NCBI GenBank assembly: GCA_024682415.1
Contig: JAIKZG010000031.1
Location: 19,923 to 83,922, forward strand
Direction of reading: 5' to 3'
Length of the DNA stretch: 64,000 nucleotides
DNA from: Prevotella sp.
Lineage (GTDB): Bacteria; Bacteroidota; Bacteroidia; Bacteroidales; Bacteroidaceae
The notes under the pieces were generated by a model. That model was not told the origin of the DNA. It saw nothing but the letters and a program-made list of their open reading frames with translations, and searched no databases. Position numbers and translations under genes: made by a program. Positions 1 through 64,000 of the stretch are shown here, piece after piece. The stretch's first letter is position 1; each line of letters begins with the position of its first letter.

Positions 1-2
1 AC

Positions 3-1994
3 AGGGGCAAATACATTCCAGGACTTATCGTGACTGCCATTTTCTCAGGCTTTGAGGTGCTGGCAAACCATGTGCAGATGACATATTATTATCTGTTTAT
101 CATTCTATTCATGGTTATCGGCTATCTTATCGACGCCATTCGCAACAGAAAGATGGCTAATTTCTGGAAGGCTTCGGCTGTATGCGCTGTGGGCGCGGCT
201 CTCGGTGTGTGCATGAACATAAGCAACCTATACCACACATGGCAATATGGTCAGGAGACGATGCGCGGAAAAAGCGAGTTGGTGAAGAGAAATGCTGCCA
301 ACCAGACGAGCAGCGGTCTTGATCGCGACTATATCACTCAATGGAGCTACGGCATAGACGAGACATGGACTTTGCTTGTGCCGAATGTAAAGGGTGGAGC
401 AAGCGTGCCATTGTCACGAAGCAAGGTGGCAATGGAAAAAGCCGACACCAATTTCGCTCAGATTTATCAGCAGATAGGACAATATTGGGGTGAGCAGCCT
501 ATGACAAGCGGCCCGGTATATGTAGGCGCGTTTGTCTTAATGCTCTTCATATTAGGCATTTTCATTGTGCGTGGCCCTACGAAGTGGGCGTTGTTGGCAG
601 CCACAATACTGTCTATCCTCCTTTCATGGGGTAGAAACTTCATGCCTTTCACCAACTTCTTTATAGACTACGTTCCTCTCTATGCCAAATTCCGCACGGT
701 GTCTTCAATTCTCGTAATAGCGGAGTTTACAATCCCTCTGCTCGCAATGCTTGCACTGAAGAGAATTGTGGAAGAACCTGAGATACTGAAAACAAAGCGT
801 AAATGCTTTATTATAAGCCTTGCTCTGACGGCAGGCGTGGCACTTGTCTTCGCTGTAATGCCAGGAGCTTGTTTCTCCGACTTCGTTTCAAGCAGCGAGA
901 TGAGAGCATTCCAACAAGGTCTGCCGGCAGAATACCTCAATCCGTTGCTCAGTAATCTGCGCACCATGCGCGAAGCTGTAGTTTCGGCAGACGCATGGCG
1001 TTCATTCTGGATTATCATCATCGGAACACTGTTCTTGTGGCTATACTCTGCTAAGAAAGTGAACGCTTCTATTATGATCGGTGCTTTAACTGTGCTCTGC
1101 CTTGTTGATATGTGGCAGGTAAACAAGCGTTATCTCAACGATGATATGTTTGTTGACGCAAATGTGCGCACTCAGCCTCAACAGATGACGCAGACAGATA
1201 AAATAATCCTTCAGGACAAGACTCTCGACTTCCGTGTGCTGAACTTTGCTTCCAACACGTTTAATGAGAATGAAACTTCTTATTACCACAAGAGTATCGG
1301 CGGTTATCATGCTGCCAAACTGCGTCGTTATCAGGAATTGATTGACGCCTACATAGCTCCAGAAATGCAGAATGCAATGCCTGCCATCGCCAACGCGCAA
1401 GGCGACATGACAAAGGTGAACGGCGACAGCATATTCCCTATACTCAATATGCTCAACACTCGCTACATGATTCTGCCTTTGCAGGGCGGACAAACCGTGC
1501 CTGTGCGCAATCCTTACACCTACGGCAACGCATGGTTTGTGGATAAGATAACATACGCTCAGAATGCCAATGAGGAGCTTGAGAAGACAGGCAAGATAGA
1601 CTTGCGCCATGAGGCTGTCGCCGACGCGAAATTCAAGACACAGCTCGGCAATGCCGCTGAGCAGGATGATGTTTCCATCGTGACAATAAAGAGCTATGCT
1701 CCTAACCACCTCGTATATAATGTAAACTCAGGCAAAGGCGGCATCATCGTGTTCTCTGAGATTTATTATCCGGGATGGACAGCTACCGTAGACGGCAAAG
1801 ACGTAGAACTCGGCAGAGCAAACTATGTATTGCGTGCGCTCAACGTAAGTGCCGGCAAGCATGAAGTAGTGCTCGACTTCCATCCTAAGTCAATCAAGGT
1901 GACAGACACTATCGCTTATGTTGCTTACGGCATATTGATAGCATTGCTCATTGTGTTGGCATTTATTTCTTACAGAAAGAAAGACAAGCAATAA
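3..1994 (+). CDS. YfhO family membrane protein (3' part; continues upstream of the window)
   Basis: Frame is open to the window edge (RGKYIPGLIVTAIFSGFEVLANHVQMTYYY...); multi-pass membrane protein with C-terminal 'YYPGWTATVDGKDVEL' typical of YfhO proteins. Confidence 0.85.
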   Translation, partial: RGKYIPGLIVTAIFSGFEVLANHVQMTYYYLFIILFMVIGYLIDAIRNRKMANFWKASAVCAVGAALGVCMNISNLYHTWQYGQETMRGKSELVKRNAANQTSSGLDRDYITQWSYGIDETWTLLVPNVKGGASVPLSRSKVAMEKADTNFAQIYQQIGQYWGEQPMTSGPVYVGAFVLMLFILGIFIVRGPTKWALLAATILSILLSWGRNFMPFTNFFIDYVPLYAKFRTVSSILVIAEFTIPLLAMLALKRIVEEPEILKTKRKCFIISLALTAGVALVFAVMPGACFSDFVSSSEMRAFQQGLPAEYLNPLLSNLRTMREAVVSADAWRSFWIIIIGTLFLWLYSAKKVNASIMIGALTVLCLVDMWQVNKRYLNDDMFVDANVRTQPQQMTQTDKIILQDKTLDFRVLNFASNTFNENETSYYHKSIGGYHAAKLRRYQELIDAYIAPEMQNAMPAIANAQGDMTKVNGDSIFPILNMLNTRYMILPLQGGQTVPVRNPYTYGNAWFVDKITYAQNANEELEKTGKIDLRHEAVADAKFKTQLGNAAEQDDVSIVTIKSYAPNHLVYNVNSGKGGIIVFSEIYYPGWTATVDGKDVELGRANYVLRALNVSAGKHEVVLDFHPKSIKVTDTIAYVAYGILIALLIVLAFISYRKKDKQ

Positions 1995-2794
1995 TGAAAT
2001 TCAGAACTGAAGTAGCAATACCAAAATCTACATTTAAAATAAAACCCTGCGAAGACATGCTCTTCGTAGGGTCTTGTTTTGCCGACAACATCGGCGCGCG
2101 ATTCATTGACGAGAAGTTTCATGCCGTGGTAAATCCTTTTGGCGTGATGTATAATCCCGCAAGCATTCTGCACACTGTGAAGCAAACAGACTGCGCTCCG
2201 CAAACCGCTGTGTTCACTCTTGGCACTAATCACGTCTACATTCTAAAAGAAACAGGCGAAATTGTAGACAACTGCCAAAAACGCCCACAGCGACTGTTTC
2301 ACGAGGAGAAATTAAGCATTGAGGAATGTTTTAATTACCTTTTAAAAGCCGTTGAAACGCTTATTAAACGCAATGCATCGGTTCATGTCATTATCACAGT
2401 CAGCCCTATCCGATACGCGAAATATGGTTTTCATGAAAGCGCGCTGAGCAAGGCAACACTTCTTCTTGCTGCCGACAAACTGGCGAAATCATACCCCGAC
2501 ACCGTAACATATTTCCCTGCTTACGAGATAATGAACGATGAGCTGCGCGATTATCGTTTTTATAAGGCAGACATGCTCCACCCATCAGAACAAGCGGTAG
2601 AATTTATATATGAGCAATTTGCCGACACATTCTTCGCTCCCGAAACATTCCAATTTTTAGATAAGTGGCACCCTATCCGTGCCGCTCTTTCCCACAATCC
2701 TTTCAATCCCGATTCAGAGGAATATAAAGTCTTTCTTGCCAAGACTAACCTGCAATACGAAGAGCTTAAAAAAGAATATCCCAATATGCCATAA
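1994..2794 (+). CDS. GSCFA domain-containing protein
   Basis: N-terminal 'LFVGSCFADNIGARF' GSCFA signature; start codon overlaps the preceding stop. Confidence 0.9.
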   Translation: MKFRTEVAIPKSTFKIKPCEDMLFVGSCFADNIGARFIDEKFHAVVNPFGVMYNPASILHTVKQTDCAPQTAVFTLGTNHVYILKETGEIVDNCQKRPQRLFHEEKLSIEECFNYLLKAVETLIKRNASVHVIITVSPIRYAKYGFHESALSKATLLLAADKLAKSYPDTVTYFPAYEIMNDELRDYRFYKADMLHPSEQAVEFIYEQFADTFFAPETFQFLDKWHPIRAALSHNPFNPDSEEYKVFLAKTNLQYEELKKEYPNMP

Positions 2795-2934
2795 TTTGTT
2801 TAAAAATTACGGATTGATACCATTTGAATGAATATTTTTTATACTTTTGTAGCTGATATTTGAGATAAAGAGATTTCATATTTTTCAGAGAGAGATTTCT
2901 AATAATATATATTTACCTATTAAACGTTGATTTT

Positions 2935-5064
2935 ATGAAGAAAATCATTACTCTAATGCTTGCGCTAATTGCGCAAATCAATTTGTCTGTTGTTAAAGCA
3001 GCAAATGATTATGTGCCTACCATTTACGGCAATATTATCAACATGTCGAGTTGGGGTGCCCGCTCAGATCAGGATAAGCCATATGGCGTTTATTCTTTTA
3101 GCGCATCACCTACCAACTTCGAGTTTAAGAATGTTTCTCCAACAAGCCTTAACTTCTATGCAACTGGCAATGGACTGATTGCCAACGGAGAATATAATTT
3201 CGTGGTGCGCGACTTTGATTATTACTCTTATGATTATTACTATCAGCTTTACACTTATGACACAGAAACATGGAAACTTAAGAAGTCGCCGGTGGATGTG
3301 GACAAGGATTTCTCAAGCTGCGATTTCACTCAAGACCCTGTTTCGGGTAAGATCTATAGTACTAATGTGGTGGTGAAAACAGATTATTATGGCAATGTAT
3401 TGTCCACAAAATACAACCTGAATGAAGTGGATTTCGCCAACGTGAAATTAAAGATTATCGCGAGTCTTGACTCTATGATATGCACAATCGCTGCTGACAA
3501 CAGCGGACAGCTGTATGGCATCTCAAAGGGTGAAAACTTATATAAAATCAGCAAAACTGGCGAATTAACATTTGTCGGCAATCTTGGTCTCGCTGCCTAT
3601 AATCTTACTTTCCTCCTTGAAGATGGTATCCATACAATGAGTTCCACTTTCGATCCTAAAACCAACAATCTATACTTGTCGGCTTATTGCTGGAACACAA
3701 AGGACTTAGAGTTTGAGACATTCCTTTTCTATATAGATACAGCCACGGGAAAGGCAACCAAAGTAGTAAAATATCCAGAAACAGCTCAAGTGGTATCTCT
3801 TTATATACCAAAGCCAGCTGCCGATGAAGAAGCACCGGCAGCCGTAAGTGATTTATCTGTTGATTTCAAGAATGGCGCTCTTAATGGTAACGTTAAATTC
3901 ACAGTTCCTACAAAGACTAATGCAGGCGAAGATTTGACAGGCGAATTGACATATAAGATTGTTGTCGCAAATGAAGTCATAGCCACAGGCAAAACTCAGT
4001 CTGGTGCAATAGAATCTGTACCTGTAGTAGTTAAGAATGGTGGCGAAACCAAGTTTATTGTGACTATAGCTAACGATAAAGGAGATGGCGTAGAGCAAAA
4101 AGTTTTAGCCTGGATAGGTTATGATGTAACCCAAGCTCCAAGCGATGTGAAGCTTACCATAGAAAATCATACGGCAAAAGTGATATGGAATGCTCCTACC
4201 GAAGTGCTGCATGGAGGATATTTTGATAGCGAGAATTTGAAATATAATGTAGTGCGCTATCCTGACAACGTTGTTGTTGCCGAGAATATAGGCAATACAG
4301 AGTATGAGGACGGATTGAATCCTACGGAGATGACAAGTTACACTTATGGCGTACAAGCAATAAATGGCAACCAAAAATCTGAGATAAACAAATCGAATGC
4401 TTTTGCCGATGGCCCTACATTCACTGTTCCATATTACAACGCATTGGAATCGAAGAAAGATTTTGAAACGTTTGTCAGTGTTGATGTTAATGGCGATAAG
4501 AAATATAGTGAGATGTATGGTTATGTTATCCAGCATGAAGGCTATTGGGATTATAACAATGCTATCAAGTGCGTTGTCTATTATGAGAGCAACCAACGTG
4601 CTAACGACTGGTTTGTTAGTCCGTTGATCCATTTTGAGGGAGGAAAGACATATAATGTAATTTTTGATTCCAAACGTGAGGTTGAGAGATTCCAAGAGCG
4701 TTTAGCCATAGCTTATGGAGAGAGCTTTAATTTTGATGGTTACACCACATTGGTAGACAGCTTGAATCCACAGTCTGGTGAATATTCTACTTATAAATAC
4801 AGTTTCACCCCTTCTCTCACAGGTGATTATCACATCGGTTTCCACGCATTAAGTAAAAATCAAGGTCATCTATATTTAAAGAATATAAAGGTAGAACTTG
4901 TAGAACAGTCAGCCACGGGCATTTCTGCTCTTCAAAATGATGACAATGAAGTTGCTGATATATACACATTGCAGGGAGTTCTTGTTCGTCGCCAAGCCAA
5001 CTCATTTGCAGGATTACCCAAGGGCGTATATATAAAGAACGGTAAGAAATTTGTGGTGAGATAA
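2935..5064 (+). CDS. Secreted protein with fibronectin type III-like repeats and short C-terminal sorting-like tail
   Basis: Signal peptide; FN3-like segments (APSDVKLTIENHTAKVIWNAPTEVLHGG); C-terminus 'IYTLQGVLVRRQANSFAGLPKGVYIKNGKKFVVR' typical of Prevotella surface proteins. Confidence 0.7.
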   Translation: MKKIITLMLALIAQINLSVVKAANDYVPTIYGNIINMSSWGARSDQDKPYGVYSFSASPTNFEFKNVSPTSLNFYATGNGLIANGEYNFVVRDFDYYSYDYYYQLYTYDTETWKLKKSPVDVDKDFSSCDFTQDPVSGKIYSTNVVVKTDYYGNVLSTKYNLNEVDFANVKLKIIASLDSMICTIAADNSGQLYGISKGENLYKISKTGELTFVGNLGLAAYNLTFLLEDGIHTMSSTFDPKTNNLYLSAYCWNTKDLEFETFLFYIDTATGKATKVVKYPETAQVVSLYIPKPAADEEAPAAVSDLSVDFKNGALNGNVKFTVPTKTNAGEDLTGELTYKIVVANEVIATGKTQSGAIESVPVVVKNGGETKFIVTIANDKGDGVEQKVLAWIGYDVTQAPSDVKLTIENHTAKVIWNAPTEVLHGGYFDSENLKYNVVRYPDNVVVAENIGNTEYEDGLNPTEMTSYTYGVQAINGNQKSEINKSNAFADGPTFTVPYYNALESKKDFETFVSVDVNGDKKYSEMYGYVIQHEGYWDYNNAIKCVVYYESNQRANDWFVSPLIHFEGGKTYNVIFDSKREVERFQERLAIAYGESFNFDGYTTLVDSLNPQSGEYSTYKYSFTPSLTGDYHIGFHALSKNQGHLYLKNIKVELVEQSATGISALQNDDNEVADIYTLQGVLVRRQANSFAGLPKGVYIKNGKKFVVR

Positions 5065-5088
5065 TAAGACATCGCTTTCGATAATATA

Positions 5089-5171
5089 GGCGTGGACATA
5101 ACTATATCTGTTATTCTGTTGGTTCTCCTAATCATTCGTAAAAATAGATACTTAAAGTTATGATCCACGCT
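5089..5171 (+). ncRNA. Candidate structured RNA/DNA motif, copy A
   Basis: GGCGTGGACATAACT pairs with AGTTATGATCCACGC (one-nt bulge); inner TATCT/AGATA helix; same layout as copies at 42820 and 61943. Confidence 0.4.
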
Positions 5172-5523
5172 TTCTCTTTTGTATTTAGCACAAAAATTTA
5201 TACTTCATTCTTGTTAGCAACAAACAATTCCATGTTATGAACAAGACTTTCTTTGATATCTTGTGTTTATATTCTACCATTAAATCATTGTCAAAATTTG
5301 AAATGAAGTATTAATCATTAGCAGTTTATGTTTAACTATGCCATCGGATAGATTTATTCTGTCCAGACATATTGATATTTCATAATAAATACAGACGGAA
5401 CTAGTCCTTTTATAAATATAAAAACCATAATGGCAGTTTGCTGTCCACAGCGACAAGTTCCTTGCTGATACACTTTATATATCTTAAAAAGATAAACTTA
5501 AAATAATATTTTTTTATAAGCAA

Positions 5524-5558
5524 AATGGGCGACTTCAACATAAGAGAAGCCGCCCATT
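5524..5558. terminator. Bidirectional hairpin terminator
   Basis: AATGGGCGaCTTC / GAAGcCGCCCATT between convergent genes. Confidence 0.7.
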
Positions 5559-5601
5559 ACATTATTAACCAAGTTCTATATTATTATGAAAAATACGCTA
5601 T

Positions 5602-7635
5602 TTATATATCAAGATTTATGGTCGCGCCTGCCATAAACCAAGCACCTGGCTGAGGAATTCCGCCAAAGTCGCGATAGCGATGAGCAGTGATGTTGTCAGC
5701 CTTTACATACAGAGAATAACGGGGCACAGACCATTGCACCTTGCCGTCAAGCTTGGCATATGGATGATAGCCGTTCATGCGCTCCTGCCAACGAAACGAC
5801 CATGATGCGGAGAGATTACTCCAAATGCGGTGGTCGAGCTGCGCTACAAACTTATGACGCAGATATGACAAGGCAGTCAAACCACGGAAAATATCCTGTG
5901 TCGCCTCATGTTTCTGATGAATGTATGAATAGTTGGTCTTAATCTGCGTAACGGGACAAACGTCGCCCAACCACTCCTGAGGACGCAACGCCACCTCCAC
6001 GCTCGCTCCGAGATTGTCGAGCTTGCTTACATTCAGGCAATGAGATTTTCTGTCGGTCTCGGCAAGATACACCCAGTCAATCATATCTTTTCCATGACTG
6101 AAGAAGCCACTTACCACTGCCGATATGCCTCGCTCTCTGAATCTTGCACCCACCTTATAAGCGTCGCAACGCTCAGGACGCAGCTCCTTATCACCTTGCT
6201 GCAAAGCGTTGCTCATATATAAATCGGTGAATGTAGGCATACGCAAGCTCTTATTCCATGACGCGTATATCTTCCAGCTGTCCGATGGACGATAGGCGAT
6301 GTCTATGCCTGGATAGAATCTATATTTGCTGTCAAGACCTGTATTCTTATTGGCAAGCAGTCCGGCGGAAAGGGTGAATTTGCTGAGCACGATGTTATGC
6401 TCCACAAAGAAACTTGCGTTGGTGCGCTCCGCGCGCTTATCATAATATCTCTCTGTAGACTCCACACGCTTAAATCTTGACTCATCCATTAGCTCACCGA
6501 GAGCCGTAGAGAGTATTCGCTCCTTGCGCACCTCTCCTCCTATCGCCGTCTTGCCCAAAGCCCACGACAGATAGGCGTTAAGCCCTCCGCCATAGAAGTC
6601 CGTGCGATGATAGTTCTCACCGTTTTCCGCACCTGCCATGTTGCGTATCAACTGATAATGGTCGTAATCGCGGTCATAATAAAGCGATGGAAGGATGTGG
6701 AGAGCATCATCGCGAAGCAGCTTTATATCGGCTTTCACGCTCGCCATATAGCGTGACGTTTCCTCATACTGATTACGGAAGCTTGCGCTATAAAAGGTAT
6801 TAGCACCATACTTCTGCTCAAACAGTCCTGTCTGCCACTCCATGTCTATATGCTTGGAAGCATAATTGCCCATATAGAATGTTCGGCGCTGATTGAAGTC
6901 GCTATGCTCCGTGCCACCATCGCTTTGGCGATAACCTCCGCTGATGTGGTTGCTCCATGCTCCACGGGCGATGTTAAGCGACGCGTTTCCACCAAAAGTG
7001 CCATACGAGCCAGCCTCGGCAGAGAGCTTTGCCCCTGACTTTGCTGCAGCACGAGTTACGATATTTATCGCTCCGCTGAAAGCCTGCGCGCCAAACAAAC
7101 GCGAAGATGCGCCTTGAAGCACTTCAATGCGTTCTATGTCGTCGATAGAAATGGGGAAAAGGGCTGCGTTATGACCAGTCTGTGGGCTACTTAGATTAAT
7201 GCCGTTCAAAAGGATAGTAACCTGATCAAACGATCCGCCATCGATGCAAATGTCCGTCTGTACACCAAAGCCACCACGCTGACGGACATCCACGCCTGTG
7301 GCTAATTTCAAAACATCAGTGATACTCTGAGCGGCGGCATGCTGAATGTCGTCGTGAGTAATCACAGCTACGAGTTTCGCTGTCTGCAATGCTGTCAGCG
7401 GTGCTCGTGAACCCGTTACCACCACTTCGTCGAGCTTCACTTCCTCTCTGCTCAACGAGTCCTTGGCGAGTGGCAATATGCCCACGCCGTCGGCCTTAGC
7501 GTAAGTGAGAGTAGGAATGCTCAGCACGCCAACGAGCACCTCTTTTCCCAATACAGAGAAAAGAGAATAGCCATGGCGCGAGAAGTGTTTAAACTTCAAC
7601 GGATTGAGCTGATTGAATAACTTAGTTTTTTTCAT
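5602..7635 (-). CDS. TonB-dependent outer membrane receptor (BtuB-like)
   Basis: Plug 'KLDEVVVTGSRAPLTALQTAKLVAVIT...LKLATGVDVRQRGGFGVQTDICIDGGSFDQVTILLNGI' and C-terminal barrel; likely start is MKKTKLFNQLNP (7635) rather than the longer ORF start at 7656. Confidence 0.85.
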   Translation of the reverse strand: MKKTKLFNQLNPLKFKHFSRHGYSLFSVLGKEVLVGVLSIPTLTYAKADGVGILPLAKDSLSREEVKLDEVVVTGSRAPLTALQTAKLVAVITHDDIQHAAAQSITDVLKLATGVDVRQRGGFGVQTDICIDGGSFDQVTILLNGINLSSPQTGHNAALFPISIDDIERIEVLQGASSRLFGAQAFSGAINIVTRAAAKSGAKLSAEAGSYGTFGGNASLNIARGAWSNHISGGYRQSDGGTEHSDFNQRRTFYMGNYASKHIDMEWQTGLFEQKYGANTFYSASFRNQYEETSRYMASVKADIKLLRDDALHILPSLYYDRDYDHYQLIRNMAGAENGENYHRTDFYGGGLNAYLSWALGKTAIGGEVRKERILSTALGELMDESRFKRVESTERYYDKRAERTNASFFVEHNIVLSKFTLSAGLLANKNTGLDSKYRFYPGIDIAYRPSDSWKIYASWNKSLRMPTFTDLYMSNALQQGDKELRPERCDAYKVGARFRERGISAVVSGFFSHGKDMIDWVYLAETDRKSHCLNVSKLDNLGASVEVALRPQEWLGDVCPVTQIKTNYSYIHQKHEATQDIFRGLTALSYLRHKFVAQLDHRIWSNLSASWSFRWQERMNGYHPYAKLDGKVQWSVPRYSLYVKADNITAHRYRDFGGIPQPGAWFMAGATINLDI

Positions 7636-7698
7636 AAGCGGTTGCAAAGGTAACACTTTTCACAAATATTTCACATTTTCCGATTTGAATTTGCTTCC

Positions 7699-8025
7699 TT
7701 TCTGCGCATGCGCGGATACAACGTTGATGTAGGCGTTGTCACTGCGAATGGCAAAAACAGCGATGGCAAAAGCATAAGAAAGCAGCTCGAAGTAGATTTC
7801 GTTTGTAATTTTGGCAGCGACAGATACTACATTCAGGTTGCTCCTCTGAATCTCGACACTGAAGAGAAGCGCAACCAGGAGTTAGCCTCTCTGCGACAGA
7901 TTGACGACGATTTCAAGAAAGTGGTTATTGTTGGCGGTCAGTCCATAAGCTATCAAAATGATGAGGGCATCATTTTCATCAACATATTTGATTTCATGAT
8001 GAACAGAGGAGATTTTAAAATATAA
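7699..8025 (+). pseudogene. C-terminal fragment of a DUF4143-type AAA ATPase
   Basis: 'LRMRGYNVDVGVVTANGKNSDGKSIRKQLEVDFVCNFGSDRYYIQVAPLNLDTEEKRNQELASLRQIDDDFKKVVIVGG' matches the C-terminal nuclease-like part of such ATPases; no P-loop or N-terminal domain upstream. Confidence 0.75.
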
Positions 8026-8060
8026 ATCCCTTCTTATCTTTTAGAAATTGCAGTAATTAG

Positions 8061-8096
8061 AACAGGGTGCTACCATTATTTGGCAGCACCCTGTTT
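8061..8096. terminator. Hairpin terminator
   Basis: AACAGGGTGCTaCC...AGCACCCTGTTT. Confidence 0.7.
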
Positions 8097-8115
8097 CTTG
8101 TTATTCTAATTAAGC

Positions 8116-9324
8116 TTATTTGCCGTAGACTTTTGCTAAACCGCCCTCGCTGGTCTCTTTGTAGAGAGAAGGGATGTCGTGACCTGTCTGCTTCATGGCG
8201 TTTATCACCTTGTCGAAAGAAACGCTGTGACGACCGTCGCTGAACGAAGCATAGAGATCGCAGTCGAGAGCACGGGCTGCCGCGAAGGCATTACGCTCGA
8301 TACATGGTATCTGGACAAGTCCACAGACGGGGTCGCAAGTCATGCCGAGGTGATGTTCCAATCCCATTTCAGCAGCGTATTCCACCTGAGTGGTGCTACC
8401 ACCAAACAACTGACAAGCAGCAGCTGAAGCCATGGCGCACGCTACGCCAACCTCACCCTGACAACCTACATCGGCACCGGAAATAGAGGCATTATGCTTC
8501 ACCACATTGCCAAACAATCCTGCTGTGGCCAAGGCATGGAGAATGCGAGTCTCGCTGAACTCATGGCTCGTGGCAAGATGATAGAGCACGGCTGGAAGCA
8601 CGCCACAGGCACCACACGTAGGGGCAGTGACGATAGTGCCGCCAGAAGCATTTTCCTCGCTCACGGCAAGAGCGTAAGAATAAACTAGTCCGCGCGACTG
8701 CAACGACTCCTTATATCCACGAGCTTTCACATAATAAGTTGCTGCCTTGCGCTGCAAATGCAGTGGGCCGGGGAGCACACCCTCATGGTTAAGCCCTGCC
8801 GTAACGCTGCTTTTCATCGTCTGCCACACTGTGTCGAGAAAATCCCAAATCTCCTTGCCTTCACACTCCTCTACATATTCCCAGAAACTCTTGCCATGGT
8901 CTTCACACCATGCGAGAATATCCTTTATCGTGTTGAGGGGATACACATCCTCAAACGAAAGCTTGTCTTCCTTGCCGTTGCCCTCCGACAACGCTCCACC
9001 GCCAATGCTGTAGACAGTCCATTCGTCCATGGTCTTGCCATCTTTATCGACAGCCTCAAACTTCATGCCGTTGGGATGGAATGGCAGAAACACCTGCGGC
9101 TTCCATATTATGCGCAACGGTGCGATAGGCTGAAGCACATCCTGAATGGCTACATCAGTCATGTGGCCTTTGCCAGTGGCGGCAAGACTGCCATAAAGAG
9201 TTACGAAGAAAGCGGTAGCATTAGAGTTTTTGGCAGAAAATATCTGTGCTGCCCTCTGAGGGCCCATGGTGTGGCTGCTCGATGGTCCACGCCCTATTTT
9301 ATATAATTGTTTCAGCGATTCCAT
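8116..9324 (-). CDS. sdaA: L-serine ammonia-lyase
   Basis: 'YKIGRGPSSSHTMGPQRAA', 'ENASGGTIVTAPTCGACGVLPAVLY', 'EHHLGMTCDPVCGLVQIPCIERNA' Fe-S serine dehydratase motifs. Confidence 0.95.
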   Translation of the reverse strand: MESLKQLYKIGRGPSSSHTMGPQRAAQIFSAKNSNATAFFVTLYGSLAATGKGHMTDVAIQDVLQPIAPLRIIWKPQVFLPFHPNGMKFEAVDKDGKTMDEWTVYSIGGGALSEGNGKEDKLSFEDVYPLNTIKDILAWCEDHGKSFWEYVEECEGKEIWDFLDTVWQTMKSSVTAGLNHEGVLPGPLHLQRKAATYYVKARGYKESLQSRGLVYSYALAVSEENASGGTIVTAPTCGACGVLPAVLYHLATSHEFSETRILHALATAGLFGNVVKHNASISGADVGCQGEVGVACAMASAAACQLFGGSTTQVEYAAEMGLEHHLGMTCDPVCGLVQIPCIERNAFAAARALDCDLYASFSDGRHSVSFDKVINAMKQTGHDIPSLYKETSEGGLAKVYGK

Positions 9325-9522
9325 ATTAATTTTGTATTTGTCGTTGTCCTGTTTTTATGTTTTACGCAATACAAAATTAATGTATTTTCCGAGAATACAA
9401 AAAGGACTTAAGGAAGTCTATTAAAAAATATCGTCCCCTAAGTCCTCGACTTATATTTGATTTATGACCTTAGTAAGCTGCCTTACTTATATTTCTATCC
9501 ATTAGATGTTGTGTCGCAATGA

Positions 9523-11241
9523 TTATTCCTGTTTCTTATTTTTAACATCATAACCATTGTTCTGCTCCATAACAGCGTCCTTGTTGAGCTGAATCTCTGA
9601 CAATGGAATAGGAAGCAAAATGTGAACATCTGGCTTAAATCCTGATGTGCGCTTGCTTTCAGGCACCTTGTCGCCCTCGTCGCTGTAATGCTCCACACGG
9701 TTGGCAAGCTGACCTGTACGAACCAATGTCATACGACGGTTTTCCTCGCTTATCAGCTCACGAGCGCGCTCATCGAGAATGAAGTCGATATTGATGTCGC
9801 CGGCATAAACCTTTCCAGCATCGGCGATACCTGTCTCCTCACGATAAGTCTTGAAGGCACGGTCGCGGATTACGTTGATGTCGTCGGCAGCACCCTGCAA
9901 ATTGCCCTGACGGAAGCGAGCCTCGGCACGAAGAAGGAAAGCCTCAGCGTAACGCATTACAGGCCAGTCTTTCACGATAGCGTAGCCGAAGTCGTCGGTA
10001 GTGTCATATCCGCCCCACTTGGTAGGATGAGGATAGAACACATTCAGAGAGTCGCCCTCACGAGGTATCACCTTGTCGCCCGTCTTCACTGTTATCACCT
10101 TAACGGCTTTCGCGTCTTTCGCGTCTACGCGATAGCCATTAGCGTCGATACCGATTTCCTCTTCATAACCAGGACGGTTATACCAAAGCACACGACGGAT
10201 GTTATAATTAGAGTTGCGGATGTCGCCCTCCTGGAACAATCTGTATTTCACGAAGTTGCTAAGGCGCAGACGACCATTGCCACGACCTCCGAGAGAGTCG
10301 CAGTTTTGCATACCAACGTATTTATGGAATGCACAAACCCAATTACGACGCTGCTGCGGATTGTCGATAGTACCGCCCGTAACGTTGCGGTTGTATTCCA
10401 TCTCGAAAGTCCAGATAGCCTCTGTGTTGCCCTGAGAGCGACGCTGATTGCCCCAGCGGAACATGTCATGATAGAAATCTCCCGGATCTTCCTTAAACAC
10501 GCCATAGCGTTTCTGGATAAGCTCATAGTTACCCTCTGTGATTATAGGGTCGATGGCATGCTCTGCCTTTGCGAAATAAGAGTTGTCACGCATACCCATG
10601 CGAAGGAATGCTTCGCCGGCAAGCATGCGCGCCATATCCTTATTAATACGGCTCGGAGCTTTTGCGCTGCCCACGGCAGGCAGATTAGCCATTGCTGCTG
10701 TGAGATCGGCTTCTATCACTGCGTCTACCTCTGCCACCTCGTTACGCACATAGTCGGTGCGTGGCACTGTGGTAGACTCGGTAATCAATGGCACTTTGCC
10801 CCAAAGCGTAACGAGAGAGTTGTAGGCATAAGCACGGAAGAACTGTGCCTCGCCCTTCTCCGCGTCGGTGGCATTGGCGCTGTTGATGATAAGATTTGCA
10901 CTGTTGATGATGTCGTAAAGACCTTCCCAGAAGAAGCTTACGGCAGCATTCTCAGAAGTGAGTTCGGCATATTTATAGAAAGGAGTTTCCACACCTTCCA
11001 CGTCGCCCGGCGCGCCCACGTCGGTACCGTCCTGCCAGCAGCCTACGAAGCCCTGATGACCAGACCATCCCCAGATTGCGGCATACTGTCGATGCAAGCC
11101 CACGAGTTTAGCGTTCACGTCGTCCACATCAGTACCATAACTTGAGTACATGTGCTCGTCGAGGAAACTATCTCCGCACGATGCGGTGCCCACCGTAAGC
11201 GCGGCACCCATCATCATATATACTATATTTTTCAGTCTCAT
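9523..11241 (-). CDS. SusD/RagB family nutrient-binding outer membrane lipoprotein
   Basis: Lipobox 'GTASCGDSFLD'; 'GEAQFFRAYAYNSLVTLWGKVPLI'; 'PVMRYAEAFLLRAEARFRQG' SusD signatures; downstream of SusC. Confidence 0.93.
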   Translation of the reverse strand: MRLKNIVYMMMGAALTVGTASCGDSFLDEHMYSSYGTDVDDVNAKLVGLHRQYAAIWGWSGHQGFVGCWQDGTDVGAPGDVEGVETPFYKYAELTSENAAVSFFWEGLYDIINSANLIINSANATDAEKGEAQFFRAYAYNSLVTLWGKVPLITESTTVPRTDYVRNEVAEVDAVIEADLTAAMANLPAVGSAKAPSRINKDMARMLAGEAFLRMGMRDNSYFAKAEHAIDPIITEGNYELIQKRYGVFKEDPGDFYHDMFRWGNQRRSQGNTEAIWTFEMEYNRNVTGGTIDNPQQRRNWVCAFHKYVGMQNCDSLGGRGNGRLRLSNFVKYRLFQEGDIRNSNYNIRRVLWYNRPGYEEEIGIDANGYRVDAKDAKAVKVITVKTGDKVIPREGDSLNVFYPHPTKWGGYDTTDDFGYAIVKDWPVMRYAEAFLLRAEARFRQGNLQGAADDINVIRDRAFKTYREETGIADAGKVYAGDINIDFILDERARELISEENRRMTLVRTGQLANRVEHYSDEGDKVPESKRTSGFKPDVHILLPIPLSEIQLNKDAVMEQNNGYDVKNKKQE

Positions 11242-11254
11242 AGTTAGTGATTGT

Positions 11255-14200
11255 TTAGAAAGTTAAGTTTACACCGAATACATAACTCTTTGTCATAGGA
11301 TAAGAGTTCTCGTATCCACCCCATCCACGCTGTATTTCAGAAGACTCCGGGTCCCAACCTGTCCAGTCGGTCCATGTGACAAGGTTGCGTCCGCTTACAT
11401 AGAGCTGCAAGCCTCCGATATGGAGCATATCCGTAATGTTCTTAGGGAAAGTGTAGCTCAATGTCACGTCTTTCAAGCGAGTGTAGGCAGCCTTCTGTGG
11501 GAATCCATATCCGTGAGGGTTAGAATCCTTACGGAGAGAGCGCCACTCGTTGCTCTTGTTTTCAGGAGTCCAGTAACCTATTTCCGTAGTAGTGTTACGG
11601 CGTCCCATCTCATCACCAGCCATAGCTATGAGAGCGTTGTTGCGCATAATGCCCTGAGTGGTCTGAATGAAGAAGCTGAGAGTGAAGTCCTTATAAGTGA
11701 ATGTGTTGGTCAAGCCGCCTATCCACTTAGGAGTAGTCTGTCCTATTACGCGGCGGTCGCCGTCGGTAATCTGATGGTCGCCATCGAGGTCGGCAAGCTT
11801 CACGTCGCCAGGCTTAGCGATAGGGTCTACCTGCAAATGGTCGCCACGAGCTATTTCGTCTTCCTGCCAGATACCCACTTTCTTATAATCATAGATTACT
11901 CCGATAGGGTTGCCGATAAACCAGCGGTTTCCCAAATCGCTCTGCTTGTCGCCATAGAGGTCTATGATTTCGTTCTTGTTCCACGACCACACGAGATTAG
12001 AGCTCCATGTGAAGTCCTTGGTTACGATATTCTTTGAGTTGATGGTAAGTTCCACACCGGTGTTCTTTGTCTCACCCATGTTAGAATACACGCTGTTGAA
12101 GCCTGAAACCTTAGGCAAGTTGCGTCTTAGCAACAAGTCGGTGGTCTTAGAGAAGTAAACGTCTAAAGTACCATTGATGCGGTTGTTGAGGAAGCCGAAG
12201 TCCAAACCTACGTTGAAAGTCTTCGTTGTCTCCCAGCTCAGTCCTGAGTTACCCATAGCATCGCTTGGGATAAGGGCAGCGTTGGCAGCACCGTTCATGG
12301 CGAGCATAGCAGTGTTCATCTTGCTCAATGTCTGATAAACGCCGATAGCCTCGTTACCTGCCTTACCATAAGAAAGACGAAGCTTCAAATTGTTCATCCA
12401 TTCAGTAGCCTTCTCCATGAACGACTCGTTGGTGATATTCCAGCCGAGAGCCACAGAAGGGAATGTGCCCCACTTGTTGCCCTTGCTGAATACAGAAGAA
12501 CCATCACGACGCACAGTGAATGTGAACAGATAGCGGCTGTCGTAAGAATAGTTTACGCGTCCCATCTGTGAGCACGTTGTGTAAAGGTCGGCATAAGAAG
12601 CCACTTCAGGAGTTTCACCGCTGCCGAGGTTATACCACAATAGATTATCATTGATAAACTTGCTTGCCTTTGCCGTGTTGTCGTTGTATTTCTTGCGTGA
12701 AGCAGCATAAAGTCCAGTGAGGTCGATATGATGCTTGCCGAAATCACGTGCGTAAGAAAGAATGTTCTCAGCTGTATATGTCTGAGTGTCGCCGTTGAAA
12801 ATCTCGCCGTAGCCGGTGTTGTTGTTTTGCAATCTTCCGTTATAGTAGCTGTTGCGGTTGGTGACGTAAGCATAACCGAAGTTAAACTTATATTTCAGTC
12901 CGCGGAGAGGCTTCCATATCTTGCCGAAGCTGATTTCTGCATATCCGTTGAGATTGATGTTCCATTGTCTGCGCTCATGCTTCTGAGTAGTGCCGAGCAT
13001 AGGGTTGGTAAACAAGGTCTCTGAATACATAGGATAGATGCAGTAAGTGCCGTCGTCATTAAATTCCTTTGCGTAAGGCGACATTGATTCTGCCATTACG
13101 AAGTTCACTCGTCCGCCGTCCTTGTTGTGAGAAACTACGTAAGTATTTGTGCCCACTCTCATGTAGTCGGTCACGTCCATATCTATATTCGTGCGCATTG
13201 AGTAGCGCTTATAGTTGTAGCCTTTGAGCAGACCTTTCTGGTTCATGTAGTCGCCCGAAATGAAATATTTCACATGCTCAGCGCCACCGTTTATGCTTAC
13301 GTTATGATTCTGAATGATACCAGTCTGCGTAGCCTCGTCTATCCAGTCGGTTTCCTTGCCGGCAGCCTGATTTTCTACCTCATACTGATTTTTCACGAAC
13401 TCATTAATCATGGTTTCGCCGGCATTCTGAGCCACATAGTCCTTATAACGCTGAGTGATCTGCTCACCGTTACAGAAATTAAGCTTATTTGTGAAATCTT
13501 CTATGCCGAGATAGCCATTATAGCTGATTTTCGGCTTGCCGTCGGAGCCATGCTTCGTGGTGATAAGGATTACGCCGTTGGCACCATTCATACCATAGAT
13601 GGCTGTTGCCGAAGCGTCCTTCAAAATCTCCATCGACTCGATGTCGCCCGGGTTGATATCGTTGAGCGAGCCGCCTGCCTTGCTGATAGGCACACCGTCC
13701 ACCACGATGTAAGGGCCTGAGTTGGCATTGATAGAGTTCTGTCCGCGCACGAGAGCCGAAGGAGCGTCGCCCGGAATTGCCGACGACTGCTGAATGGTAA
13801 CGCCGGCTGCAGTACCCTGCACAGCCTGCAACACATTAGATACAGGCAGTTTCTCCAATCTTTCCTTGCGGATTGAAGTCACAGAACCAGTGACATCGCT
13901 CTTCTTCTGCACACCATAACCTACCACCACCACTTCGTCTACCAAAGCAGCGTCTTCCTTCAAGGTCACATTTCTTGCGGCATTGGCAGCCACGATAGAA
14001 GTCTGATAGCCCACGTAAGACACTTCGAGTTTCGCGCCCGAAGGCACATTGATTGAGAAGTTACCGTCGATGTCGGTAATCACGCCATTCTTGGCGTTAC
14101 CCACTTCGCGCACGGTAGCGCCTATTACAGGCTCTCCGTTTGCATCAACCACAGTACCCGATACGCGTCTCTGCTGACCTGCCTGAGCTGCGATACTTTC

Positions 14201-14320
14201 AGTACCTGCCGCCCTTAGCAAACCTGCCGTCATGCATTGTGGGGCTATCATCAAGCCCGCACTTGCCATCACCAAAGCTGCGACCCTTTGCGATGAGCAT
14301 TTCAATAAATCTTTTCTCAT
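11255..14320 (-). CDS. SusC/RagA family TonB-linked outer membrane protein
   Basis: 'RRVSGTVVDANGEPVIGATVREVG' carboxypeptidase-regulatory-like domain; 'DEVVVVGYGVQKKSDVTGSV'; 'PYIVVDGVPIS'. Confidence 0.95.
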   Translation of the reverse strand: MRKDLLKCSSQRVAALVMASAGLMIAPQCMTAGLLRAAGTESIAAQAGQQRRVSGTVVDANGEPVIGATVREVGNAKNGVITDIDGNFSINVPSGAKLEVSYVGYQTSIVAANAARNVTLKEDAALVDEVVVVGYGVQKKSDVTGSVTSIRKERLEKLPVSNVLQAVQGTAAGVTIQQSSAIPGDAPSALVRGQNSINANSGPYIVVDGVPISKAGGSLNDINPGDIESMEILKDASATAIYGMNGANGVILITTKHGSDGKPKISYNGYLGIEDFTNKLNFCNGEQITQRYKDYVAQNAGETMINEFVKNQYEVENQAAGKETDWIDEATQTGIIQNHNVSINGGAEHVKYFISGDYMNQKGLLKGYNYKRYSMRTNIDMDVTDYMRVGTNTYVVSHNKDGGRVNFVMAESMSPYAKEFNDDGTYCIYPMYSETLFTNPMLGTTQKHERRQWNINLNGYAEISFGKIWKPLRGLKYKFNFGYAYVTNRNSYYNGRLQNNNTGYGEIFNGDTQTYTAENILSYARDFGKHHIDLTGLYAASRKKYNDNTAKASKFINDNLLWYNLGSGETPEVASYADLYTTCSQMGRVNYSYDSRYLFTFTVRRDGSSVFSKGNKWGTFPSVALGWNITNESFMEKATEWMNNLKLRLSYGKAGNEAIGVYQTLSKMNTAMLAMNGAANAALIPSDAMGNSGLSWETTKTFNVGLDFGFLNNRINGTLDVYFSKTTDLLLRRNLPKVSGFNSVYSNMGETKNTGVELTINSKNIVTKDFTWSSNLVWSWNKNEIIDLYGDKQSDLGNRWFIGNPIGVIYDYKKVGIWQEDEIARGDHLQVDPIAKPGDVKLADLDGDHQITDGDRRVIGQTTPKWIGGLTNTFTYKDFTLSFFIQTTQGIMRNNALIAMAGDEMGRRNTTTEIGYWTPENKSNEWRSLRKDSNPHGYGFPQKAAYTRLKDVTLSYTFPKNITDMLHIGGLQLYVSGRNLVTWTDWTGWDPESSEIQRGWGGYENSYPMTKSYVFGVNLTF

Positions 14321-14571
14321 GTGTTACAAGGTTGGTCGTTATAAATTAAACGTTACGTTAGTTATTACAATTTTTTAATTGTTAATTTATTAGTTTTTTA
14401 TTTGATTAATTTAGTTATTTTGGGTTATTACTAGGCAAATATAAGATTTCTTTTTCAATCAGCAACATTTTTTTGCTAAAAATTTGGTAAGTCTTGTATC
14501 TTTCCGTTTTCTTTCTCGTGCTCCTTTTTATGATTTTGCACTCCACTTTTTACGGCAATTCCCCCTCAAAA

Positions 14572-14699
14572 GTTGAAAAAGTGGCAATTTTGAGCGAAAA
14601 TCGGTTGGAAAAACGGCAAATTTTCCCATTTTTCGGTTGGAAAAGTGACAAAAATCGCCAAAATTCGGTTGGAAAAGTGGATTTTTACTATCTTTGCTA
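14572..14699 (+). repeat. 32-bp-period tandem repeat (4 units) upstream of AAA ATPase
   Basis: GTTGgAAAAG-type units start at 14572, 14604, 14636 and 14668 (exact 32-bp spacing); last unit contains a TAnnTTTG box (TATCTTTG). Confidence 0.8.
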
Positions 14700-14728
14700 C
14701 ATATAAACGATATAAATATCAACTCGTT

Positions 14729-16084
14729 ATGCTAAGAAGGAAGATTGATAAGATTATCAGCGATTTTTATAATAATGAGAAGAAAGCCCTTCTCATTACA
14801 GGAGCGCGCCAAATCGGGAAATCATTCTCTATAAGGGAATATGGCAAGAAACATTTTAAAAGATATGTAGAGATAAATTTCATCAAGACGCCTAACGCAA
14901 CAAGCATTTTCAAAAGCTATACCGACAGCAACGACATCCTGCTGCGCTTGTCTGCATTTTCAGACGAACCGCTCATTAAAGGCGACACCTTTATATTCTT
15001 CGATGAAGTGCAGGCGTGCCCGGAAGTTGTGACCGCCATTAAATTCTTAGTAGAAGACGGCAGTTATCGCTATGCGCTCAGCGGTTCTATGCTTGGCGTA
15101 GAGCTTAAAGATTTGCGTTCTGCTCCAGTAGGATATATGGATATTGAGAATATGTATCCTCTTGATTTTGAGGAGTTCTTAATGGCGATAGGAGTAAACG
15201 ACGATGTCATCAGCTCCGTGCGCAACGCATGGGAAAATCGTATTCCTGTAGACAGCTTTATCCACGACAGATTAATCAATGCTTTCCGACTATATCTTGT
15301 TGTCGGCGGTATGCCTGACGTAGTAAACAGATATATAGAAAGCAACGACTTGAATCAAGTGATGAATGTGCAGAATGAGATTCTCAAGCTATATAAGGTT
15401 GATGCCACTCAATACGACAAAGAGGAGAAGCTGAACATCAATGAAGTGTTCGACATCATTCCGTCGGAACTAAACTCTAAGAACAAGCGATTCATTTTGA
15501 AGAACCTTAATGAGAAAAGCAAGTTCCGCAAATATGAGGATAGTTTCCTTTGGCTGAAAAACGCCGGTGTAGCTCTTCCTGTCTACAATGCCGAAGAGCC
15601 TAAAACGCCATTGGTGCTTGCTCGTACGAGGAGTCTGTTTAAGCTGTTTCAGAACGACGTCGGGTTGCTCGCTGCCCAATATGCTGATGGCATTCAGCTA
15701 AAAATCATCAGTGGCGACGACGATATTAATTTCGGTGCGATATATGAGAATGTCGTGGCACAGGAGCTTACCGCTCACGGCTTCGGACAACTCTATTATT
15801 ATAACAACAAGAAGCAGGGCGAACTTGATTTCGTGATTGAGCATAACGACAGAGTTTTGCCGATAGAAGTAAAATCAGGCAAAGATTACAAACGCCACAG
15901 AGCATTGAATAACATCATGTCTATGGATGAATACGACATCAATGACGCAATAGTATTGAGCAACGAGAATCTCTCTACAGAAGGAAACATCCTCTATGCT
16001 CCCATATACATGACAATGTTTATAACAAAGAAAAGAATTCAATCACCATTGATTTACAAATTTGATTTAGATGGTTTGAAATAA
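14729..16084 (+). CDS. AAA-family ATP-binding protein with DUF4143-like C-terminal domain
   Basis: 'ALLITGARQIGKSFSIREYG' Walker A; 'DTFIFFDEVQACPEVVTAIKFL' Walker B; 'GELDFVIEHNDRVLPIEVKSGKDYKRH' nuclease-like motif; first ATG at 14729. Confidence 0.88.
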   Translation: MLRRKIDKIISDFYNNEKKALLITGARQIGKSFSIREYGKKHFKRYVEINFIKTPNATSIFKSYTDSNDILLRLSAFSDEPLIKGDTFIFFDEVQACPEVVTAIKFLVEDGSYRYALSGSMLGVELKDLRSAPVGYMDIENMYPLDFEEFLMAIGVNDDVISSVRNAWENRIPVDSFIHDRLINAFRLYLVVGGMPDVVNRYIESNDLNQVMNVQNEILKLYKVDATQYDKEEKLNINEVFDIIPSELNSKNKRFILKNLNEKSKFRKYEDSFLWLKNAGVALPVYNAEEPKTPLVLARTRSLFKLFQNDVGLLAAQYADGIQLKIISGDDDINFGAIYENVVAQELTAHGFGQLYYYNNKKQGELDFVIEHNDRVLPIEVKSGKDYKRHRALNNIMSMDEYDINDAIVLSNENLSTEGNILYAPIYMTMFITKKRIQSPLIYKFDLDGLK

Positions 16085-16123
16085 ACTCCTCGCCATACTA
16101 TTAATCAATCTCAATATCTCGTT

Positions 16124-16187
16124 ATCCTAACGCTGTTAGAACGCCATTCGAACGATGTTCTAACAGCGTTAGGATTGCGTTTTTTTT
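16124..16187 (+). terminator. Strong intrinsic terminator followed by T8/G8 homopolymers
   Basis: Perfect 19-bp inverted repeat ATCCTAACGCTGTTAGAAC (16124-16142) / GTTCTAACAGCGTTAGGAT (16157-16175), then T8 and a G8 tract to 16195. Confidence 0.85.
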
Positions 16188-16502
16188 GGGGGGGGAATGA
16201 CAAGAATCGATTTTTAATCACAAAATTAGTATTATTGTGGATAATATACTTTGCATGGTGTTACTTATTATTTTTCTCACGATACAAAGCTTTTAAAATG
16301 CTTTTAAAACCATGCGAAAAAGCTCGAAAACCGAGTAAAATATTTAAACATGGTGAGTTTAAATATTTCATCATTAGTAATCACCACCTTAATTTTACCG
16401 AAAAACTTGTATAGCAACGTATTAAGAATTTCTAAGAAGCGGATTAAACTACATATATTGTAAATATTAAAATGTTAATGGTTGCAAAATTCGAGGTTCG
16501 TA

Positions 16503-16953
16503 GAAATTTCTTGGCGACCGAAAATCAAACTTGATTGGAGCTGGAAATTCCTTGGCGAAGCAAAATCAAACTTGATTGAGTTTGGAAATTCCTTGGCGAC
16601 ACGAAAGCAAACTTGATTGAGCGTAGAGATTCCTCAGCGAAGCAAAAGCAAACTTGATTGGACTTAGAGATTCCTTGGCGAAGCAAAATCAAACTTGATT
16701 GAGTTTGGAAATTCCTTGGCGACCGAAAATCAAACTTGATTGTAGCTGGAAATTCCTTGGCGACACGAAAGCAAACTTGATTGAGCGTAGAGATTCCTTG
16801 GCGACACGAAAGCAAACTTGATTGGACTTGGAAATTCCTCAGCGGAGCAAAAGCAAACTTGATTGAGCGTAGAGATTCATTGACGACACGAAACCAAACT
16901 TGATTGAGCGTAGAGATTCCTTGGCGAAGCGAAACTCAACTTGAACAGCATAA
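16503..16953. repeat. 41-bp tandem repeat array 1 (11 units, last degenerate)
   Basis: GAAATTCCTTGGCGAMRCRAAAKCAAACTTGATTGRRSNTR units start at 16503, 16544, 16585, 16626, 16667, 16708, 16749, 16790, 16831, 16872 and 16913; every spacing is exactly 41. Confidence 0.97.
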
Positions 16954-16995
16954 AAAAATGGCTCATACACGATGTTTCATGTATGAGCCATTTTT
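16954..16995. terminator. Bidirectional hairpin terminator
   Basis: AAAAATGGCTCATACA / TGTATGAGCCATTTTT. Confidence 0.8.
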
Positions 16996-17010
16996 ATTAT
17001 AACAAGCATT

Positions 17011-18513
17011 TTACAGATACTTGCTGAAATCCGTCAGGTGCATGTCGCCCTGCTTTAGGAATGTATCATGGAAAGCGAAGGCTGCCGTCATGCTCTGCGG
17101 CTCATGACCGCTCGCGGCGATATGAAGATACTCACGGAGGAGAGGACGGTAATCGGGGTGAGCACAGTTTTCTATTATCTCGTGCGCACGATGAAGAGGG
17201 CCCTTTCCACGGAGGTCGGCAACGCCCTGCTCGGTGATGATGACATCTACATCATGCTCTGTGCTGTCGATATGAGAGCACATTGGCACGATGGCACTTA
17301 TCACGCCCCCTTTAGCAACGGAAGGAGTATAGAAAATGGTGAGAGAACCGTTGCGCGCGTAGTCGCACGAACCGCCAATACCGTTCATAAGTGTAGAGCC
17401 ACACACATGGCTGGAATTCTCATTGCCATAGATGTCGCACTCCAAAGCCGTGTTCATGGCAATGACACCGAAACGACGGATAAGCTCCGGAGAATTGGCA
17501 AGCTCGCTCGGACGCAGGGTGATATGCTTGCTGAAGAAGTCGATATTGTCGTAAACATGTTGCAGGCACTCGTTGGTGACGGTGAGAGCGGTGCAGTTGG
17601 CATGATCTATCTGTCCGTTCTCAATCATGCGGATTACAGCGTCTTGAGAAACCTCGCTGAACACGTTCATCACAGGCAGCCCCTTACACTCGCTGATAGC
17701 GGAAAGCACGGCATTGCCCGTAGCCCCCACTCCGCTTTGTATGGGGAAGAAGTCGGCAGGGATATGCCCCGCCTTCTGATCCCTCAACAGAAATTCAGCC
17801 ACATTCTGCCCGATGGCTCTCGTGGCATCATCCACATCCTTGAAAGAACGAGCCTCCTCGGGGATGTTGCTCTCCACCACGCCGACCACCTTTGACGCGT
17901 CGATCTCCACAAAAGGAGAGCCGAAACGGTCGTCGAGACGCATCATAGGTATCGGTTCACGGTTGGGATACTCCTTAAATTCATAAACATCATGCAACTT
18001 ATATGATTCCGGGCTGTGAAATCTGTTCAACTCAATGATAATTCTCTCTGCCAACCTCACTATGGTGGGCACAATGCCCTCAGCGGAAGTCAGCGCAACC
18101 TTGTATTTATCGCCCACTCTCTCAATAGACGACACCTCAATGAAAGCCCAATCGATCTTTCCATAATACCCACGGCGAAGACGCTCGCCCACATGCCCGA
18201 GGTGCATGTCCTCATATTCTATCTCTCCCAAATTGGTGTGGGTGCGGAAATCCTTGTTAGTAGAAAACGGCGCGCGGAATTTCAGCGCGTGAGCCTTGGC
18301 GAAATCTCCCTCAAGACTCTGACACGACGAAGCCCCCGTAATCATTCCTATGGCAAACGGACGACCCTGCTCATGCAGAGTGACAGCACGCTTGGAAAGC
18401 TCGCGCGCCACAGCCTTTGCCACGCCATTAGGAGTGAAGCCGCTGAAAGCGATTGTCGCTCCGTCGGAAATCATCGCTGCGCCCTCGGCAGCCGTCAACT
18501 TAATATAATCCAT
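17011..18513 (-). CDS. Acetyl-CoA hydrolase/transferase family protein (probable succinyl-CoA:acetate CoA-transferase)
   Basis: 'IAFSGFTPNGVAKAVARELSKRA', 'SGVGATGNAVLSAI', 'DVDVIITEQGVADLRGKGPLHRA'. Confidence 0.88.
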   Translation of the reverse strand: MDYIKLTAAEGAAMISDGATIAFSGFTPNGVAKAVARELSKRAVTLHEQGRPFAIGMITGASSCQSLEGDFAKAHALKFRAPFSTNKDFRTHTNLGEIEYEDMHLGHVGERLRRGYYGKIDWAFIEVSSIERVGDKYKVALTSAEGIVPTIVRLAERIIIELNRFHSPESYKLHDVYEFKEYPNREPIPMMRLDDRFGSPFVEIDASKVVGVVESNIPEEARSFKDVDDATRAIGQNVAEFLLRDQKAGHIPADFFPIQSGVGATGNAVLSAISECKGLPVMNVFSEVSQDAVIRMIENGQIDHANCTALTVTNECLQHVYDNIDFFSKHITLRPSELANSPELIRRFGVIAMNTALECDIYGNENSSHVCGSTLMNGIGGSCDYARNGSLTIFYTPSVAKGGVISAIVPMCSHIDSTEHDVDVIITEQGVADLRGKGPLHRAHEIIENCAHPDYRPLLREYLHIAASGHEPQSMTAAFAFHDTFLKQGDMHLTDFSKYL

Positions 18514-18642
18514 AAGCTATATGTGTATTTTTATTCTCTCTATTCGTTGTTTATGACCACAAAGATACACATATTTTTCATTTTTCAAAATAAATATGCA
18601 AATAAAGTTATTATAATGGATTTATATGCAATAAATAAAAAA

Positions 18643-18671
18643 GAATGAAGAGCCTGAGAAGCCCTTCATTC
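18643..18671. terminator. Hairpin terminator
   Basis: GAATGAAG ... CTTCATTC. Confidence 0.5.
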
Positions 18672-18720
18672 GTCTACTAAAGCTATGAACAAATCTTGTT
18701 ATTATGGAAATTTTATGACC

Positions 18721-20199
18721 TTATCTGATTTTGTTTTCCACGTCGAACCACAAACGAGTAGTAAGCTCGTCGCTCCCCTGCTGCCCCACCGCATCACGAT
18801 AGTTCTCGCCATTAAGGGATTGCTCCGTGTCGGGATAGAACAGGCGGCGAGGAAGCTCATCTCCGTCGAGCACGGATGAAGCCCCAGCCACAAGATGAGG
18901 ATAGCCCAGACGGCGCCAATCGGTAAAAGCGTCGGGAGCCTGACCATAATAAGCTATCCACTTCTGCCATCCTATCAACTCTGCCCAGCGTGAGGAATTG
19001 TAAGCCACATCGGGCTGAGAAAGATAAGCCTCTACCACAGCATTATCCGTAATGCCATATTGAGCAAGCGAAGCCTTGATGCCCTCCTTATACCACGCTT
19101 CGGCATCAGCATTGATAAATCCGCGCGCTGCCGACTCGGCGAAAATCTGCGCCACCTCTGAATAAGTGAAGAACACGGCAGGCGCATCATCCGCAAGGAA
19201 ATATTTGCCAGGCAACGAAAGATTATAGAAGCCTTGACTGTTGGCAGCATCGGCCGACAAACCGTTGCCCGCACCTTGATAGGTGGTGATATTCTCGTTT
19301 TGCGGCAACTGCGCGAATATAGGCAGACGAGGATCAGCCACCGATTTAAGTTTCTCGATAAGCGTCTTCGACACTCGCTGATCATCACGGGTAGCGAAAG
19401 CCTCAGCCCACGGATTCCACTGAGGGGAAGAAGTGAACACAAATCTTGCGTTATCATCATTAGAGCTTATCAGATTTTCACGGTCGGCATACAGCTCCGC
19501 AATCACGCTCTTTGCCGCTGCCTCATCTCTGTCGGCTATTTCCAAGGCAATGCGAAGACGCAGAGAATTAGCGAATTTGCGCCATCGCGACAAGTTGCCG
19601 CCAAAGACTAAGTCGCCCTCCACTTTCTCGCCCGAAACGGAAAGACCGTTGGCTGCGTCGGTCAGTTCTGTGAGCAATGAGCGAAGCACCTCTTCCTGAG
19701 CGTCGTATTTAGGAGTTATCGTCTTGCCATACTCGCTATATGGTATGTTGCCATATAGATTAGTAAGCTGAAGGAAAGTCCACGCGCGCCATATACGAGC
19801 CACATTCTTAATATTGTCGTTGCTCAGTTCCGATTTTATTATAGCGTCGGCATCAGCTATGACGGAAGCGTATGCTGTGTTCCATGTCTGCGTGAAGTCG
19901 TCATTGGAAACATTATAGCAGTCGGGCTCGGTGTATTGTATTTTCGCCCAATGCTGCACCCAAAGAAGTGTAGAGTTGTAGTTCAAATCATTTCCCCAAA
20001 ACCACTCTGCTGAATGATACTCCACGGCTGAAAGCAGATAAGCAGGCTGCGGATTTTCAGTTGCGTTAGGGTTTTTGTTTATATCTTCAAGACTGTCGCT
20101 GCATGAAGCCGAGACGACAGCCAAGGCTACTGCCGAGCCACGCAACAACGCTGCGGTAACCGACTTTATATTTTTTATTCCGACCATATTAATATTCAA
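18721..20199 (-). CDS. SusD-like (SusD/RagB) outer membrane lipoprotein
   Basis: 'VVSASCSDSLEDINKNPNA' lipobox and SusD_2-like N-terminus; 'RIWRAWTFLQLTNLYGNIPYSE'; paired with upstream SusC. Confidence 0.88.
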   Translation of the reverse strand: MNINMVGIKNIKSVTAALLRGSAVALAVVSASCSDSLEDINKNPNATENPQPAYLLSAVEYHSAEWFWGNDLNYNSTLLWVQHWAKIQYTEPDCYNVSNDDFTQTWNTAYASVIADADAIIKSELSNDNIKNVARIWRAWTFLQLTNLYGNIPYSEYGKTITPKYDAQEEVLRSLLTELTDAANGLSVSGEKVEGDLVFGGNLSRWRKFANSLRLRIALEIADRDEAAAKSVIAELYADRENLISSNDDNARFVFTSSPQWNPWAEAFATRDDQRVSKTLIEKLKSVADPRLPIFAQLPQNENITTYQGAGNGLSADAANSQGFYNLSLPGKYFLADDAPAVFFTYSEVAQIFAESAARGFINADAEAWYKEGIKASLAQYGITDNAVVEAYLSQPDVAYNSSRWAELIGWQKWIAYYGQAPDAFTDWRRLGYPHLVAGASSVLDGDELPRRLFYPDTEQSLNGENYRDAVGQQGSDELTTRLWFDVENKIR

Positions 20200-20214
20200 C
20201 TTTAAGAAAAGACA

Positions 20215-23200
20215 TTAAAACTTTAGATTCAAACTTATGCCAAGAGAGCGCGTCGTAGGCAGCGAGAGAGATTCATATCCCTGCGCATTGCCTGTAGAAT
20301 GAGCGGCTTCTGGGTCTACATTTGGTAAATTCTTATGAATAATCCAGAGATTGCGCCCGGTGAGCGAAACAGAAGCGTCAGTCAGATGCAATTTTGAGAG
20401 AATGGCGTGTGGCAAGTTATAGGTAAGCGCCACCTCGCGCAGTTTTATATACGAAGCATCCCAAATATTAGCTTCGGCTATGCTATACACTCTGTGATAG
20501 TATTTCTCTGCCGATGTTATCACATTATTCTTCTCGCCCTTCTCGTTCACTCCGTCTACGATGATACCATCCTGATACACACGAGTGTCTACACCATTTA
20601 CAACTGCATGATACAAGCCGTCTGCCGACGTGGTATAATCAGGAGTAGGAATACCTACATTGTCGCCCTGAGCATTCTTGTAATACCACACTCCGCCATG
20701 GTCGGCGTCTCTGCCTGGCAGTGTAGAGGCAAGCACGCCTGTATATCGTCCTGTGCGATTAGTGTTGGAATAGATTTTTCCGCCTATGCTCGCGTCGATA
20801 AGGAAGCTGAGAGTGAAATCCTTGTAGCGGAACGTGTTGCTTATACCTCCAGTCCAGTTAGGGGTGAAATGTCCCAACTCCCTTGAAGTTGTAGAAACCT
20901 TTGGCAGTCCGTTTTCGTCTACTATTATATTGCCGCTGCCGTCGCGCTGATAAGTAGTGCCGAAGAGTGTGCCATACGCTCCTCCCACAGGGGCGATTAT
21001 CTGAATACCGGGGTTGCCTATCTGATAGCTTTTTATCAGCCCTTCCCTGTCAAGCTCTATCACCTTGCTACGGTTGATACTGTAGTTTACGTCTACGTTC
21101 CACTGAAAATCCCTTGTTTTCACAGGAATACCGCTCAGCTGCAATTCCAATCCTCTGTTGCGGATATGACCTGCGTTTCTCACTTGTGAAGTGTATTTAG
21201 AAGCTGCCGTGGTAGCGAGTTTCAGTATCTGGTCTTTGCTGTCAGTCTGATATACAGCAGCGTCGAAACTTAGTCTGCCTCCAAAGAAAGAGCCTTCCAA
21301 GCCTGCCTCATACGAGAATGTGCGCTCAGGCTTCAAGTCGGGATTCTTGCCCTCCATAGATGATGTCTGCAAAGGATTGCCCTTAAACGCTGCTTCCGAT
21401 TCAAATACCGTGGCAAGCTGGTAAGGATCGGCGTCGCTGCCCACCTGCGACCATCCGCCACGCAATTTCAGATAGTCTATCTTCTCATTACGCAATGAGA
21501 AAGCTCTGTCGAGCAGCACGCTTGCCGTAACCGAAGGATAGAAATAAGAATTGTTTTTCTTTGGCAATGTAGACGACCAGTCGTTACGCCCTGTCACGGT
21601 GAGGTAAGCAAGCCCTTTATAGCCAGCCGTAGCCGAAGCATACAATCCATATTGGCGCAAGCGATAGAAGTCGTTGGAAGAAACGAGCTGGTCGCGCGAG
21701 TTGGTAAGAGTGTAAAGCTCGGCTACCGCCAAGCGTGGCGCTGCCTGATAGTTATTCTCATATTTCTTATTGCGGATGTTGTAGCCAGCCAAAGCGTCTA
21801 CCGACCAGTCGCTGTTTATCTGCCTGTTGTATGTGAGCAGCAATTCCGTATTGTCTTCTTTCACCATGTAGGCATCTTCCGAATAGCTGCCATACGGAGT
21901 GCCGCTCGTGCCCCATTTCACCTTGCTCTTTCTCCTGTCGTTATACCAGTCGGTGCTTTCTCTGAACAAGAGGTCAAGACCTTTATATAAATGGAAGTTC
22001 ACATGAATGTTGCCTATAAGCCTATGGCGATCTTGCGACACGGTGTTATATTCCGTAGTCCAAAACGGATTACTATAATAGCTTGCGTTCCAGTTGCGAT
22101 TGTAATCAGCTTTCAGCGAAGCCATATCCACCTGTCGTCCTCCCCAGATGAATTGCAGCATGGTCATGTTGCTGCGCCCCGAAATGCCTGGCATGCTCGG
22201 CGAGTCGTAGACTACATACTGACCATTCGCGCCCACTGAAAGCCAGTCGGTGAGATTATAATCGGTGTTGAAAGTGAAATTAGATTTTCTTGTGCTCGCG
22301 TTGGGCACTATGCTGTTTTGCTTCTCAAAATTATAGCCTATACGGAAATGATAGTTGTCGTCGGAGCGTGCTATTGAAATGCCGTTGCTCGTGGTGAAGC
22401 CTGTGCGGAAGAAATCCTTCACGTTGTCAGGATGAGAAATCCATGGCGTAGCCGTTCTGTTGCCGTTAGCGTCGAGAGGAGAATCAAACTGCGGAATATT
22501 CAGCCCAATGTTAAGTTTCGGCCCCCAGCTTTCGTCCACTCCGTCGTTTATGCCCGCGCCTTTTCCGTCTACATAGCTAAATCTGCCGTCAGCTCCCTGT
22601 CCGAACACATTTTGAAACTTTGGCAATGTGGCAGCGAATGAAATTCTGTTAGAGGAAGTAATGTTTATGCCAAGACCTTTCTGCCTGCGTCCGCTCTTGG
22701 TGGTTATCACGATTGCGCCATGAGCAGCGCGCGAGCCATAGAGAGCCGAAGCGTTAGGGCCTTTCAACACAGTAAGCGACTCAATGTCTTCCGCGTTGAT
22801 ATCGGCTATGGCGTTTTTGAAATCACGCCCCACGCCCTGAGAATTGAGCTGAGAATTGTCTACCGGCACACCATCGATGACAAACAAAGGCTGATTTTCG
22901 CCGGCAATGGAAGTTTCGCCTCTTATTATTATGCGAGAAGAACCTATATCTGCCTGTGAGCCTGTAATTCTCACGCCCGACAGCTTACCCGACAAGTTGC
23001 CGAGAAAGTTGTTGTCGGCAGAGCGAGTGAGTAGCTCCGAGTTAAGGCTCTGAGCACTGTAGCCGAGAGCTTTCTTCTCACGAGAAAGACCCAAAGCTGT
23101 GACGACTACTTCGTCAAGAGTGCGGTCGTAGTTGAGCAAAGGTGCTTCCGTAGTCGCTCCATGACCATCGTTATCCACTATCGTCTGTCCCGTCATCGGC

Positions 23201-23316
23201 AAAGGAAGAAGTGCTGAAAAAACAGCAACCAGTGCCTTGGGAGCACTGACTGCCAAACTATCTCTCTTTTTTCTATTCATAACCACTTGTTTCTTTTTCA
23301 TATTCATTTCTCCCAA
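20215..23316 (-). CDS. SusC/RagA family TonB-linked outer membrane protein
   Basis: 'DEVVVTALGLSREKKALGYSAQ', 'NQPLFVIDGVPVDNSQ', 'EDIESLTVLKGPNASALYGSRAAHGAIVITTKSG'. Confidence 0.93.
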   Translation of the reverse strand: MGEMNMKKKQVVMNRKKRDSLAVSAPKALVAVFSALLPLPMTGQTIVDNDGHGATTEAPLLNYDRTLDEVVVTALGLSREKKALGYSAQSLNSELLTRSADNNFLGNLSGKLSGVRITGSQADIGSSRIIIRGETSIAGENQPLFVIDGVPVDNSQLNSQGVGRDFKNAIADINAEDIESLTVLKGPNASALYGSRAAHGAIVITTKSGRRQKGLGINITSSNRISFAATLPKFQNVFGQGADGRFSYVDGKGAGINDGVDESWGPKLNIGLNIPQFDSPLDANGNRTATPWISHPDNVKDFFRTGFTTSNGISIARSDDNYHFRIGYNFEKQNSIVPNASTRKSNFTFNTDYNLTDWLSVGANGQYVVYDSPSMPGISGRSNMTMLQFIWGGRQVDMASLKADYNRNWNASYYSNPFWTTEYNTVSQDRHRLIGNIHVNFHLYKGLDLLFRESTDWYNDRRKSKVKWGTSGTPYGSYSEDAYMVKEDNTELLLTYNRQINSDWSVDALAGYNIRNKKYENNYQAAPRLAVAELYTLTNSRDQLVSSNDFYRLRQYGLYASATAGYKGLAYLTVTGRNDWSSTLPKKNNSYFYPSVTASVLLDRAFSLRNEKIDYLKLRGGWSQVGSDADPYQLATVFESEAAFKGNPLQTSSMEGKNPDLKPERTFSYEAGLEGSFFGGRLSFDAAVYQTDSKDQILKLATTAASKYTSQVRNAGHIRNRGLELQLSGIPVKTRDFQWNVDVNYSINRSKVIELDREGLIKSYQIGNPGIQIIAPVGGAYGTLFGTTYQRDGSGNIIVDENGLPKVSTTSRELGHFTPNWTGGISNTFRYKDFTLSFLIDASIGGKIYSNTNRTGRYTGVLASTLPGRDADHGGVWYYKNAQGDNVGIPTPDYTTSADGLYHAVVNGVDTRVYQDGIIVDGVNEKGEKNNVITSAEKYYHRVYSIAEANIWDASYIKLREVALTYNLPHAILSKLHLTDASVSLTGRNLWIIHKNLPNVDPEAAHSTGNAQGYESLSLPTTRSLGISLNLKF

Positions 23317-23379
23317 ATTAAAATGTTTTCTCTAATAATAATTTCCGATGGCAAAGGTACGACAACTTTGTTTCGCCCG

Positions 23380-23434
23380 AAATACCATAAAAAAGGCATT
23401 TTACGCTACCGCTACTACCACGCTTATGGTATTT
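23380..23434. promoter_or_regulatory. Inverted repeat between divergent susC-like and sulfur-metabolism genes
   Basis: AAATACCATAA (23380-23390) / TTATGGTATTT (23424-23434), perfect 11-bp arms. Confidence 0.5.
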
Positions 23435-23531
23435 TCGCAACTTGCTTATATAAATAAGGTGGAAATAGACTCTGTTTTTATACCTTTGCAGACGTAATTC
23501 ACATAAAAAACTAAGTTAAGAGAGAAAGATA

Positions 23532-24701
23532 ATGAAAAAACAAACGATTGCCATTCATGTGCCTTACGAGAGAGAAGACGCATACGGCGCGCTGAGCGTG
23601 CCTGTTTACAATTCAGTAGCTTACGAATTCCCCGACACAGACTCAATGACGGAAGCCTTTTCAGGAAGGAGCGGCGCGCCCGACTATTCGCGCACGGCAA
23701 ACCCTACGGTGACTAATCTGGAGCATAGAGTGAAAACCATTACCGAAGCCAAAAGCGTGACGGCATTCAACTCTGGAATGGCTGCCATAAGCAATGCCCT
23801 ATTAGCTATTTCCGCCCAAGGCAAAAACATAATCACTTCCAAACATCTTTTCGGCAACACATATTCGCTGCTCACATCATCACTTAAGAGATTTGGGGTG
23901 ACGACACGCCTTGCCGACCTTACAAAAGCGGAAGAAGTGGAGGCTGCAATCGACGATGATTCCTGTTGTATCTTCTTTGAAATAATCACCAATCCGCAGA
24001 TGGAAGTGGCAGACATCAGCGCGTTGGCGGCAGTAGCTCGCAGGCACAACATTCCCCTCGTGGCAGACACTACGATGATACCATTCACCCAGTTTTCGGC
24101 AAAGAAGCTCGGCATAGACATTGAGATTTTGTCAAGCACGAAATACATAAGCGGAGGAGCAACGAGCCTTGGCGGACTTGTAGTAGACTATGGCAGATTT
24201 CCGGAGATAGAGCACGCCATAAAGAATGAAATGCTCTTCAACTTCGGAGCTTACATGACTCCCGAAGTGGCTTACCGCCAGACCATCGGCCTTGAGACTC
24301 TCGACGCTCGCTATCGTGTGCAGAGCGACAACGCGCTGCGACTTGCGAGAAAGCTCAAAGAGCTGCCACAGATTAAGCACGTGAACTATCTCGGCTTGGA
24401 GGATAATCCTTACCACGAGCTGGCGCAAAGACAGTTTGGCAAGACGGCTGGAGCAATGGTGACGATAGAGCTTGGCTGCGCCGAGGAATGTTTCTCAATG
24501 CTCAACAAACTGAAGCTGATACACAGAGCCACCAACCTGTTTGACAACCGCACCCTCGCCATCCACCCTTACAGCACGATATACGTGGCTTTCACTCCTG
24601 AGCAGAAAGCTGAAATGGACGTGCTCGACACCACTATTCGCCTGAGCGTGGGACTGGAAGACGTGGACGACCTTTTGGAAGACATAAAGCAGGCATTATA
24701 A
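23532..24701 (+). CDS. Cys/Met metabolism PLP-dependent enzyme (O-acetylhomoserine sulfhydrylase / cystathionine gamma-synthase-like)
   Basis: 'YSRTANPTVTNLEHRV', 'AVTAFNSGMAAI'-type motif, 'LSSTKYISGGATSLGGLVVDYG' PLP-lysine region. Confidence 0.88.
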   Translation: MKKQTIAIHVPYEREDAYGALSVPVYNSVAYEFPDTDSMTEAFSGRSGAPDYSRTANPTVTNLEHRVKTITEAKSVTAFNSGMAAISNALLAISAQGKNIITSKHLFGNTYSLLTSSLKRFGVTTRLADLTKAEEVEAAIDDDSCCIFFEIITNPQMEVADISALAAVARRHNIPLVADTTMIPFTQFSAKKLGIDIEILSSTKYISGGATSLGGLVVDYGRFPEIEHAIKNEMLFNFGAYMTPEVAYRQTIGLETLDARYRVQSDNALRLARKLKELPQIKHVNYLGLEDNPYHELAQRQFGKTAGAMVTIELGCAEECFSMLNKLKLIHRATNLFDNRTLAIHPYSTIYVAFTPEQKAEMDVLDTTIRLSVGLEDVDDLLEDIKQAL

Positions 24702-24737
24702 ATGCGACACATAACACAAAAACAAAATAGAGAAGAG

Positions 24738-25925
24738 ATGAAGACTTACGATTTCGACACCATAATACCTCGCGACGGCAGCGGCGACTTAAAGCATGAG
24801 GCATTGCAGCCACGATGGGGGCGAAAGGATTTGCTGCCGCTGTGGGTGGCAGACATGGATTTTGCCACTCCCGACTTCATAATCGACGCTATGAAAAAGC
24901 GCTTAGAGCACCCTATCCTCGGATATACCGTAGAACCTGAGGGATATTGGGCAACGGTGGCTGAATGGATAAAGGCGCGCCACGGATGGAACGTAAAGGA
25001 AGAATGGATGCAGTTTGTGCCGGGCATTGTGAAAGGTATCGGTCTTGTGATAAACGTGTTTACCAATCCGGGCGACAAGGTGATAATTCAGCCGCCGGTG
25101 TATCACCCTTTCAGGCTCACCCCGAAAGGCAACGGAAGAGAGGTAGTTTTCAATCCGTTGAAAGAAACCGCCCATGCCGATGGTGAGCATTATTATGAAA
25201 TGGACTTCGACGACCTGGAGCGCAAAGCCGATGGCTGCAAGGTGCTGATACTCTGCAATCCTCACAACCCTGCCGGAATCTGCTGGGACAGGGAAACTCT
25301 CACGAGGCTTGCCGACTTCTGCCACGAGCGAAACATTATCGTGATAAGCGACGAGATACATTGCGACATGGCTCTCTTCGGGCATAAGCACATTCCTTTT
25401 GCGAGCGTTTCGGAGAAAGCTGCGCAATGCTCAATCACATTTATGGCGCCCACGAAGACTTTCAACATGGCTGCGCTGATAAGCTCGTTCACCATAATTC
25501 CCAACCCCACAATACGACGCCGATTCTTCCACTGGATGGACGTAAACGAGCTGAGCGAAGCCACGCTGATGGCACCTATCGCCACCGTTGCCGCATTTAA
25601 GCATGGAGAGGAATGGCGAAAGCAGATGCTCGCCTATGTGGAGGGCAACGTAAAGTATGTGGAAGACTTTTGCCGAAAGGAGATACCGCAAATCAGAGTG
25701 GTGCGCTCCGAAGCAAGCTTCCTTGTATGGCTCGACTGCCGAAATCTTGGTCTTGACCACGACGCATTGCTCGACCTTTTCATAGACAAGGCCCACCTCG
25801 CCCTCAACGACGGAGAAATGTTTGGCACGGAGGGAAAAGGCTATATGCGCCTCAATGTGGGCACTCCGCGCGAGATATTAAGGCAGGCGATGGAGCAGCT
25901 GAAAAACGCGGTGAATTCATTATAA
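24738..25925 (+). CDS. MalY/PatB-type PLP aminotransferase / cystathionine beta-lyase
   Basis: 'LPLWVADMDFATPDFIIDAM', 'LCNPHNPAGICW', 'ISDEIHCDMALFGHKHIPF', 'APTKTFNMAAL'; likely start at 24738. Confidence 0.88.
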   Translation: MKTYDFDTIIPRDGSGDLKHEALQPRWGRKDLLPLWVADMDFATPDFIIDAMKKRLEHPILGYTVEPEGYWATVAEWIKARHGWNVKEEWMQFVPGIVKGIGLVINVFTNPGDKVIIQPPVYHPFRLTPKGNGREVVFNPLKETAHADGEHYYEMDFDDLERKADGCKVLILCNPHNPAGICWDRETLTRLADFCHERNIIVISDEIHCDMALFGHKHIPFASVSEKAAQCSITFMAPTKTFNMAALISSFTIIPNPTIRRRFFHWMDVNELSEATLMAPIATVAAFKHGEEWRKQMLAYVEGNVKYVEDFCRKEIPQIRVVRSEASFLVWLDCRNLGLDHDALLDLFIDKAHLALNDGEMFGTEGKGYMRLNVGTPREILRQAMEQLKNAVNSL

Positions 25926-25948
25926 ACATCAATCCCCGAAATGATATT

Positions 25949-25982
25949 ATAGCGTGTGCTTCAAGGCGCACGCTATTTTTTT
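25949..25982 (+). terminator. Intrinsic terminator abutting the next promoter
   Basis: ATAGCGTGtGC / GCgCACGCTAT + T7, followed at once by TAACTTTG. Confidence 0.85.
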
Positions 25983-25997
25983 GCTAACTTTGCAGAC

Positions 25998-26672
25998 ATG
26001 AAACAAGCTATCATTCTTTTTATTCTCGCATTCAGTTCAATGCTGTGCCATGCCGAAAACCCTATCGGCAAGACAGCACAGTCGATGAAATCGCAGGGCA
26101 TGGTGAATGTGCACGACATTGACCCCACGATACAGGTATCGCTGATGTATGCTCGCAAGGATAACTTCTGCGGAGTAGTATTGTATGGCGATCTTCGTCA
26201 GGCTTATCTCCACCCTAAGGCGGCAAAGGCTCTTGCCAAAGCGCAAAGCCGACTGAAACAGCTGCGCCCCGACCTAAGCCTAAAGATTTACGACGCTGCG
26301 CGCCCGATGAGCATTCAGCAGAAGATGTGGGACAAGGTGAAGAACACCACGAAGTATTTCTATGTGAGCAACCCTGCCCACGGCGGAGGAATGCACAACT
26401 ATGGACTGGCTGTAGACATCACCCTTTGCCGACAGAATGGCGACACTATCCCTATGGGCACAAAGGTAGACGGAATGACAAAGCTTTCGCACATAAACCG
26501 CGAAAAGGAACTCATGGCTGCCGGCAAGCTTAGCCGAAAGGCTGTGGAGAACAGAAGGCTGCTGCGCGAGGTGATGACCTATGCCGGATTTATGCCTCTA
26601 AGAACGGAGTGGTGGCATTTTAATCTCGTTTCGCGCGCCACGGCGAAGAAATATTATAAGGTAATAAAATAA
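25998..26672 (+). CDS. VanX-like D-Ala-D-Ala dipeptidase (M15 family)
   Basis: Signal peptide; 'DAARPMSIQQKMW', 'SNPAHGGGMHNYGLAVDITL', 'FMPLRTEWWHFN' zinc-peptidase motifs. Confidence 0.88.
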   Translation: MKQAIILFILAFSSMLCHAENPIGKTAQSMKSQGMVNVHDIDPTIQVSLMYARKDNFCGVVLYGDLRQAYLHPKAAKALAKAQSRLKQLRPDLSLKIYDAARPMSIQQKMWDKVKNTTKYFYVSNPAHGGGMHNYGLAVDITLCRQNGDTIPMGTKVDGMTKLSHINREKELMAAGKLSRKAVENRRLLREVMTYAGFMPLRTEWWHFNLVSRATAKKYYKVIK

Positions 26673-26695
26673 CCGTTTCACCATACACCAAGAAT

Positions 26696-27895
26696 ATGAC
26701 AACCTCCGAATTCATCGAAACCCACAAAGGCGACGACGTGCGCAAACTGGCTTTCCTCTCAGGCAGATACCCTGAGGTGGACATGGCTTTCGCCCTCAAC
26801 CAGATAGCAGGCTATCAGACGGCACAATCCAAGCTGCCTACATGGGCGGCAACCGAAGGCATAATCTTCCCTCCCCACATCAATATGGAGCAATGCTCAA
26901 GCGAGCTTACGGCACGCTATAAGGCTGATGTTCTCGCCCGATATGTAGGAGCAAGCCCTTCTTCTTACATGGATATGACTGGAGGATTCGGAGTAGACTT
27001 CTCATTCATGGCGCGAGGATTTAAGGAGGCTGTGTATGTGGAACGCAACGCTGAATTGTGCCAAATCGCAAAGCATAACCTTGAATTGCTACAGCTCGAT
27101 AACTTCACGGCAATAAACGGCAATGGCGAGGAAGAGCTTCGCAAAATAGAACATATAGACACTATATTTCTCGACCCAGCAAGGCGCGACAGCAACGGAG
27201 GAAAAGTGGTTGCGCTGAGCGACTGCGCTCCCGACGTAATAGCTCTGAAAGAAGAGCTGTTCCATAAGGCCGACACCATAATGCTGAAGCTCTCGCCAAT
27301 GCTCGACTGGCATAAGGCGATAAGCGACATCGGAGAGGAGCACACAAGGGAGGTTCACATAGTTTCGGTAGGGAATGAATGCAAGGAGCTGCTTCTTATC
27401 CTAAACTCAATGGCAACCAACGAGCCTATAAGAATAGTATGCGCTGATTTGTCTGCCACAGGCGAGCAGACGTTTTCTTACTTCATAGATGATGACTCCA
27501 CTTCTGCCATTGCAGGCGAGGAGGAAAGCGAGATGGCAAGTTTCCTTTATGAGCCTAACACTGCCACGATGAAAGCGGGCTGCTTCAATCAGCTTTCGGC
27601 AAGATATGGCGCAAAGCAGGTGGCGATGAACAGCCATCTCTTTGTAGCTAAAGAGGAGATAAAGGATTTTCCTGGGCGAAGATTTCGCGTTGTGGCTCTT
27701 TCTTCGCTCAATAAGCGCGAGCTTAAACTTTCGCTTTCGGGCATAGAGAAAGCAAATATAACGGTGCGCAATTTCCCGATGAAAGTAGACGTTTTGCGCA
27801 AGAAGCTAAAATTAAAGGATGGCGGCTCAGTTTTCATCTTCGCCACCACCCTTTCAGATAATTCTCATCGCCTTTTCATCTGCGAAAAGGCTTGA
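26696..27895 (+). CDS. Class I SAM-dependent methyltransferase (THUMP-like)
   Basis: 'YMDMTGGFGVDFSFMARGFKEAVYVERN', 'TIFLDPARRDSNGGKVVALSDCAPDV'. Confidence 0.8.
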   Translation: MTTSEFIETHKGDDVRKLAFLSGRYPEVDMAFALNQIAGYQTAQSKLPTWAATEGIIFPPHINMEQCSSELTARYKADVLARYVGASPSSYMDMTGGFGVDFSFMARGFKEAVYVERNAELCQIAKHNLELLQLDNFTAINGNGEEELRKIEHIDTIFLDPARRDSNGGKVVALSDCAPDVIALKEELFHKADTIMLKLSPMLDWHKAISDIGEEHTREVHIVSVGNECKELLLILNSMATNEPIRIVCADLSATGEQTFSYFIDDDSTSAIAGEEESEMASFLYEPNTATMKAGCFNQLSARYGAKQVAMNSHLFVAKEEIKDFPGRRFRVVALSSLNKRELKLSLSGIEKANITVRNFPMKVDVLRKKLKLKDGGSVFIFATTLSDNSHRLFICEKA

Positions 27896-27897
27896 TT

Positions 27898-28230
27898 TCA
27901 TCGACAATACATATTAAACAACTCGTAGTTCTTCTCGCGCGTAGCGTCCATTATCAGGAACAAGTCGATGATAAACCACACGTAGCATCCGCCACAGGTC
28001 AAGAGTTTGCCTATGCCCATGCCGTTATCGCCGATATAAAATCTGTCTACTCCAAAGAAACCGAGCAACACCGAAAATATAATCGATAATGTAGGGTCTT
28101 TCATTCGCGTCATCATTGCGAGTGCTGTGTCGGGGTCGCAAGTTTCCAAGCGTTTGCGAATATCAGGCAGACATTCGGTAGGAAACTTCGAGGCGTTCAT
28201 CATAAATATCTGTTCTACTCTGCTGTCCAT
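27898..28230 (-). CDS. TM2 domain-containing protein
   Basis: 'LSIIFSVLLGFFGVDRFYIGDNGMGIGKLLTCGGCYVWFIIDLFLI'. Confidence 0.9.
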   Translation of the reverse strand: MDSRVEQIFMMNASKFPTECLPDIRKRLETCDPDTALAMMTRMKDPTLSIIFSVLLGFFGVDRFYIGDNGMGIGKLLTCGGCYVWFIIDLFLIMDATREKNYELFNMYCR

Positions 28231-28247
28231 CTCTTATTTTCGTTTTA

Positions 28248-28646
28248 TTATATTTTTAAAATGTTTCTCACCACGAGCCAGATCATGAATGTGTAGATAT
28301 AGAAATAGACTACATATTTATGTTCCAGCACTTTCATCCATTTCTCCTTCTGCTTCTGTGGCAGGAAATAATCCTGTATCAGCAGAGCCAAAGCGTAAGG
28401 GCCGGCATATACGAGATACAGATTATAGGAAGCTGCCTCAAATATTCTGCCGTGGAGCAAAGCGTGAAGCGCGCGCTGAAATCCGCAGCCAGGGCAACTC
28501 AATCCAGTGAGCAGACGAAAGGGGCATTTGGGCATGAAAGCCTGTGTAGTGGGGTTGAGGATATATAAAAGCGTAAAGCCGACAAGAGCGAGCAAAACTA
28601 TCAACACTCTTTTCAGCTTTACGGATATATTCAACTTAAAAAGCAT
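28248..28646 (-). CDS. DUF2752 domain-containing membrane protein
   Basis: 'CPFRLLTGLSCPGCGFQRALHALLHGRIFEAASYNLYLV'. Confidence 0.9.
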   Translation of the reverse strand: MLFKLNISVKLKRVLIVLLALVGFTLLYILNPTTQAFMPKCPFRLLTGLSCPGCGFQRALHALLHGRIFEAASYNLYLVYAGPYALALLIQDYFLPQKQKEKWMKVLEHKYVVYFYIYTFMIWLVVRNILKI

Positions 28647-28650
28647 TCAA

Positions 28651-28974
28651 TTACATATTAGCCAACATGGCTGCTCCATAGATTACGAAGTAGATAATCT
28701 GAACAACCAATCCCGAAGCTATACCGATTAAGCTCCATTTCTTAGCGTCGTCGGCATACTTCTGTGCCATGTCATACTGCTTCAAGTAATAAAGGTTGTT
28801 CACCTTAGAAGCCATAATGATAGCTACGATACCAAAAGGCGGACAGCAGCACACTGTGGTGAAGATGGCCAAAGCCATATTGTTGTTTGGTTTAGGCACA
28901 AAGATTTCCTTCTGTGTCTGTTGGTTTGCCTGTGTGTTTACTTCAGCTTGCTGATTTAATAAAGTCTCGTCCAT
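28651..28974 (-). CDS. CD225/dispanin family protein
   Basis: 'NMALAIFTTVCCCPPFGIVAIIMASKVNNLYYLKQYDMAQKYADDAKKWSLIG'. Confidence 0.9.
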   Translation of the reverse strand: MDETLLNQQAEVNTQANQQTQKEIFVPKPNNNMALAIFTTVCCCPPFGIVAIIMASKVNNLYYLKQYDMAQKYADDAKKWSLIGIASGLVVQIIYFVIYGAAMLANM

Positions 28975-29127
28975 AAATTTTTAAATTATTTGTTTTAACA
29001 AGTTACAAAAGTAACTTATTTTGCATTAAGTATGGTCATTCTTTCCACATTTTATTTACTTTTTTACTTTCTAAGGCTTTTGAAGACGAAAAATAGGAAT
29101 GAGAAACGCTTCATATGACACGAGAAT

Positions 29128-29375
29128 GTAACGCTTTTTCCTAAGAAAGCATTCCCACGCCCGAAGAAATCGATAAAAATTTGCAGATTGCCTTCCTCTG
29201 CGCGTTTTTGTAACATCTTTTTCTGAGATTGCTTTTCCACGGGAGAAAATCTTGACAATGGAAACGAAAATGGCTTTCCTCGGAGATTTTTTGTAATATC
29301 TTTTTTCGAGGAAGCTTTCCCACAAGCATATTTGTAATTTCTTTTTCTTACAAAGATGATTTCATTTGTGTTTTT
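29128..29375. repeat. Degenerate ~41-bp-period tandem array
   Basis: G(C)NTTCC core at 29149, 29190, 29231, 29273, 29314 (41, 41, 42, 41); GTAAY(N)TCTTTTT element at 29210, 29293, 29334 (83, 41). Confidence 0.75.
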
Positions 29376-29664
29376 CGGCTTTGAATGAATTACAACGTAA
29401 AAATACAAACTTCATAGGCTTTTGAATAATCTGCAACGGCTTACTCAAATTTGATTTTGTCGTTTCACGAATTGCAACCACCTGCTCAAAAGTGCTTTTT
29501 CGCTTTGAATGAATTGCAACAACCAAATGCGCTCTGATTACGGCTATGAACGGATTACAGCGTATTCGGCACTTATGATTTCAGCGTTGCACGGAGCAAA
29601 ATATCTGCTGCTAAACTGCTCTTCATCGCTGCGCGAAGCAAGGCAAAAGCCCGATTTCGCTTTA
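29376..29664. repeat. Degenerate ~41-bp-period tandem array resembling the reverse complement of the 16.5/63.7-kb family
   Basis: GAATTRCAAC-type core: RCAAC at 29392, 29433, 29474, 29516, then ACAGC at 29557 (41, 41, 42, 41); further weak units near 29582 and 29623; contains TCAAATTTGATTTTGT vs family reverse complement TCAAGTTTGATTTCGT. Confidence 0.75.
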
Positions 29665-29863
29665 AAGTGCCCTTGAATTATGAAAAAGCACAGCAAACGC
29701 CCTGCCAAGAGCAAAACGACCACATTGCAAAGATAATAAAAAAATCACAATTTAGCAAGACTATTTCCACAACTATTTCAGACCACGAAACCATGATTTG
29801 GGGCGGTGATTATTTTCCCGATTATACAAATTGTGCTATATTTGCAAAACAAATCAAGAAAGA

Positions 29864-30379
29864 ATGAATATTGCAGTATTTTGTTCAGCGAATAACGATA
29901 TAGACCCCGACTTTTTCCATCTGGCTGAAGAGCTTGGAAAGGAGATAGCGAGGAAGGGGCATACGCTGGTGTATGGCGGAGTAAACTCAGGGCTGATGGA
30001 GTGTATCGGAAAGGCGGTACACGAAAACGGCGGCAGAACGATAGGCGTAGTGCCTAAGCTCTCGGAAAGGGGCGTAAAGCTGTCAGACTACGTGGATATA
30101 CACATTCCATGCGACAACCTTTCCGACCGCAAAGACCTCATGCTCATGCACTCCGACATGGCGATAGCTCTGCCGGGAGGGATAGGCACTCTCGACGAGG
30201 TGTTTACGATGGCTGCATCGGCTACGATAGGTTATCACGACAAGCAGGTGATAGTGTACAACATGAAGGGCTTCTGGAATCAGCTCGAGACATTGCTCAA
30301 CGACCTGGAGGCGAAGAAGATGATACGCGGAGACTACCGCCGACTGATAAAGTTTGCCGACGAAATGCCTGAGATATAA
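29864..30379 (+). CDS. LOG/TIGR00730 family Rossmann-fold protein
   Basis: 'LVYGGVNSGLMECIGKAVHENGGRTIGVVP', 'MALPGGIGTLDEVFTM'-type motif (ALPGGIGTLDEVFTMAAS). Confidence 0.92.
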   Translation: MNIAVFCSANNDIDPDFFHLAEELGKEIARKGHTLVYGGVNSGLMECIGKAVHENGGRTIGVVPKLSERGVKLSDYVDIHIPCDNLSDRKDLMLMHSDMAIALPGGIGTLDEVFTMAASATIGYHDKQVIVYNMKGFWNQLETLLNDLEAKKMIRGDYRRLIKFADEMPEI

Positions 30380-30386
30380 CAGCGAG

Positions 30387-31700
30387 ATGGAACTCTTATT
30401 GCATTACGTCTGGAAGCACAGGATGTATTCCCCCACTAGTCTCACCACCACCGACGGAAGACGCGTAGAAATCTTAGACCCCGGACAGCGAAACCAAGGC
30501 TTGGGGCCCGACTTCATGAATGCCATGATAAAGATTGGCGGCACTACGTGGCTGGGCAACGTGGAGATACACGACAAGGCAAGCGACTGGCATGCTCACC
30601 ACCACGACAAAGACCCAAGATATGAGAACGTGATATTGCACGTATGCTCCATAATCGACGCTCAGGCTATCACGCAGAAAGGCAACAAGCTGCCACAGGT
30701 GAGGATAGAAGTGCCCAAGGCAGTGAGCGACAACTATCGGGCATTACTTGGCGAGGACGTTTTTCCTCCATGCCACGACATCATTCCACACATCAACAAG
30801 CTTACGCTTCACTCGTGGATGACTGCCCTGCAGATAGAACGGCTGGAGAAGAAGACGGAAGCCATAAACCGATGGGTGGAGCTGAACGACAAGTCATGGG
30901 AAGCGGCATTTTTCACCGCTTTGGCACGAGGTTTAGGCTTCGGCATAAACAGCGATGCTTTCGAGGAATGGGCCTTGCACATAAGGCTTCTCGACGTGGC
31001 TCGCCACAGAGACCGCCCTTTCCAGATAGAGGCGATATTCATGGGGCAGTCGGGATTGCTCGACATTGACTGCATACCGGAGAGATACCGTGAGCAGACG
31101 CTTAGCGATGATTATTACCAACGGCTGAGCAGCGAATATAAGTTTCTTGCCCACAAATTCAGGCTCACGCCGATGGACGGAAGGAAATGGAAATTTCAGG
31201 GTACGCATCCGCAAAACTTCCCTTACATCAGATTGGCACAGCTCGTAAAGCTGTATTGCGACAACATACTCAACCTCAGCAAGATGATGGAATGCGAGAC
31301 GATAGAGGAAGCGCATAATCTGCTGAAAACGCGAGTGACGGATTATTGGCAGACGCATTACACATTCGGGGCGGAGAGCGCAAAGAGCGAGAAGAATCTC
31401 AGCAAAAGTTCACTCGACATTCTCGTGCTGAACGCTACCGTGCCTATGCTCTTCGCCTATGGCAAATTTCTGAGAAAGCAATCTCTATGCGACAAGGCTC
31501 TCGACTTCTTAGAAAAGATAAAAGGCGAAAGCAACAGCATAGTGAAGCGATGGGCGGAATGCGGACTCGAAGTGAAGACGGCAGGCGGCAGCCAGGCTCT
31601 CATTCAGCTGAATCGTGAATACTGCGCGAAAAAAGACTGCCTGAGATGCAGAATAGGATATGAATATCTGAAAAGGAAAGAAACTCCCACAAAAGATTAA
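30387..31700 (+). CDS. DUF2851 family protein
   Basis: 'LLHYVWKHRMYSPTSLTTTDGRRVEILDPGQRNQGLGPDFMNAMIKIGGTTWLGNVEIHDKASDW'. Confidence 0.92.
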   Translation: MELLLHYVWKHRMYSPTSLTTTDGRRVEILDPGQRNQGLGPDFMNAMIKIGGTTWLGNVEIHDKASDWHAHHHDKDPRYENVILHVCSIIDAQAITQKGNKLPQVRIEVPKAVSDNYRALLGEDVFPPCHDIIPHINKLTLHSWMTALQIERLEKKTEAINRWVELNDKSWEAAFFTALARGLGFGINSDAFEEWALHIRLLDVARHRDRPFQIEAIFMGQSGLLDIDCIPERYREQTLSDDYYQRLSSEYKFLAHKFRLTPMDGRKWKFQGTHPQNFPYIRLAQLVKLYCDNILNLSKMMECETIEEAHNLLKTRVTDYWQTHYTFGAESAKSEKNLSKSSLDILVLNATVPMLFAYGKFLRKQSLCDKALDFLEKIKGESNSIVKRWAECGLEVKTAGGSQALIQLNREYCAKKDCLRCRIGYEYLKRKETPTKD

Positions 31701-31710
31701 TTACAAGATA

Positions 31711-32136
31711 ATGGAAAAGATAAATTATATATTTGAGACCAAGATGGAAGTGCGCGACTATGAATGCGACATAGAAGGCATAGTAAACAACGCAAACTAC
31801 CTGCACTACATGGAGCATACCCGTCATCGTTTTCTGAAGACTACAGGACTTAGCTTCGCCGAGATGCACTCAAGGGGAATCGACGCCGTGGTGGCGAGAA
31901 TGAATTTGCAATATAAGCGTCCTTTCATGTGCGACGACGTGATAGTTTCGCGCCTTGCGCTGAAGAAGCAGGGAATAAGATACATTTTCCAGCAAGACCT
32001 TTACAGGGAAAGCGACAACACGCTATGTTTCCGCGGAACGGCTGAGCTTGTATGCCTCATCAACGGTCGCCCCGACAACTGCGATGAATACGACAAGGCT
32101 TTCGCCCCATATCTCACGGAAGAAGAAAAGAAATAA
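31711..32136 (+). CDS. Acyl-CoA thioesterase (4HBT/hot-dog fold)
   Basis: 'VRDYECDIEGIVNNANYLHYMEHTRHRFL'. Confidence 0.88.
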   Translation: MEKINYIFETKMEVRDYECDIEGIVNNANYLHYMEHTRHRFLKTTGLSFAEMHSRGIDAVVARMNLQYKRPFMCDDVIVSRLALKKQGIRYIFQQDLYRESDNTLCFRGTAELVCLINGRPDNCDEYDKAFAPYLTEEEKK

Positions 32137-32166
32137 GGCAAAAGGCCCGGCAGAGAAGGAGGAACG

Positions 32167-33297
32167 ATGGAGATAGGAAGTGAGGAAATAGTCTGCGCCA
32201 TGGCGGTGCAAAAGGTGATGTTTTACCACATTGCCGAGGCATCGCGATTATATAAGCGTTTAGGTTCGGCAAAGGCTATAGCGGAGCATTGCGACGAGAT
32301 AAAAAGCATAATGCCCGATATGAGCGCGCGACAGTGCCAAGCATTGTCTACAGTGCCCGAAATTCTTGATGAATGCAGACGGGAATATGAATGGTGCAGG
32401 CAGAAGAATATTTCCATTCTCCATATAGCCGATGACAGATATCCGCAGCGCCTTAGGCAGACTTTCGACGCTCCGCTCGTGCTGTTTTTCATAGGCAACG
32501 CAAATCTGAATGAGCACAGAGTGATAAATATTGTGGGAACGAGGAAATGCACCCTTTACGGTCAGGATTTGATACGCAGATTTATCACCGACTTGAAGGC
32601 TTTATGCCCTCGCACGCTGATAGTGAGCGGTCTGGCATTCGGAGTAGACATCAATGCCCACAGAAACGCATTGGAAAATGGTTTCAGCACCGTAGGAGTG
32701 TTGGCTCACGGACTCGACCAGATTTATCCTTCACAGCACAGGGAAACAGCCCGACAAATGCTTAGCCAAGGCGGACTGCTGACGGAATATCCCTCGCGCA
32801 CCAATGCCGACAAGAAGAACTTCATAAGGCGCAACAGAATTGTGGCAGGAATGTGTGATGCCACGATATTGGTGGAAAGCGCTGCCCATGGCGGAGGACT
32901 GATTACCACCCGACTGGCTCAGGATTATGGCAGAGATGTGTTTGCCTTTCCGGGCGCGGTGGGCAATCCCTACAGCGTAGGCTGCAACAACCTTATCCGC
33001 AAAAGCGAAGCTATGCTCATAACGAGCGCGGAAGATTTCGTAGAGTCTATGGGCTGGACGGACGACAAAACTTTAAGCGAAGCTCAGGAGGCAGGCATTG
33101 AAAGGCAGCTGTTTGTAGACCTCAGCGACGACGAGCAGAAAATAGTGAACGCGCTGAAGGAGGAAAACGACATGCAGGCCAACGTGATAGCCACGAAATT
33201 GGGTATGGAGATATCAAAGGTGTCGGCTTCGCTATTCTCCCTTGAGCTCAACGGAATGATAAAGAATGTGGCAGGCAATATCTATCACCTGCTTTAA
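32167..33297 (+). CDS. dprA: DNA-processing protein DprA
   Basis: 'VINIVGTRKCTLYGQDLIRRFI', 'IVSGLAFGVDINAHRNALENG', 'RNRIVAGMCDATILVESAAHGGGLITTRLAQDYGRDVFAFPG'. Confidence 0.95.
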   Translation: MEIGSEEIVCAMAVQKVMFYHIAEASRLYKRLGSAKAIAEHCDEIKSIMPDMSARQCQALSTVPEILDECRREYEWCRQKNISILHIADDRYPQRLRQTFDAPLVLFFIGNANLNEHRVINIVGTRKCTLYGQDLIRRFITDLKALCPRTLIVSGLAFGVDINAHRNALENGFSTVGVLAHGLDQIYPSQHRETARQMLSQGGLLTEYPSRTNADKKNFIRRNRIVAGMCDATILVESAAHGGGLITTRLAQDYGRDVFAFPGAVGNPYSVGCNNLIRKSEAMLITSAEDFVESMGWTDDKTLSEAQEAGIERQLFVDLSDDEQKIVNALKEENDMQANVIATKLGMEISKVSASLFSLELNGMIKNVAGNIYHLL

Positions 33298-33343
33298 CCC
33301 CAAGAATAAACCAACAAATCAGAAATCATTATATTTTTCATAT

Positions 33344-34336
33344 ATGAAGATAGGCAACATTGATTTAGGCGAACGCCCCTTGTTTCTCGCGCCGATGGAA
33401 GATGTAACCGACATCGGGTTTCGCTTGCTGTGCAAGAGATACGGAGCGTCGATGGTCTACACGGAATTCGTAAGCGCGGAAGCGTTGATTCGCGATGTGG
33501 CAGCCACTAAGAAGAAGCTCACGATTAGCGAGACGGAACGCCCCGTAGGCATTCAGATATATGGCAGAACTACCGACGCCATGGTGGAAGCCGCTAAGAT
33601 TGTGGAGGAAGCTCACCCCGACGTGATCGACCTCAACTTCGGCTGCCCCGTAAAGAAGGTAGCAACGAAAGGCGCGGGAGCAGGCATGCTGCGCAATATT
33701 CCGCTCATGCTTGAGATTACTCGCGAGGTGGTAAAGGCGGTGAACACGCCCGTTACGGTGAAGACTCGCTTGGGATGGGACGACAATAATCTTATCATCA
33801 CCGAGCTTGCTGAGCAGTTGCAGGACTGCGGAATAAAGGCTCTCACCATTCATGGCAGAACTCGCGCCCAGATGTACACAGGCGATGCCGACTGGACTCT
33901 TATCGGCAAGGTGAAGCAAAATCCTCGCATCAACATTCCTATTATCGGCAACGGCGACATCACTTCTCCTGAGGAGGCAAAGCGCGCATTCGATGAATAT
34001 GGCGTAGACGCTGTGATGGTGGGCAGAGCCACTTTCGGCAGACCTTGGATTTTCAAGGAGATGCGCGATTATCTTGACGGCAAGCCTGCCGACCCAGCAC
34101 TGGATATTGATAAGAAGATTGATATTTTGGAGGAGCAGCTTCGCATCAATGTGGAACGCATAGACGAGCCACGCGGCATTATCCACACACGTCGTCATTT
34201 GGCAGCTTCGCCTATATTCAAAGGTATTCCCGATTTCCGTCAGACTCGCATTGCTATGCTGAGAGCGTCGAAGATGGACGAGCTTATGGAGATAATAGAG
34301 AATACTCGCAAGCTGTTGAAATCCATGAATGAATAA
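33344..34336 (+). CDS. dusB: tRNA dihydrouridine synthase
   Basis: 'LFLAPMEDVTDIGFRLLCKRYGASMVYTEFVSAEALIRD', 'DLNFGCPVKKVATKGAGAGML', 'LTIHGRTRAQMYTGDADW'; likely start 33344. Confidence 0.93.
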   Translation: MKIGNIDLGERPLFLAPMEDVTDIGFRLLCKRYGASMVYTEFVSAEALIRDVAATKKKLTISETERPVGIQIYGRTTDAMVEAAKIVEEAHPDVIDLNFGCPVKKVATKGAGAGMLRNIPLMLEITREVVKAVNTPVTVKTRLGWDDNNLIITELAEQLQDCGIKALTIHGRTRAQMYTGDADWTLIGKVKQNPRINIPIIGNGDITSPEEAKRAFDEYGVDAVMVGRATFGRPWIFKEMRDYLDGKPADPALDIDKKIDILEEQLRINVERIDEPRGIIHTRRHLAASPIFKGIPDFRQTRIAMLRASKMDELMEIIENTRKLLKSMNE

Positions 34337-34342
34337 AAAAAA

Positions 34343-34374
34343 GAAACACCCGACTCGTTCGAGCCAGGTGTTTC
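34343..34374. terminator. Hairpin terminator
   Basis: GAAACACC ... GGTGTTTC with an A-run on the left (T-run on the minus strand). Confidence 0.65.
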
Positions 34375-34531
34375 GAGTTAACCACATTTAGTATGTTATG
34401 AAAAATTTGAGAGAAATGTGAAGCTTCACAGCTTCAATTTTGTTTTATTAAACATGATGATTTTATAGAGAAAACATAGAAATATCTATTTTACGAGTGA
34501 AACTCGATATTGTCGCGAAGCGACGAATATC

Positions 34532-35020
34532 TTATTTCAATATCACCGTTTTCTGGGATGGCTGCGCGTCGATACTGCTTCTGTGAAGTGTATCGGTAAT
34601 AGCTGAATCGGTCATTGCCACCGAAACGCCTTCCTTTGCGCTGTCTGTCACCACTGCCATGTTGTATTGCTTCTGTCCGCTCATATTAAACGACATCTGC
34701 ATGGCATTTCCCAAGGTGAGGAATATCGCTACCACCGCCGCTGCCTTAAACAAAGGCATAAGCCTCTGCTGCATTGTAACGATGCGTGCCTTCACATGCT
34801 CAGGTTTCTCTGTCATAGCCAAGATTCTTTCATCGAAATCTTTGCCAAGAACATCTTCTTTTACCTCTTCATGCTCATAAGCGAATATCGCTTTGTATTC
34901 ACGAAGTTCTGCCGGTAAGTCGTCTTGAGAAAAGAAAGCCTTTAAAATGTTTTCTTCCTCAACAGATGTTTCGCATGAGAAATAGCGATCCAACAGTTGG
35001 TTTATATATTTATAATCCAT
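34532..35020 (-). CDS. Putative membrane-anchored anti-sigma-like protein
   Basis: 162 aa, single TM (LFKAAAVVAIFLTLGNAMQM); overlaps the 3' end of the upstream ECF sigma gene. Confidence 0.55.
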   Translation of the reverse strand: MDYKYINQLLDRYFSCETSVEEENILKAFFSQDDLPAELREYKAIFAYEHEEVKEDVLGKDFDERILAMTEKPEHVKARIVTMQQRLMPLFKAAAVVAIFLTLGNAMQMSFNMSGQKQYNMAVVTDSAKEGVSVAMTDSAITDTLHRSSIDAQPSQKTVILK

Positions 35021-35522
35021 AATTGTCTATCTTCTGATATCTTTCCTTAACCGCCTGTCGGGCACGGAATATATTCACTTTTACCTGTTCTTCCGTTATG
35101 CCGAGTATTTTGGCGATTTGTTTATAAGGTCGTCCCTCAAAATCGCGTAGCTGCATACAGCTGCGTTGCTTCTCGGGCAGAGAGTTCAAGATTTGCTTCA
35201 CAAATTCGATTTTATCTTTTTGCTGAGCGTTCTCAAGAGGATTTGAATTATCGTCGGGCTGCTCTATCGGAGCGTCTTCAAGCGAATCGTTGTTGTTTTC
35301 TTTTCGCTTCACGCTGTCGAGAGCCAAATTTCGGCAGATGGTGAAGCAGAATGCCTCAATAGACTCTATGTCGCCCCATTCGCCACGTTTGTTCCAGACT
35401 TTAATAAGCGTTTCCTGAACGATATCCTCTGATTCCTCCGCACTGAACGTAATGCGAAGAGCAAGTCTGTAAAGACTATTCTTCAGTGGTAGTATATCAT
35501 TTTTGAAACTGATATTATTCAT
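35010..35522 (-). CDS. ECF-type RNA polymerase sigma factor
   Basis: 'SEDIVQETLIKVWNKR' region 2; 'LPEKQRSCMQLRDFEGRPYKQIAKILGITEEQVKVNIFRARQAVKE' region 4. Confidence 0.93.
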   Translation of the reverse strand: MNNISFKNDILPLKNSLYRLALRITFSAEESEDIVQETLIKVWNKRGEWGDIESIEAFCFTICRNLALDSVKRKENNNDSLEDAPIEQPDDNSNPLENAQQKDKIEFVKQILNSLPEKQRSCMQLRDFEGRPYKQIAKILGITEEQVKVNIFRARQAVKERYQKIDNYGL

Positions 35523-35615
35523 CCTTCTCTCTGATATTAATGACGATTACAAAGTTACAAAAGTTACACGAACGGCAATGCTTTTAACTTATTTTTTGAT
35601 TAATATTATGGATTT

Positions 35616-36377
35616 CTATTGGATAATCGTGCCGCCACAGAGATTATCAGCGCGAGTGATAACCACTTTCTTAACTCCTGACTCTACGGCAGCAAGGGCA
35701 TTTTCTATTTTTGGCATCATGCCGCCACTGATAGTGCCGTCGGAGGCATATTTTTCGTAAGACGCGCGATTAATCATCGGGATTACACTTTCATCGTCAT
35801 CTGGATTAGAGAGCACGCCTTTCTTCTCAAAACAATAAGTAAGCGTAACCTCCTCGCCTGCCATAGCAAGAGCCTTTGCGGTTTCGCCTGCCATCGTGTC
35901 GGCATTGGTGTTAAGAATCTGACCGTTGCCATCGTGAGTGAGAGGAGCGACGATAGGCACAATTCCCGCATTCAGCAAAGCGATAAGAGTCTGTGCGTCT
36001 ACTTTATCCACATCGCCCACGAAGCCATAGTCTATTCCATTTTTCAAAGGACGCTTATGGCTACGGATGATGTCAGCATCGGCACCAGTAAGCCCGAGAG
36101 CCTTCACTCCCCTTGCCTGTAGCTGAGCCACTACATTCTTGTTTACCAGTCCTCCATAGACCATTGTTACGACATCTATCATGTCGCCATCGGTGATGCG
36201 TCGGCCTTCCACCATCTTTGTCTCTATGCCAAGACTTGTGGCTACCTTTGTGGCACGTCGTCCGCCGCCATGCACCAATATCTTATCTCCCTCCAACTGA
36301 GCGAAAGAATCAAGAAGCGCGCTGAGCTGAACCTCATCTTCCACTATCGCTCCGCCTACTTTAATAACATTAATCAT
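35616..36377 (-). CDS. argB: Acetylglutamate kinase (ArgB family)
   Basis: 'VIKVGGAIVEDE', 'ILVHGGGRRATKVATSLGIE', 'SGGMMPKIENALAAVESGVKKVVI'. Confidence 0.92.
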   Translation of the reverse strand: MINVIKVGGAIVEDEVQLSALLDSFAQLEGDKILVHGGGRRATKVATSLGIETKMVEGRRITDGDMIDVVTMVYGGLVNKNVVAQLQARGVKALGLTGADADIIRSHKRPLKNGIDYGFVGDVDKVDAQTLIALLNAGIVPIVAPLTHDGNGQILNTNADTMAGETAKALAMAGEEVTLTYCFEKKGVLSNPDDDESVIPMINRASYEKYASDGTISGGMMPKIENALAAVESGVKKVVITRADNLCGGTIIQ

Positions 36378-36457
36378 AAGTATCTGAATTTTATGTTAGA
36401 AAAATAGGGGCACAAAAACTGCACCCCTAATATTTTTATATTCGCTGTAATATGTAA

Positions 36458-38356
36458 TTATTGTCTTTCAAGATAAGTGTATCCATAAAGACCTGAGCGA
36501 TAATTGCTAAGGAATTCCTTACCCTCTTCGAGAGAAATCTTTCCTGCCTTCACGCTCTTTGTCACCCATGTCTCAAGCTGGCGTACGAGTTTCTTAGGAT
36601 TATACTGCACATAATCCAAAACTTCCTCCACCGTTTCGCCGTCGAATATCTGGTCGATGTGGTAGCCGTTATCCTTCACCGAGATATGCACCGCGTTGGT
36701 ATCGCCAAAGAGGTTGTGCATATCGCCGAGGATTTCCTGATAAGCGCCCACGAGGAACACGCCGAGATAATAAGGCTCGTTTTTCTTCAACGGATGAACA
36801 GGCAGCACATGGGAAACATTACGATTGGTGACGAAGTTGGTTATCTTGCCATCGGAATCACAAGTGATGTCCTGCAATGTGGCATTGCGTGTAGGACGCT
36901 GGTCGAGACGCTGTATAGGCATGATAGGGAACAGCTGATCGATAGCCCAAGAGTCTGGCAGCGACTGGAACAGAGAGAAGTTGCAGAAATATTTGTCCGC
37001 CAAAGTCTTGTCCAAGTTCTTTAGCTCATCGGGGATATGCTTCAATGTCTTGGCAATGCTGTTTATCTCACGGCAAACGCTCCAATACATACTTTCAATC
37101 TCCGCACGTGTCTTCAAGTCTACCATTCCATGGTCGAAAAGTTCCAAAGCCTCCTCACGGATATCTTCAGCGTCGTGCCAGTCTTCAAGCATTGTGCGAG
37201 AATTGAGGTTATCCCAAATCTCATACAAATCCTTCACAAGCTTATGATCGCCCTCGGCAGGCTCAAATGCTTCTGGCATCTCAGGCAATGAAGCTGTTTC
37301 AAGCACATCTATTACAAGAATAGAATGATGAGCCGCGAGCGAGCGTCCGCTCTCTGTTATCACGTTAGGATGTGGAATCTCATTCTTGTCGGCAGCCTCA
37401 ACGAATGTATAAATACAGTCGTTTACATATTCCTGAATAGAATAATTGACCGAGCTTTCGCTGTTGGAAGAGCGTGTGCCGTCGTAATCCACGCCAAGTC
37501 CGCCACCGCAGTCTACATAGTCTACATTATATCCCATCTTATGAAGATTGATATAGAACTGAGCTGCCTCGCGCAACGCTGTCTGAATACGACGTATCTT
37601 TGTTATCTGGCTTCCGATATGGAAATGTATCAGACGGAGAGAGTCGTGAAGTCCCATCTTATCAAGCATCTGAAGAGCCTCAAGAAGCTCACTGCTCGTA
37701 AGTCCGAACTTGCTTGCGTCGCCTCCGCTTTCCGCCCATTTGCCAGAACCTGTAGAAGCTAATTTGATACGTATTCCGATGTTAGGGATTACGTTCAGAC
37801 GCTTAGAAATGCGATTGATTATCTCAAGCTCATTGAGTTTCTCCACCACGATAAAAATGCGCTTACCCATCTTCTGGGCAAGAAGCGCAAGCTCAATGTA
37901 GCTTTCGTCCTTATATCCATTGCACACTATCAACGAGTCACTTTGGCACTGCACGGCAATGACGGCATGAAGCTCTGGCTTAGAGCCTGCCTCAAGACCA
38001 AGATTGAATTTCTTGCCATGGCTTATTACCTCCTCAACGACAGGTTGCATCTGATTTACCTTGATAGGATAGATGACATAGCTTTCGCCTTTATATCCAT
38101 ACTCCCTGCGCGCTTTCTCAAAGCAGCTCGCCGTCTTCTCGATTCTATTGTCGAGGATATCAGGGAAACGCAAAAGCACAGGAGTAGTGACGTCTCTCAA
38201 CGCCAACTCATCCATAACGTCACGCAAGTCGATCTGAACATTATCCTTGCATGGTGTCACATAAACATCGCCCTTGTCGTTGATGCCAAAATAGGACGTA
38301 CCCCATCCGTTGATGTTGTACAACTCCTTAGAGTCGTCGATAGTCCACTTCTTCAT
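36458..38356 (-). CDS. speA: Biosynthetic arginine decarboxylase
   Basis: 'YGYKGESYVIYPIKVNQMQPVVEEV', 'LGLEAGSKPELHAVIA', 'LRLIHFHIGSQITKIRRI', 'VDCGGGLGVDYDGTRS'. Confidence 0.95.
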   Translation of the reverse strand: MKKWTIDDSKELYNINGWGTSYFGINDKGDVYVTPCKDNVQIDLRDVMDELALRDVTTPVLLRFPDILDNRIEKTASCFEKARREYGYKGESYVIYPIKVNQMQPVVEEVISHGKKFNLGLEAGSKPELHAVIAVQCQSDSLIVCNGYKDESYIELALLAQKMGKRIFIVVEKLNELEIINRISKRLNVIPNIGIRIKLASTGSGKWAESGGDASKFGLTSSELLEALQMLDKMGLHDSLRLIHFHIGSQITKIRRIQTALREAAQFYINLHKMGYNVDYVDCGGGLGVDYDGTRSSNSESSVNYSIQEYVNDCIYTFVEAADKNEIPHPNVITESGRSLAAHHSILVIDVLETASLPEMPEAFEPAEGDHKLVKDLYEIWDNLNSRTMLEDWHDAEDIREEALELFDHGMVDLKTRAEIESMYWSVCREINSIAKTLKHIPDELKNLDKTLADKYFCNFSLFQSLPDSWAIDQLFPIMPIQRLDQRPTRNATLQDITCDSDGKITNFVTNRNVSHVLPVHPLKKNEPYYLGVFLVGAYQEILGDMHNLFGDTNAVHISVKDNGYHIDQIFDGETVEEVLDYVQYNPKKLVRQLETWVTKSVKAGKISLEEGKEFLSNYRSGLYGYTYLERQ

Positions 38357-38452
38357 TTCTTATCTTAAAAACGAGTAATATAAAAATAGTTTGTAACTTA
38401 CAAATATAGCGCATTTTACGATATATATGCAACCTATATGCACAAAAAAATC

Positions 38453-38483
38453 GCGCCACGTTATTATTATAATAATGTGGCGC
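38453..38483. terminator. Hairpin terminator
   Basis: GCGCCACGTTATTAT / ATAATAATGTGGCGC. Confidence 0.8.
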
Positions 38484-38515
38484 AAAATTAATATATTAAT
38501 TTGATTAAAGCAACT

Positions 38516-39517
38516 TTATTCTGCAGGAATCCACGAATTGTCCTGACGGAAGACATTCTTCAATGTCACCTGAGCTGCTTCTTTCTTTGTCAGTTGACGG
38601 CTCCATGCCGCGCGCTTGCTCTTGTCGGCTCCTTCTCCCCTGTTGTTGTATTCCATATAGCGGGCGGTCTTCTCATTGGCAGGGTCTTTCCAGTTGTGCC
38701 ATCCCTCCTTGCATATCTGCGCTGGAAGAACGCAATTCATAAAGAGAGTGTAGGCGTAAGGTCGCCATGGTCTGCCGAGATATTCCTTGCTCACGTTTTC
38801 AGCTGCCTTCACATTGCAGTTGTTGAATACGTAGCCATATTTCACATCTTTAGGAGTGCTTGCTGCCGTGATATATGAATTAGACTTGCAGAAAATGTCG
38901 CAACCCTCAAACCATGCTGTAGAAGGACCAAAGATGAAATCCGTAGTGCCCTCTATGTAGCAGCCTTTGAAATAAAGGCGAGTGCCACCTACGCCAGTAT
39001 AGATTGTGTCTTGATTGCCGAGGAAACGACAGTTGATAAACACCAAATGATCGCCCTCCGTATGCAGAGCCACAGCCTGACCGAGCTTTGCTGCGTTGTT
39101 TTCTATAGTGATATTCTTGAAAGTGATATAATCACCCTGAACTTTTACCGTAAATGTGCGGAAAGTGCCCATGCCAGTTGTCTGTCCTGGCAATTTGATG
39201 TTGGCATGGTCGTCCCATGTGATAATGGTATTATCCTTATCCTCACCGCATATCTCAATATTGGTGAGCCATGAAGGGATTGTTATCTTTTCTTTGTAAA
39301 CGCCCTTTTTCACGAAGATTACCTTGTGGTATTCCATAAAGGCACGACACACCTCAACGGCTTCTTCCACCGTGCGGAAATCGCCTGTGCCATCGCGAGC
39401 CACGAAAAGAGTATCGGGATTATCATACTTGCCTTTGGCGTCTGCCTCTGCGCTGCCAACGAGCATTAATGCCATCAAAAGGAATAATGGCATGATTCTT
39501 AATAGTTTTGTTTTCAT
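38516..39517 (-). CDS. Pectinesterase (CE8-like right-handed beta-helix)
   Basis: 'GDFRTVEEAVEVC', 'VALHTEGDHLVFINCRFLGNQDTIYTG', 'YIEGTTDFIFGPSTAWFEGCDI', 'YLGRPWRPYAYTLFMNC'. Confidence 0.93.
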   Translation of the reverse strand: MKTKLLRIMPLFLLMALMLVGSAEADAKGKYDNPDTLFVARDGTGDFRTVEEAVEVCRAFMEYHKVIFVKKGVYKEKITIPSWLTNIEICGEDKDNTIITWDDHANIKLPGQTTGMGTFRTFTVKVQGDYITFKNITIENNAAKLGQAVALHTEGDHLVFINCRFLGNQDTIYTGVGGTRLYFKGCYIEGTTDFIFGPSTAWFEGCDIFCKSNSYITAASTPKDVKYGYVFNNCNVKAAENVSKEYLGRPWRPYAYTLFMNCVLPAQICKEGWHNWKDPANEKTARYMEYNNRGEGADKSKRAAWSRQLTKKEAAQVTLKNVFRQDNSWIPAE

Positions 39518-39545
39518 TATTTTGGTTTTAGCTTTCTTTCCGAAT

Positions 39546-40895
39546 TTACACCTTAGGAAGTGATGTTCCGTTTATCTTCTGATAAATGTCGAGGGCATAA
39601 ACATCCGTCATACCACTGATGAAATCTATCACAGCCATTATCCTCGTTTCCAAGTCATCGCTATGAATATCATATTGGCTGCTTACACGGCGTATCAACT
39701 GCTTAGAATGGAATTTCTCCGGCTCTACCGCTGCCTTAATGAATGTGTTCATTAGCGTATCCATGATGTTGTAACCGCCAAGCTCCACATCCACGACAGG
39801 CTTGCTGCAATATATCTTGCGATAAGAAACTTTCACGCATTTCTGATAAGCCGAGCGCAATGGTTCTTCTATATTCTCTATAAGGCTGCCACTGAACTCG
39901 CCCGCCAATATAGCGTCTTCATTCTCCACGAATGTCTTTACGCATTGAGCTTCAAGCGCGCCTATTACGCGGGCACGCATATACACCACCTTTTCGTTGT
40001 CATCTGTCAGCCCCTCGTCGATGATGCGCTTATGTATCATGTCCTGAGTTTCCTTGTCGAAGAAGCTGAGCAACAGACGTTCCGTCTCATCAAAGGAAAT
40101 AAGTCGCAGCTTGTGGCTGTCCTCAATATCCATTATCTCATAACAGATATCGTCGGCAGCCTCAACGAGATATACCAACGGATGACGAGAATAGCGCAAT
40201 GGCTCGCCTTCTTTTGACTTGCGTATCAATCCCAAGTCGTCGGCAACGGTTTTGAAATACTCACGCTCCGAATTGAAGAAACCAAACTTGCCGTGCTCGC
40301 CTGCCCAACTGCTTGCAAACGGATATTTCACGATGCTTGCCAATGTGGAATAAGTCATGACGAATCCACCTTTTCTTCGCCCCACGAAACGATGCGTAAG
40401 CAGACGAAAGGCATTGGCGTTACCCTCGAAATGAGTAATATCATCCCAAAGAGCTTCGCTCAGAATATTGTGCAGAGCCATTCCCTCGCCCTCGGTGAAA
40501 TATGTCTGAATGGCTTTTTCGCCAGAATGTCCGAACGGAGGATTACCAAGGTCGTGAGCCAGACAGGCTGTGCTCACAATAGTGCCTATCTCCTCAAACA
40601 AAGTGCCACGCAGCTCAGGGTGCTTTATTATAAGTTCGTGCATGACATCGCTTCCGAGCGACATTCCCACCGACGCCACTTCAAGGCTGTGTGTCAGACG
40701 GTTGTGCACGAAGATACTTCCCGGCAATGGGAACACCTGAGTTTTGTTTTGCAGGCGGCGGAAAGGAGCTGAGAAGATAAGGCGGTCGTAGTCGCGCTTG
40801 AATTCTGAACGGTCATCATAACGCAATTCATGTCCACTCTCCTGCCCCAGTCGCTTGTTTGAAATGAGTTTCTTCCAGTCCATCGGCATATTCAT
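39546..40895 (-). CDS. dgt: dGTPase / dNTP triphosphohydrolase (HD domain)
   Basis: 'PFRRLQNKTQVFPLPGSIFVHNRLTHSLEVASVG', 'CLAHDLGNPPFGHSGEKAI'. Confidence 0.92.
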   Translation of the reverse strand: MNMPMDWKKLISNKRLGQESGHELRYDDRSEFKRDYDRLIFSAPFRRLQNKTQVFPLPGSIFVHNRLTHSLEVASVGMSLGSDVMHELIIKHPELRGTLFEEIGTIVSTACLAHDLGNPPFGHSGEKAIQTYFTEGEGMALHNILSEALWDDITHFEGNANAFRLLTHRFVGRRKGGFVMTYSTLASIVKYPFASSWAGEHGKFGFFNSEREYFKTVADDLGLIRKSKEGEPLRYSRHPLVYLVEAADDICYEIMDIEDSHKLRLISFDETERLLLSFFDKETQDMIHKRIIDEGLTDDNEKVVYMRARVIGALEAQCVKTFVENEDAILAGEFSGSLIENIEEPLRSAYQKCVKVSYRKIYCSKPVVDVELGGYNIMDTLMNTFIKAAVEPEKFHSKQLIRRVSSQYDIHSDDLETRIMAVIDFISGMTDVYALDIYQKINGTSLPKV

Positions 40896-40901
40896 TCCGC
40901 A

Positions 40902-42710
40902 TTATTCTTCATACATCTTGTCTATCAACTCCTTATAGTTCTCGTTGATGACACGACGTCTAAGTTTCAATGTATTTGTAAGTTCGTTAGATTCCATTGA
41001 GAAATGATGAGCGAGCAATGTTATGCGCTTTATTTTCTCATAAGAAGCCAACTGCTGCTGCAACGTGCTGATGCGCTCCATAATCATATCGCGCACCTTC
41101 TCATTCTGGCAGAGGTCTTCACGGCTCTCAAACTTTATGTTATTGTCGCGAGCGAACTCCTCCAACAATCTGAATTCAGGCACGATAAGCGCAGAAACGA
41201 ATTTATGGCGGTCGGCAATTACAGCTATCTGGTCAATGTATTTATCTGTAAGCATAAGCGACTCCACCATCTGCGGAGCGATATACTTACCATTAGATGT
41301 CTTAAACAAATCCTTGATGCGTTCCTTCAGATACAGCTCGCCATTCTTAATGTAGCCAGCATCACCAGTATGGAAGAAGCCATCCTCATCAAAAGCCTCG
41401 GCGTTTACGCTGTCGCGATGATAGTAGCCAGGAGTAATGGTTTTGCCACGAAGAAGGATTTCATCGTTTTCGCCTATCTTTATCTCCACGCCAGGCAATG
41501 GTTTGCCAACAGAACCGACAGTGAATGCTTCATCTCTATGATCGCAGCTCACGGTGGCAAGACTTTCCGTCAAGCCATAACCCACAATCATGTGAATGCC
41601 TACTGAATGCACGAACTCTTCTACCTCTGGTGATACAGCAGCGCCTGCCGTAGGGAATATGTTAGGATGTTCCAATCCTATCTGCTTGCGCACAAGGCTT
41701 AGCAATGTCTTGTCGTAGAGTTTATATTCCAACTCCAATGTCAGCGGCACTCTCTTTCCTCTGCCACGATATTCCACATTGCGTTTTCTTCCCACCTCGA
41801 GGGCTCTGCGCATTATCTTCTGCTGCATTGCCGATGAATTGTCAATCTTATCCTTCACTGCAATGAACACTTTCTCCCAGAAGCGTGGCACAGAACTCAT
41901 ACATGTAGGATGGGTTTCTCGCAAAGCCTCCTGAATGTTGCGCGGATTAGTGTTTACTATCATCTGCGCGCCCACCGTCATTGCCAGATACGACCACGCG
42001 CGCTCAAAGATATGAGTAAACGGAAGGAAGTTTATTAGCTTGTCGCTCTCCACTACCGGCACCACTTTACCATTAGCTTCAAAAGCAGCATGATATTGAC
42101 CGTAAGTCAAGACTACGCCTTTGCTGTCGCCTGTAGTTCCGCTGGTGTAGAGGATATTACATATATCTTCATCGTTTGCCTCGCTCCAAAGACGTTCCAC
42201 CTCGCTCTGTCGCGGAAGGTCTTCTCCTAATTTTATAAAGTCGTCGAAATATAATGAAGCAGGGTCGTGAGTGCTTATTCTCACAGAGCGGTCGTAGATT
42301 ACTATGCGCTCCAACGACGGGCAAAGAGCAAACACCCGGTGTGCCTTGTCGTATTGTTCCTGTTCGCCCACAAAAATCACTTTCACCTGTGCATCGTTGA
42401 GCATGAATTGTATCTGCTGTTCGCTGCTTGTGGCATATAGAGGAATGCTCACTGCTCTCACGCCATAAGCACCAAAATCGGTATATAGATATTGCACACA
42501 GTTTTGTGCAAAGACGGCTATTTTCTCCTGTGGCTTTATTCCGAGATTAAGCAATGCGTTAGACACTTGCTTCACTCTCAAAGAGAACTGATTCCAAGAA
42601 ACTGTCTTCCACTCCGTGCTGCCGAAAGACTGAAAAGTAAGCTCTGCACGGTTGCCGTACTTCTTTGCTTGTTCATGAATAAGAACTGATAAATGGCAAT
42701 TATTCTGCAT
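40902..42710 (-). CDS. Long-chain acyl-CoA synthetase (AMP-forming)
   Basis: 'ICNILYTSGTTGDSKGVVLTYGQ', 'HMIVGYGLTESLATVSCDHRDE', 'FFHTGDAGYIKNGELYLKERIKDLFKTSNGKYIAPQMVES'. Confidence 0.93.
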   Translation of the reverse strand: MQNNCHLSVLIHEQAKKYGNRAELTFQSFGSTEWKTVSWNQFSLRVKQVSNALLNLGIKPQEKIAVFAQNCVQYLYTDFGAYGVRAVSIPLYATSSEQQIQFMLNDAQVKVIFVGEQEQYDKAHRVFALCPSLERIVIYDRSVRISTHDPASLYFDDFIKLGEDLPRQSEVERLWSEANDEDICNILYTSGTTGDSKGVVLTYGQYHAAFEANGKVVPVVESDKLINFLPFTHIFERAWSYLAMTVGAQMIVNTNPRNIQEALRETHPTCMSSVPRFWEKVFIAVKDKIDNSSAMQQKIMRRALEVGRKRNVEYRGRGKRVPLTLELEYKLYDKTLLSLVRKQIGLEHPNIFPTAGAAVSPEVEEFVHSVGIHMIVGYGLTESLATVSCDHRDEAFTVGSVGKPLPGVEIKIGENDEILLRGKTITPGYYHRDSVNAEAFDEDGFFHTGDAGYIKNGELYLKERIKDLFKTSNGKYIAPQMVESLMLTDKYIDQIAVIADRHKFVSALIVPEFRLLEEFARDNNIKFESREDLCQNEKVRDMIMERISTLQQQLASYEKIKRITLLAHHFSMESNELTNTLKLRRRVINENYKELIDKMYEE

Positions 42711-42819
42711 AACGTTTCTAATTTTTCACAAAGGTAATCATTTTAGCGAATAGTTAATATATCTCAACACATATTTATTTGTAATTTTGCGGGACGATTC
42801 AACAGCATAATCATAAAAA

Positions 42820-42907
42820 GGCGTAGGCATCAATTTCGTCGTCTATCTTGAAGTAGGTTCCGGAATGACCCTAATAATAAATAGACACATAGAAATAACG
42901 CCTACGC
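42820..42907 (+). ncRNA. Candidate structured RNA/DNA motif, copy B
   Basis: GCGTAGGC/GCCTACGC closing helix; GTCTAT/ATAGAC inner helix; GGTtccggaatgACC hairpin; TAATTTTG promoter-like box about 35 nt upstream on the + strand. Confidence 0.45.
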
Positions 42908-42932
42908 ACATATACACAGACGCGCATTAAAA

Positions 42933-42962
42933 GCCGCACGCTCTCTGAAAAAAGCGTACGGC
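42933..42962 (-). terminator. Terminator for the GH78 gene
   Basis: GCCGcACGCT / AGCGTaCGGC just downstream of the minus-strand CDS. Confidence 0.65.
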
Positions 42963-42991
42963 AAAAATTATTTTTATATGCACGAAAAAAT

Positions 42992-45900
42992 TTATTTCTC
43001 TACACGGAAATTATAAGAACCCGAAGCAAGCTCAAACACAGCCTTGCCATTCTCATAACGAAGATTGGAAACAGCAGAAAGTTTCTTCAGCTTAGCGCCA
43101 TTGCCAAGCACTACATTCTTTAACTTAGCGGCTGGCAGATAAACAGTAGCCGAAGTGTTGGCAGGAATGGTGAAATGATAAGTAATGGCGTCGGCACTCG
43201 TCTGCCATTTACTTTCTATTCTGCCATACATGCTGTCGTAATGTCCCTCGGCAAAGGAGAGTCCGCCTGTAGGGTCTACTTCCGGGCGCAAGATGAAATG
43301 CTTAAAGCCAGGCGAAGCCACATCCTCAGCGATACCGAGCGAACGCTGCATGAGCCAGTTGGTGACAGAGCCGAAGGCATAATGATTAAATGAGTTCATG
43401 TGGTTGTTGCCTCCGAAGCCGTCTTTCTTCGTGTAAGAGTTAAGGCGTTCCCAAATACTTGTCGCGCCCTGCTCCACAGGATAGAGCCATGAAGGGAACT
43501 GCTTGTTGAGAAGCATTTTGTAAGCATAGTCGGTCTTGCCGATTTCAGATAGAGCCATTGAAATCCATGCCGTGCCGATAAAGCCTGTCATAAGCGAATA
43601 TTCAGGATAGACAACTCCGTCGTCGCCCTTGCTTCGGCGAGAGATAGAGTTAAGGAAATTGCCCACAAACTTATCCTTCACATCGTCCTTCACAATGCCG
43701 AATGCCAAAGGCACAGCGTAAGAAGTCTGAGTATCGATAATCACGCCCTTGCGCTTTGGTCCACGCTTACCCACAAAAGGAGCGTCGTATTCCTCGCCAA
43801 GTCCGCAACCAATAGTCATGCCCGATTGCTTATCAAAATAATTGGCATTAATAAAGTCTATGCGCTTCTGGCGTTCCTGCTCATAGCGAGCAGCATCTGC
43901 GTTCTTGCCAAGCGTATTGGCAATCTGCGACATTATGCGAAGCTCGTAAGTAAGATAGCTATCGAAGAGCAGTGAATTGTCATTCTTAAACACCTCAAAA
44001 CCAAGCCAGTCGCCAAGATCAGCCAAACCTGTAGAGCCACGATAATAATTTTCTTTCTTGTCGATGTAGCTGTTAAGCATAAGGTCTACATAAGTCTGCA
44101 TGGCAGGATAGTGCTCGCGCAAAGCGTCAATATCACCATATTGCAGATAACTCTGATAAGGCATTGCGATACCTACGCTTCCCCACAAAGGGCCGCCGAA
44201 GCCACCTCCGACAGGGGCTATAGCTGCAAATGCGCCATCAGGTTCCTGAGTGTCGCGGAGTGCTTGAAGATGTCGACGAAGGAACTGCGCTCCATTAAAC
44301 ATATACGACATCGTAGGCGAGAACACGCTTAGATCGCCGCTCCATCCCATGCGCTCATTGCGCTGTGGACAGTCGGTAGGCTGAGAGAACACATTGGCAA
44401 GAGTAGACCATTTTACATTCTCAATAAAGCGATTGAGCGATTTGTTGTTGGTCTTATAGTCAGACGAAATCTCGTCTACGCTGCTCAACACCACGCCCTC
44501 TACATCTTCTTTTGCCAAAGGAGCGTCAACGCCCGTAATCTCCACATACTGATACCCATGATATGTGAAATGAGGCTCAAACACCTCCTCCGCATCGCCC
44601 TTGGCAATATAAATATCCTGCTCCATTGCAGCACGCTGATTTTCCATCATTATCATGCCCACATTGTCCTTATATTCAGGCAAATCAGGATATTTCACCT
44701 CGGCAAAGCGCATATACACTTTCTGACCGGCTTTCAAACCATGGAAAGTGATACGAGGAATGCCTGCCATGTTTTGTCCCATGTCGTAGACATATACCTT
44801 AGGGCGCACTTCGTTCACGCTTTTTGCACGCAATGTAGTATAAGCACGCACTGGCATTCCCACCTGTGAAGTAAGGGTGAAATGCTTGTAATCATCAGCG
44901 CATGGCCATGAGAAGAAACCGTTTACAGCCTCATGAGAGATAGTACCCTCGAGAGCTACCTCATTGGCTTTTTCCCATTTGCTCGCATCGTATGAAGCAG
45001 TAGACCAACCTTTAAATTGAACTTCGCGAGTAGCGTCATAAACCTCTCCTTGGAAAAGACTACCAAGAAGCAGAGGGCCTTCATTAGAATATTGCCATGT
45101 ATCGGGATTAGTGACTATGCGCTGCTGAGTACCGTCCTTATAAGTAATCACGAGCTGGGCAAGAAGGCTCTGCTTATCGCCGAAATAGTTCCAGTTGGCA
45201 GGAGAATAAGACAAAGCGCCACTCCACCAACCCTCGCTGAGCATAGCTCCCATAGCGTTGCTGCCCTGCTTTAAGTCGGAAGTTACATCATAAGTCTGAT
45301 AAAACTGAGTTTTGTTATATTGCGTAATGCCTGGATTGAGAAAATCGTTGCCTACGCGCTTTCCATTGATATAAAATTCATAAATGCCACGAGCAGTAAC
45401 ATAAAGTCTGGCATTGGCTATCTGCTTGTCAGCGCTGAATGTAGTGCGAAGCATTGGCGCGCCAGTTTCCGCAGGAGTGAAGAAAGCTCTTCCTCCGCTT
45501 ACAGTGCGATCGTGTTCTTCCTCGGAAATAACATTGCGTGGCAAACGATAGTTCAATACGCGAATATCATGGATTGTGGCTTTCTGCCCTTTCACTGCCT
45601 CATAGCCCAAGTCTCCGACTACAGGGAAAGCGATGAAGTCGCCGCCAAGCCCCATTGGATTGACGTTAAACTCCTTGACTATAGGCTTTTCATTGCCGTC
45701 GATATAAATATCAGTTGTGCCCACGAGCGAAACAAGCTCAAAGTCATGACGGGCATACTGGTTGCTCTTGTTTATAATATCAATAGGCACTTTGAACACT
45801 CCGAGAGGCACATTATTTTTATCCTTCAAGGTGTAGCCTACACGATAAATCTCAATAGTTGCGCTGTCGTTTTTAGACAATCCCTCCGTATTGAGTTCTA

Positions 45901-46522
45901 CGCGGATATAGCTGCGATTGCTCTTATTCTCCACTCCGAGAATATTCTTATTACAGTCGAGCAGGCGGTGATCGTTAGCACCATAAATGAAGCCTGCATG
46001 AGTAGACTTTGTGCGCTTGTCGAGAGTTAAACCCCATTTCAGACGAAACACAGGCAAATACTGGCTGTAGAATGTCAAGGCATTGCCGTTGTTGCCACCT
46101 ATCCATTTAGCTCCGCCCCATGCAGCGTCCTTATCGGTAAGCGACATAAGACCCGTTTCAAACCACGATGACTGCCTGCTTTGAGTGCCGTCGTTGCCGA
46201 ATACCGTTACCGTCCAAGAATAGCGTGTTGAGGGTTTCAACGACTCTCCCTGATACTTAATGCCGAGAGCATCGCCACTCTTTACACGACCCGAATTCCA
46301 CATTTCTTTTCCTTCGGCATCTTTCACATTAATCTGGTATGCCGTCTGCGCAGCTCCTGCCTTATCGCTCTTCATCTGCCATGAAAAGCGTGGCGCTGCC
46401 ACATCGATACCTAAAGGCTCTTTGGTGTATTCCACTCTGAGGGCGGTAACATCAAATTCTGCCGATGCGGTAAGGCAGCCGCAAAGCATAGCCATACCGA
46501 GAAGTATTTTCTTCTTTATCAT
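42992..46522 (-). CDS. Alpha-L-rhamnosidase (GH78)
   Basis: 'VEYTKEPLGIDVAAPRFSWQM', 'NDFLNPGITQYNKTQFYQTYDVTSDL', 'FSQPTDCPQRNERMGWSGDLSVFSPTMSYMF', 'GATSIWERLNSY'. Confidence 0.95.
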   Translation of the reverse strand: MIKKKILLGMAMLCGCLTASAEFDVTALRVEYTKEPLGIDVAAPRFSWQMKSDKAGAAQTAYQINVKDAEGKEMWNSGRVKSGDALGIKYQGESLKPSTRYSWTVTVFGNDGTQSRQSSWFETGLMSLTDKDAAWGGAKWIGGNNGNALTFYSQYLPVFRLKWGLTLDKRTKSTHAGFIYGANDHRLLDCNKNILGVENKSNRSYIRVELNTEGLSKNDSATIEIYRVGYTLKDKNNVPLGVFKVPIDIINKSNQYARHDFELVSLVGTTDIYIDGNEKPIVKEFNVNPMGLGGDFIAFPVVGDLGYEAVKGQKATIHDIRVLNYRLPRNVISEEEHDRTVSGGRAFFTPAETGAPMLRTTFSADKQIANARLYVTARGIYEFYINGKRVGNDFLNPGITQYNKTQFYQTYDVTSDLKQGSNAMGAMLSEGWWSGALSYSPANWNYFGDKQSLLAQLVITYKDGTQQRIVTNPDTWQYSNEGPLLLGSLFQGEVYDATREVQFKGWSTASYDASKWEKANEVALEGTISHEAVNGFFSWPCADDYKHFTLTSQVGMPVRAYTTLRAKSVNEVRPKVYVYDMGQNMAGIPRITFHGLKAGQKVYMRFAEVKYPDLPEYKDNVGMIMMENQRAAMEQDIYIAKGDAEEVFEPHFTYHGYQYVEITGVDAPLAKEDVEGVVLSSVDEISSDYKTNNKSLNRFIENVKWSTLANVFSQPTDCPQRNERMGWSGDLSVFSPTMSYMFNGAQFLRRHLQALRDTQEPDGAFAAIAPVGGGFGGPLWGSVGIAMPYQSYLQYGDIDALREHYPAMQTYVDLMLNSYIDKKENYYRGSTGLADLGDWLGFEVFKNDNSLLFDSYLTYELRIMSQIANTLGKNADAARYEQERQKRIDFINANYFDKQSGMTIGCGLGEEYDAPFVGKRGPKRKGVIIDTQTSYAVPLAFGIVKDDVKDKFVGNFLNSISRRSKGDDGVVYPEYSLMTGFIGTAWISMALSEIGKTDYAYKMLLNKQFPSWLYPVEQGATSIWERLNSYTKKDGFGGNNHMNSFNHYAFGSVTNWLMQRSLGIAEDVASPGFKHFILRPEVDPTGGLSFAEGHYDSMYGRIESKWQTSADAITYHFTIPANTSATVYLPAAKLKNVVLGNGAKLKKLSAVSNLRYENGKAVFELASGSYNFRVEK

Positions 46523-46659
46523 AAAATATTAGTTTGATTTATCGTTTTGGTAAGTGCAAATATACGGCATTTTCTTCCAAATTTAAAATATGAAGTTCAT
46601 TCATTCTGTAAACAAGAAAGAAAAACAAGCTACGGAAAGCGAAAAAAGTGACCGCTAAA

Positions 46660-46691
46660 TTTGGCTACGTTTTATTAAAACGCTATCTTTG
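46660..46691 (+). promoter_or_regulatory. Promoter with an operator-like palindrome in the spacer
   Basis: TTTG (46660) ... CGTTTTattAAAACG (46668-46682) ... TATCTTTG (46684-46691), upstream of the recombinase. Confidence 0.6.
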
Positions 46692-46761
46692 CCCACATCA
46701 CATGATTTAAAAGAATTAACTGTGATACACACATATTATATTGACCCATGAATTGAAGAAG

Positions 46762-46794
46762 AAAGGTACGAACGGTGACGCTCGTGCCTTTTTT
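46762..46794 (+). terminator. Terminator/attenuator in the recombinase leader
   Basis: AAAGGtACGA / TCGTgCCTTT followed by T-run, between promoter and CDS. Confidence 0.65.
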
Positions 46795-46865
46795 CGTTCC
46801 ACCCACATTGAAAAAATGCTTCATAAAACATTATATAAACCAACTAATAACAAATAATTGCATTT

Positions 46866-47789
46866 ATGATAAGACATTATGACGAAATCAAAGGGACAAA
46901 GCAAAAGCTTTATGAGACAGCCATCTGTAAAGGCTATCTGACGAACTACAATCGTGCGTGGCGACATTCTTTCGTAGGCGCATTCGTGATGAAACATCCG
47001 AGAAGGATTAACGTGCTCGACCGCCTGCAAAACATTCTCTCGCACGAACCTACTTGGAAGGATCTTACCGACGCTAATCTGAAAGACCTAAAAGACTGTC
47101 TTTCAGACAGCGTGTGCCAATCTACTCTGCACACCATGCTCGGCGAAATCAAGGCTTTCATCAATGAGAACAGATGGGAGCACAGGATTCCGTCGAAAGG
47201 ATATAAGCGTATTCTGACAGTGAGGAATGAGATTTCGCAAAGCACATTCCTCTCGGAGCGTGAGGTGAAAAGAATCTATCATTATCTGCCATGCAACAAA
47301 TCGGAGATGACAGTGAAGCGCATATTCCTGATAGAATGCCTGACGGGTGCGCGCTTTTCCGATGCGTGTAGGCTCTCCATTGCAAACGTAAGGGGCGACA
47401 TGCTGCAATATGTGCAGCAGAAGACGAAGCGCGAAGTGATATTGCCTCTCCATCGTGGGCTTATCCCGCTGTTGGAAGAGAACGAAACTCCTTGCCACAT
47501 CACTTCTAAGATGAACGCCACACTGCGCACAATATGCAGAAAATGCGGAATAAAGGAGCGAATGACTCTCTTTCGCCATGGCGAGAACATCACGGCGGAG
47601 AAATGGCAGTTTATCACCTCTCACTGCGGACGCAAATCCTTTGCCACCAATCTTTATCTTCGTGGTGTGGACATTCTCACGATAAGCAGAATGATGGGAC
47701 ATTCGAGCGTGAAGATGACGGAAAGATATATTGTGGGCAACAGAAAGATAAGTCCTGCCGCCTTAAAATTTTTCAGAGAGGAATTATGA
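46866..47789 (+). CDS. Tyrosine-type site-specific recombinase
   Basis: 'LIECLTGARFSDACRLSIANV' (Arg I), 'FITSHCGRKSFATNLYLRGVDILTISRMMGHSSVKMTERYIV' (H-R-H-Y). Confidence 0.93.
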   Translation: MIRHYDEIKGTKQKLYETAICKGYLTNYNRAWRHSFVGAFVMKHPRRINVLDRLQNILSHEPTWKDLTDANLKDLKDCLSDSVCQSTLHTMLGEIKAFINENRWEHRIPSKGYKRILTVRNEISQSTFLSEREVKRIYHYLPCNKSEMTVKRIFLIECLTGARFSDACRLSIANVRGDMLQYVQQKTKREVILPLHRGLIPLLEENETPCHITSKMNATLRTICRKCGIKERMTLFRHGENITAEKWQFITSHCGRKSFATNLYLRGVDILTISRMMGHSSVKMTERYIVGNRKISPAALKFFREEL

Positions 47790-47827
47790 TGGTACGAATT
47801 ACTTCAAGAATTTGAAAGCAACAAAAA

Positions 47828-47862
47828 AACGGTTTTAGAAGGCGCTCCTCCTAAAACCGTTT
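47828..47862. terminator. Hairpin terminator between convergent recombinase and fimbrial operon
   Basis: AACGGTTTTAG / CTAAAACCGTT. Confidence 0.8.
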
Positions 47863-47881
47863 GCTTTCAGATTTTTAAACT

Positions 47882-48664
47882 TTAAATTGTTGCTTGTTTT
47901 ATATATAGTGTATCAACTTTATTCTCTGTTAATTCCATATTGCCAGTAAGTGTATAGCGATAGTTCTTTTCTCCTATCCTATAATATATAGTTCTGCCTG
48001 CCGTTATTGTCTGAGGCGGCAAAAGCAACTCAAACGCATGATTAGCTACATCAGGGCAAGCCTCAATATAGCCAGTTATGGCATCTTCAGGCACTTTCAC
48101 AGTATTGTCGCTCGCGAAATACACAAGTGTATCGCTCGGCACCTGCATACTTACATCTGTCTCCGCAAATGCCGGAACAATAACGCATAGCTTTGCCATC
48201 TTATGGGTAAATGTAATAGTAGCATCTGCCTTATGCGCTACATTATCTACTTTTCCATAAAGATAGTCAAACGCCTTGAAACCATTCTCCTGATGAGAGA
48301 TGCAGACGGTGTCGCCACTTCCGGCAGGATAACGAGCCACAACATTAGCCGTAGTTGAAACAGAGGGCCAATATAATCCTGAAACAACAGATGTTTCGCC
48401 TAATGAATTTATAACTTCATAAACTCCTGTATCTTTTACAGATGTAGAATTAAATGTAACAAAGACATCAAGCAACTCAGTACCATCACCAGTCCAAGCA
48501 TCCATACCACTAACTGTTCGTGTTGAACCTCCAACCGAACACACCAAGCCAAGAGCCTGCGGTCTGTCTTTATCTATCGCCTGTTCCATATCATCAGAAG
48601 AGCAAGCAACAACCATTGCCGACAACATTGATGCCATTATATATTTAGTTATTTTCATTTCCAT
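47882..48664 (-). CDS. Fimbrillin family lipoprotein
   Basis: Lipobox 'VVACSSDD'; 'GGSTRTVSGMDAWTGDG'; 'ITFTHKMAKLCVIV' fimbrillin motif. Confidence 0.82.
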   Translation of the reverse strand: MEMKITKYIMASMLSAMVVACSSDDMEQAIDKDRPQALGLVCSVGGSTRTVSGMDAWTGDGTELLDVFVTFNSTSVKDTGVYEVINSLGETSVVSGLYWPSVSTTANVVARYPAGSGDTVCISHQENGFKAFDYLYGKVDNVAHKADATITFTHKMAKLCVIVPAFAETDVSMQVPSDTLVYFASDNTVKVPEDAITGYIEACPDVANHAFELLLPPQTITAGRTIYYRIGEKNYRYTLTGNMELTENKVDTLYIKQATI

Positions 48665-48683
48665 AATTCCAAGAGTTTGATAG

Positions 48684-50180
48684 TTACTTTACAAGTGGAG
48701 TATATACAGGACGAATAGTACAACCATAGAACACACGAGTAGCCGCTAGATTAACCTTATTTACATTAGTCCAGGAAAGTTGATATGCCATTTTAGAAGC
48801 CTCAAGCGTAGATGACCAATATTTTCCCATTGTTCCAACATTTTTAATACTGGTACCATTATAATTACTACCTGCAGGAAAAATTATACTATTTCCATTT
48901 ATTTTTGAGGTAAATAACATTCCGTGATTAGTTGCATCCCATGAATACGTACAATTATCCATTAATTCTCTAAATTCGGTATATGTCGGTATATGCCAAG
49001 TAGAATGCCATTTTCTTGCTGCTATATCATAATCCTCATTACCAACCCATTCACGATTAATGTTATTAAAGTCCGCAATACCACCATCATATTCATAAGC
49101 ATTTGTATAGGGATTTTCAGTTGCATGAACATACGTAGCTTCGGAATAATTATCTTTTGTAGCAATTTCTCCCCACGCATAATAATCACCATAATCACTT
49201 ATTGATGCCGCACCGACATTTCTATCAGCCCAAAGTGTGCCTGACGGAAGACCTAAATCTACAAACTTATATAAACCGAGAGAATCATAATTCACATTAG
49301 ATGCTGTATCATTCTCAGTCCATGCATCAATAGTGCTTGCGACAACCTTGACTGTCGTCGCTCCCACAGACAAATCGAAACTATATGCACCACCTGCCTC
49401 AATTGTCATAGGAGATGATAAAGAAGCCGTCCAGCCTGTTGTTGCCCCCTTGAATTTACCTACGATGGAGATTAAAGAATCTCCATCGTCATAAGTGCCT
49501 GGTGCAACGATTGCTGTGTACGTGTGCAGACTGTCTTCTGTTTCGTCTCTTGTCACAAGACAATTCACCTTTGTTTCTCCTCCTGTGCTAATAGTAATAC
49601 CAGTAGAAGGAGTGATTGTCGTAGGATGGAAAATATCAGCCGTGCTGAACGCTGGCTTAGAGCCACCCAAATTTTCGTCGTATTTGATAATCTTCACCGT
49701 AACTTTTGCCATCTGGTGCGTAAACTCCAAAGGCACTTTATTGTCGGTGGGCTGGTTAAGAGTTGCAGATGCAGTCATGAAGTCAGCCTTATTGAGAGAG
49801 TCCTCAGTAGTTTGATTTGCGGGCACGGTAAAAGATATTGGCGTTGTCGACGGATTTGTCGCTGTTGCCGGATAAAAGGCTTTATATGTGTTTTCACCAT
49901 CGAGCCAAAGCAAATAAGACGAAGCATCGGGTGCCCACGATGTACCATCATAGACAAACAATCCTGTGCGATTGTCGTTAGAACGCACGAGCTTAATACT
50001 ATCACCGGCACTCCATGTCGCTCCGTCGGCATTGCTGTTAAGGCGTGTCGCTGGTGCTATCGAGGCTTTCACTCCGACTACTCCTCCCGAATGCAGCGGA
50101 TTTGTCCCGACATCATCACTCTGACATGCTGTAAACAATGCCATCGCAATAGAGATTATTATATAATTCGTTAGCTTCAT
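48684..50180 (-). CDS. Fimbrillin family lipoprotein with C-terminal FISUMP domain (candidate tip adhesin)
   Basis: 'FTACQSDD'; 'IAPATRLNSNADGATWSAGDSI'; 'LEFTHQMAKVTVKI'; C-terminal 'YKFVDLGLPSGTLWADRNVGA...YYAWGE...WHIPTYTEFREL...YWSSTLE'. Confidence 0.88.
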   Translation of the reverse strand: MKLTNYIIISIAMALFTACQSDDVGTNPLHSGGVVGVKASIAPATRLNSNADGATWSAGDSIKLVRSNDNRTGLFVYDGTSWAPDASSYLLWLDGENTYKAFYPATATNPSTTPISFTVPANQTTEDSLNKADFMTASATLNQPTDNKVPLEFTHQMAKVTVKIIKYDENLGGSKPAFSTADIFHPTTITPSTGITISTGGETKVNCLVTRDETEDSLHTYTAIVAPGTYDDGDSLISIVGKFKGATTGWTASLSSPMTIEAGGAYSFDLSVGATTVKVVASTIDAWTENDTASNVNYDSLGLYKFVDLGLPSGTLWADRNVGAASISDYGDYYAWGEIATKDNYSEATYVHATENPYTNAYEYDGGIADFNNINREWVGNEDYDIAARKWHSTWHIPTYTEFRELMDNCTYSWDATNHGMLFTSKINGNSIIFPAGSNYNGTSIKNVGTMGKYWSSTLEASKMAYQLSWTNVNKVNLAATRVFYGCTIRPVYTPLVK

Positions 50181-50254
50181 TTCTTTCGCTTTTAATAAAC
50201 ATTACGCATTTGTTGATAATAGAGCATGTTACCATGCCCAAACCTTCAAATCAC

Positions 50255-51229
50255 CTAATGTCGGTTAAGATATTCACTGTTCTCGGCTGTTCCGCTCTTT
50301 ATTGTATCGCGCTGCCAGTCAAGAATGTGCACATTATTGAAATATATGGTATCCTTACCAACTGTCACGTCGAAAGTATAAGCCTTTCCTGCCACAAGTC
50401 CTTCTGTAAGAATAGACGTACCCTTGATGGTGAAACGTTCAACAAGCTTCTTTGCCGTGCCAGGCTCTATGAAGTTGTTGTCGGTAAGCTCGGCAAAGAA
50501 ATTGGTTTCCGAACCTTGATCATACTTACCAGGAGCAAGGATTGCGGTATAGGTGTTCTTATTGTCTGTACCATCAGTCTTCAACGCTGTAACCTTATTG
50601 CTTGTCGGCAATGTTATTGTCTTTGATGAAGTCTGAGTAGCAGGCAAATTGAATGTTACCACGTCAAAATTAGGAGATTTAGCGGCATATCTGTTTTTGA
50701 ACTCCACGATACGTAATCTCACCTTTACCATTTCATGCTTAAAGTTGAGCGACAGTTTTCCTTCAGTTCCTTCTGCCGCTGACGCACTTGCCGTCATATA
50801 ATCGGCAGCTTTCAATTTATCAGCCGTGCTTTGATCTTCAGGGAGAGTAAACGCAGTGTATGATGTCGTAGTTACGGCAGCGTCATAAGGATAGAAAGCC
50901 TCAAACGAATTTGTGCCGTCTGCTCCGTCAGCCCAAACTACATAATTCGGATAATCCGTAGTAAGGCTCTGACTCCATGCAGTGCCATTATAGGCGTATA
51001 CACCATCTTTCTTACCTGTTACGGCATTTGTCGATACATTTGAAACAAAGATTTTATCACCTGAATCCCAAGTATCGCCAGTCAAGTTAGAGTTCACACG
51101 CGTCTGTGGAGCTATCCTTGCCTCCACTCTTACCGTACCATCACTCTTTGCCACATAGTCGTCATCGGCACAGGCGGCAAGCGACAGCAACGCAAGCGAT
51201 GCTATGAATATATTATTATGTTTTTTCAT
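50255..51229 (-). CDS. Fimbrillin family lipoprotein
   Basis: 'LAACADDD'; 'IAPQTRVNSNLTGDTWDSGDKI'; 'LNFKHEMVKVRLRI'. Confidence 0.88.
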   Translation of the reverse strand: MKKHNNIFIASLALLSLAACADDDYVAKSDGTVRVEARIAPQTRVNSNLTGDTWDSGDKIFVSNVSTNAVTGKKDGVYAYNGTAWSQSLTTDYPNYVVWADGADGTNSFEAFYPYDAAVTTTSYTAFTLPEDQSTADKLKAADYMTASASAAEGTEGKLSLNFKHEMVKVRLRIVEFKNRYAAKSPNFDVVTFNLPATQTSSKTITLPTSNKVTALKTDGTDNKNTYTAILAPGKYDQGSETNFFAELTDNNFIEPGTAKKLVERFTIKGTSILTEGLVAGKAYTFDVTVGKDTIYFNNVHILDWQRDTIKSGTAENSEYLNRH

Positions 51230-51242
51230 AACCTATAAGCTT

Positions 51243-52178
51243 TTATTCAGTTTTTAATGTTCCTCCGTTCTTTACCGTCCAAGCTGTTGCTTTAATTTCG
51301 CCATCACGAACGATATCACGGCTAACCTTCAAAGGCAAACGATAAGACCATCCCTGCTTGAAAATCAAATCTTCATCACTTTCGTACACATAAGTCTGAC
51401 CATTATTTGCATAAACTTCTACCACAAGAGTCTTAGCGTAAGTCTGTGGTATAAGCACGCCTTCAAATTCAAGTTCACCGACTTTATAAAGCATAACCGA
51501 GTCTGTTTGAGCAGCCAAGTCTGCAGCATTTAACAAACCTGTTTCAATATCAAATGTCGAAGAATTACCTGTACATGCCTTTACCTTAACACTATCTATT
51601 TCTACCGTTGCAACTTCTGATCCTAGTTTCAAACCGACATATAGTTTAGATAATGCATGCTTAAAAGTCACATCAATGCCAACTGTTGAAGCCTCTGTAC
51701 TATCAAGTTTTGCATACAGGAAATCAGAAGCCACGACATTTGAAATAACACGCTGATCTTTCTGCACAGAAACAGCAAAATCATGTTTTAATGTAGAATC
51801 AGTCAACACTGCACTTGAACTATATGGCATATACGCAATGTAATAAACCTTTGAATCTGCACTCTTCCACAATAGCTGTGTACCATTTGCTGCAGCCCAT
51901 TTACCTGCACTGTAAGCTATTTCCAGATTAGTCGCGCCATAGCGTCCGCTGCCTGTCTTGCCCTGAGCTTTGTTTTCAGCATTGAGGAACAATCCAAACG
52001 TGCTTGCCTGCAAATCAGCGTCGGTATCATATCCCACACGCGACGTTGAAGCTACGCCCACATTAATATTAATTGGTTTGTCTGTCATATCAACAATGAC
52101 ATCCGCACCATCATCGCTGCTGCAACTATATAACGTCATTGTCGCCAAAGCTGCCAATATGAATATATTCTTTTTCAT
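51243..52178 (-). CDS. Fimbrillin family lipoprotein
   Basis: 'LYSCSSDDG'; 'VASTSRVGYDTDADLQASTFGLFL'; 'VTFKHALSKLYVGL'. Confidence 0.88.
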   Translation of the reverse strand: MKKNIFILAALATMTLYSCSSDDGADVIVDMTDKPININVGVASTSRVGYDTDADLQASTFGLFLNAENKAQGKTGSGRYGATNLEIAYSAGKWAAANGTQLLWKSADSKVYYIAYMPYSSSAVLTDSTLKHDFAVSVQKDQRVISNVVASDFLYAKLDSTEASTVGIDVTFKHALSKLYVGLKLGSEVATVEIDSVKVKACTGNSSTFDIETGLLNAADLAAQTDSVMLYKVGELEFEGVLIPQTYAKTLVVEVYANNGQTYVYESDEDLIFKQGWSYRLPLKVSRDIVRDGEIKATAWTVKNGGTLKTE

Positions 52179-52250
52179 CGTTGTCTATCTTTTATAGTTA
52201 TTTATTAAGGATAATAACTCCTCATTCGGTATTAAGAGAAGTAAGTGTTT

Positions 52251-53183
52251 TTAAGATTCTTCAGCTCTGTAAACTGTCGTAACGTTCGTTTCCGTCCAGT
52301 CGCCTACCGAAACGCTCAATACCTTTATGGTATCCTTACCTATCTCAATACTGAAAGTATATTCCTTACCTGTCTCAAGCGTCAGCGCCGAAGGAAGAAG
52401 AACCTTCAACAGGTCGCTGCCCACCATGATAGAAAGAATCTGATCACCAGTGGCATAAGAGCCAAGAGGCATGATAGCGATTATCTTAGCGTTTGCATTC
52501 AGCGCAACGCTCGTACTGCTCGCATTATTATCATCGCGTATGTAAGCCTTTACAGACGTTGCCCCTGTTTCCATCGTCTCGCCTATTGAGCTGAGCGTAG
52601 TTGGAAGACTGTAAACAGCATTTGAAAGAATCTCCGCGCCATTATATTGGTCTCTGAACGAGGTTACATTGATATTAATCTTAGCGAGCTTGTGATTAAA
52701 CGTGAGATTAAGCTTATTCTTATTAGTATTCGCCACATTAGCCTCAGCCGTCATCCAGTCGCACTTACGCAACTTTGCCTGATCAGACTGGTCGCCATTA
52801 ACAACAAACGATGTGAATGTAGTCGTAGCCACATCAGAAGGATACCATGCCTGGAATTGATTTATCTGTATGCTATCCTTCGACCACAACATATAGTCAG
52901 AACCAGTCAGGTCGAACTTATTGCCATCGTGAAGATAAGTTGCTACACTTTTTCTGTCTACGGCGTCGGGTCCTAAGTTCTTAACCGTGAACTGGTCGCC
53001 AGAAGTCCATGCGTTGCCTGTTCCCTCTGTTGTAACGCGCGACATTCCTTCGAGGTCAGCGTTTACTATAACCTTAGCTCTACCCTCGTCGATGCCGGCT
53101 ACATCATTGTCACTCTGGCACGAAGTCAGAGCCAATGCCGATGTAGCAGCTGCCAAAATAAGATATTTACCATAGATTTTCAT
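52251..53183 (-). CDS. Fimbrillin family lipoprotein
   Basis: 'LTSCQSDND'; 'LEGMSRVTTEGTGNAWTSGDQF'; 'LTFNHKLAKININV'. Confidence 0.88.
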   Translation of the reverse strand: MKIYGKYLILAAATSALALTSCQSDNDVAGIDEGRAKVIVNADLEGMSRVTTEGTGNAWTSGDQFTVKNLGPDAVDRKSVATYLHDGNKFDLTGSDYMLWSKDSIQINQFQAWYPSDVATTTFTSFVVNGDQSDQAKLRKCDWMTAEANVANTNKNKLNLTFNHKLAKININVTSFRDQYNGAEILSNAVYSLPTTLSSIGETMETGATSVKAYIRDDNNASSTSVALNANAKIIAIMPLGSYATGDQILSIMVGSDLLKVLLPSALTLETGKEYTFSIEIGKDTIKVLSVSVGDWTETNVTTVYRAEES

Positions 53184-53207
53184 ACTCTTTATTTTTTAAG
53201 GGTTAGG

Positions 53208-54137
53208 TTATAATGTTTCTCCGTTCACAGCGGTCTGTTCAACCCATGCGGTAGCCGTAACATTACCCATCACGACTTTGTCTCGTCCGATGATGACAGA
53301 GATGTTCTGCTGCGAACCTACGGCTGGAGCTGAAGCCAATGTGATAGTGCAAGGGAACGTTCTGTCCGTTCCGTTCACATTCACAGTGAATGTAACGTTG
53401 AATGTATCAGTCGTTCCATCAGGGATTATCACTGCTTCTGCCGTCTTGTTTGTATTGTCGATATAAGCAGAAATATTGCCTGTTACTGTAGTTGATGCGG
53501 TTAGAGCTGCGTCATTAACATAATCCACAACTGCCTCCAACGGCAAAGCAGTATTAAAATACAACTTACCTATATTTATAGTTCCTTCAAGCTCATTGGC
53601 ATAAGTCCATGTAAACTTCAACTTTGCGAATTTATGATTAAATGCGATAGGGAGTTTGCCACCTGTTTCAGGATCTACGTTAGTCGCCTTGTAATATAAA
53701 AAGTCAGACTTCTTGATATTAGCGTCCGTAGTCTGATCGGTCTGCACCTTTACAGTGCCTGAAGCAAGAGCCGTACCATAAGTTAAAGTTTCATTGTCAG
53801 TCAAAGTGTAAGCGATAACAGTAGCCTTAGGAGCATCATTCTTCCATATCAGCGTGTCGTTAGTGTTGCCTACTGTCCACGCATCGCCTGTAGTAGGAGC
53901 TTTCATAGCTACAGAACTGTAGTTATAGCTGGATGTAGCGTCGGCTGCGTCCTGCGTTATGAAAAGCGCGAATGAGTCTGGCAAATTGCTGTTATCAAAG
54001 CCGGCGCGCGTCTTCACGCCTGCTTCCACGACAATGTTTTTCTGCGTCGTCTTCTGTACGGGCAGGTCTTCATTGCCGGCACATCCGGTGAGTACTGCGA
54101 CTCCAAGTGCGATCATAAGATTAGCATATTTTCCCAT
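53208..54137 (-). CDS. Fimbrillin family lipoprotein
   Basis: 'LTGCAGNED'; 'AGVKTRAGFDNSNLPDSFALFI'; 'IAFNHKFAKLKFTW'. Confidence 0.88.
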   Translation of the reverse strand: MGKYANLMIALGVAVLTGCAGNEDLPVQKTTQKNIVVEAGVKTRAGFDNSNLPDSFALFITQDAADATSSYNYSSVAMKAPTTGDAWTVGNTNDTLIWKNDAPKATVIAYTLTDNETLTYGTALASGTVKVQTDQTTDANIKKSDFLYYKATNVDPETGGKLPIAFNHKFAKLKFTWTYANELEGTINIGKLYFNTALPLEAVVDYVNDAALTASTTVTGNISAYIDNTNKTAEAVIIPDGTTDTFNVTFTVNVNGTDRTFPCTITLASAPAVGSQQNISVIIGRDKVVMGNVTATAWVEQTAVNGETL

Positions 54138-54239
54138 ATCGTATATTAATTTTCTAATTGTTGTTTAAAAGTCAAAATAAAAGAGTTGTAAATTTCACTC
54201 CTTCTATATAATCTTCTAATATATAATCAAGATTTAAAT

Positions 54240-55121
54240 CTAAAGAGCTTCACCTCCGCCTTCGGAGATTATCTCGCCTTCTGTCCATTCGTCGAGAGTG
54301 ACATAATGGAAATGAATGTAAGGCATCAACTGGCTGTAAGTCATATTAATCACATAAGTGCCTCCTGCATCCATTCGAGGAGCGTCAGCGTCAATCTCCG
54401 TCTTCTGTCCGTTGGCAAGAGTGAGAGTGAAGTGGAAACGCATCGTCTCATAATCTATGCTTGTAGGCATGAGCATTATCGGTCCGCTTGTTATCAAGCT
54501 GTCGGCGCCTGCTGTCGCTGCCGGCATATTAACAATAGTGCTGTCTGATGAAGGAACTCCATGGGTTTTACCATCAGCAGCAAGTCTGCCAGGATAAAAT
54601 CCCTCAGCAACGCAATGCACTTCGGTATTCAGCACCGCTCCCACAGGCACTCCCGTAACGTTTATCGTCAGGGTGGCGAGCATCGGCTGCATATCTATCA
54701 TTTCCTGTGAAATACTTTTCCCATTCATGCTTACCTCGGTTTCGCCGTAATATACCTGTTCAGGCGAAGAACTCGGATCTGTCATTTTTATCATCAAGTC
54801 GTTCAGCCCTGTGCCGATAGTAGAAAAAGCATTACCAAGACCAGATGTTACAATTATGGTATATTTACCGTTAGGCAACAACGTAAGCCCGGAAGAAGCA
54901 CCAGCTGCATCAGCATATTCATTATGCTCCTGCATCGTGCCTTCGGAATTGAATATCCAGACGTCCACGCCTTTGCCCTCCTCATCATCGTCTATCCCTG
55001 CCGGCCATTCTATACCGAGGGCAAGCGACGGTGAATGCAGTTCATGCTCCTCAGAGCAAGAGCCAAACGCAAACATGAGCGTAGCCGACATTAAGGCACA
55101 AAAGATATGTTTTGTTTTCAT
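54240..55121 (-). CDS. FimB/Mfa2 family fimbrial anchor subunit
   Basis: 'FGSCSEEHELHSPSLALGIEWPAGIDDDEEGKGVDVWIFNSEGTMQEHNEYADA...LLPNGKYTIIVTSGLGNAF' Mfa2-like arrangement. Confidence 0.85.
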   Translation of the reverse strand: MKTKHIFCALMSATLMFAFGSCSEEHELHSPSLALGIEWPAGIDDDEEGKGVDVWIFNSEGTMQEHNEYADAAGASSGLTLLPNGKYTIIVTSGLGNAFSTIGTGLNDLMIKMTDPSSSPEQVYYGETEVSMNGKSISQEMIDMQPMLATLTINVTGVPVGAVLNTEVHCVAEGFYPGRLAADGKTHGVPSSDSTIVNMPAATAGADSLITSGPIMLMPTSIDYETMRFHFTLTLANGQKTEIDADAPRMDAGGTYVINMTYSQLMPYIHFHYVTLDEWTEGEIISEGGGEAL

Positions 55122-55891
55122 GGGCGCGCCTCCTTAGTTAGTTTTCCTACTCTGCTTGCTGCCTCAGGAATAGAGAAAGTAAGCCTCAATCCGCTTTCCC
55201 ATAGCACTCTGGTCTTATGCCAGTCGTAAGGCACGCCGTCGAAATGGCGTCCCATCACGAAACCAATGCCTGTGTAAGCACCCAATGAAACAGTTTTGTT
55301 TAGCTGATAGTTGCCTTGCAATCGTCCACCTACAGTTAGGTGCCAATGAGTGTCGTCGCTATAGAGAACGTCGCTGCCTTTAATCTTCTTAATTTTGGCA
55401 GTTGTTCCTATAGTTGTAACCTCAGGTGAGATTTCCGCTGTCCACCTGCTGTCCTTAGTCGATGGTATCAGCCCAAGGACATTTACATTCAACTTCACTC
55501 CATATTGCTGCATAAATACATGGCTCATAAGTTCGGAATAATTTGCTCCCGTCTTCCCCCGCACCGGTGCATAGTAACTATTGCCCTCATTGTCGAGCCA
55601 CATGTTGGCATTCACGCAACACTGGCGTGCCGACAGGCGAAACATACCCCAACGAGCAGAAGGTTCGAGAGAAATCACATTATTGAATCGGTATCCAATA
55701 AAGATAGCCCCATCCACCCCCGGACGAGTCTTATCCGCTCCGAAACTACTGAAAGTATTAGCTGCGAATGGCACTCCGGCCTCCACGCCCACATACCAAT
55801 GAGTACGTGAGCCATCAGATTCCGACTGACCAAAGGCAGTAACTAATCCACTAACCAAGCAAAACAGTAAAATAAAAAATCTTCTGTTCAT
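55118..55891 (-). CDS. DUF3575 domain-containing outer membrane protein
   Basis: Signal peptide; beta-barrel-like 'NVISLEPSARWGMFRLSARQCCVNANMWLD'; first gene of the fimbrial operon. Confidence 0.75.
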   Translation of the reverse strand: MNRRFFILLFCLVSGLVTAFGQSESDGSRTHWYVGVEAGVPFAANTFSSFGADKTRPGVDGAIFIGYRFNNVISLEPSARWGMFRLSARQCCVNANMWLDNEGNSYYAPVRGKTGANYSELMSHVFMQQYGVKLNVNVLGLIPSTKDSRWTAEISPEVTTIGTTAKIKKIKGSDVLYSDDTHWHLTVGGRLQGNYQLNKTVSLGAYTGIGFVMGRHFDGVPYDWHKTRVLWESGLRLTFSIPEAASRVGKLTKEARP

Positions 55892-55988
55892 ATTGTTTAG
55901 TTGTTTTGGTTATTGAAGCAAATATAAAATAAATACAATATCGTGTCAAGGCTTTTTTGCGAAAAATTTCGTTTTTTTAATACAAAAC

Positions 55989-57236
55989 TCAATTTTTGTG
56001 TGTCGCAAGATAGAAAGCCGTGGCATTTTTGCCCACTGTCCTTGCGTTAACCGAAGGCCATGAGATAGTCAATCCTGAATAAGAGTTTATCACTCTCACA
56101 CTTGGTGAAGAAAGAGCTGTATAGTATCTGGCTGTAGCCGATTTATAAGGCACAGCCTTAGCCAGCTGAGTTTTAAACTTACTTAAAAGAGCCGCGTCCG
56201 GGCACAAATGCTCCACATAGTCGCCATAATCGAAGAAAATCGTAGGAGTGTAGCCGTCCATTGTCTGAAGATTTCCACGCTCAGCATTATTAAATGTATA
56301 GATTGTGTCAATCTCAAGCATGATAGAAGCAAGCTCATCAAGCTCCGCCGTCTTTGTTACAGCAATCGTTCCATAAGGATATTGATAATTTGTATAGAAG
56401 TTATAAAACTCATCACATATATTCTTATAATCAGGGGTCTTCGATGAAAGCTGTCCCCATATCTTTGTATAAGGCATGCCGTAAGCCATGATTTCCGTAG
56501 GGCAGGCTATCATATAGTCGGTCACGTCTTTCAGGTCGTAAGCCGTTTCCACGTTAGACATATTGCAGTCGTCGAACAATATATACTGCATCTTAATGCC
56601 CGCTGCGGCGATGCCGTCGGCGAGAGTAGAGATATTTGTCTTTATCTGAGTGCCGCCAAAGCTGGTGAGCTTATGCCCCTGCATCTTTGTCACCACGCCC
56701 TGCACTGCTCGCGTGTCATCATCATCCTGCAAAGAAAATCCCTTCGCTCCATAAGCATTCCAGTCGGCTTCATCTATCCATCCCCATCCATGGCTGCCTA
56801 TTATCATGGAATAAGTCTGCGCCGGGGCGAACGATTTCACCTGATTCATGATATATGTTATCCAGTGCGTTTTGTTGAGAGCCATGTCACCATTGTTTTC
56901 GTAATCACGCAAAGGCTCGTCCACGCAATTTCCGTTCTTATATTTTATTTTATACAGCGAGCCATGGGTCATATCTTTCGACATGAACACAATCAAATCA
57001 GTCTTGCCCAGTCCGCCACGCGATACTATAGCCTCCTTTATGTCACTCAAGTTTTGTTTGAAGTTCTCTGTAAGCGGAGAATTGCTGCCTGTCCATGGGA
57101 AATATACAAACACTGTGTTTTCGGCTTTTTCCTCTGGTATGATTTTGTCGTCGTCATTATCGCTGCCGCAAGAAGCCAATCCCATGAGCAACAACCCGAT
57201 AAACATATAAAATGATAAAATTCCAAGTCTTTTCAT
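55989..57236 (-). CDS. Clostripain-family (C11) cysteine peptidase, lipoprotein
   Basis: Lipobox 'GLASCGSDND'; 'YSMIIGSHGWGW' (catalytic His) and 'QYILFDDCNMSNVETAYDL' (catalytic Cys). Confidence 0.88.
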   Translation of the reverse strand: MKRLGILSFYMFIGLLLMGLASCGSDNDDDKIIPEEKAENTVFVYFPWTGSNSPLTENFKQNLSDIKEAIVSRGGLGKTDLIVFMSKDMTHGSLYKIKYKNGNCVDEPLRDYENNGDMALNKTHWITYIMNQVKSFAPAQTYSMIIGSHGWGWIDEADWNAYGAKGFSLQDDDDTRAVQGVVTKMQGHKLTSFGGTQIKTNISTLADGIAAAGIKMQYILFDDCNMSNVETAYDLKDVTDYMIACPTEIMAYGMPYTKIWGQLSSKTPDYKNICDEFYNFYTNYQYPYGTIAVTKTAELDELASIMLEIDTIYTFNNAERGNLQTMDGYTPTIFFDYGDYVEHLCPDAALLSKFKTQLAKAVPYKSATARYYTALSSPSVRVINSYSGLTISWPSVNARTVGKNATAFYLATHKN

Positions 57237-57439
57237 ATTATATATAGTTTTTTATGTTTTTGTTCTTAATCTAAAGAGTTATACTTAGCAAATATAAGTC
57301 AAAAAGGGTATTCTCACAAAGCATTATTATGGAAAATCTTTATTTTTTGCTAAAAAACATATTACCTCATTATATTTTGTGCCACAAAAACAGCATTTTG
57401 ATTTATATTTGCCGGTAAGGGTAACTAAATGTTTAAATT

Positions 57440-59257
57440 ATGAAAGGAATTATCAATAAGTATTTTATCGCTGTATTGGCTATCGGAATGATTGCCTCTA
57501 TGAGCAGCTGTTCATCGGATGATGATGACGATGACGACACAGAAGTAATTGTCGACAACGGCAACAACGATGACAACGGCGGAGGCAACACACCGGGTGG
57601 CACTGTCGCCACATCTCTCTCCGGCGAAATAGCAACATTCGACATAGCCATCGACTCACTGACCGCCGTGACGGAGACCGAGGAAGTAGACGCACTTGAT
57701 GAAGACTTCATCGAGAACAGTTCATTCAGCAAGACCATTAAGGTGAATTACAACGGCACCACAGCCACCACCGAGGGCACAGTAGACGGAGTAACTGTAG
57801 CCGTGAACGGTGCCGACGTAGTAGTGACGGCAGGCGATACAAAGGGAGTGAACTACATACTTTCGGGCAAGACCACTGACGGAATGTTCAAAGTGTATGG
57901 CACGAAGAAATATCAGATTACCCTCAACGGCGTAGACATCACCAATAACGACGGCCCTGCCATCAACGACCAGAGCGGCAAGAGAGTGTTTACCGTACTC
58001 GCCGACGGCACTACCAACAAGCTCACCGACGGCACATCTTACGCAAGCAGCACCGAAGACCAGAAAGGCGCGTTCTTTGCCGAAGGAAAGATTATTATAA
58101 GCGGCAGCGGCAAACTGCGCGTATATGGGAATAAGAAAGCCGGCATAAGTGCCGACGACCGCGTGGTGATACATAAGAATGCCAACGTATATGTGAAGAG
58201 TACGGCTGGAAACGGCATCAAGGCCAACGACGAAATAAGGATTAACGGCGGAATTGTGAATGTGGAAACATCAGCCACGGCAGCGAAAGCTATTTCATGC
58301 GACAGCATCGTAAACATCAACGGCGGACGAGTAATCTGCCTGACGACAGGCGGCGGCGAATATGACGAAGACGACAACGACGCGAGCGCGTGCGCTGGCA
58401 TCAAGAGCGACTCTACGATAAACATCACAGGCGGTGAGGTGTATTGCAAGAGCACTGGAGCAGGCGGAAAGGGTTTAAGCTGCGACAACGTGATTAACAT
58501 ATCGGGCGGAAAGGTGCGCATTGTCACCACAGGCAAGAAATATACTTACGGCTCAAGCGACTCTTCACCAAAGGGCATTAAAGCCGACGGCAACCTTACA
58601 ATCTCCGGCGGCGACATAATGGTGCGCGCGCTCGGAGGCGAAGGTTCTGAGGGAATTGAGAGCAAAGGACTGATGTATATCACAGGAGGAACGCTCAACA
58701 TATATACCTACGACGACGCTCTCAACTCGGCAAAGGATATGCACATTCAGGGCGGAACGGTCTTTGCCTACGCTACCAACAACGATGCCATCGATTCTAA
58801 CGGCAACCTCTATTTTGAGGGCGGCACTACCATAGCTTACGGAGCTTCACAACCAGAATGTGGCATTGACGCTGCCGAGGGATATAATGTATACATCAAC
58901 GGCGGCACGCTTGTTGCCATCGGTGGCGGAACAAGCTACCCGGCTACAGCAAGTAAGCAGCCGAGCATAATATATGGCGGAAGCATCAGCAATGGTTCTA
59001 CCGTTACATTGTCTAACGGTTCTACAGCCGTATTGAGCTTCACCATGCAGGGCAACTATGGCCAGAGCTGCGTTGTTCTTATGACATCGCCAAATCTTAC
59101 CAAAGGCGGCAGCTATACGCTCACATCGGGCAGCACATCGCTCGGCTCTGTTTCGTCATTGGCTTCTCCTTATTCTACGATAGGCTCTGTAAACGGAATG
59201 GGAGGAGGAGGAATGCCCGGCAATAATCCTGGCGGCGGTCCAGGCGGAAGATTCTGA
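57440..59257 (+). CDS. Carbohydrate-binding beta-helix lipoprotein (Cthe_2159-like)
   Basis: Lipobox 'MSSCSSDDDDDDD'; repeated 'INGG.V....' beta-helix rungs; 'KYQITLNGVDITNNDGPAINDQSGKRVFTVLADGTTNKLTDG'; Gly-rich C-terminus. Confidence 0.8.
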   Translation: MKGIINKYFIAVLAIGMIASMSSCSSDDDDDDDTEVIVDNGNNDDNGGGNTPGGTVATSLSGEIATFDIAIDSLTAVTETEEVDALDEDFIENSSFSKTIKVNYNGTTATTEGTVDGVTVAVNGADVVVTAGDTKGVNYILSGKTTDGMFKVYGTKKYQITLNGVDITNNDGPAINDQSGKRVFTVLADGTTNKLTDGTSYASSTEDQKGAFFAEGKIIISGSGKLRVYGNKKAGISADDRVVIHKNANVYVKSTAGNGIKANDEIRINGGIVNVETSATAAKAISCDSIVNINGGRVICLTTGGGEYDEDDNDASACAGIKSDSTINITGGEVYCKSTGAGGKGLSCDNVINISGGKVRIVTTGKKYTYGSSDSSPKGIKADGNLTISGGDIMVRALGGEGSEGIESKGLMYITGGTLNIYTYDDALNSAKDMHIQGGTVFAYATNNDAIDSNGNLYFEGGTTIAYGASQPECGIDAAEGYNVYINGGTLVAIGGGTSYPATASKQPSIIYGGSISNGSTVTLSNGSTAVLSFTMQGNYGQSCVVLMTSPNLTKGGSYTLTSGSTSLGSVSSLASPYSTIGSVNGMGGGGMPGNNPGGGPGGRF

Positions 59258-59269
59258 TAACAACATCCA

Positions 59270-59467
59270 TTAAGGTGGGTTCTATTAATTACCACCGAAA
59301 TTTTAAGTAAATAGAGATGGCTGCGTTTTGTCATCTTTCGGGCTCTTTTCGGCTCAAATTGTCACTTCGTTCGGTCACATAGCCCGCTATGCTCCATCAC
59401 TCAGTAACAATTTGTTCTCGAAAATAACTCCGAAATCTGATAAAGCTAATTAATAGAACCCACCTTA
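59270..59467. mobile_element. 198-bp MITE-like element with perfect 22-bp terminal inverted repeats
   Basis: TTAAGGTGGGTTCTATTAATTA (59270-59291) / TAATTAATAGAACCCACCTTAA (59446-59467), with nested internal palindromes (CAAATTGT/ACAATTTG, CATAGCccGCTATG). Confidence 0.55.
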
Positions 59468-59471
59468 ACAA

Positions 59472-59505
59472 AAAGCGGTTTCCGAACGAAAAATCGGAAA
59501 CCGCT
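59472..59505. terminator. Bidirectional hairpin terminator
   Basis: AAGCGGTTTCCG / CGGAAACCGCTT. Confidence 0.85.
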
Positions 59506-59527
59506 TCATTTATATATATTGTGAACT

Positions 59528-61384
59528 TTACTGCTTTTTCTTGCGAGGCTTTCTCATTGCCCAGCCTTCCTCATTGAAGTCGGGAGCTTCGCCCTTGAAG
59601 AACTGTCGCCAGTCGTCTTTCTTGCCACGTTGTCTGTTGATGTCGCGATCATCGTCATGGTGGCGACCACGACCTCTGCCTCCGTCTTTCTGCTTAGAGC
59701 CACGCGCGCCACGCTTATTGCCTTCACCGCCTTGGTCGGCATCGTTGCAGCGCACTTCTCTACCTTTATATAACGCGCCTGTCAAAGCCGATGTCACCTT
59801 GTCAGCGTCACGCTCCGGCACTTCTATATACGACTGACGCTCAAGCAAGTCTATATGGCCTATCTTCTGTCGTCCGCCCATATTCTTGTTGATGAACTGC
59901 ATGATTTCACCAGGATAGAAGCCGTCTTTTTTGCCGAGATTTATAAACAGTCGCTTGTAGCCCTTTTCTGGAGCATGAGAAGCCTTCTCTCTGTCGCCGC
60001 GACGACCGTTTCTTCCTCCGCGCTCACCACGTTCGCCACGAGATTCACGCACAGAAGGTTTCACGATTTCAGGAGCATCGGCATAGTAAGCAAGGAACTG
60101 TCCGAACTCTCTTGTCACTATCTTCTTTATCAAGTCTTCCTTGTCGATATAGTCAAAGTAGCGACTTATGTCTGCCATAAACGGCTCTATCTGCTCCTCG
60201 TCTACATCGGTCTTCAATATTGCATCCATAGCCTTGTAGAGCTGCTTCTTGCAAATCTCTTCCGACGAAGGGATTTCTCCCTCTACGAATTTCTTGCCTA
60301 TGATATGCTCTATGTTGCGCATCTTGCCACGCTCGCGTGTGTGGATAATAGCGATAGACGTACCCTTCTTTCCACCTCGTCCTGTGCGTCCGCTGCGGTG
60401 AGTATAGCTCTCCGTGTCGTCGGGCAGTCCGTAATTTATCACATGGGTAAGGTCGTTCACGTCCAATCCACGGGCAGCCACATCAGTAGCCACGAGCAGC
60501 TGAGTGAGGTGGTTGCGGAATTTCTGCATCGTGAGGTCGCGCTGTTGCTGGCTAAGGTCGCCATGCAATGACTCAGCGTTATATCCATCTCGAATAAGCT
60601 TGTCGGCTATCTCCTGAGTTTCCATCTTCGTGCGGCAGAAGATAATAGCGTATATGCTTGGATAATAGTCTACTATTCTCTTCAGCGCCAGATACTTATC
60701 CTTTGCGCTCACCATATAGTATACATGGTTTACGCTCTCCGCGCCCTCGTTTCTGCTTCCCACTACGATTTCCTTGTAGTCGCGAAGATAATTCTTTGCC
60801 ACGCGCTCCACATCCTTGCTCATTGTGGCAGAGAAGAAGAGAGAATGGCGGTCGTCGGGCAAGTTTTCATATATCTCGTTAATACTGTCAGAGAAGCCCA
60901 TATTGAGCATCTCGTCGGCCTCATCGAGCACGATATTTTTCAACTCGTCGAGCTTTACCACTCCACGGTGGAGCAAGTCAATAAGACGTCCCGGAGTGGC
61001 TACAATGATTTGCACGCCGTGTTTCAGCGAGTGAATCTGCGTCATGATTGATGCGCCGCCATAAACAGGCACCACATGCACATCATTCATATATTTAGAG
61101 AAAGAATTCAGGTCATCTGCAATCTGAAGGCAAAGTTCTCGTGTAGGTGAGAGCACGAGTGCTTGTGTCCTTTTCGACGTAGTGTCCAACTTCTGTAACA
61201 ATGGGATACCATAAGCAGCGGTCTTTCCTGTTCCCGTTTGTGCCAGTGCCACTACATCGTTGCTCTCCTCGTTGAGCAAATAAGGTATCACTTCTTCTTG
61301 AACGGGCATAGCCGTTTCAAATCCCAACTCATCTATGGCTTTGCGAATCTCTTCGCTAACACCAAGTTCTTCAAATGTCTTCAA
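59528..61384 (-). CDS. DEAD/DEAH-box RNA helicase (CsdA/DeaD-like)
   Basis: 'ALAQTGTGKTAAYGIPLLQ', 'IVLDEADEMLNMGF', 'FFSATMSKDVERVA', 'HRSGRTGRGGKKG'; apparent TTG start; RG-rich C-terminus. Confidence 0.95.
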   Translation of the reverse strand: MKTFEELGVSEEIRKAIDELGFETAMPVQEEVIPYLLNEESNDVVALAQTGTGKTAAYGIPLLQKLDTTSKRTQALVLSPTRELCLQIADDLNSFSKYMNDVHVVPVYGGASIMTQIHSLKHGVQIIVATPGRLIDLLHRGVVKLDELKNIVLDEADEMLNMGFSDSINEIYENLPDDRHSLFFSATMSKDVERVAKNYLRDYKEIVVGSRNEGAESVNHVYYMVSAKDKYLALKRIVDYYPSIYAIIFCRTKMETQEIADKLIRDGYNAESLHGDLSQQQRDLTMQKFRNHLTQLLVATDVAARGLDVNDLTHVINYGLPDDTESYTHRSGRTGRGGKKGTSIAIIHTRERGKMRNIEHIIGKKFVEGEIPSSEEICKKQLYKAMDAILKTDVDEEQIEPFMADISRYFDYIDKEDLIKKIVTREFGQFLAYYADAPEIVKPSVRESRGERGERGGRNGRRGDREKASHAPEKGYKRLFINLGKKDGFYPGEIMQFINKNMGGRQKIGHIDLLERQSYIEVPERDADKVTSALTGALYKGREVRCNDADQGGEGNKRGARGSKQKDGGRGRGRHHDDDRDINRQRGKKDDWRQFFKGEAPDFNEEGWAMRKPRKKKQ

Positions 61385-61396
61385 ATCTTTTTCTTT

Positions 61397-61428
61397 AAAA
61401 AAAGCGACTTCGCCAACCGAAGCCGCTT
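61397..61428 (-). promoter_or_regulatory. Terminator-like hairpin in the helicase 5' leader (candidate attenuator)
   Basis: Minus strand: AAGCGGCTTCG gttgg CGAAGTCGCTTTTTTT, about 13 nt before the start codon; promoter-like TAACTTTG lies upstream. Confidence 0.65.
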
Positions 61429-61569
61429 ACATTCATTATATATTGTTTCGGGTGCAAAGTTACGCATAATTTCCCGAAAACTAATCAATTACGCCGTTTT
61501 TTCTTTCTCCTTCCTTACAAGGAATGCCATCTTTTAGCCTGCCACTGGTGCTAAATATCTATAAATTAT

Positions 61570-61597
61570 AACAACTGTTATATCAACAACTGTTATA
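61570..61597. repeat. Direct repeat AACAACTGTTATA x2 within a larger palindrome
   Basis: AACAACTGTTATA at 61570-61582 and 61585-61597; flanks form ATTATAACA ... TGTTATAAT. Confidence 0.6.
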
Positions 61598-61942
61598 ATT
61601 TAGTATTTTACAAAAAGAATGGCGATGATTTGCGCTTCGTATACCCTGTATTCCGTCTTTGGTGCTTAAGGAAATATGAATTGTAGCATATAAACCGTTA
61701 TTCCTCATAAATAGAAAGTTTTTGGATTGAAGCGAAAGAAACACATTTTTTCTTTAAATCGCTTGCGGATTTAAAAATAAGGTTTATATTTGCAATTAGA
61801 ATGTGCATTACGTCTTCTGTAATGATGTGATGTGCCTTATTGGTTGAAAATATTAGCATAAGCTATTATCTTGTCCCGTCTAGAAATCGTGGAAAATTTC
61901 AAAAACATGGGAACTTCAGATAACAGTTTATGTTCACGTATA

Positions 61943-62027
61943 GGCGTGGGCGTAATCGTATCTATCCATGTTTGGGCTTTCCACGAGCCTCTAGGCGTTA
62001 GATACAGCAAAAGGTTACGAACATGCC
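61943..62027 (+). ncRNA. Candidate structured RNA/DNA motif, copy C (upstream of the orphan fimbrillin/FISUMP gene)
   Basis: GGCGTG/CATGCC and CGTAAtC/GGTTACG outer pairs; GTATCT/AGATAC; GGCTttccacgaGCC hairpin; flanking AGATAACA/TGTTATCT; TATATTTG promoter box near 61785. Confidence 0.45.
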
Positions 62028-62121
62028 TTTCGTGTTATCTCCAAGGTTTAATACTATGCTTCTATTTCTCCGCCAACTTTATTTTGAATAGTAACAATCA
62101 AAACAATTAGGAGGATTTGAT

Positions 62122-63588
62122 ATGAAGAAACAATTATTATCTTTTATGTTTATGGCATTTTCTGCCACAGCATTTATTGCTTGCTCTTCTTCAGATGAAG
62201 CAGCAAATGAGCAAGGCAATCAACTGAAACTCTCTGCCGGAATTACGGCACAGAAAGAACCTTATAATATAGGCGAGTGGGGCACTGAAATTCAAATAGG
62301 TGATATAGAAGCAGCTATTGCCAAAGAGTTTAAGGTTGATACGACTGCAATAACTCGTACTCCATGCGATGATAGCAACTGGGCAGGAATGACAAATAGA
62401 AACATTGCAGTAAAAGTCGGGAGTACGGTTTACAAATATTCTGTAGACGCAAGCGGAAATCTCACAAGCAATGCGCCCTATTATTTCACGACTACAAGCA
62501 ATGTGAGTGTTGCTTCTTGGTATCCTTATACAACGACTTCGCTTACCTCATTCTCTGTTCAGAGTGACCAAACGAGCTACGCCAACAGAGAAAAGAGCGA
62601 TTTGCTTTATGGCGCAGCAACAGTTAATCAAGGCTCTGCCAACGTAATTTCTTATTCACATAAGGTTGCGAAGCTGATTGTTTCCGTAAAGGTAAACAAT
62701 ACACAGCATATTGCGAACGGCACGATTTCTAAACTCACGATGTCGGGCATTAAACTTTCGGGCACAGTTTCTAATGGTACTTTGACTGCAAGTGGAAGCA
62801 ATGGCACAATCACTTTGCACAATACCATAGCAAGTTCAACTTCGAATAACAATTCCACAGCAACATTTGAGGCTTACCTTATTCCGCAAACTTCTACTTC
62901 TACATTTGTGGTATCGGTTGGTGGAACAAATCTTTCTATTGCCGTGCCGAGCAAGACTTTCGTTGCTGGCAAAATCCATACTCTTGAACTTATATATAAT
63001 GTGGCAGGTAGTGGAACAGAGAATGGTCATGCTTGGGTAAGAATGGGAACGTCCGTGAAATGGGCAACGACCAATTTGGGCGCAAATAACGATTATAATA
63101 AGGGAAGCTATTATCAGTGGGGTGCAACAATCCCCACGGCTACATGTGATAACAATGATAATTTAACTATAGCTTATTCCGGAACAGATCCGTGGTCTTC
63201 TTCAAATAAATATGGTTACTGGAATGTTACTTATGATATAACGCCAACAAGCGGACATGACTGTGCTCGCATTCTATGGGGTGGCACATGGAGAATGCCA
63301 ACAAAAAGTGAGCAGCAGCAATTAATTGATAATTGTACATGGGAAAAAGTTGAATATCACTCAAAAACTTGTGCAAAGATAACGGCTAAGAATGGAAATG
63401 TTATGTATTGGCCTTTTGTTGGTTCTGTTAGAATTGGTAATGGTAATGATTGGGCTTTTCGTTATATGAATTCCACTTATGTAAAATCTCATTTATATGA
63501 TATTATGTGTTATGATGCAGACGCACCATCTTTCTCTCCTTCTGCCAATAAAGATTATGGGCGTGTAACTCGCCCAGTTCTTGATTAA
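62122..63588 (+). CDS. Fimbrillin-like lipoprotein with C-terminal FISUMP domain
   Basis: 'FIACSSSDEAANEQG'; 'VISYSHKVAKLIVSV' fimbrillin motif; 'VKWATTNLGANNDYNKGSYYQWGA...GGTWRMPTKSEQQQLIDNCTW' FISUMP. Confidence 0.85.
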   Translation: MKKQLLSFMFMAFSATAFIACSSSDEAANEQGNQLKLSAGITAQKEPYNIGEWGTEIQIGDIEAAIAKEFKVDTTAITRTPCDDSNWAGMTNRNIAVKVGSTVYKYSVDASGNLTSNAPYYFTTTSNVSVASWYPYTTTSLTSFSVQSDQTSYANREKSDLLYGAATVNQGSANVISYSHKVAKLIVSVKVNNTQHIANGTISKLTMSGIKLSGTVSNGTLTASGSNGTITLHNTIASSTSNNNSTATFEAYLIPQTSTSTFVVSVGGTNLSIAVPSKTFVAGKIHTLELIYNVAGSGTENGHAWVRMGTSVKWATTNLGANNDYNKGSYYQWGATIPTATCDNNDNLTIAYSGTDPWSSSNKYGYWNVTYDITPTSGHDCARILWGGTWRMPTKSEQQQLIDNCTWEKVEYHSKTCAKITAKNGNVMYWPFVGSVRIGNGNDWAFRYMNSTYVKSHLYDIMCYDADAPSFSPSANKDYGRVTRPVLD

Positions 63589-63675
63589 GACACTGAATAA
63601 ATCGAAGTATTCATAATTAAAGCTAAGTTTATAGCCACGCGATATTGCTCGTGAGAGTAGTATCGCTTTTTCATG

Positions 63676-64000
63676 GAAATTCTTTGGCGGCTCTCAATCA
63701 AAGTTGAATGAAGTTAGAAATTCCTTGGCGACACGAAATCAAACGTGATTGGAGCTGGAGATTTCTTGGCGAAACGAAATCAAACCTGATTGGAGCTGGA
63801 AATTTCTTGGCGACACAAAACCAAACTTGATTGGAGCTGGAAATTCCTTGGCGACACAAAATCAAACCTGATTGGAGCTGGAAATTTCTTGGCGGCACGA
63901 AATCAAACTTGATTGAAACTGGAGATTTCTTGGCGACACGAAACCAAACTTGATTGGAGCTGGAAATTCCTTGGCGGCACGAAAGCAAACCTGATTGGAG
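63676..64000. repeat. 41-bp tandem repeat array 2 (8 units, runs off the window end)
   Basis: GARATTYCTTGGCGRCACRAAATCAAACYTGATTGGAGCTG units start at 63676, 63717, 63758, 63799, 63840, 63881, 63922 and 63963; exact 41-bp spacing. Confidence 0.97.

Follow-up and report, generated by a model that had tools for sequence, protein, structure and literature searches.

The reverse-strand gene at 55989-57236 of the window (the whole 64,000-nucleotide stretch of DNA that was analysed) is, judging from its translation, a C11 lipoprotein protease of a known kind, the iotapain (BT_0727-like) type. It is best understood as a general surface enzyme with fimbrillin precursors among its probable substrates, an account which, taken whole, we consider moderately probable. 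Its position next to a pilus operon had been read in an earlier note as a sign of a dedicated, co-encoded pilin-maturation protease; as a conserved feature this pairing is refuted, and the best explanation is that it is lineage-specific and not required for function.

The predicted protein (415 aa, ATG start) matched the Peptidase_C11 profile of Pfam (PF03415) with an E-value of 4.9e-18 and 66.2 bits, thus passing the family cut-off of 25.8 bits; this was its only Pfam match, and the C25 (gingipain) domain was absent. Catalytic His149 (56790-56792, in GSHGWGW) and Cys224 (56565-56567, in FDDCNMS) make up the His/Cys dyad, and the S1-pocket Asp222 (56571-56573), two residues before the Cys, is the counterpart of PmC11 Asp177 (role from PMC4850288); all three are conserved throughout the 60 orthologues and the 19 other C11 proteins aligned. 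The translation also contains a lipobox (LASC, with Cys23 at 57168-57170) followed by the acidic stretch SDNDDD, and a lipobox is likewise present in most C11 orthologues. The C11 peptidase with dyad and lipobox described in the earlier note was thereby recovered in every part, and the protein is probably exposed on the surface.

An AlphaFold2 model (pLDDT 88.2) has the predicted C11 fold, its top PDB matches being C11 enzymes. Its best Foldseek match was iotapain BT_0727 of Bacteroides thetaiotaomicron (6nag; TM(target) 0.94 and 43% identity along almost the full chain), which was also matched in sequence with an E-value of 1e-92 and 314 bits and which shares the dyad, the S1 Asp and the FDDC motif. 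With 6nag and its processed form 5l20 matched best and at high coverage, the protein falls into the iotapain subgroup. PmC11 of Parabacteroides merdae (3uws, 4yec; PMC4850288) resembles it in C11 fold, activation-loop cleavage and basic P1, but is cut at Lys147 and gave 106 bits with its large chain (3uws). Fragipain of B. fragilis (5dyn; PMC8406203), a C11 protease which cuts proproteins, both surface-bound and secreted, after Arg, belongs to another branch, with 33 bits to the window protein. Since C11 enzymes take Arg or Lys at P1 (PMC4850288), the strict Arg specificity that had been ascribed to clostripain was too narrow, although the acceptance of Arg stands; by analogy the window protein is expected to be proteolytically active and to cut after either residue.

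The pilus operon follows on the same strand after a gap of 97 bp, so that the earlier placement of the protease gene immediately upstream of the fimbrial genes is correct. Its first gene (55118-55891) encodes an OMP_b-brl outer-membrane protein (OMP; PF13505, 28.6 bits, 0.1 under the cut-off) and its second (54240-55121) an Mfa2-type anchor lipoprotein (PF08842, E-value 3.4e-12) with no Thr/Ser-Arg within 60 aa of the Cys. Six fimbrillins, all matching PF13149, come next: 53208-54137 (site KTR44|A, E-value 3.4e-22), 52251-53183 (MSR49|V, 1.6e-26), 51243-52178 (TSR47|V, 1.2e-32), 50255-51229 (QTR44|V, 1.4e-25), the long, tip-like protein at 48684-50180 (ATR46|L, 4e-27), which has a weak C-terminal FISUMP similarity (TIGR02145, 25 bits, under the cut-off), and the last gene of the operon at 47882-48664 (STR49|T, 1.4e-14). 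An Mfa2-type anchor together with Mfa_like_1 fimbrillins, lipoproteins with a basic cut site, identifies a type V pilus operon. It resembles the Bacteroidales operons of the FimA/Mfa1 kind in combining an anchor with multiple fimbrillins whose basic cut site is N-terminal, and differs from them in that the OMP stands first and the C11 gene lies outside the conserved module. A 16-nt inverted repeat at 47827-47862, terminator-like and possibly acting as such, follows the operon. Convergent with the operon, on the forward strand, is a gene for a XerC/D-like tyrosine recombinase of 307 aa (46866-47789; PF00589, E-value 1.8e-18); ORFs of 307 aa also occur at or near fimbrillins in two other loci (L183, L199), a likeness by size alone. 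An invertible promoter at the operon, which the recombinase had suggested, was rejected because no convincing flanking inverted repeats were found.

The Thr/Ser-Arg sites of the window fimbrillins, which fall at Arg44 to Arg49, are real, as the earlier note had supposed, and far more frequent than chance would give. Among the 40 lipobox fimbrillins of the window genome, 38 carry such a dipeptide within 60 aa of the lipid Cys, compared with a mean of 11.1 and a maximum of 20 in 500 shuffles, these counts not being independent as the set includes many recent paralogues; in most of them the site lies about 24 to 38 residues behind the lipidated Cys. Regarding the fimbrillins of relatives, 47 of 51 have Thr/Ser-Arg no more than 45 aa beyond the lipid Cys (shuffles 8.9, maximum 17), with Thr at P2 in 47/47 and mostly Ala at P1'. 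Only one of 14 anchors has the site. This distribution fits what maturation of the stalk and tip pilins, and not of the lipid-held anchor, would predict, and Mfa1 of Porphyromonas gingivalis is cut at Arg49 (PMC5954841). A single-sequence fold of a fimbrillin was uninformative (pLDDT 35).

In P. gingivalis the surface Arg proteases RgpA and RgpB are needed for Mfa1 polymerisation (PMC5954841), but these are members of family C25, and the window genome has a single C25-family protein, which is no gingipain but PorU, the sortase of the T9SS. A gingipain was accordingly dropped as candidate pilin protease in this genome, and the view that a non-gingipain protease is needed was supported. One C11 gene was detected in the genome (87% complete), whereas its fimbrillin genes number about 40 (PF13149 gave 39 matches) versus 0 to 22 in 40 relatives; Thr/Ser-Arg sites also occur at the other fimbrillin loci examined in the window genome, which lack a C11 gene. 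With a single detected C11 set against some 40 fimbrillins scattered over many loci, and with PorU as the sole C25, a general enzyme is a better fit than a dedicated one. Of the earlier proposal of a pilin-maturation protease, the word 'dedicated' is thus not supported, and the remainder is plausible, given one detected C11 and no gingipain, sites in pilins and not in anchors, and a 2025 review in which cleavage of type V pilins is ascribed to the surface clostripain (PMC12632263). The mechanism linking C11 enzyme and pilin is therefore already published in outline.

In the preferred account, the iotapain-type enzyme would be held in the outer membrane by its lipid, probably on the cell surface, would be transcribed as a unit of its own, and would become active once the loop joining the catalytic His and Cys segments is cut. 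It would most likely act as a general surface-lipoprotein protease cutting after Arg (or Lys), with the approximately 40 fimbrillin precursors, cut after Thr/Ser-Arg, as probable substrates; cleavage would release the stalk and tip subunits into donor-strand assembly, the uncut anchor being spared. Fragipain, which cuts many surface lipoproteins and also Fab1 at R|A, offers a precedent, but the iotapain branch differs from that of fragipain (33 bits to 5dyn versus 314 to 6nag), which speaks against the account inasmuch as the functional papers cited concern fragipain. The identity of the protease that matures type V pilins outside Porphyromonas matters for gut and oral Bacteroidales alike. The Thr-Arg pattern (present in pilins, absent from anchors and present in the activation site of the C11 group, as described below) offers a short, direct test of the published statement on clostripain and pilins, and it implies that every pilin of the cell, not just those encoded next door, should be a substrate of the enzyme.

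The fimbrillin genes of the window genome comprise a nine-gene tandem on one contig (C3), a pair on another (C42) and about two dozen mostly solitary copies of approximately 480-590 aa, several of them at contig ends; they were seen at 47882-54137 and 62122-63588 of the window and in the loci L138, L139 and L163-L182.

Alternatively, the enzyme might serve surface or nutritional purposes (lipoprotein shedding, peptide scavenging, activation of secreted proteins) and have no role in the pilus, its pilins being matured by another protease. This is rather unlikely, yet several observations agree with it: the C11 gene is present in 116 of 130 near-complete genomes of the genus, it stands in housekeeping contexts (valS upstream in 16 of 60 orthologue loci and, probably, a tyrS-like gene in several others), and one genome (G398, 99% complete) has fimbrillins with a Thr-Arg site and no detectable C11 gene, so that either another protease can suffice there or its C11 was missed. 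The lack of a gingipain-like C25 besides PorU and the published attribution of type V pilin cleavage to the surface clostripain (PMC12632263) argue against it, as does the Thr-Arg seen both at the cut sites of pilins and at the activation site of C11 enzymes. Co-occurrence contributes little: at least three fimbrillins were found in 11 of 26 genus genomes with C11 versus one of 14 without (Fisher p 0.03, relatedness not controlled), a weak association that is confounded by relatedness.

In the orthologue group, Thr-Arg-aromatic-Phe-Gly-Gly closes the loop that joins the His segment to the Cys segment; this motif is common in the iotapain group without defining it. The second chain of 5l20 (chain B, beginning YFGG) starts one residue after this Arg, which is why Thr-Arg|aromatic is taken as the activation cut. 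The Arg is present in 42 of 43 C11 orthologues and absent from the window protein, in which L190-T191-S192 (56661-56669, reverse strand, placed by orthologue alignment) occupy the position of Thr-Arg-aromatic; where iotapain BT_0727 has TR|YFGG, the window protein reads LTSFGG and has a longer loop. Activation of the enzyme is uncertain because this near-invariant Arg is missing. The protein matches 50 of the 52 columns that are at least 90% conserved, and both departures are at the activation site (Leu190-Thr191 for Thr-Arg); as the remaining conserved columns are intact, decay is unlikely. Basic residues left in the loop are R176, K184 and K189. The best guess for a substitute activation cut is Arg176 (56709-56711, reverse strand), which stands in DDDDTR|AVQG, i.e., Asp-Thr-Arg176|Ala-Val, within a stretch (residues 165-190) with pLDDT below 50 in the AlphaFold2 model. 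The Thr-Arg common to the activation site of the group and to the pilins suggests that enzymes of this kind prefer Thr-Arg. Three small points are new here: the Thr-Arg contrast between pilins and anchors, the sharing of the motif by the C11 group, and its loss in this one enzyme.

That the protein can no longer activate itself, and either lingers as a zymogen or is activated in trans, would account for the confinement of its only departures among the 52 conserved columns to the two activation-site positions. We regard this as quite improbable, since the other 50 columns, the dyad and the S1 Asp are kept as in an active enzyme and DTR176|AV is at hand in the same low-confidence loop.

The dedicated protease proposed in the earlier note, co-encoded with this pilus operon, has in its favour that the gene lies 97 bp upstream on the same strand and that the pilins carry Thr/Ser-Arg sites. 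The conservation of the neighbourhood in other genomes, whose absence that note had named as a refutation, was examined in 60 C11 orthologue neighbourhoods (40 from 301 family genomes and 20 from 398 genus genomes, at most 9 kb per side). Self-built OMP, anchor and fimbrillin profiles, from which signal peptides were removed and in which relatives were included, recover these genes in the window; run on the 60 orthologue loci and on 20 loci of other C11 genes, they revealed no OMP, anchor or fimbrillin in any of the 60 orthologue neighbourhoods. Two marginal fimbrillin matches near C11 genes (L037, L052; E-value 1e-4) are not fimbrillins by Pfam. Conversely, relatives of the pilus OMP were found in 17 other genomes of the genus, and no C11 gene was present in 18/18 of their loci. 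In nearly all of these 18 loci (16 of them) the anchor comes after the OMP, with fimbrillins next in nearly every such case; because none of the 18 has a C11 gene, the conserved pilus module starts at the OMP and excludes C11. Among the PF08842 and PF13149 matches listed for 41 genomes, an anchor or fimbrillin near a C11 gene occurred only in the window genome. Where a genome has both a C11 orthologue and the OMP (nine cases), the two genes are either 675 kb apart or on separate contigs.

A pattern scan gave 13 Bacteroides-type promoter motifs in the window versus 2.0 in shuffles (-7 consensus TANNTTTGY; PMC12632263). One of them (57288-57319, reverse strand; TTG, spacer, TATATTTGC) would serve the C11 gene, and a separate one (55918-55949, reverse strand), in the gap between C11 and OMP, would serve the pilus operon; the latter argues against co-transcription of the C11 and pilus genes. 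Together with the same kind of site at fimbrillin loci that have no C11 gene, these results leave the dedicated reading very unlikely.

The closest relative of the window C11 protein is that of Hoylesella enoeca (54% identity), and H. pleuritidis is also among the nearest named relatives, on which grounds the window genome is called Prevotella-like; no relative closer than 54% identity, which might reveal the origin of the pairing, was found in the genomes searched. In both Hoylesella species the C11 gene starts 2 bp after valS, and it follows valS directly in the 16 orthologue loci noted above and a tyrS-like gene in several others (such loci include L118, L213, L045 and L054). In the window genome rnz, a 197-aa gene, mazG and valS stand together on another contig with no C11 gene; because this block sits elsewhere, the C11 gene appears to have changed place in the lineage, or to have been lost and regained.

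A further possibility, that the gene moved from behind valS to the pilus operon and the enzyme became specialised for pilins, giving up its own activation cut for a loop DTR|AV which resembles the pilin maturation site (in which case enzyme activation and pilin processing would both rest on a single type of cleavage), is highly unlikely.

A second, independent C11-fimbrial neighbourhood was seen among the 80 C11 loci, about as many as chance might produce: in a genome of another genus (L079 in G028, 8920-18802, reverse strand), three near-identical DUF4906 lipoproteins (GGSTR sites) and one fimbrillin (TTR|G) precede a different C11 gene (PF03415, 179 bits), all genes being on one strand. In the window itself, divergent from the C11 gene, 57440-59257 encodes a lipoprotein with a Cthe_2159-type carbohydrate-binding domain and poly-Asp after the lipid Cys, and a short ORF at 63698-64000, repeating 'SCRQGISSSNQVWF', is probably no gene but a DNA repeat.
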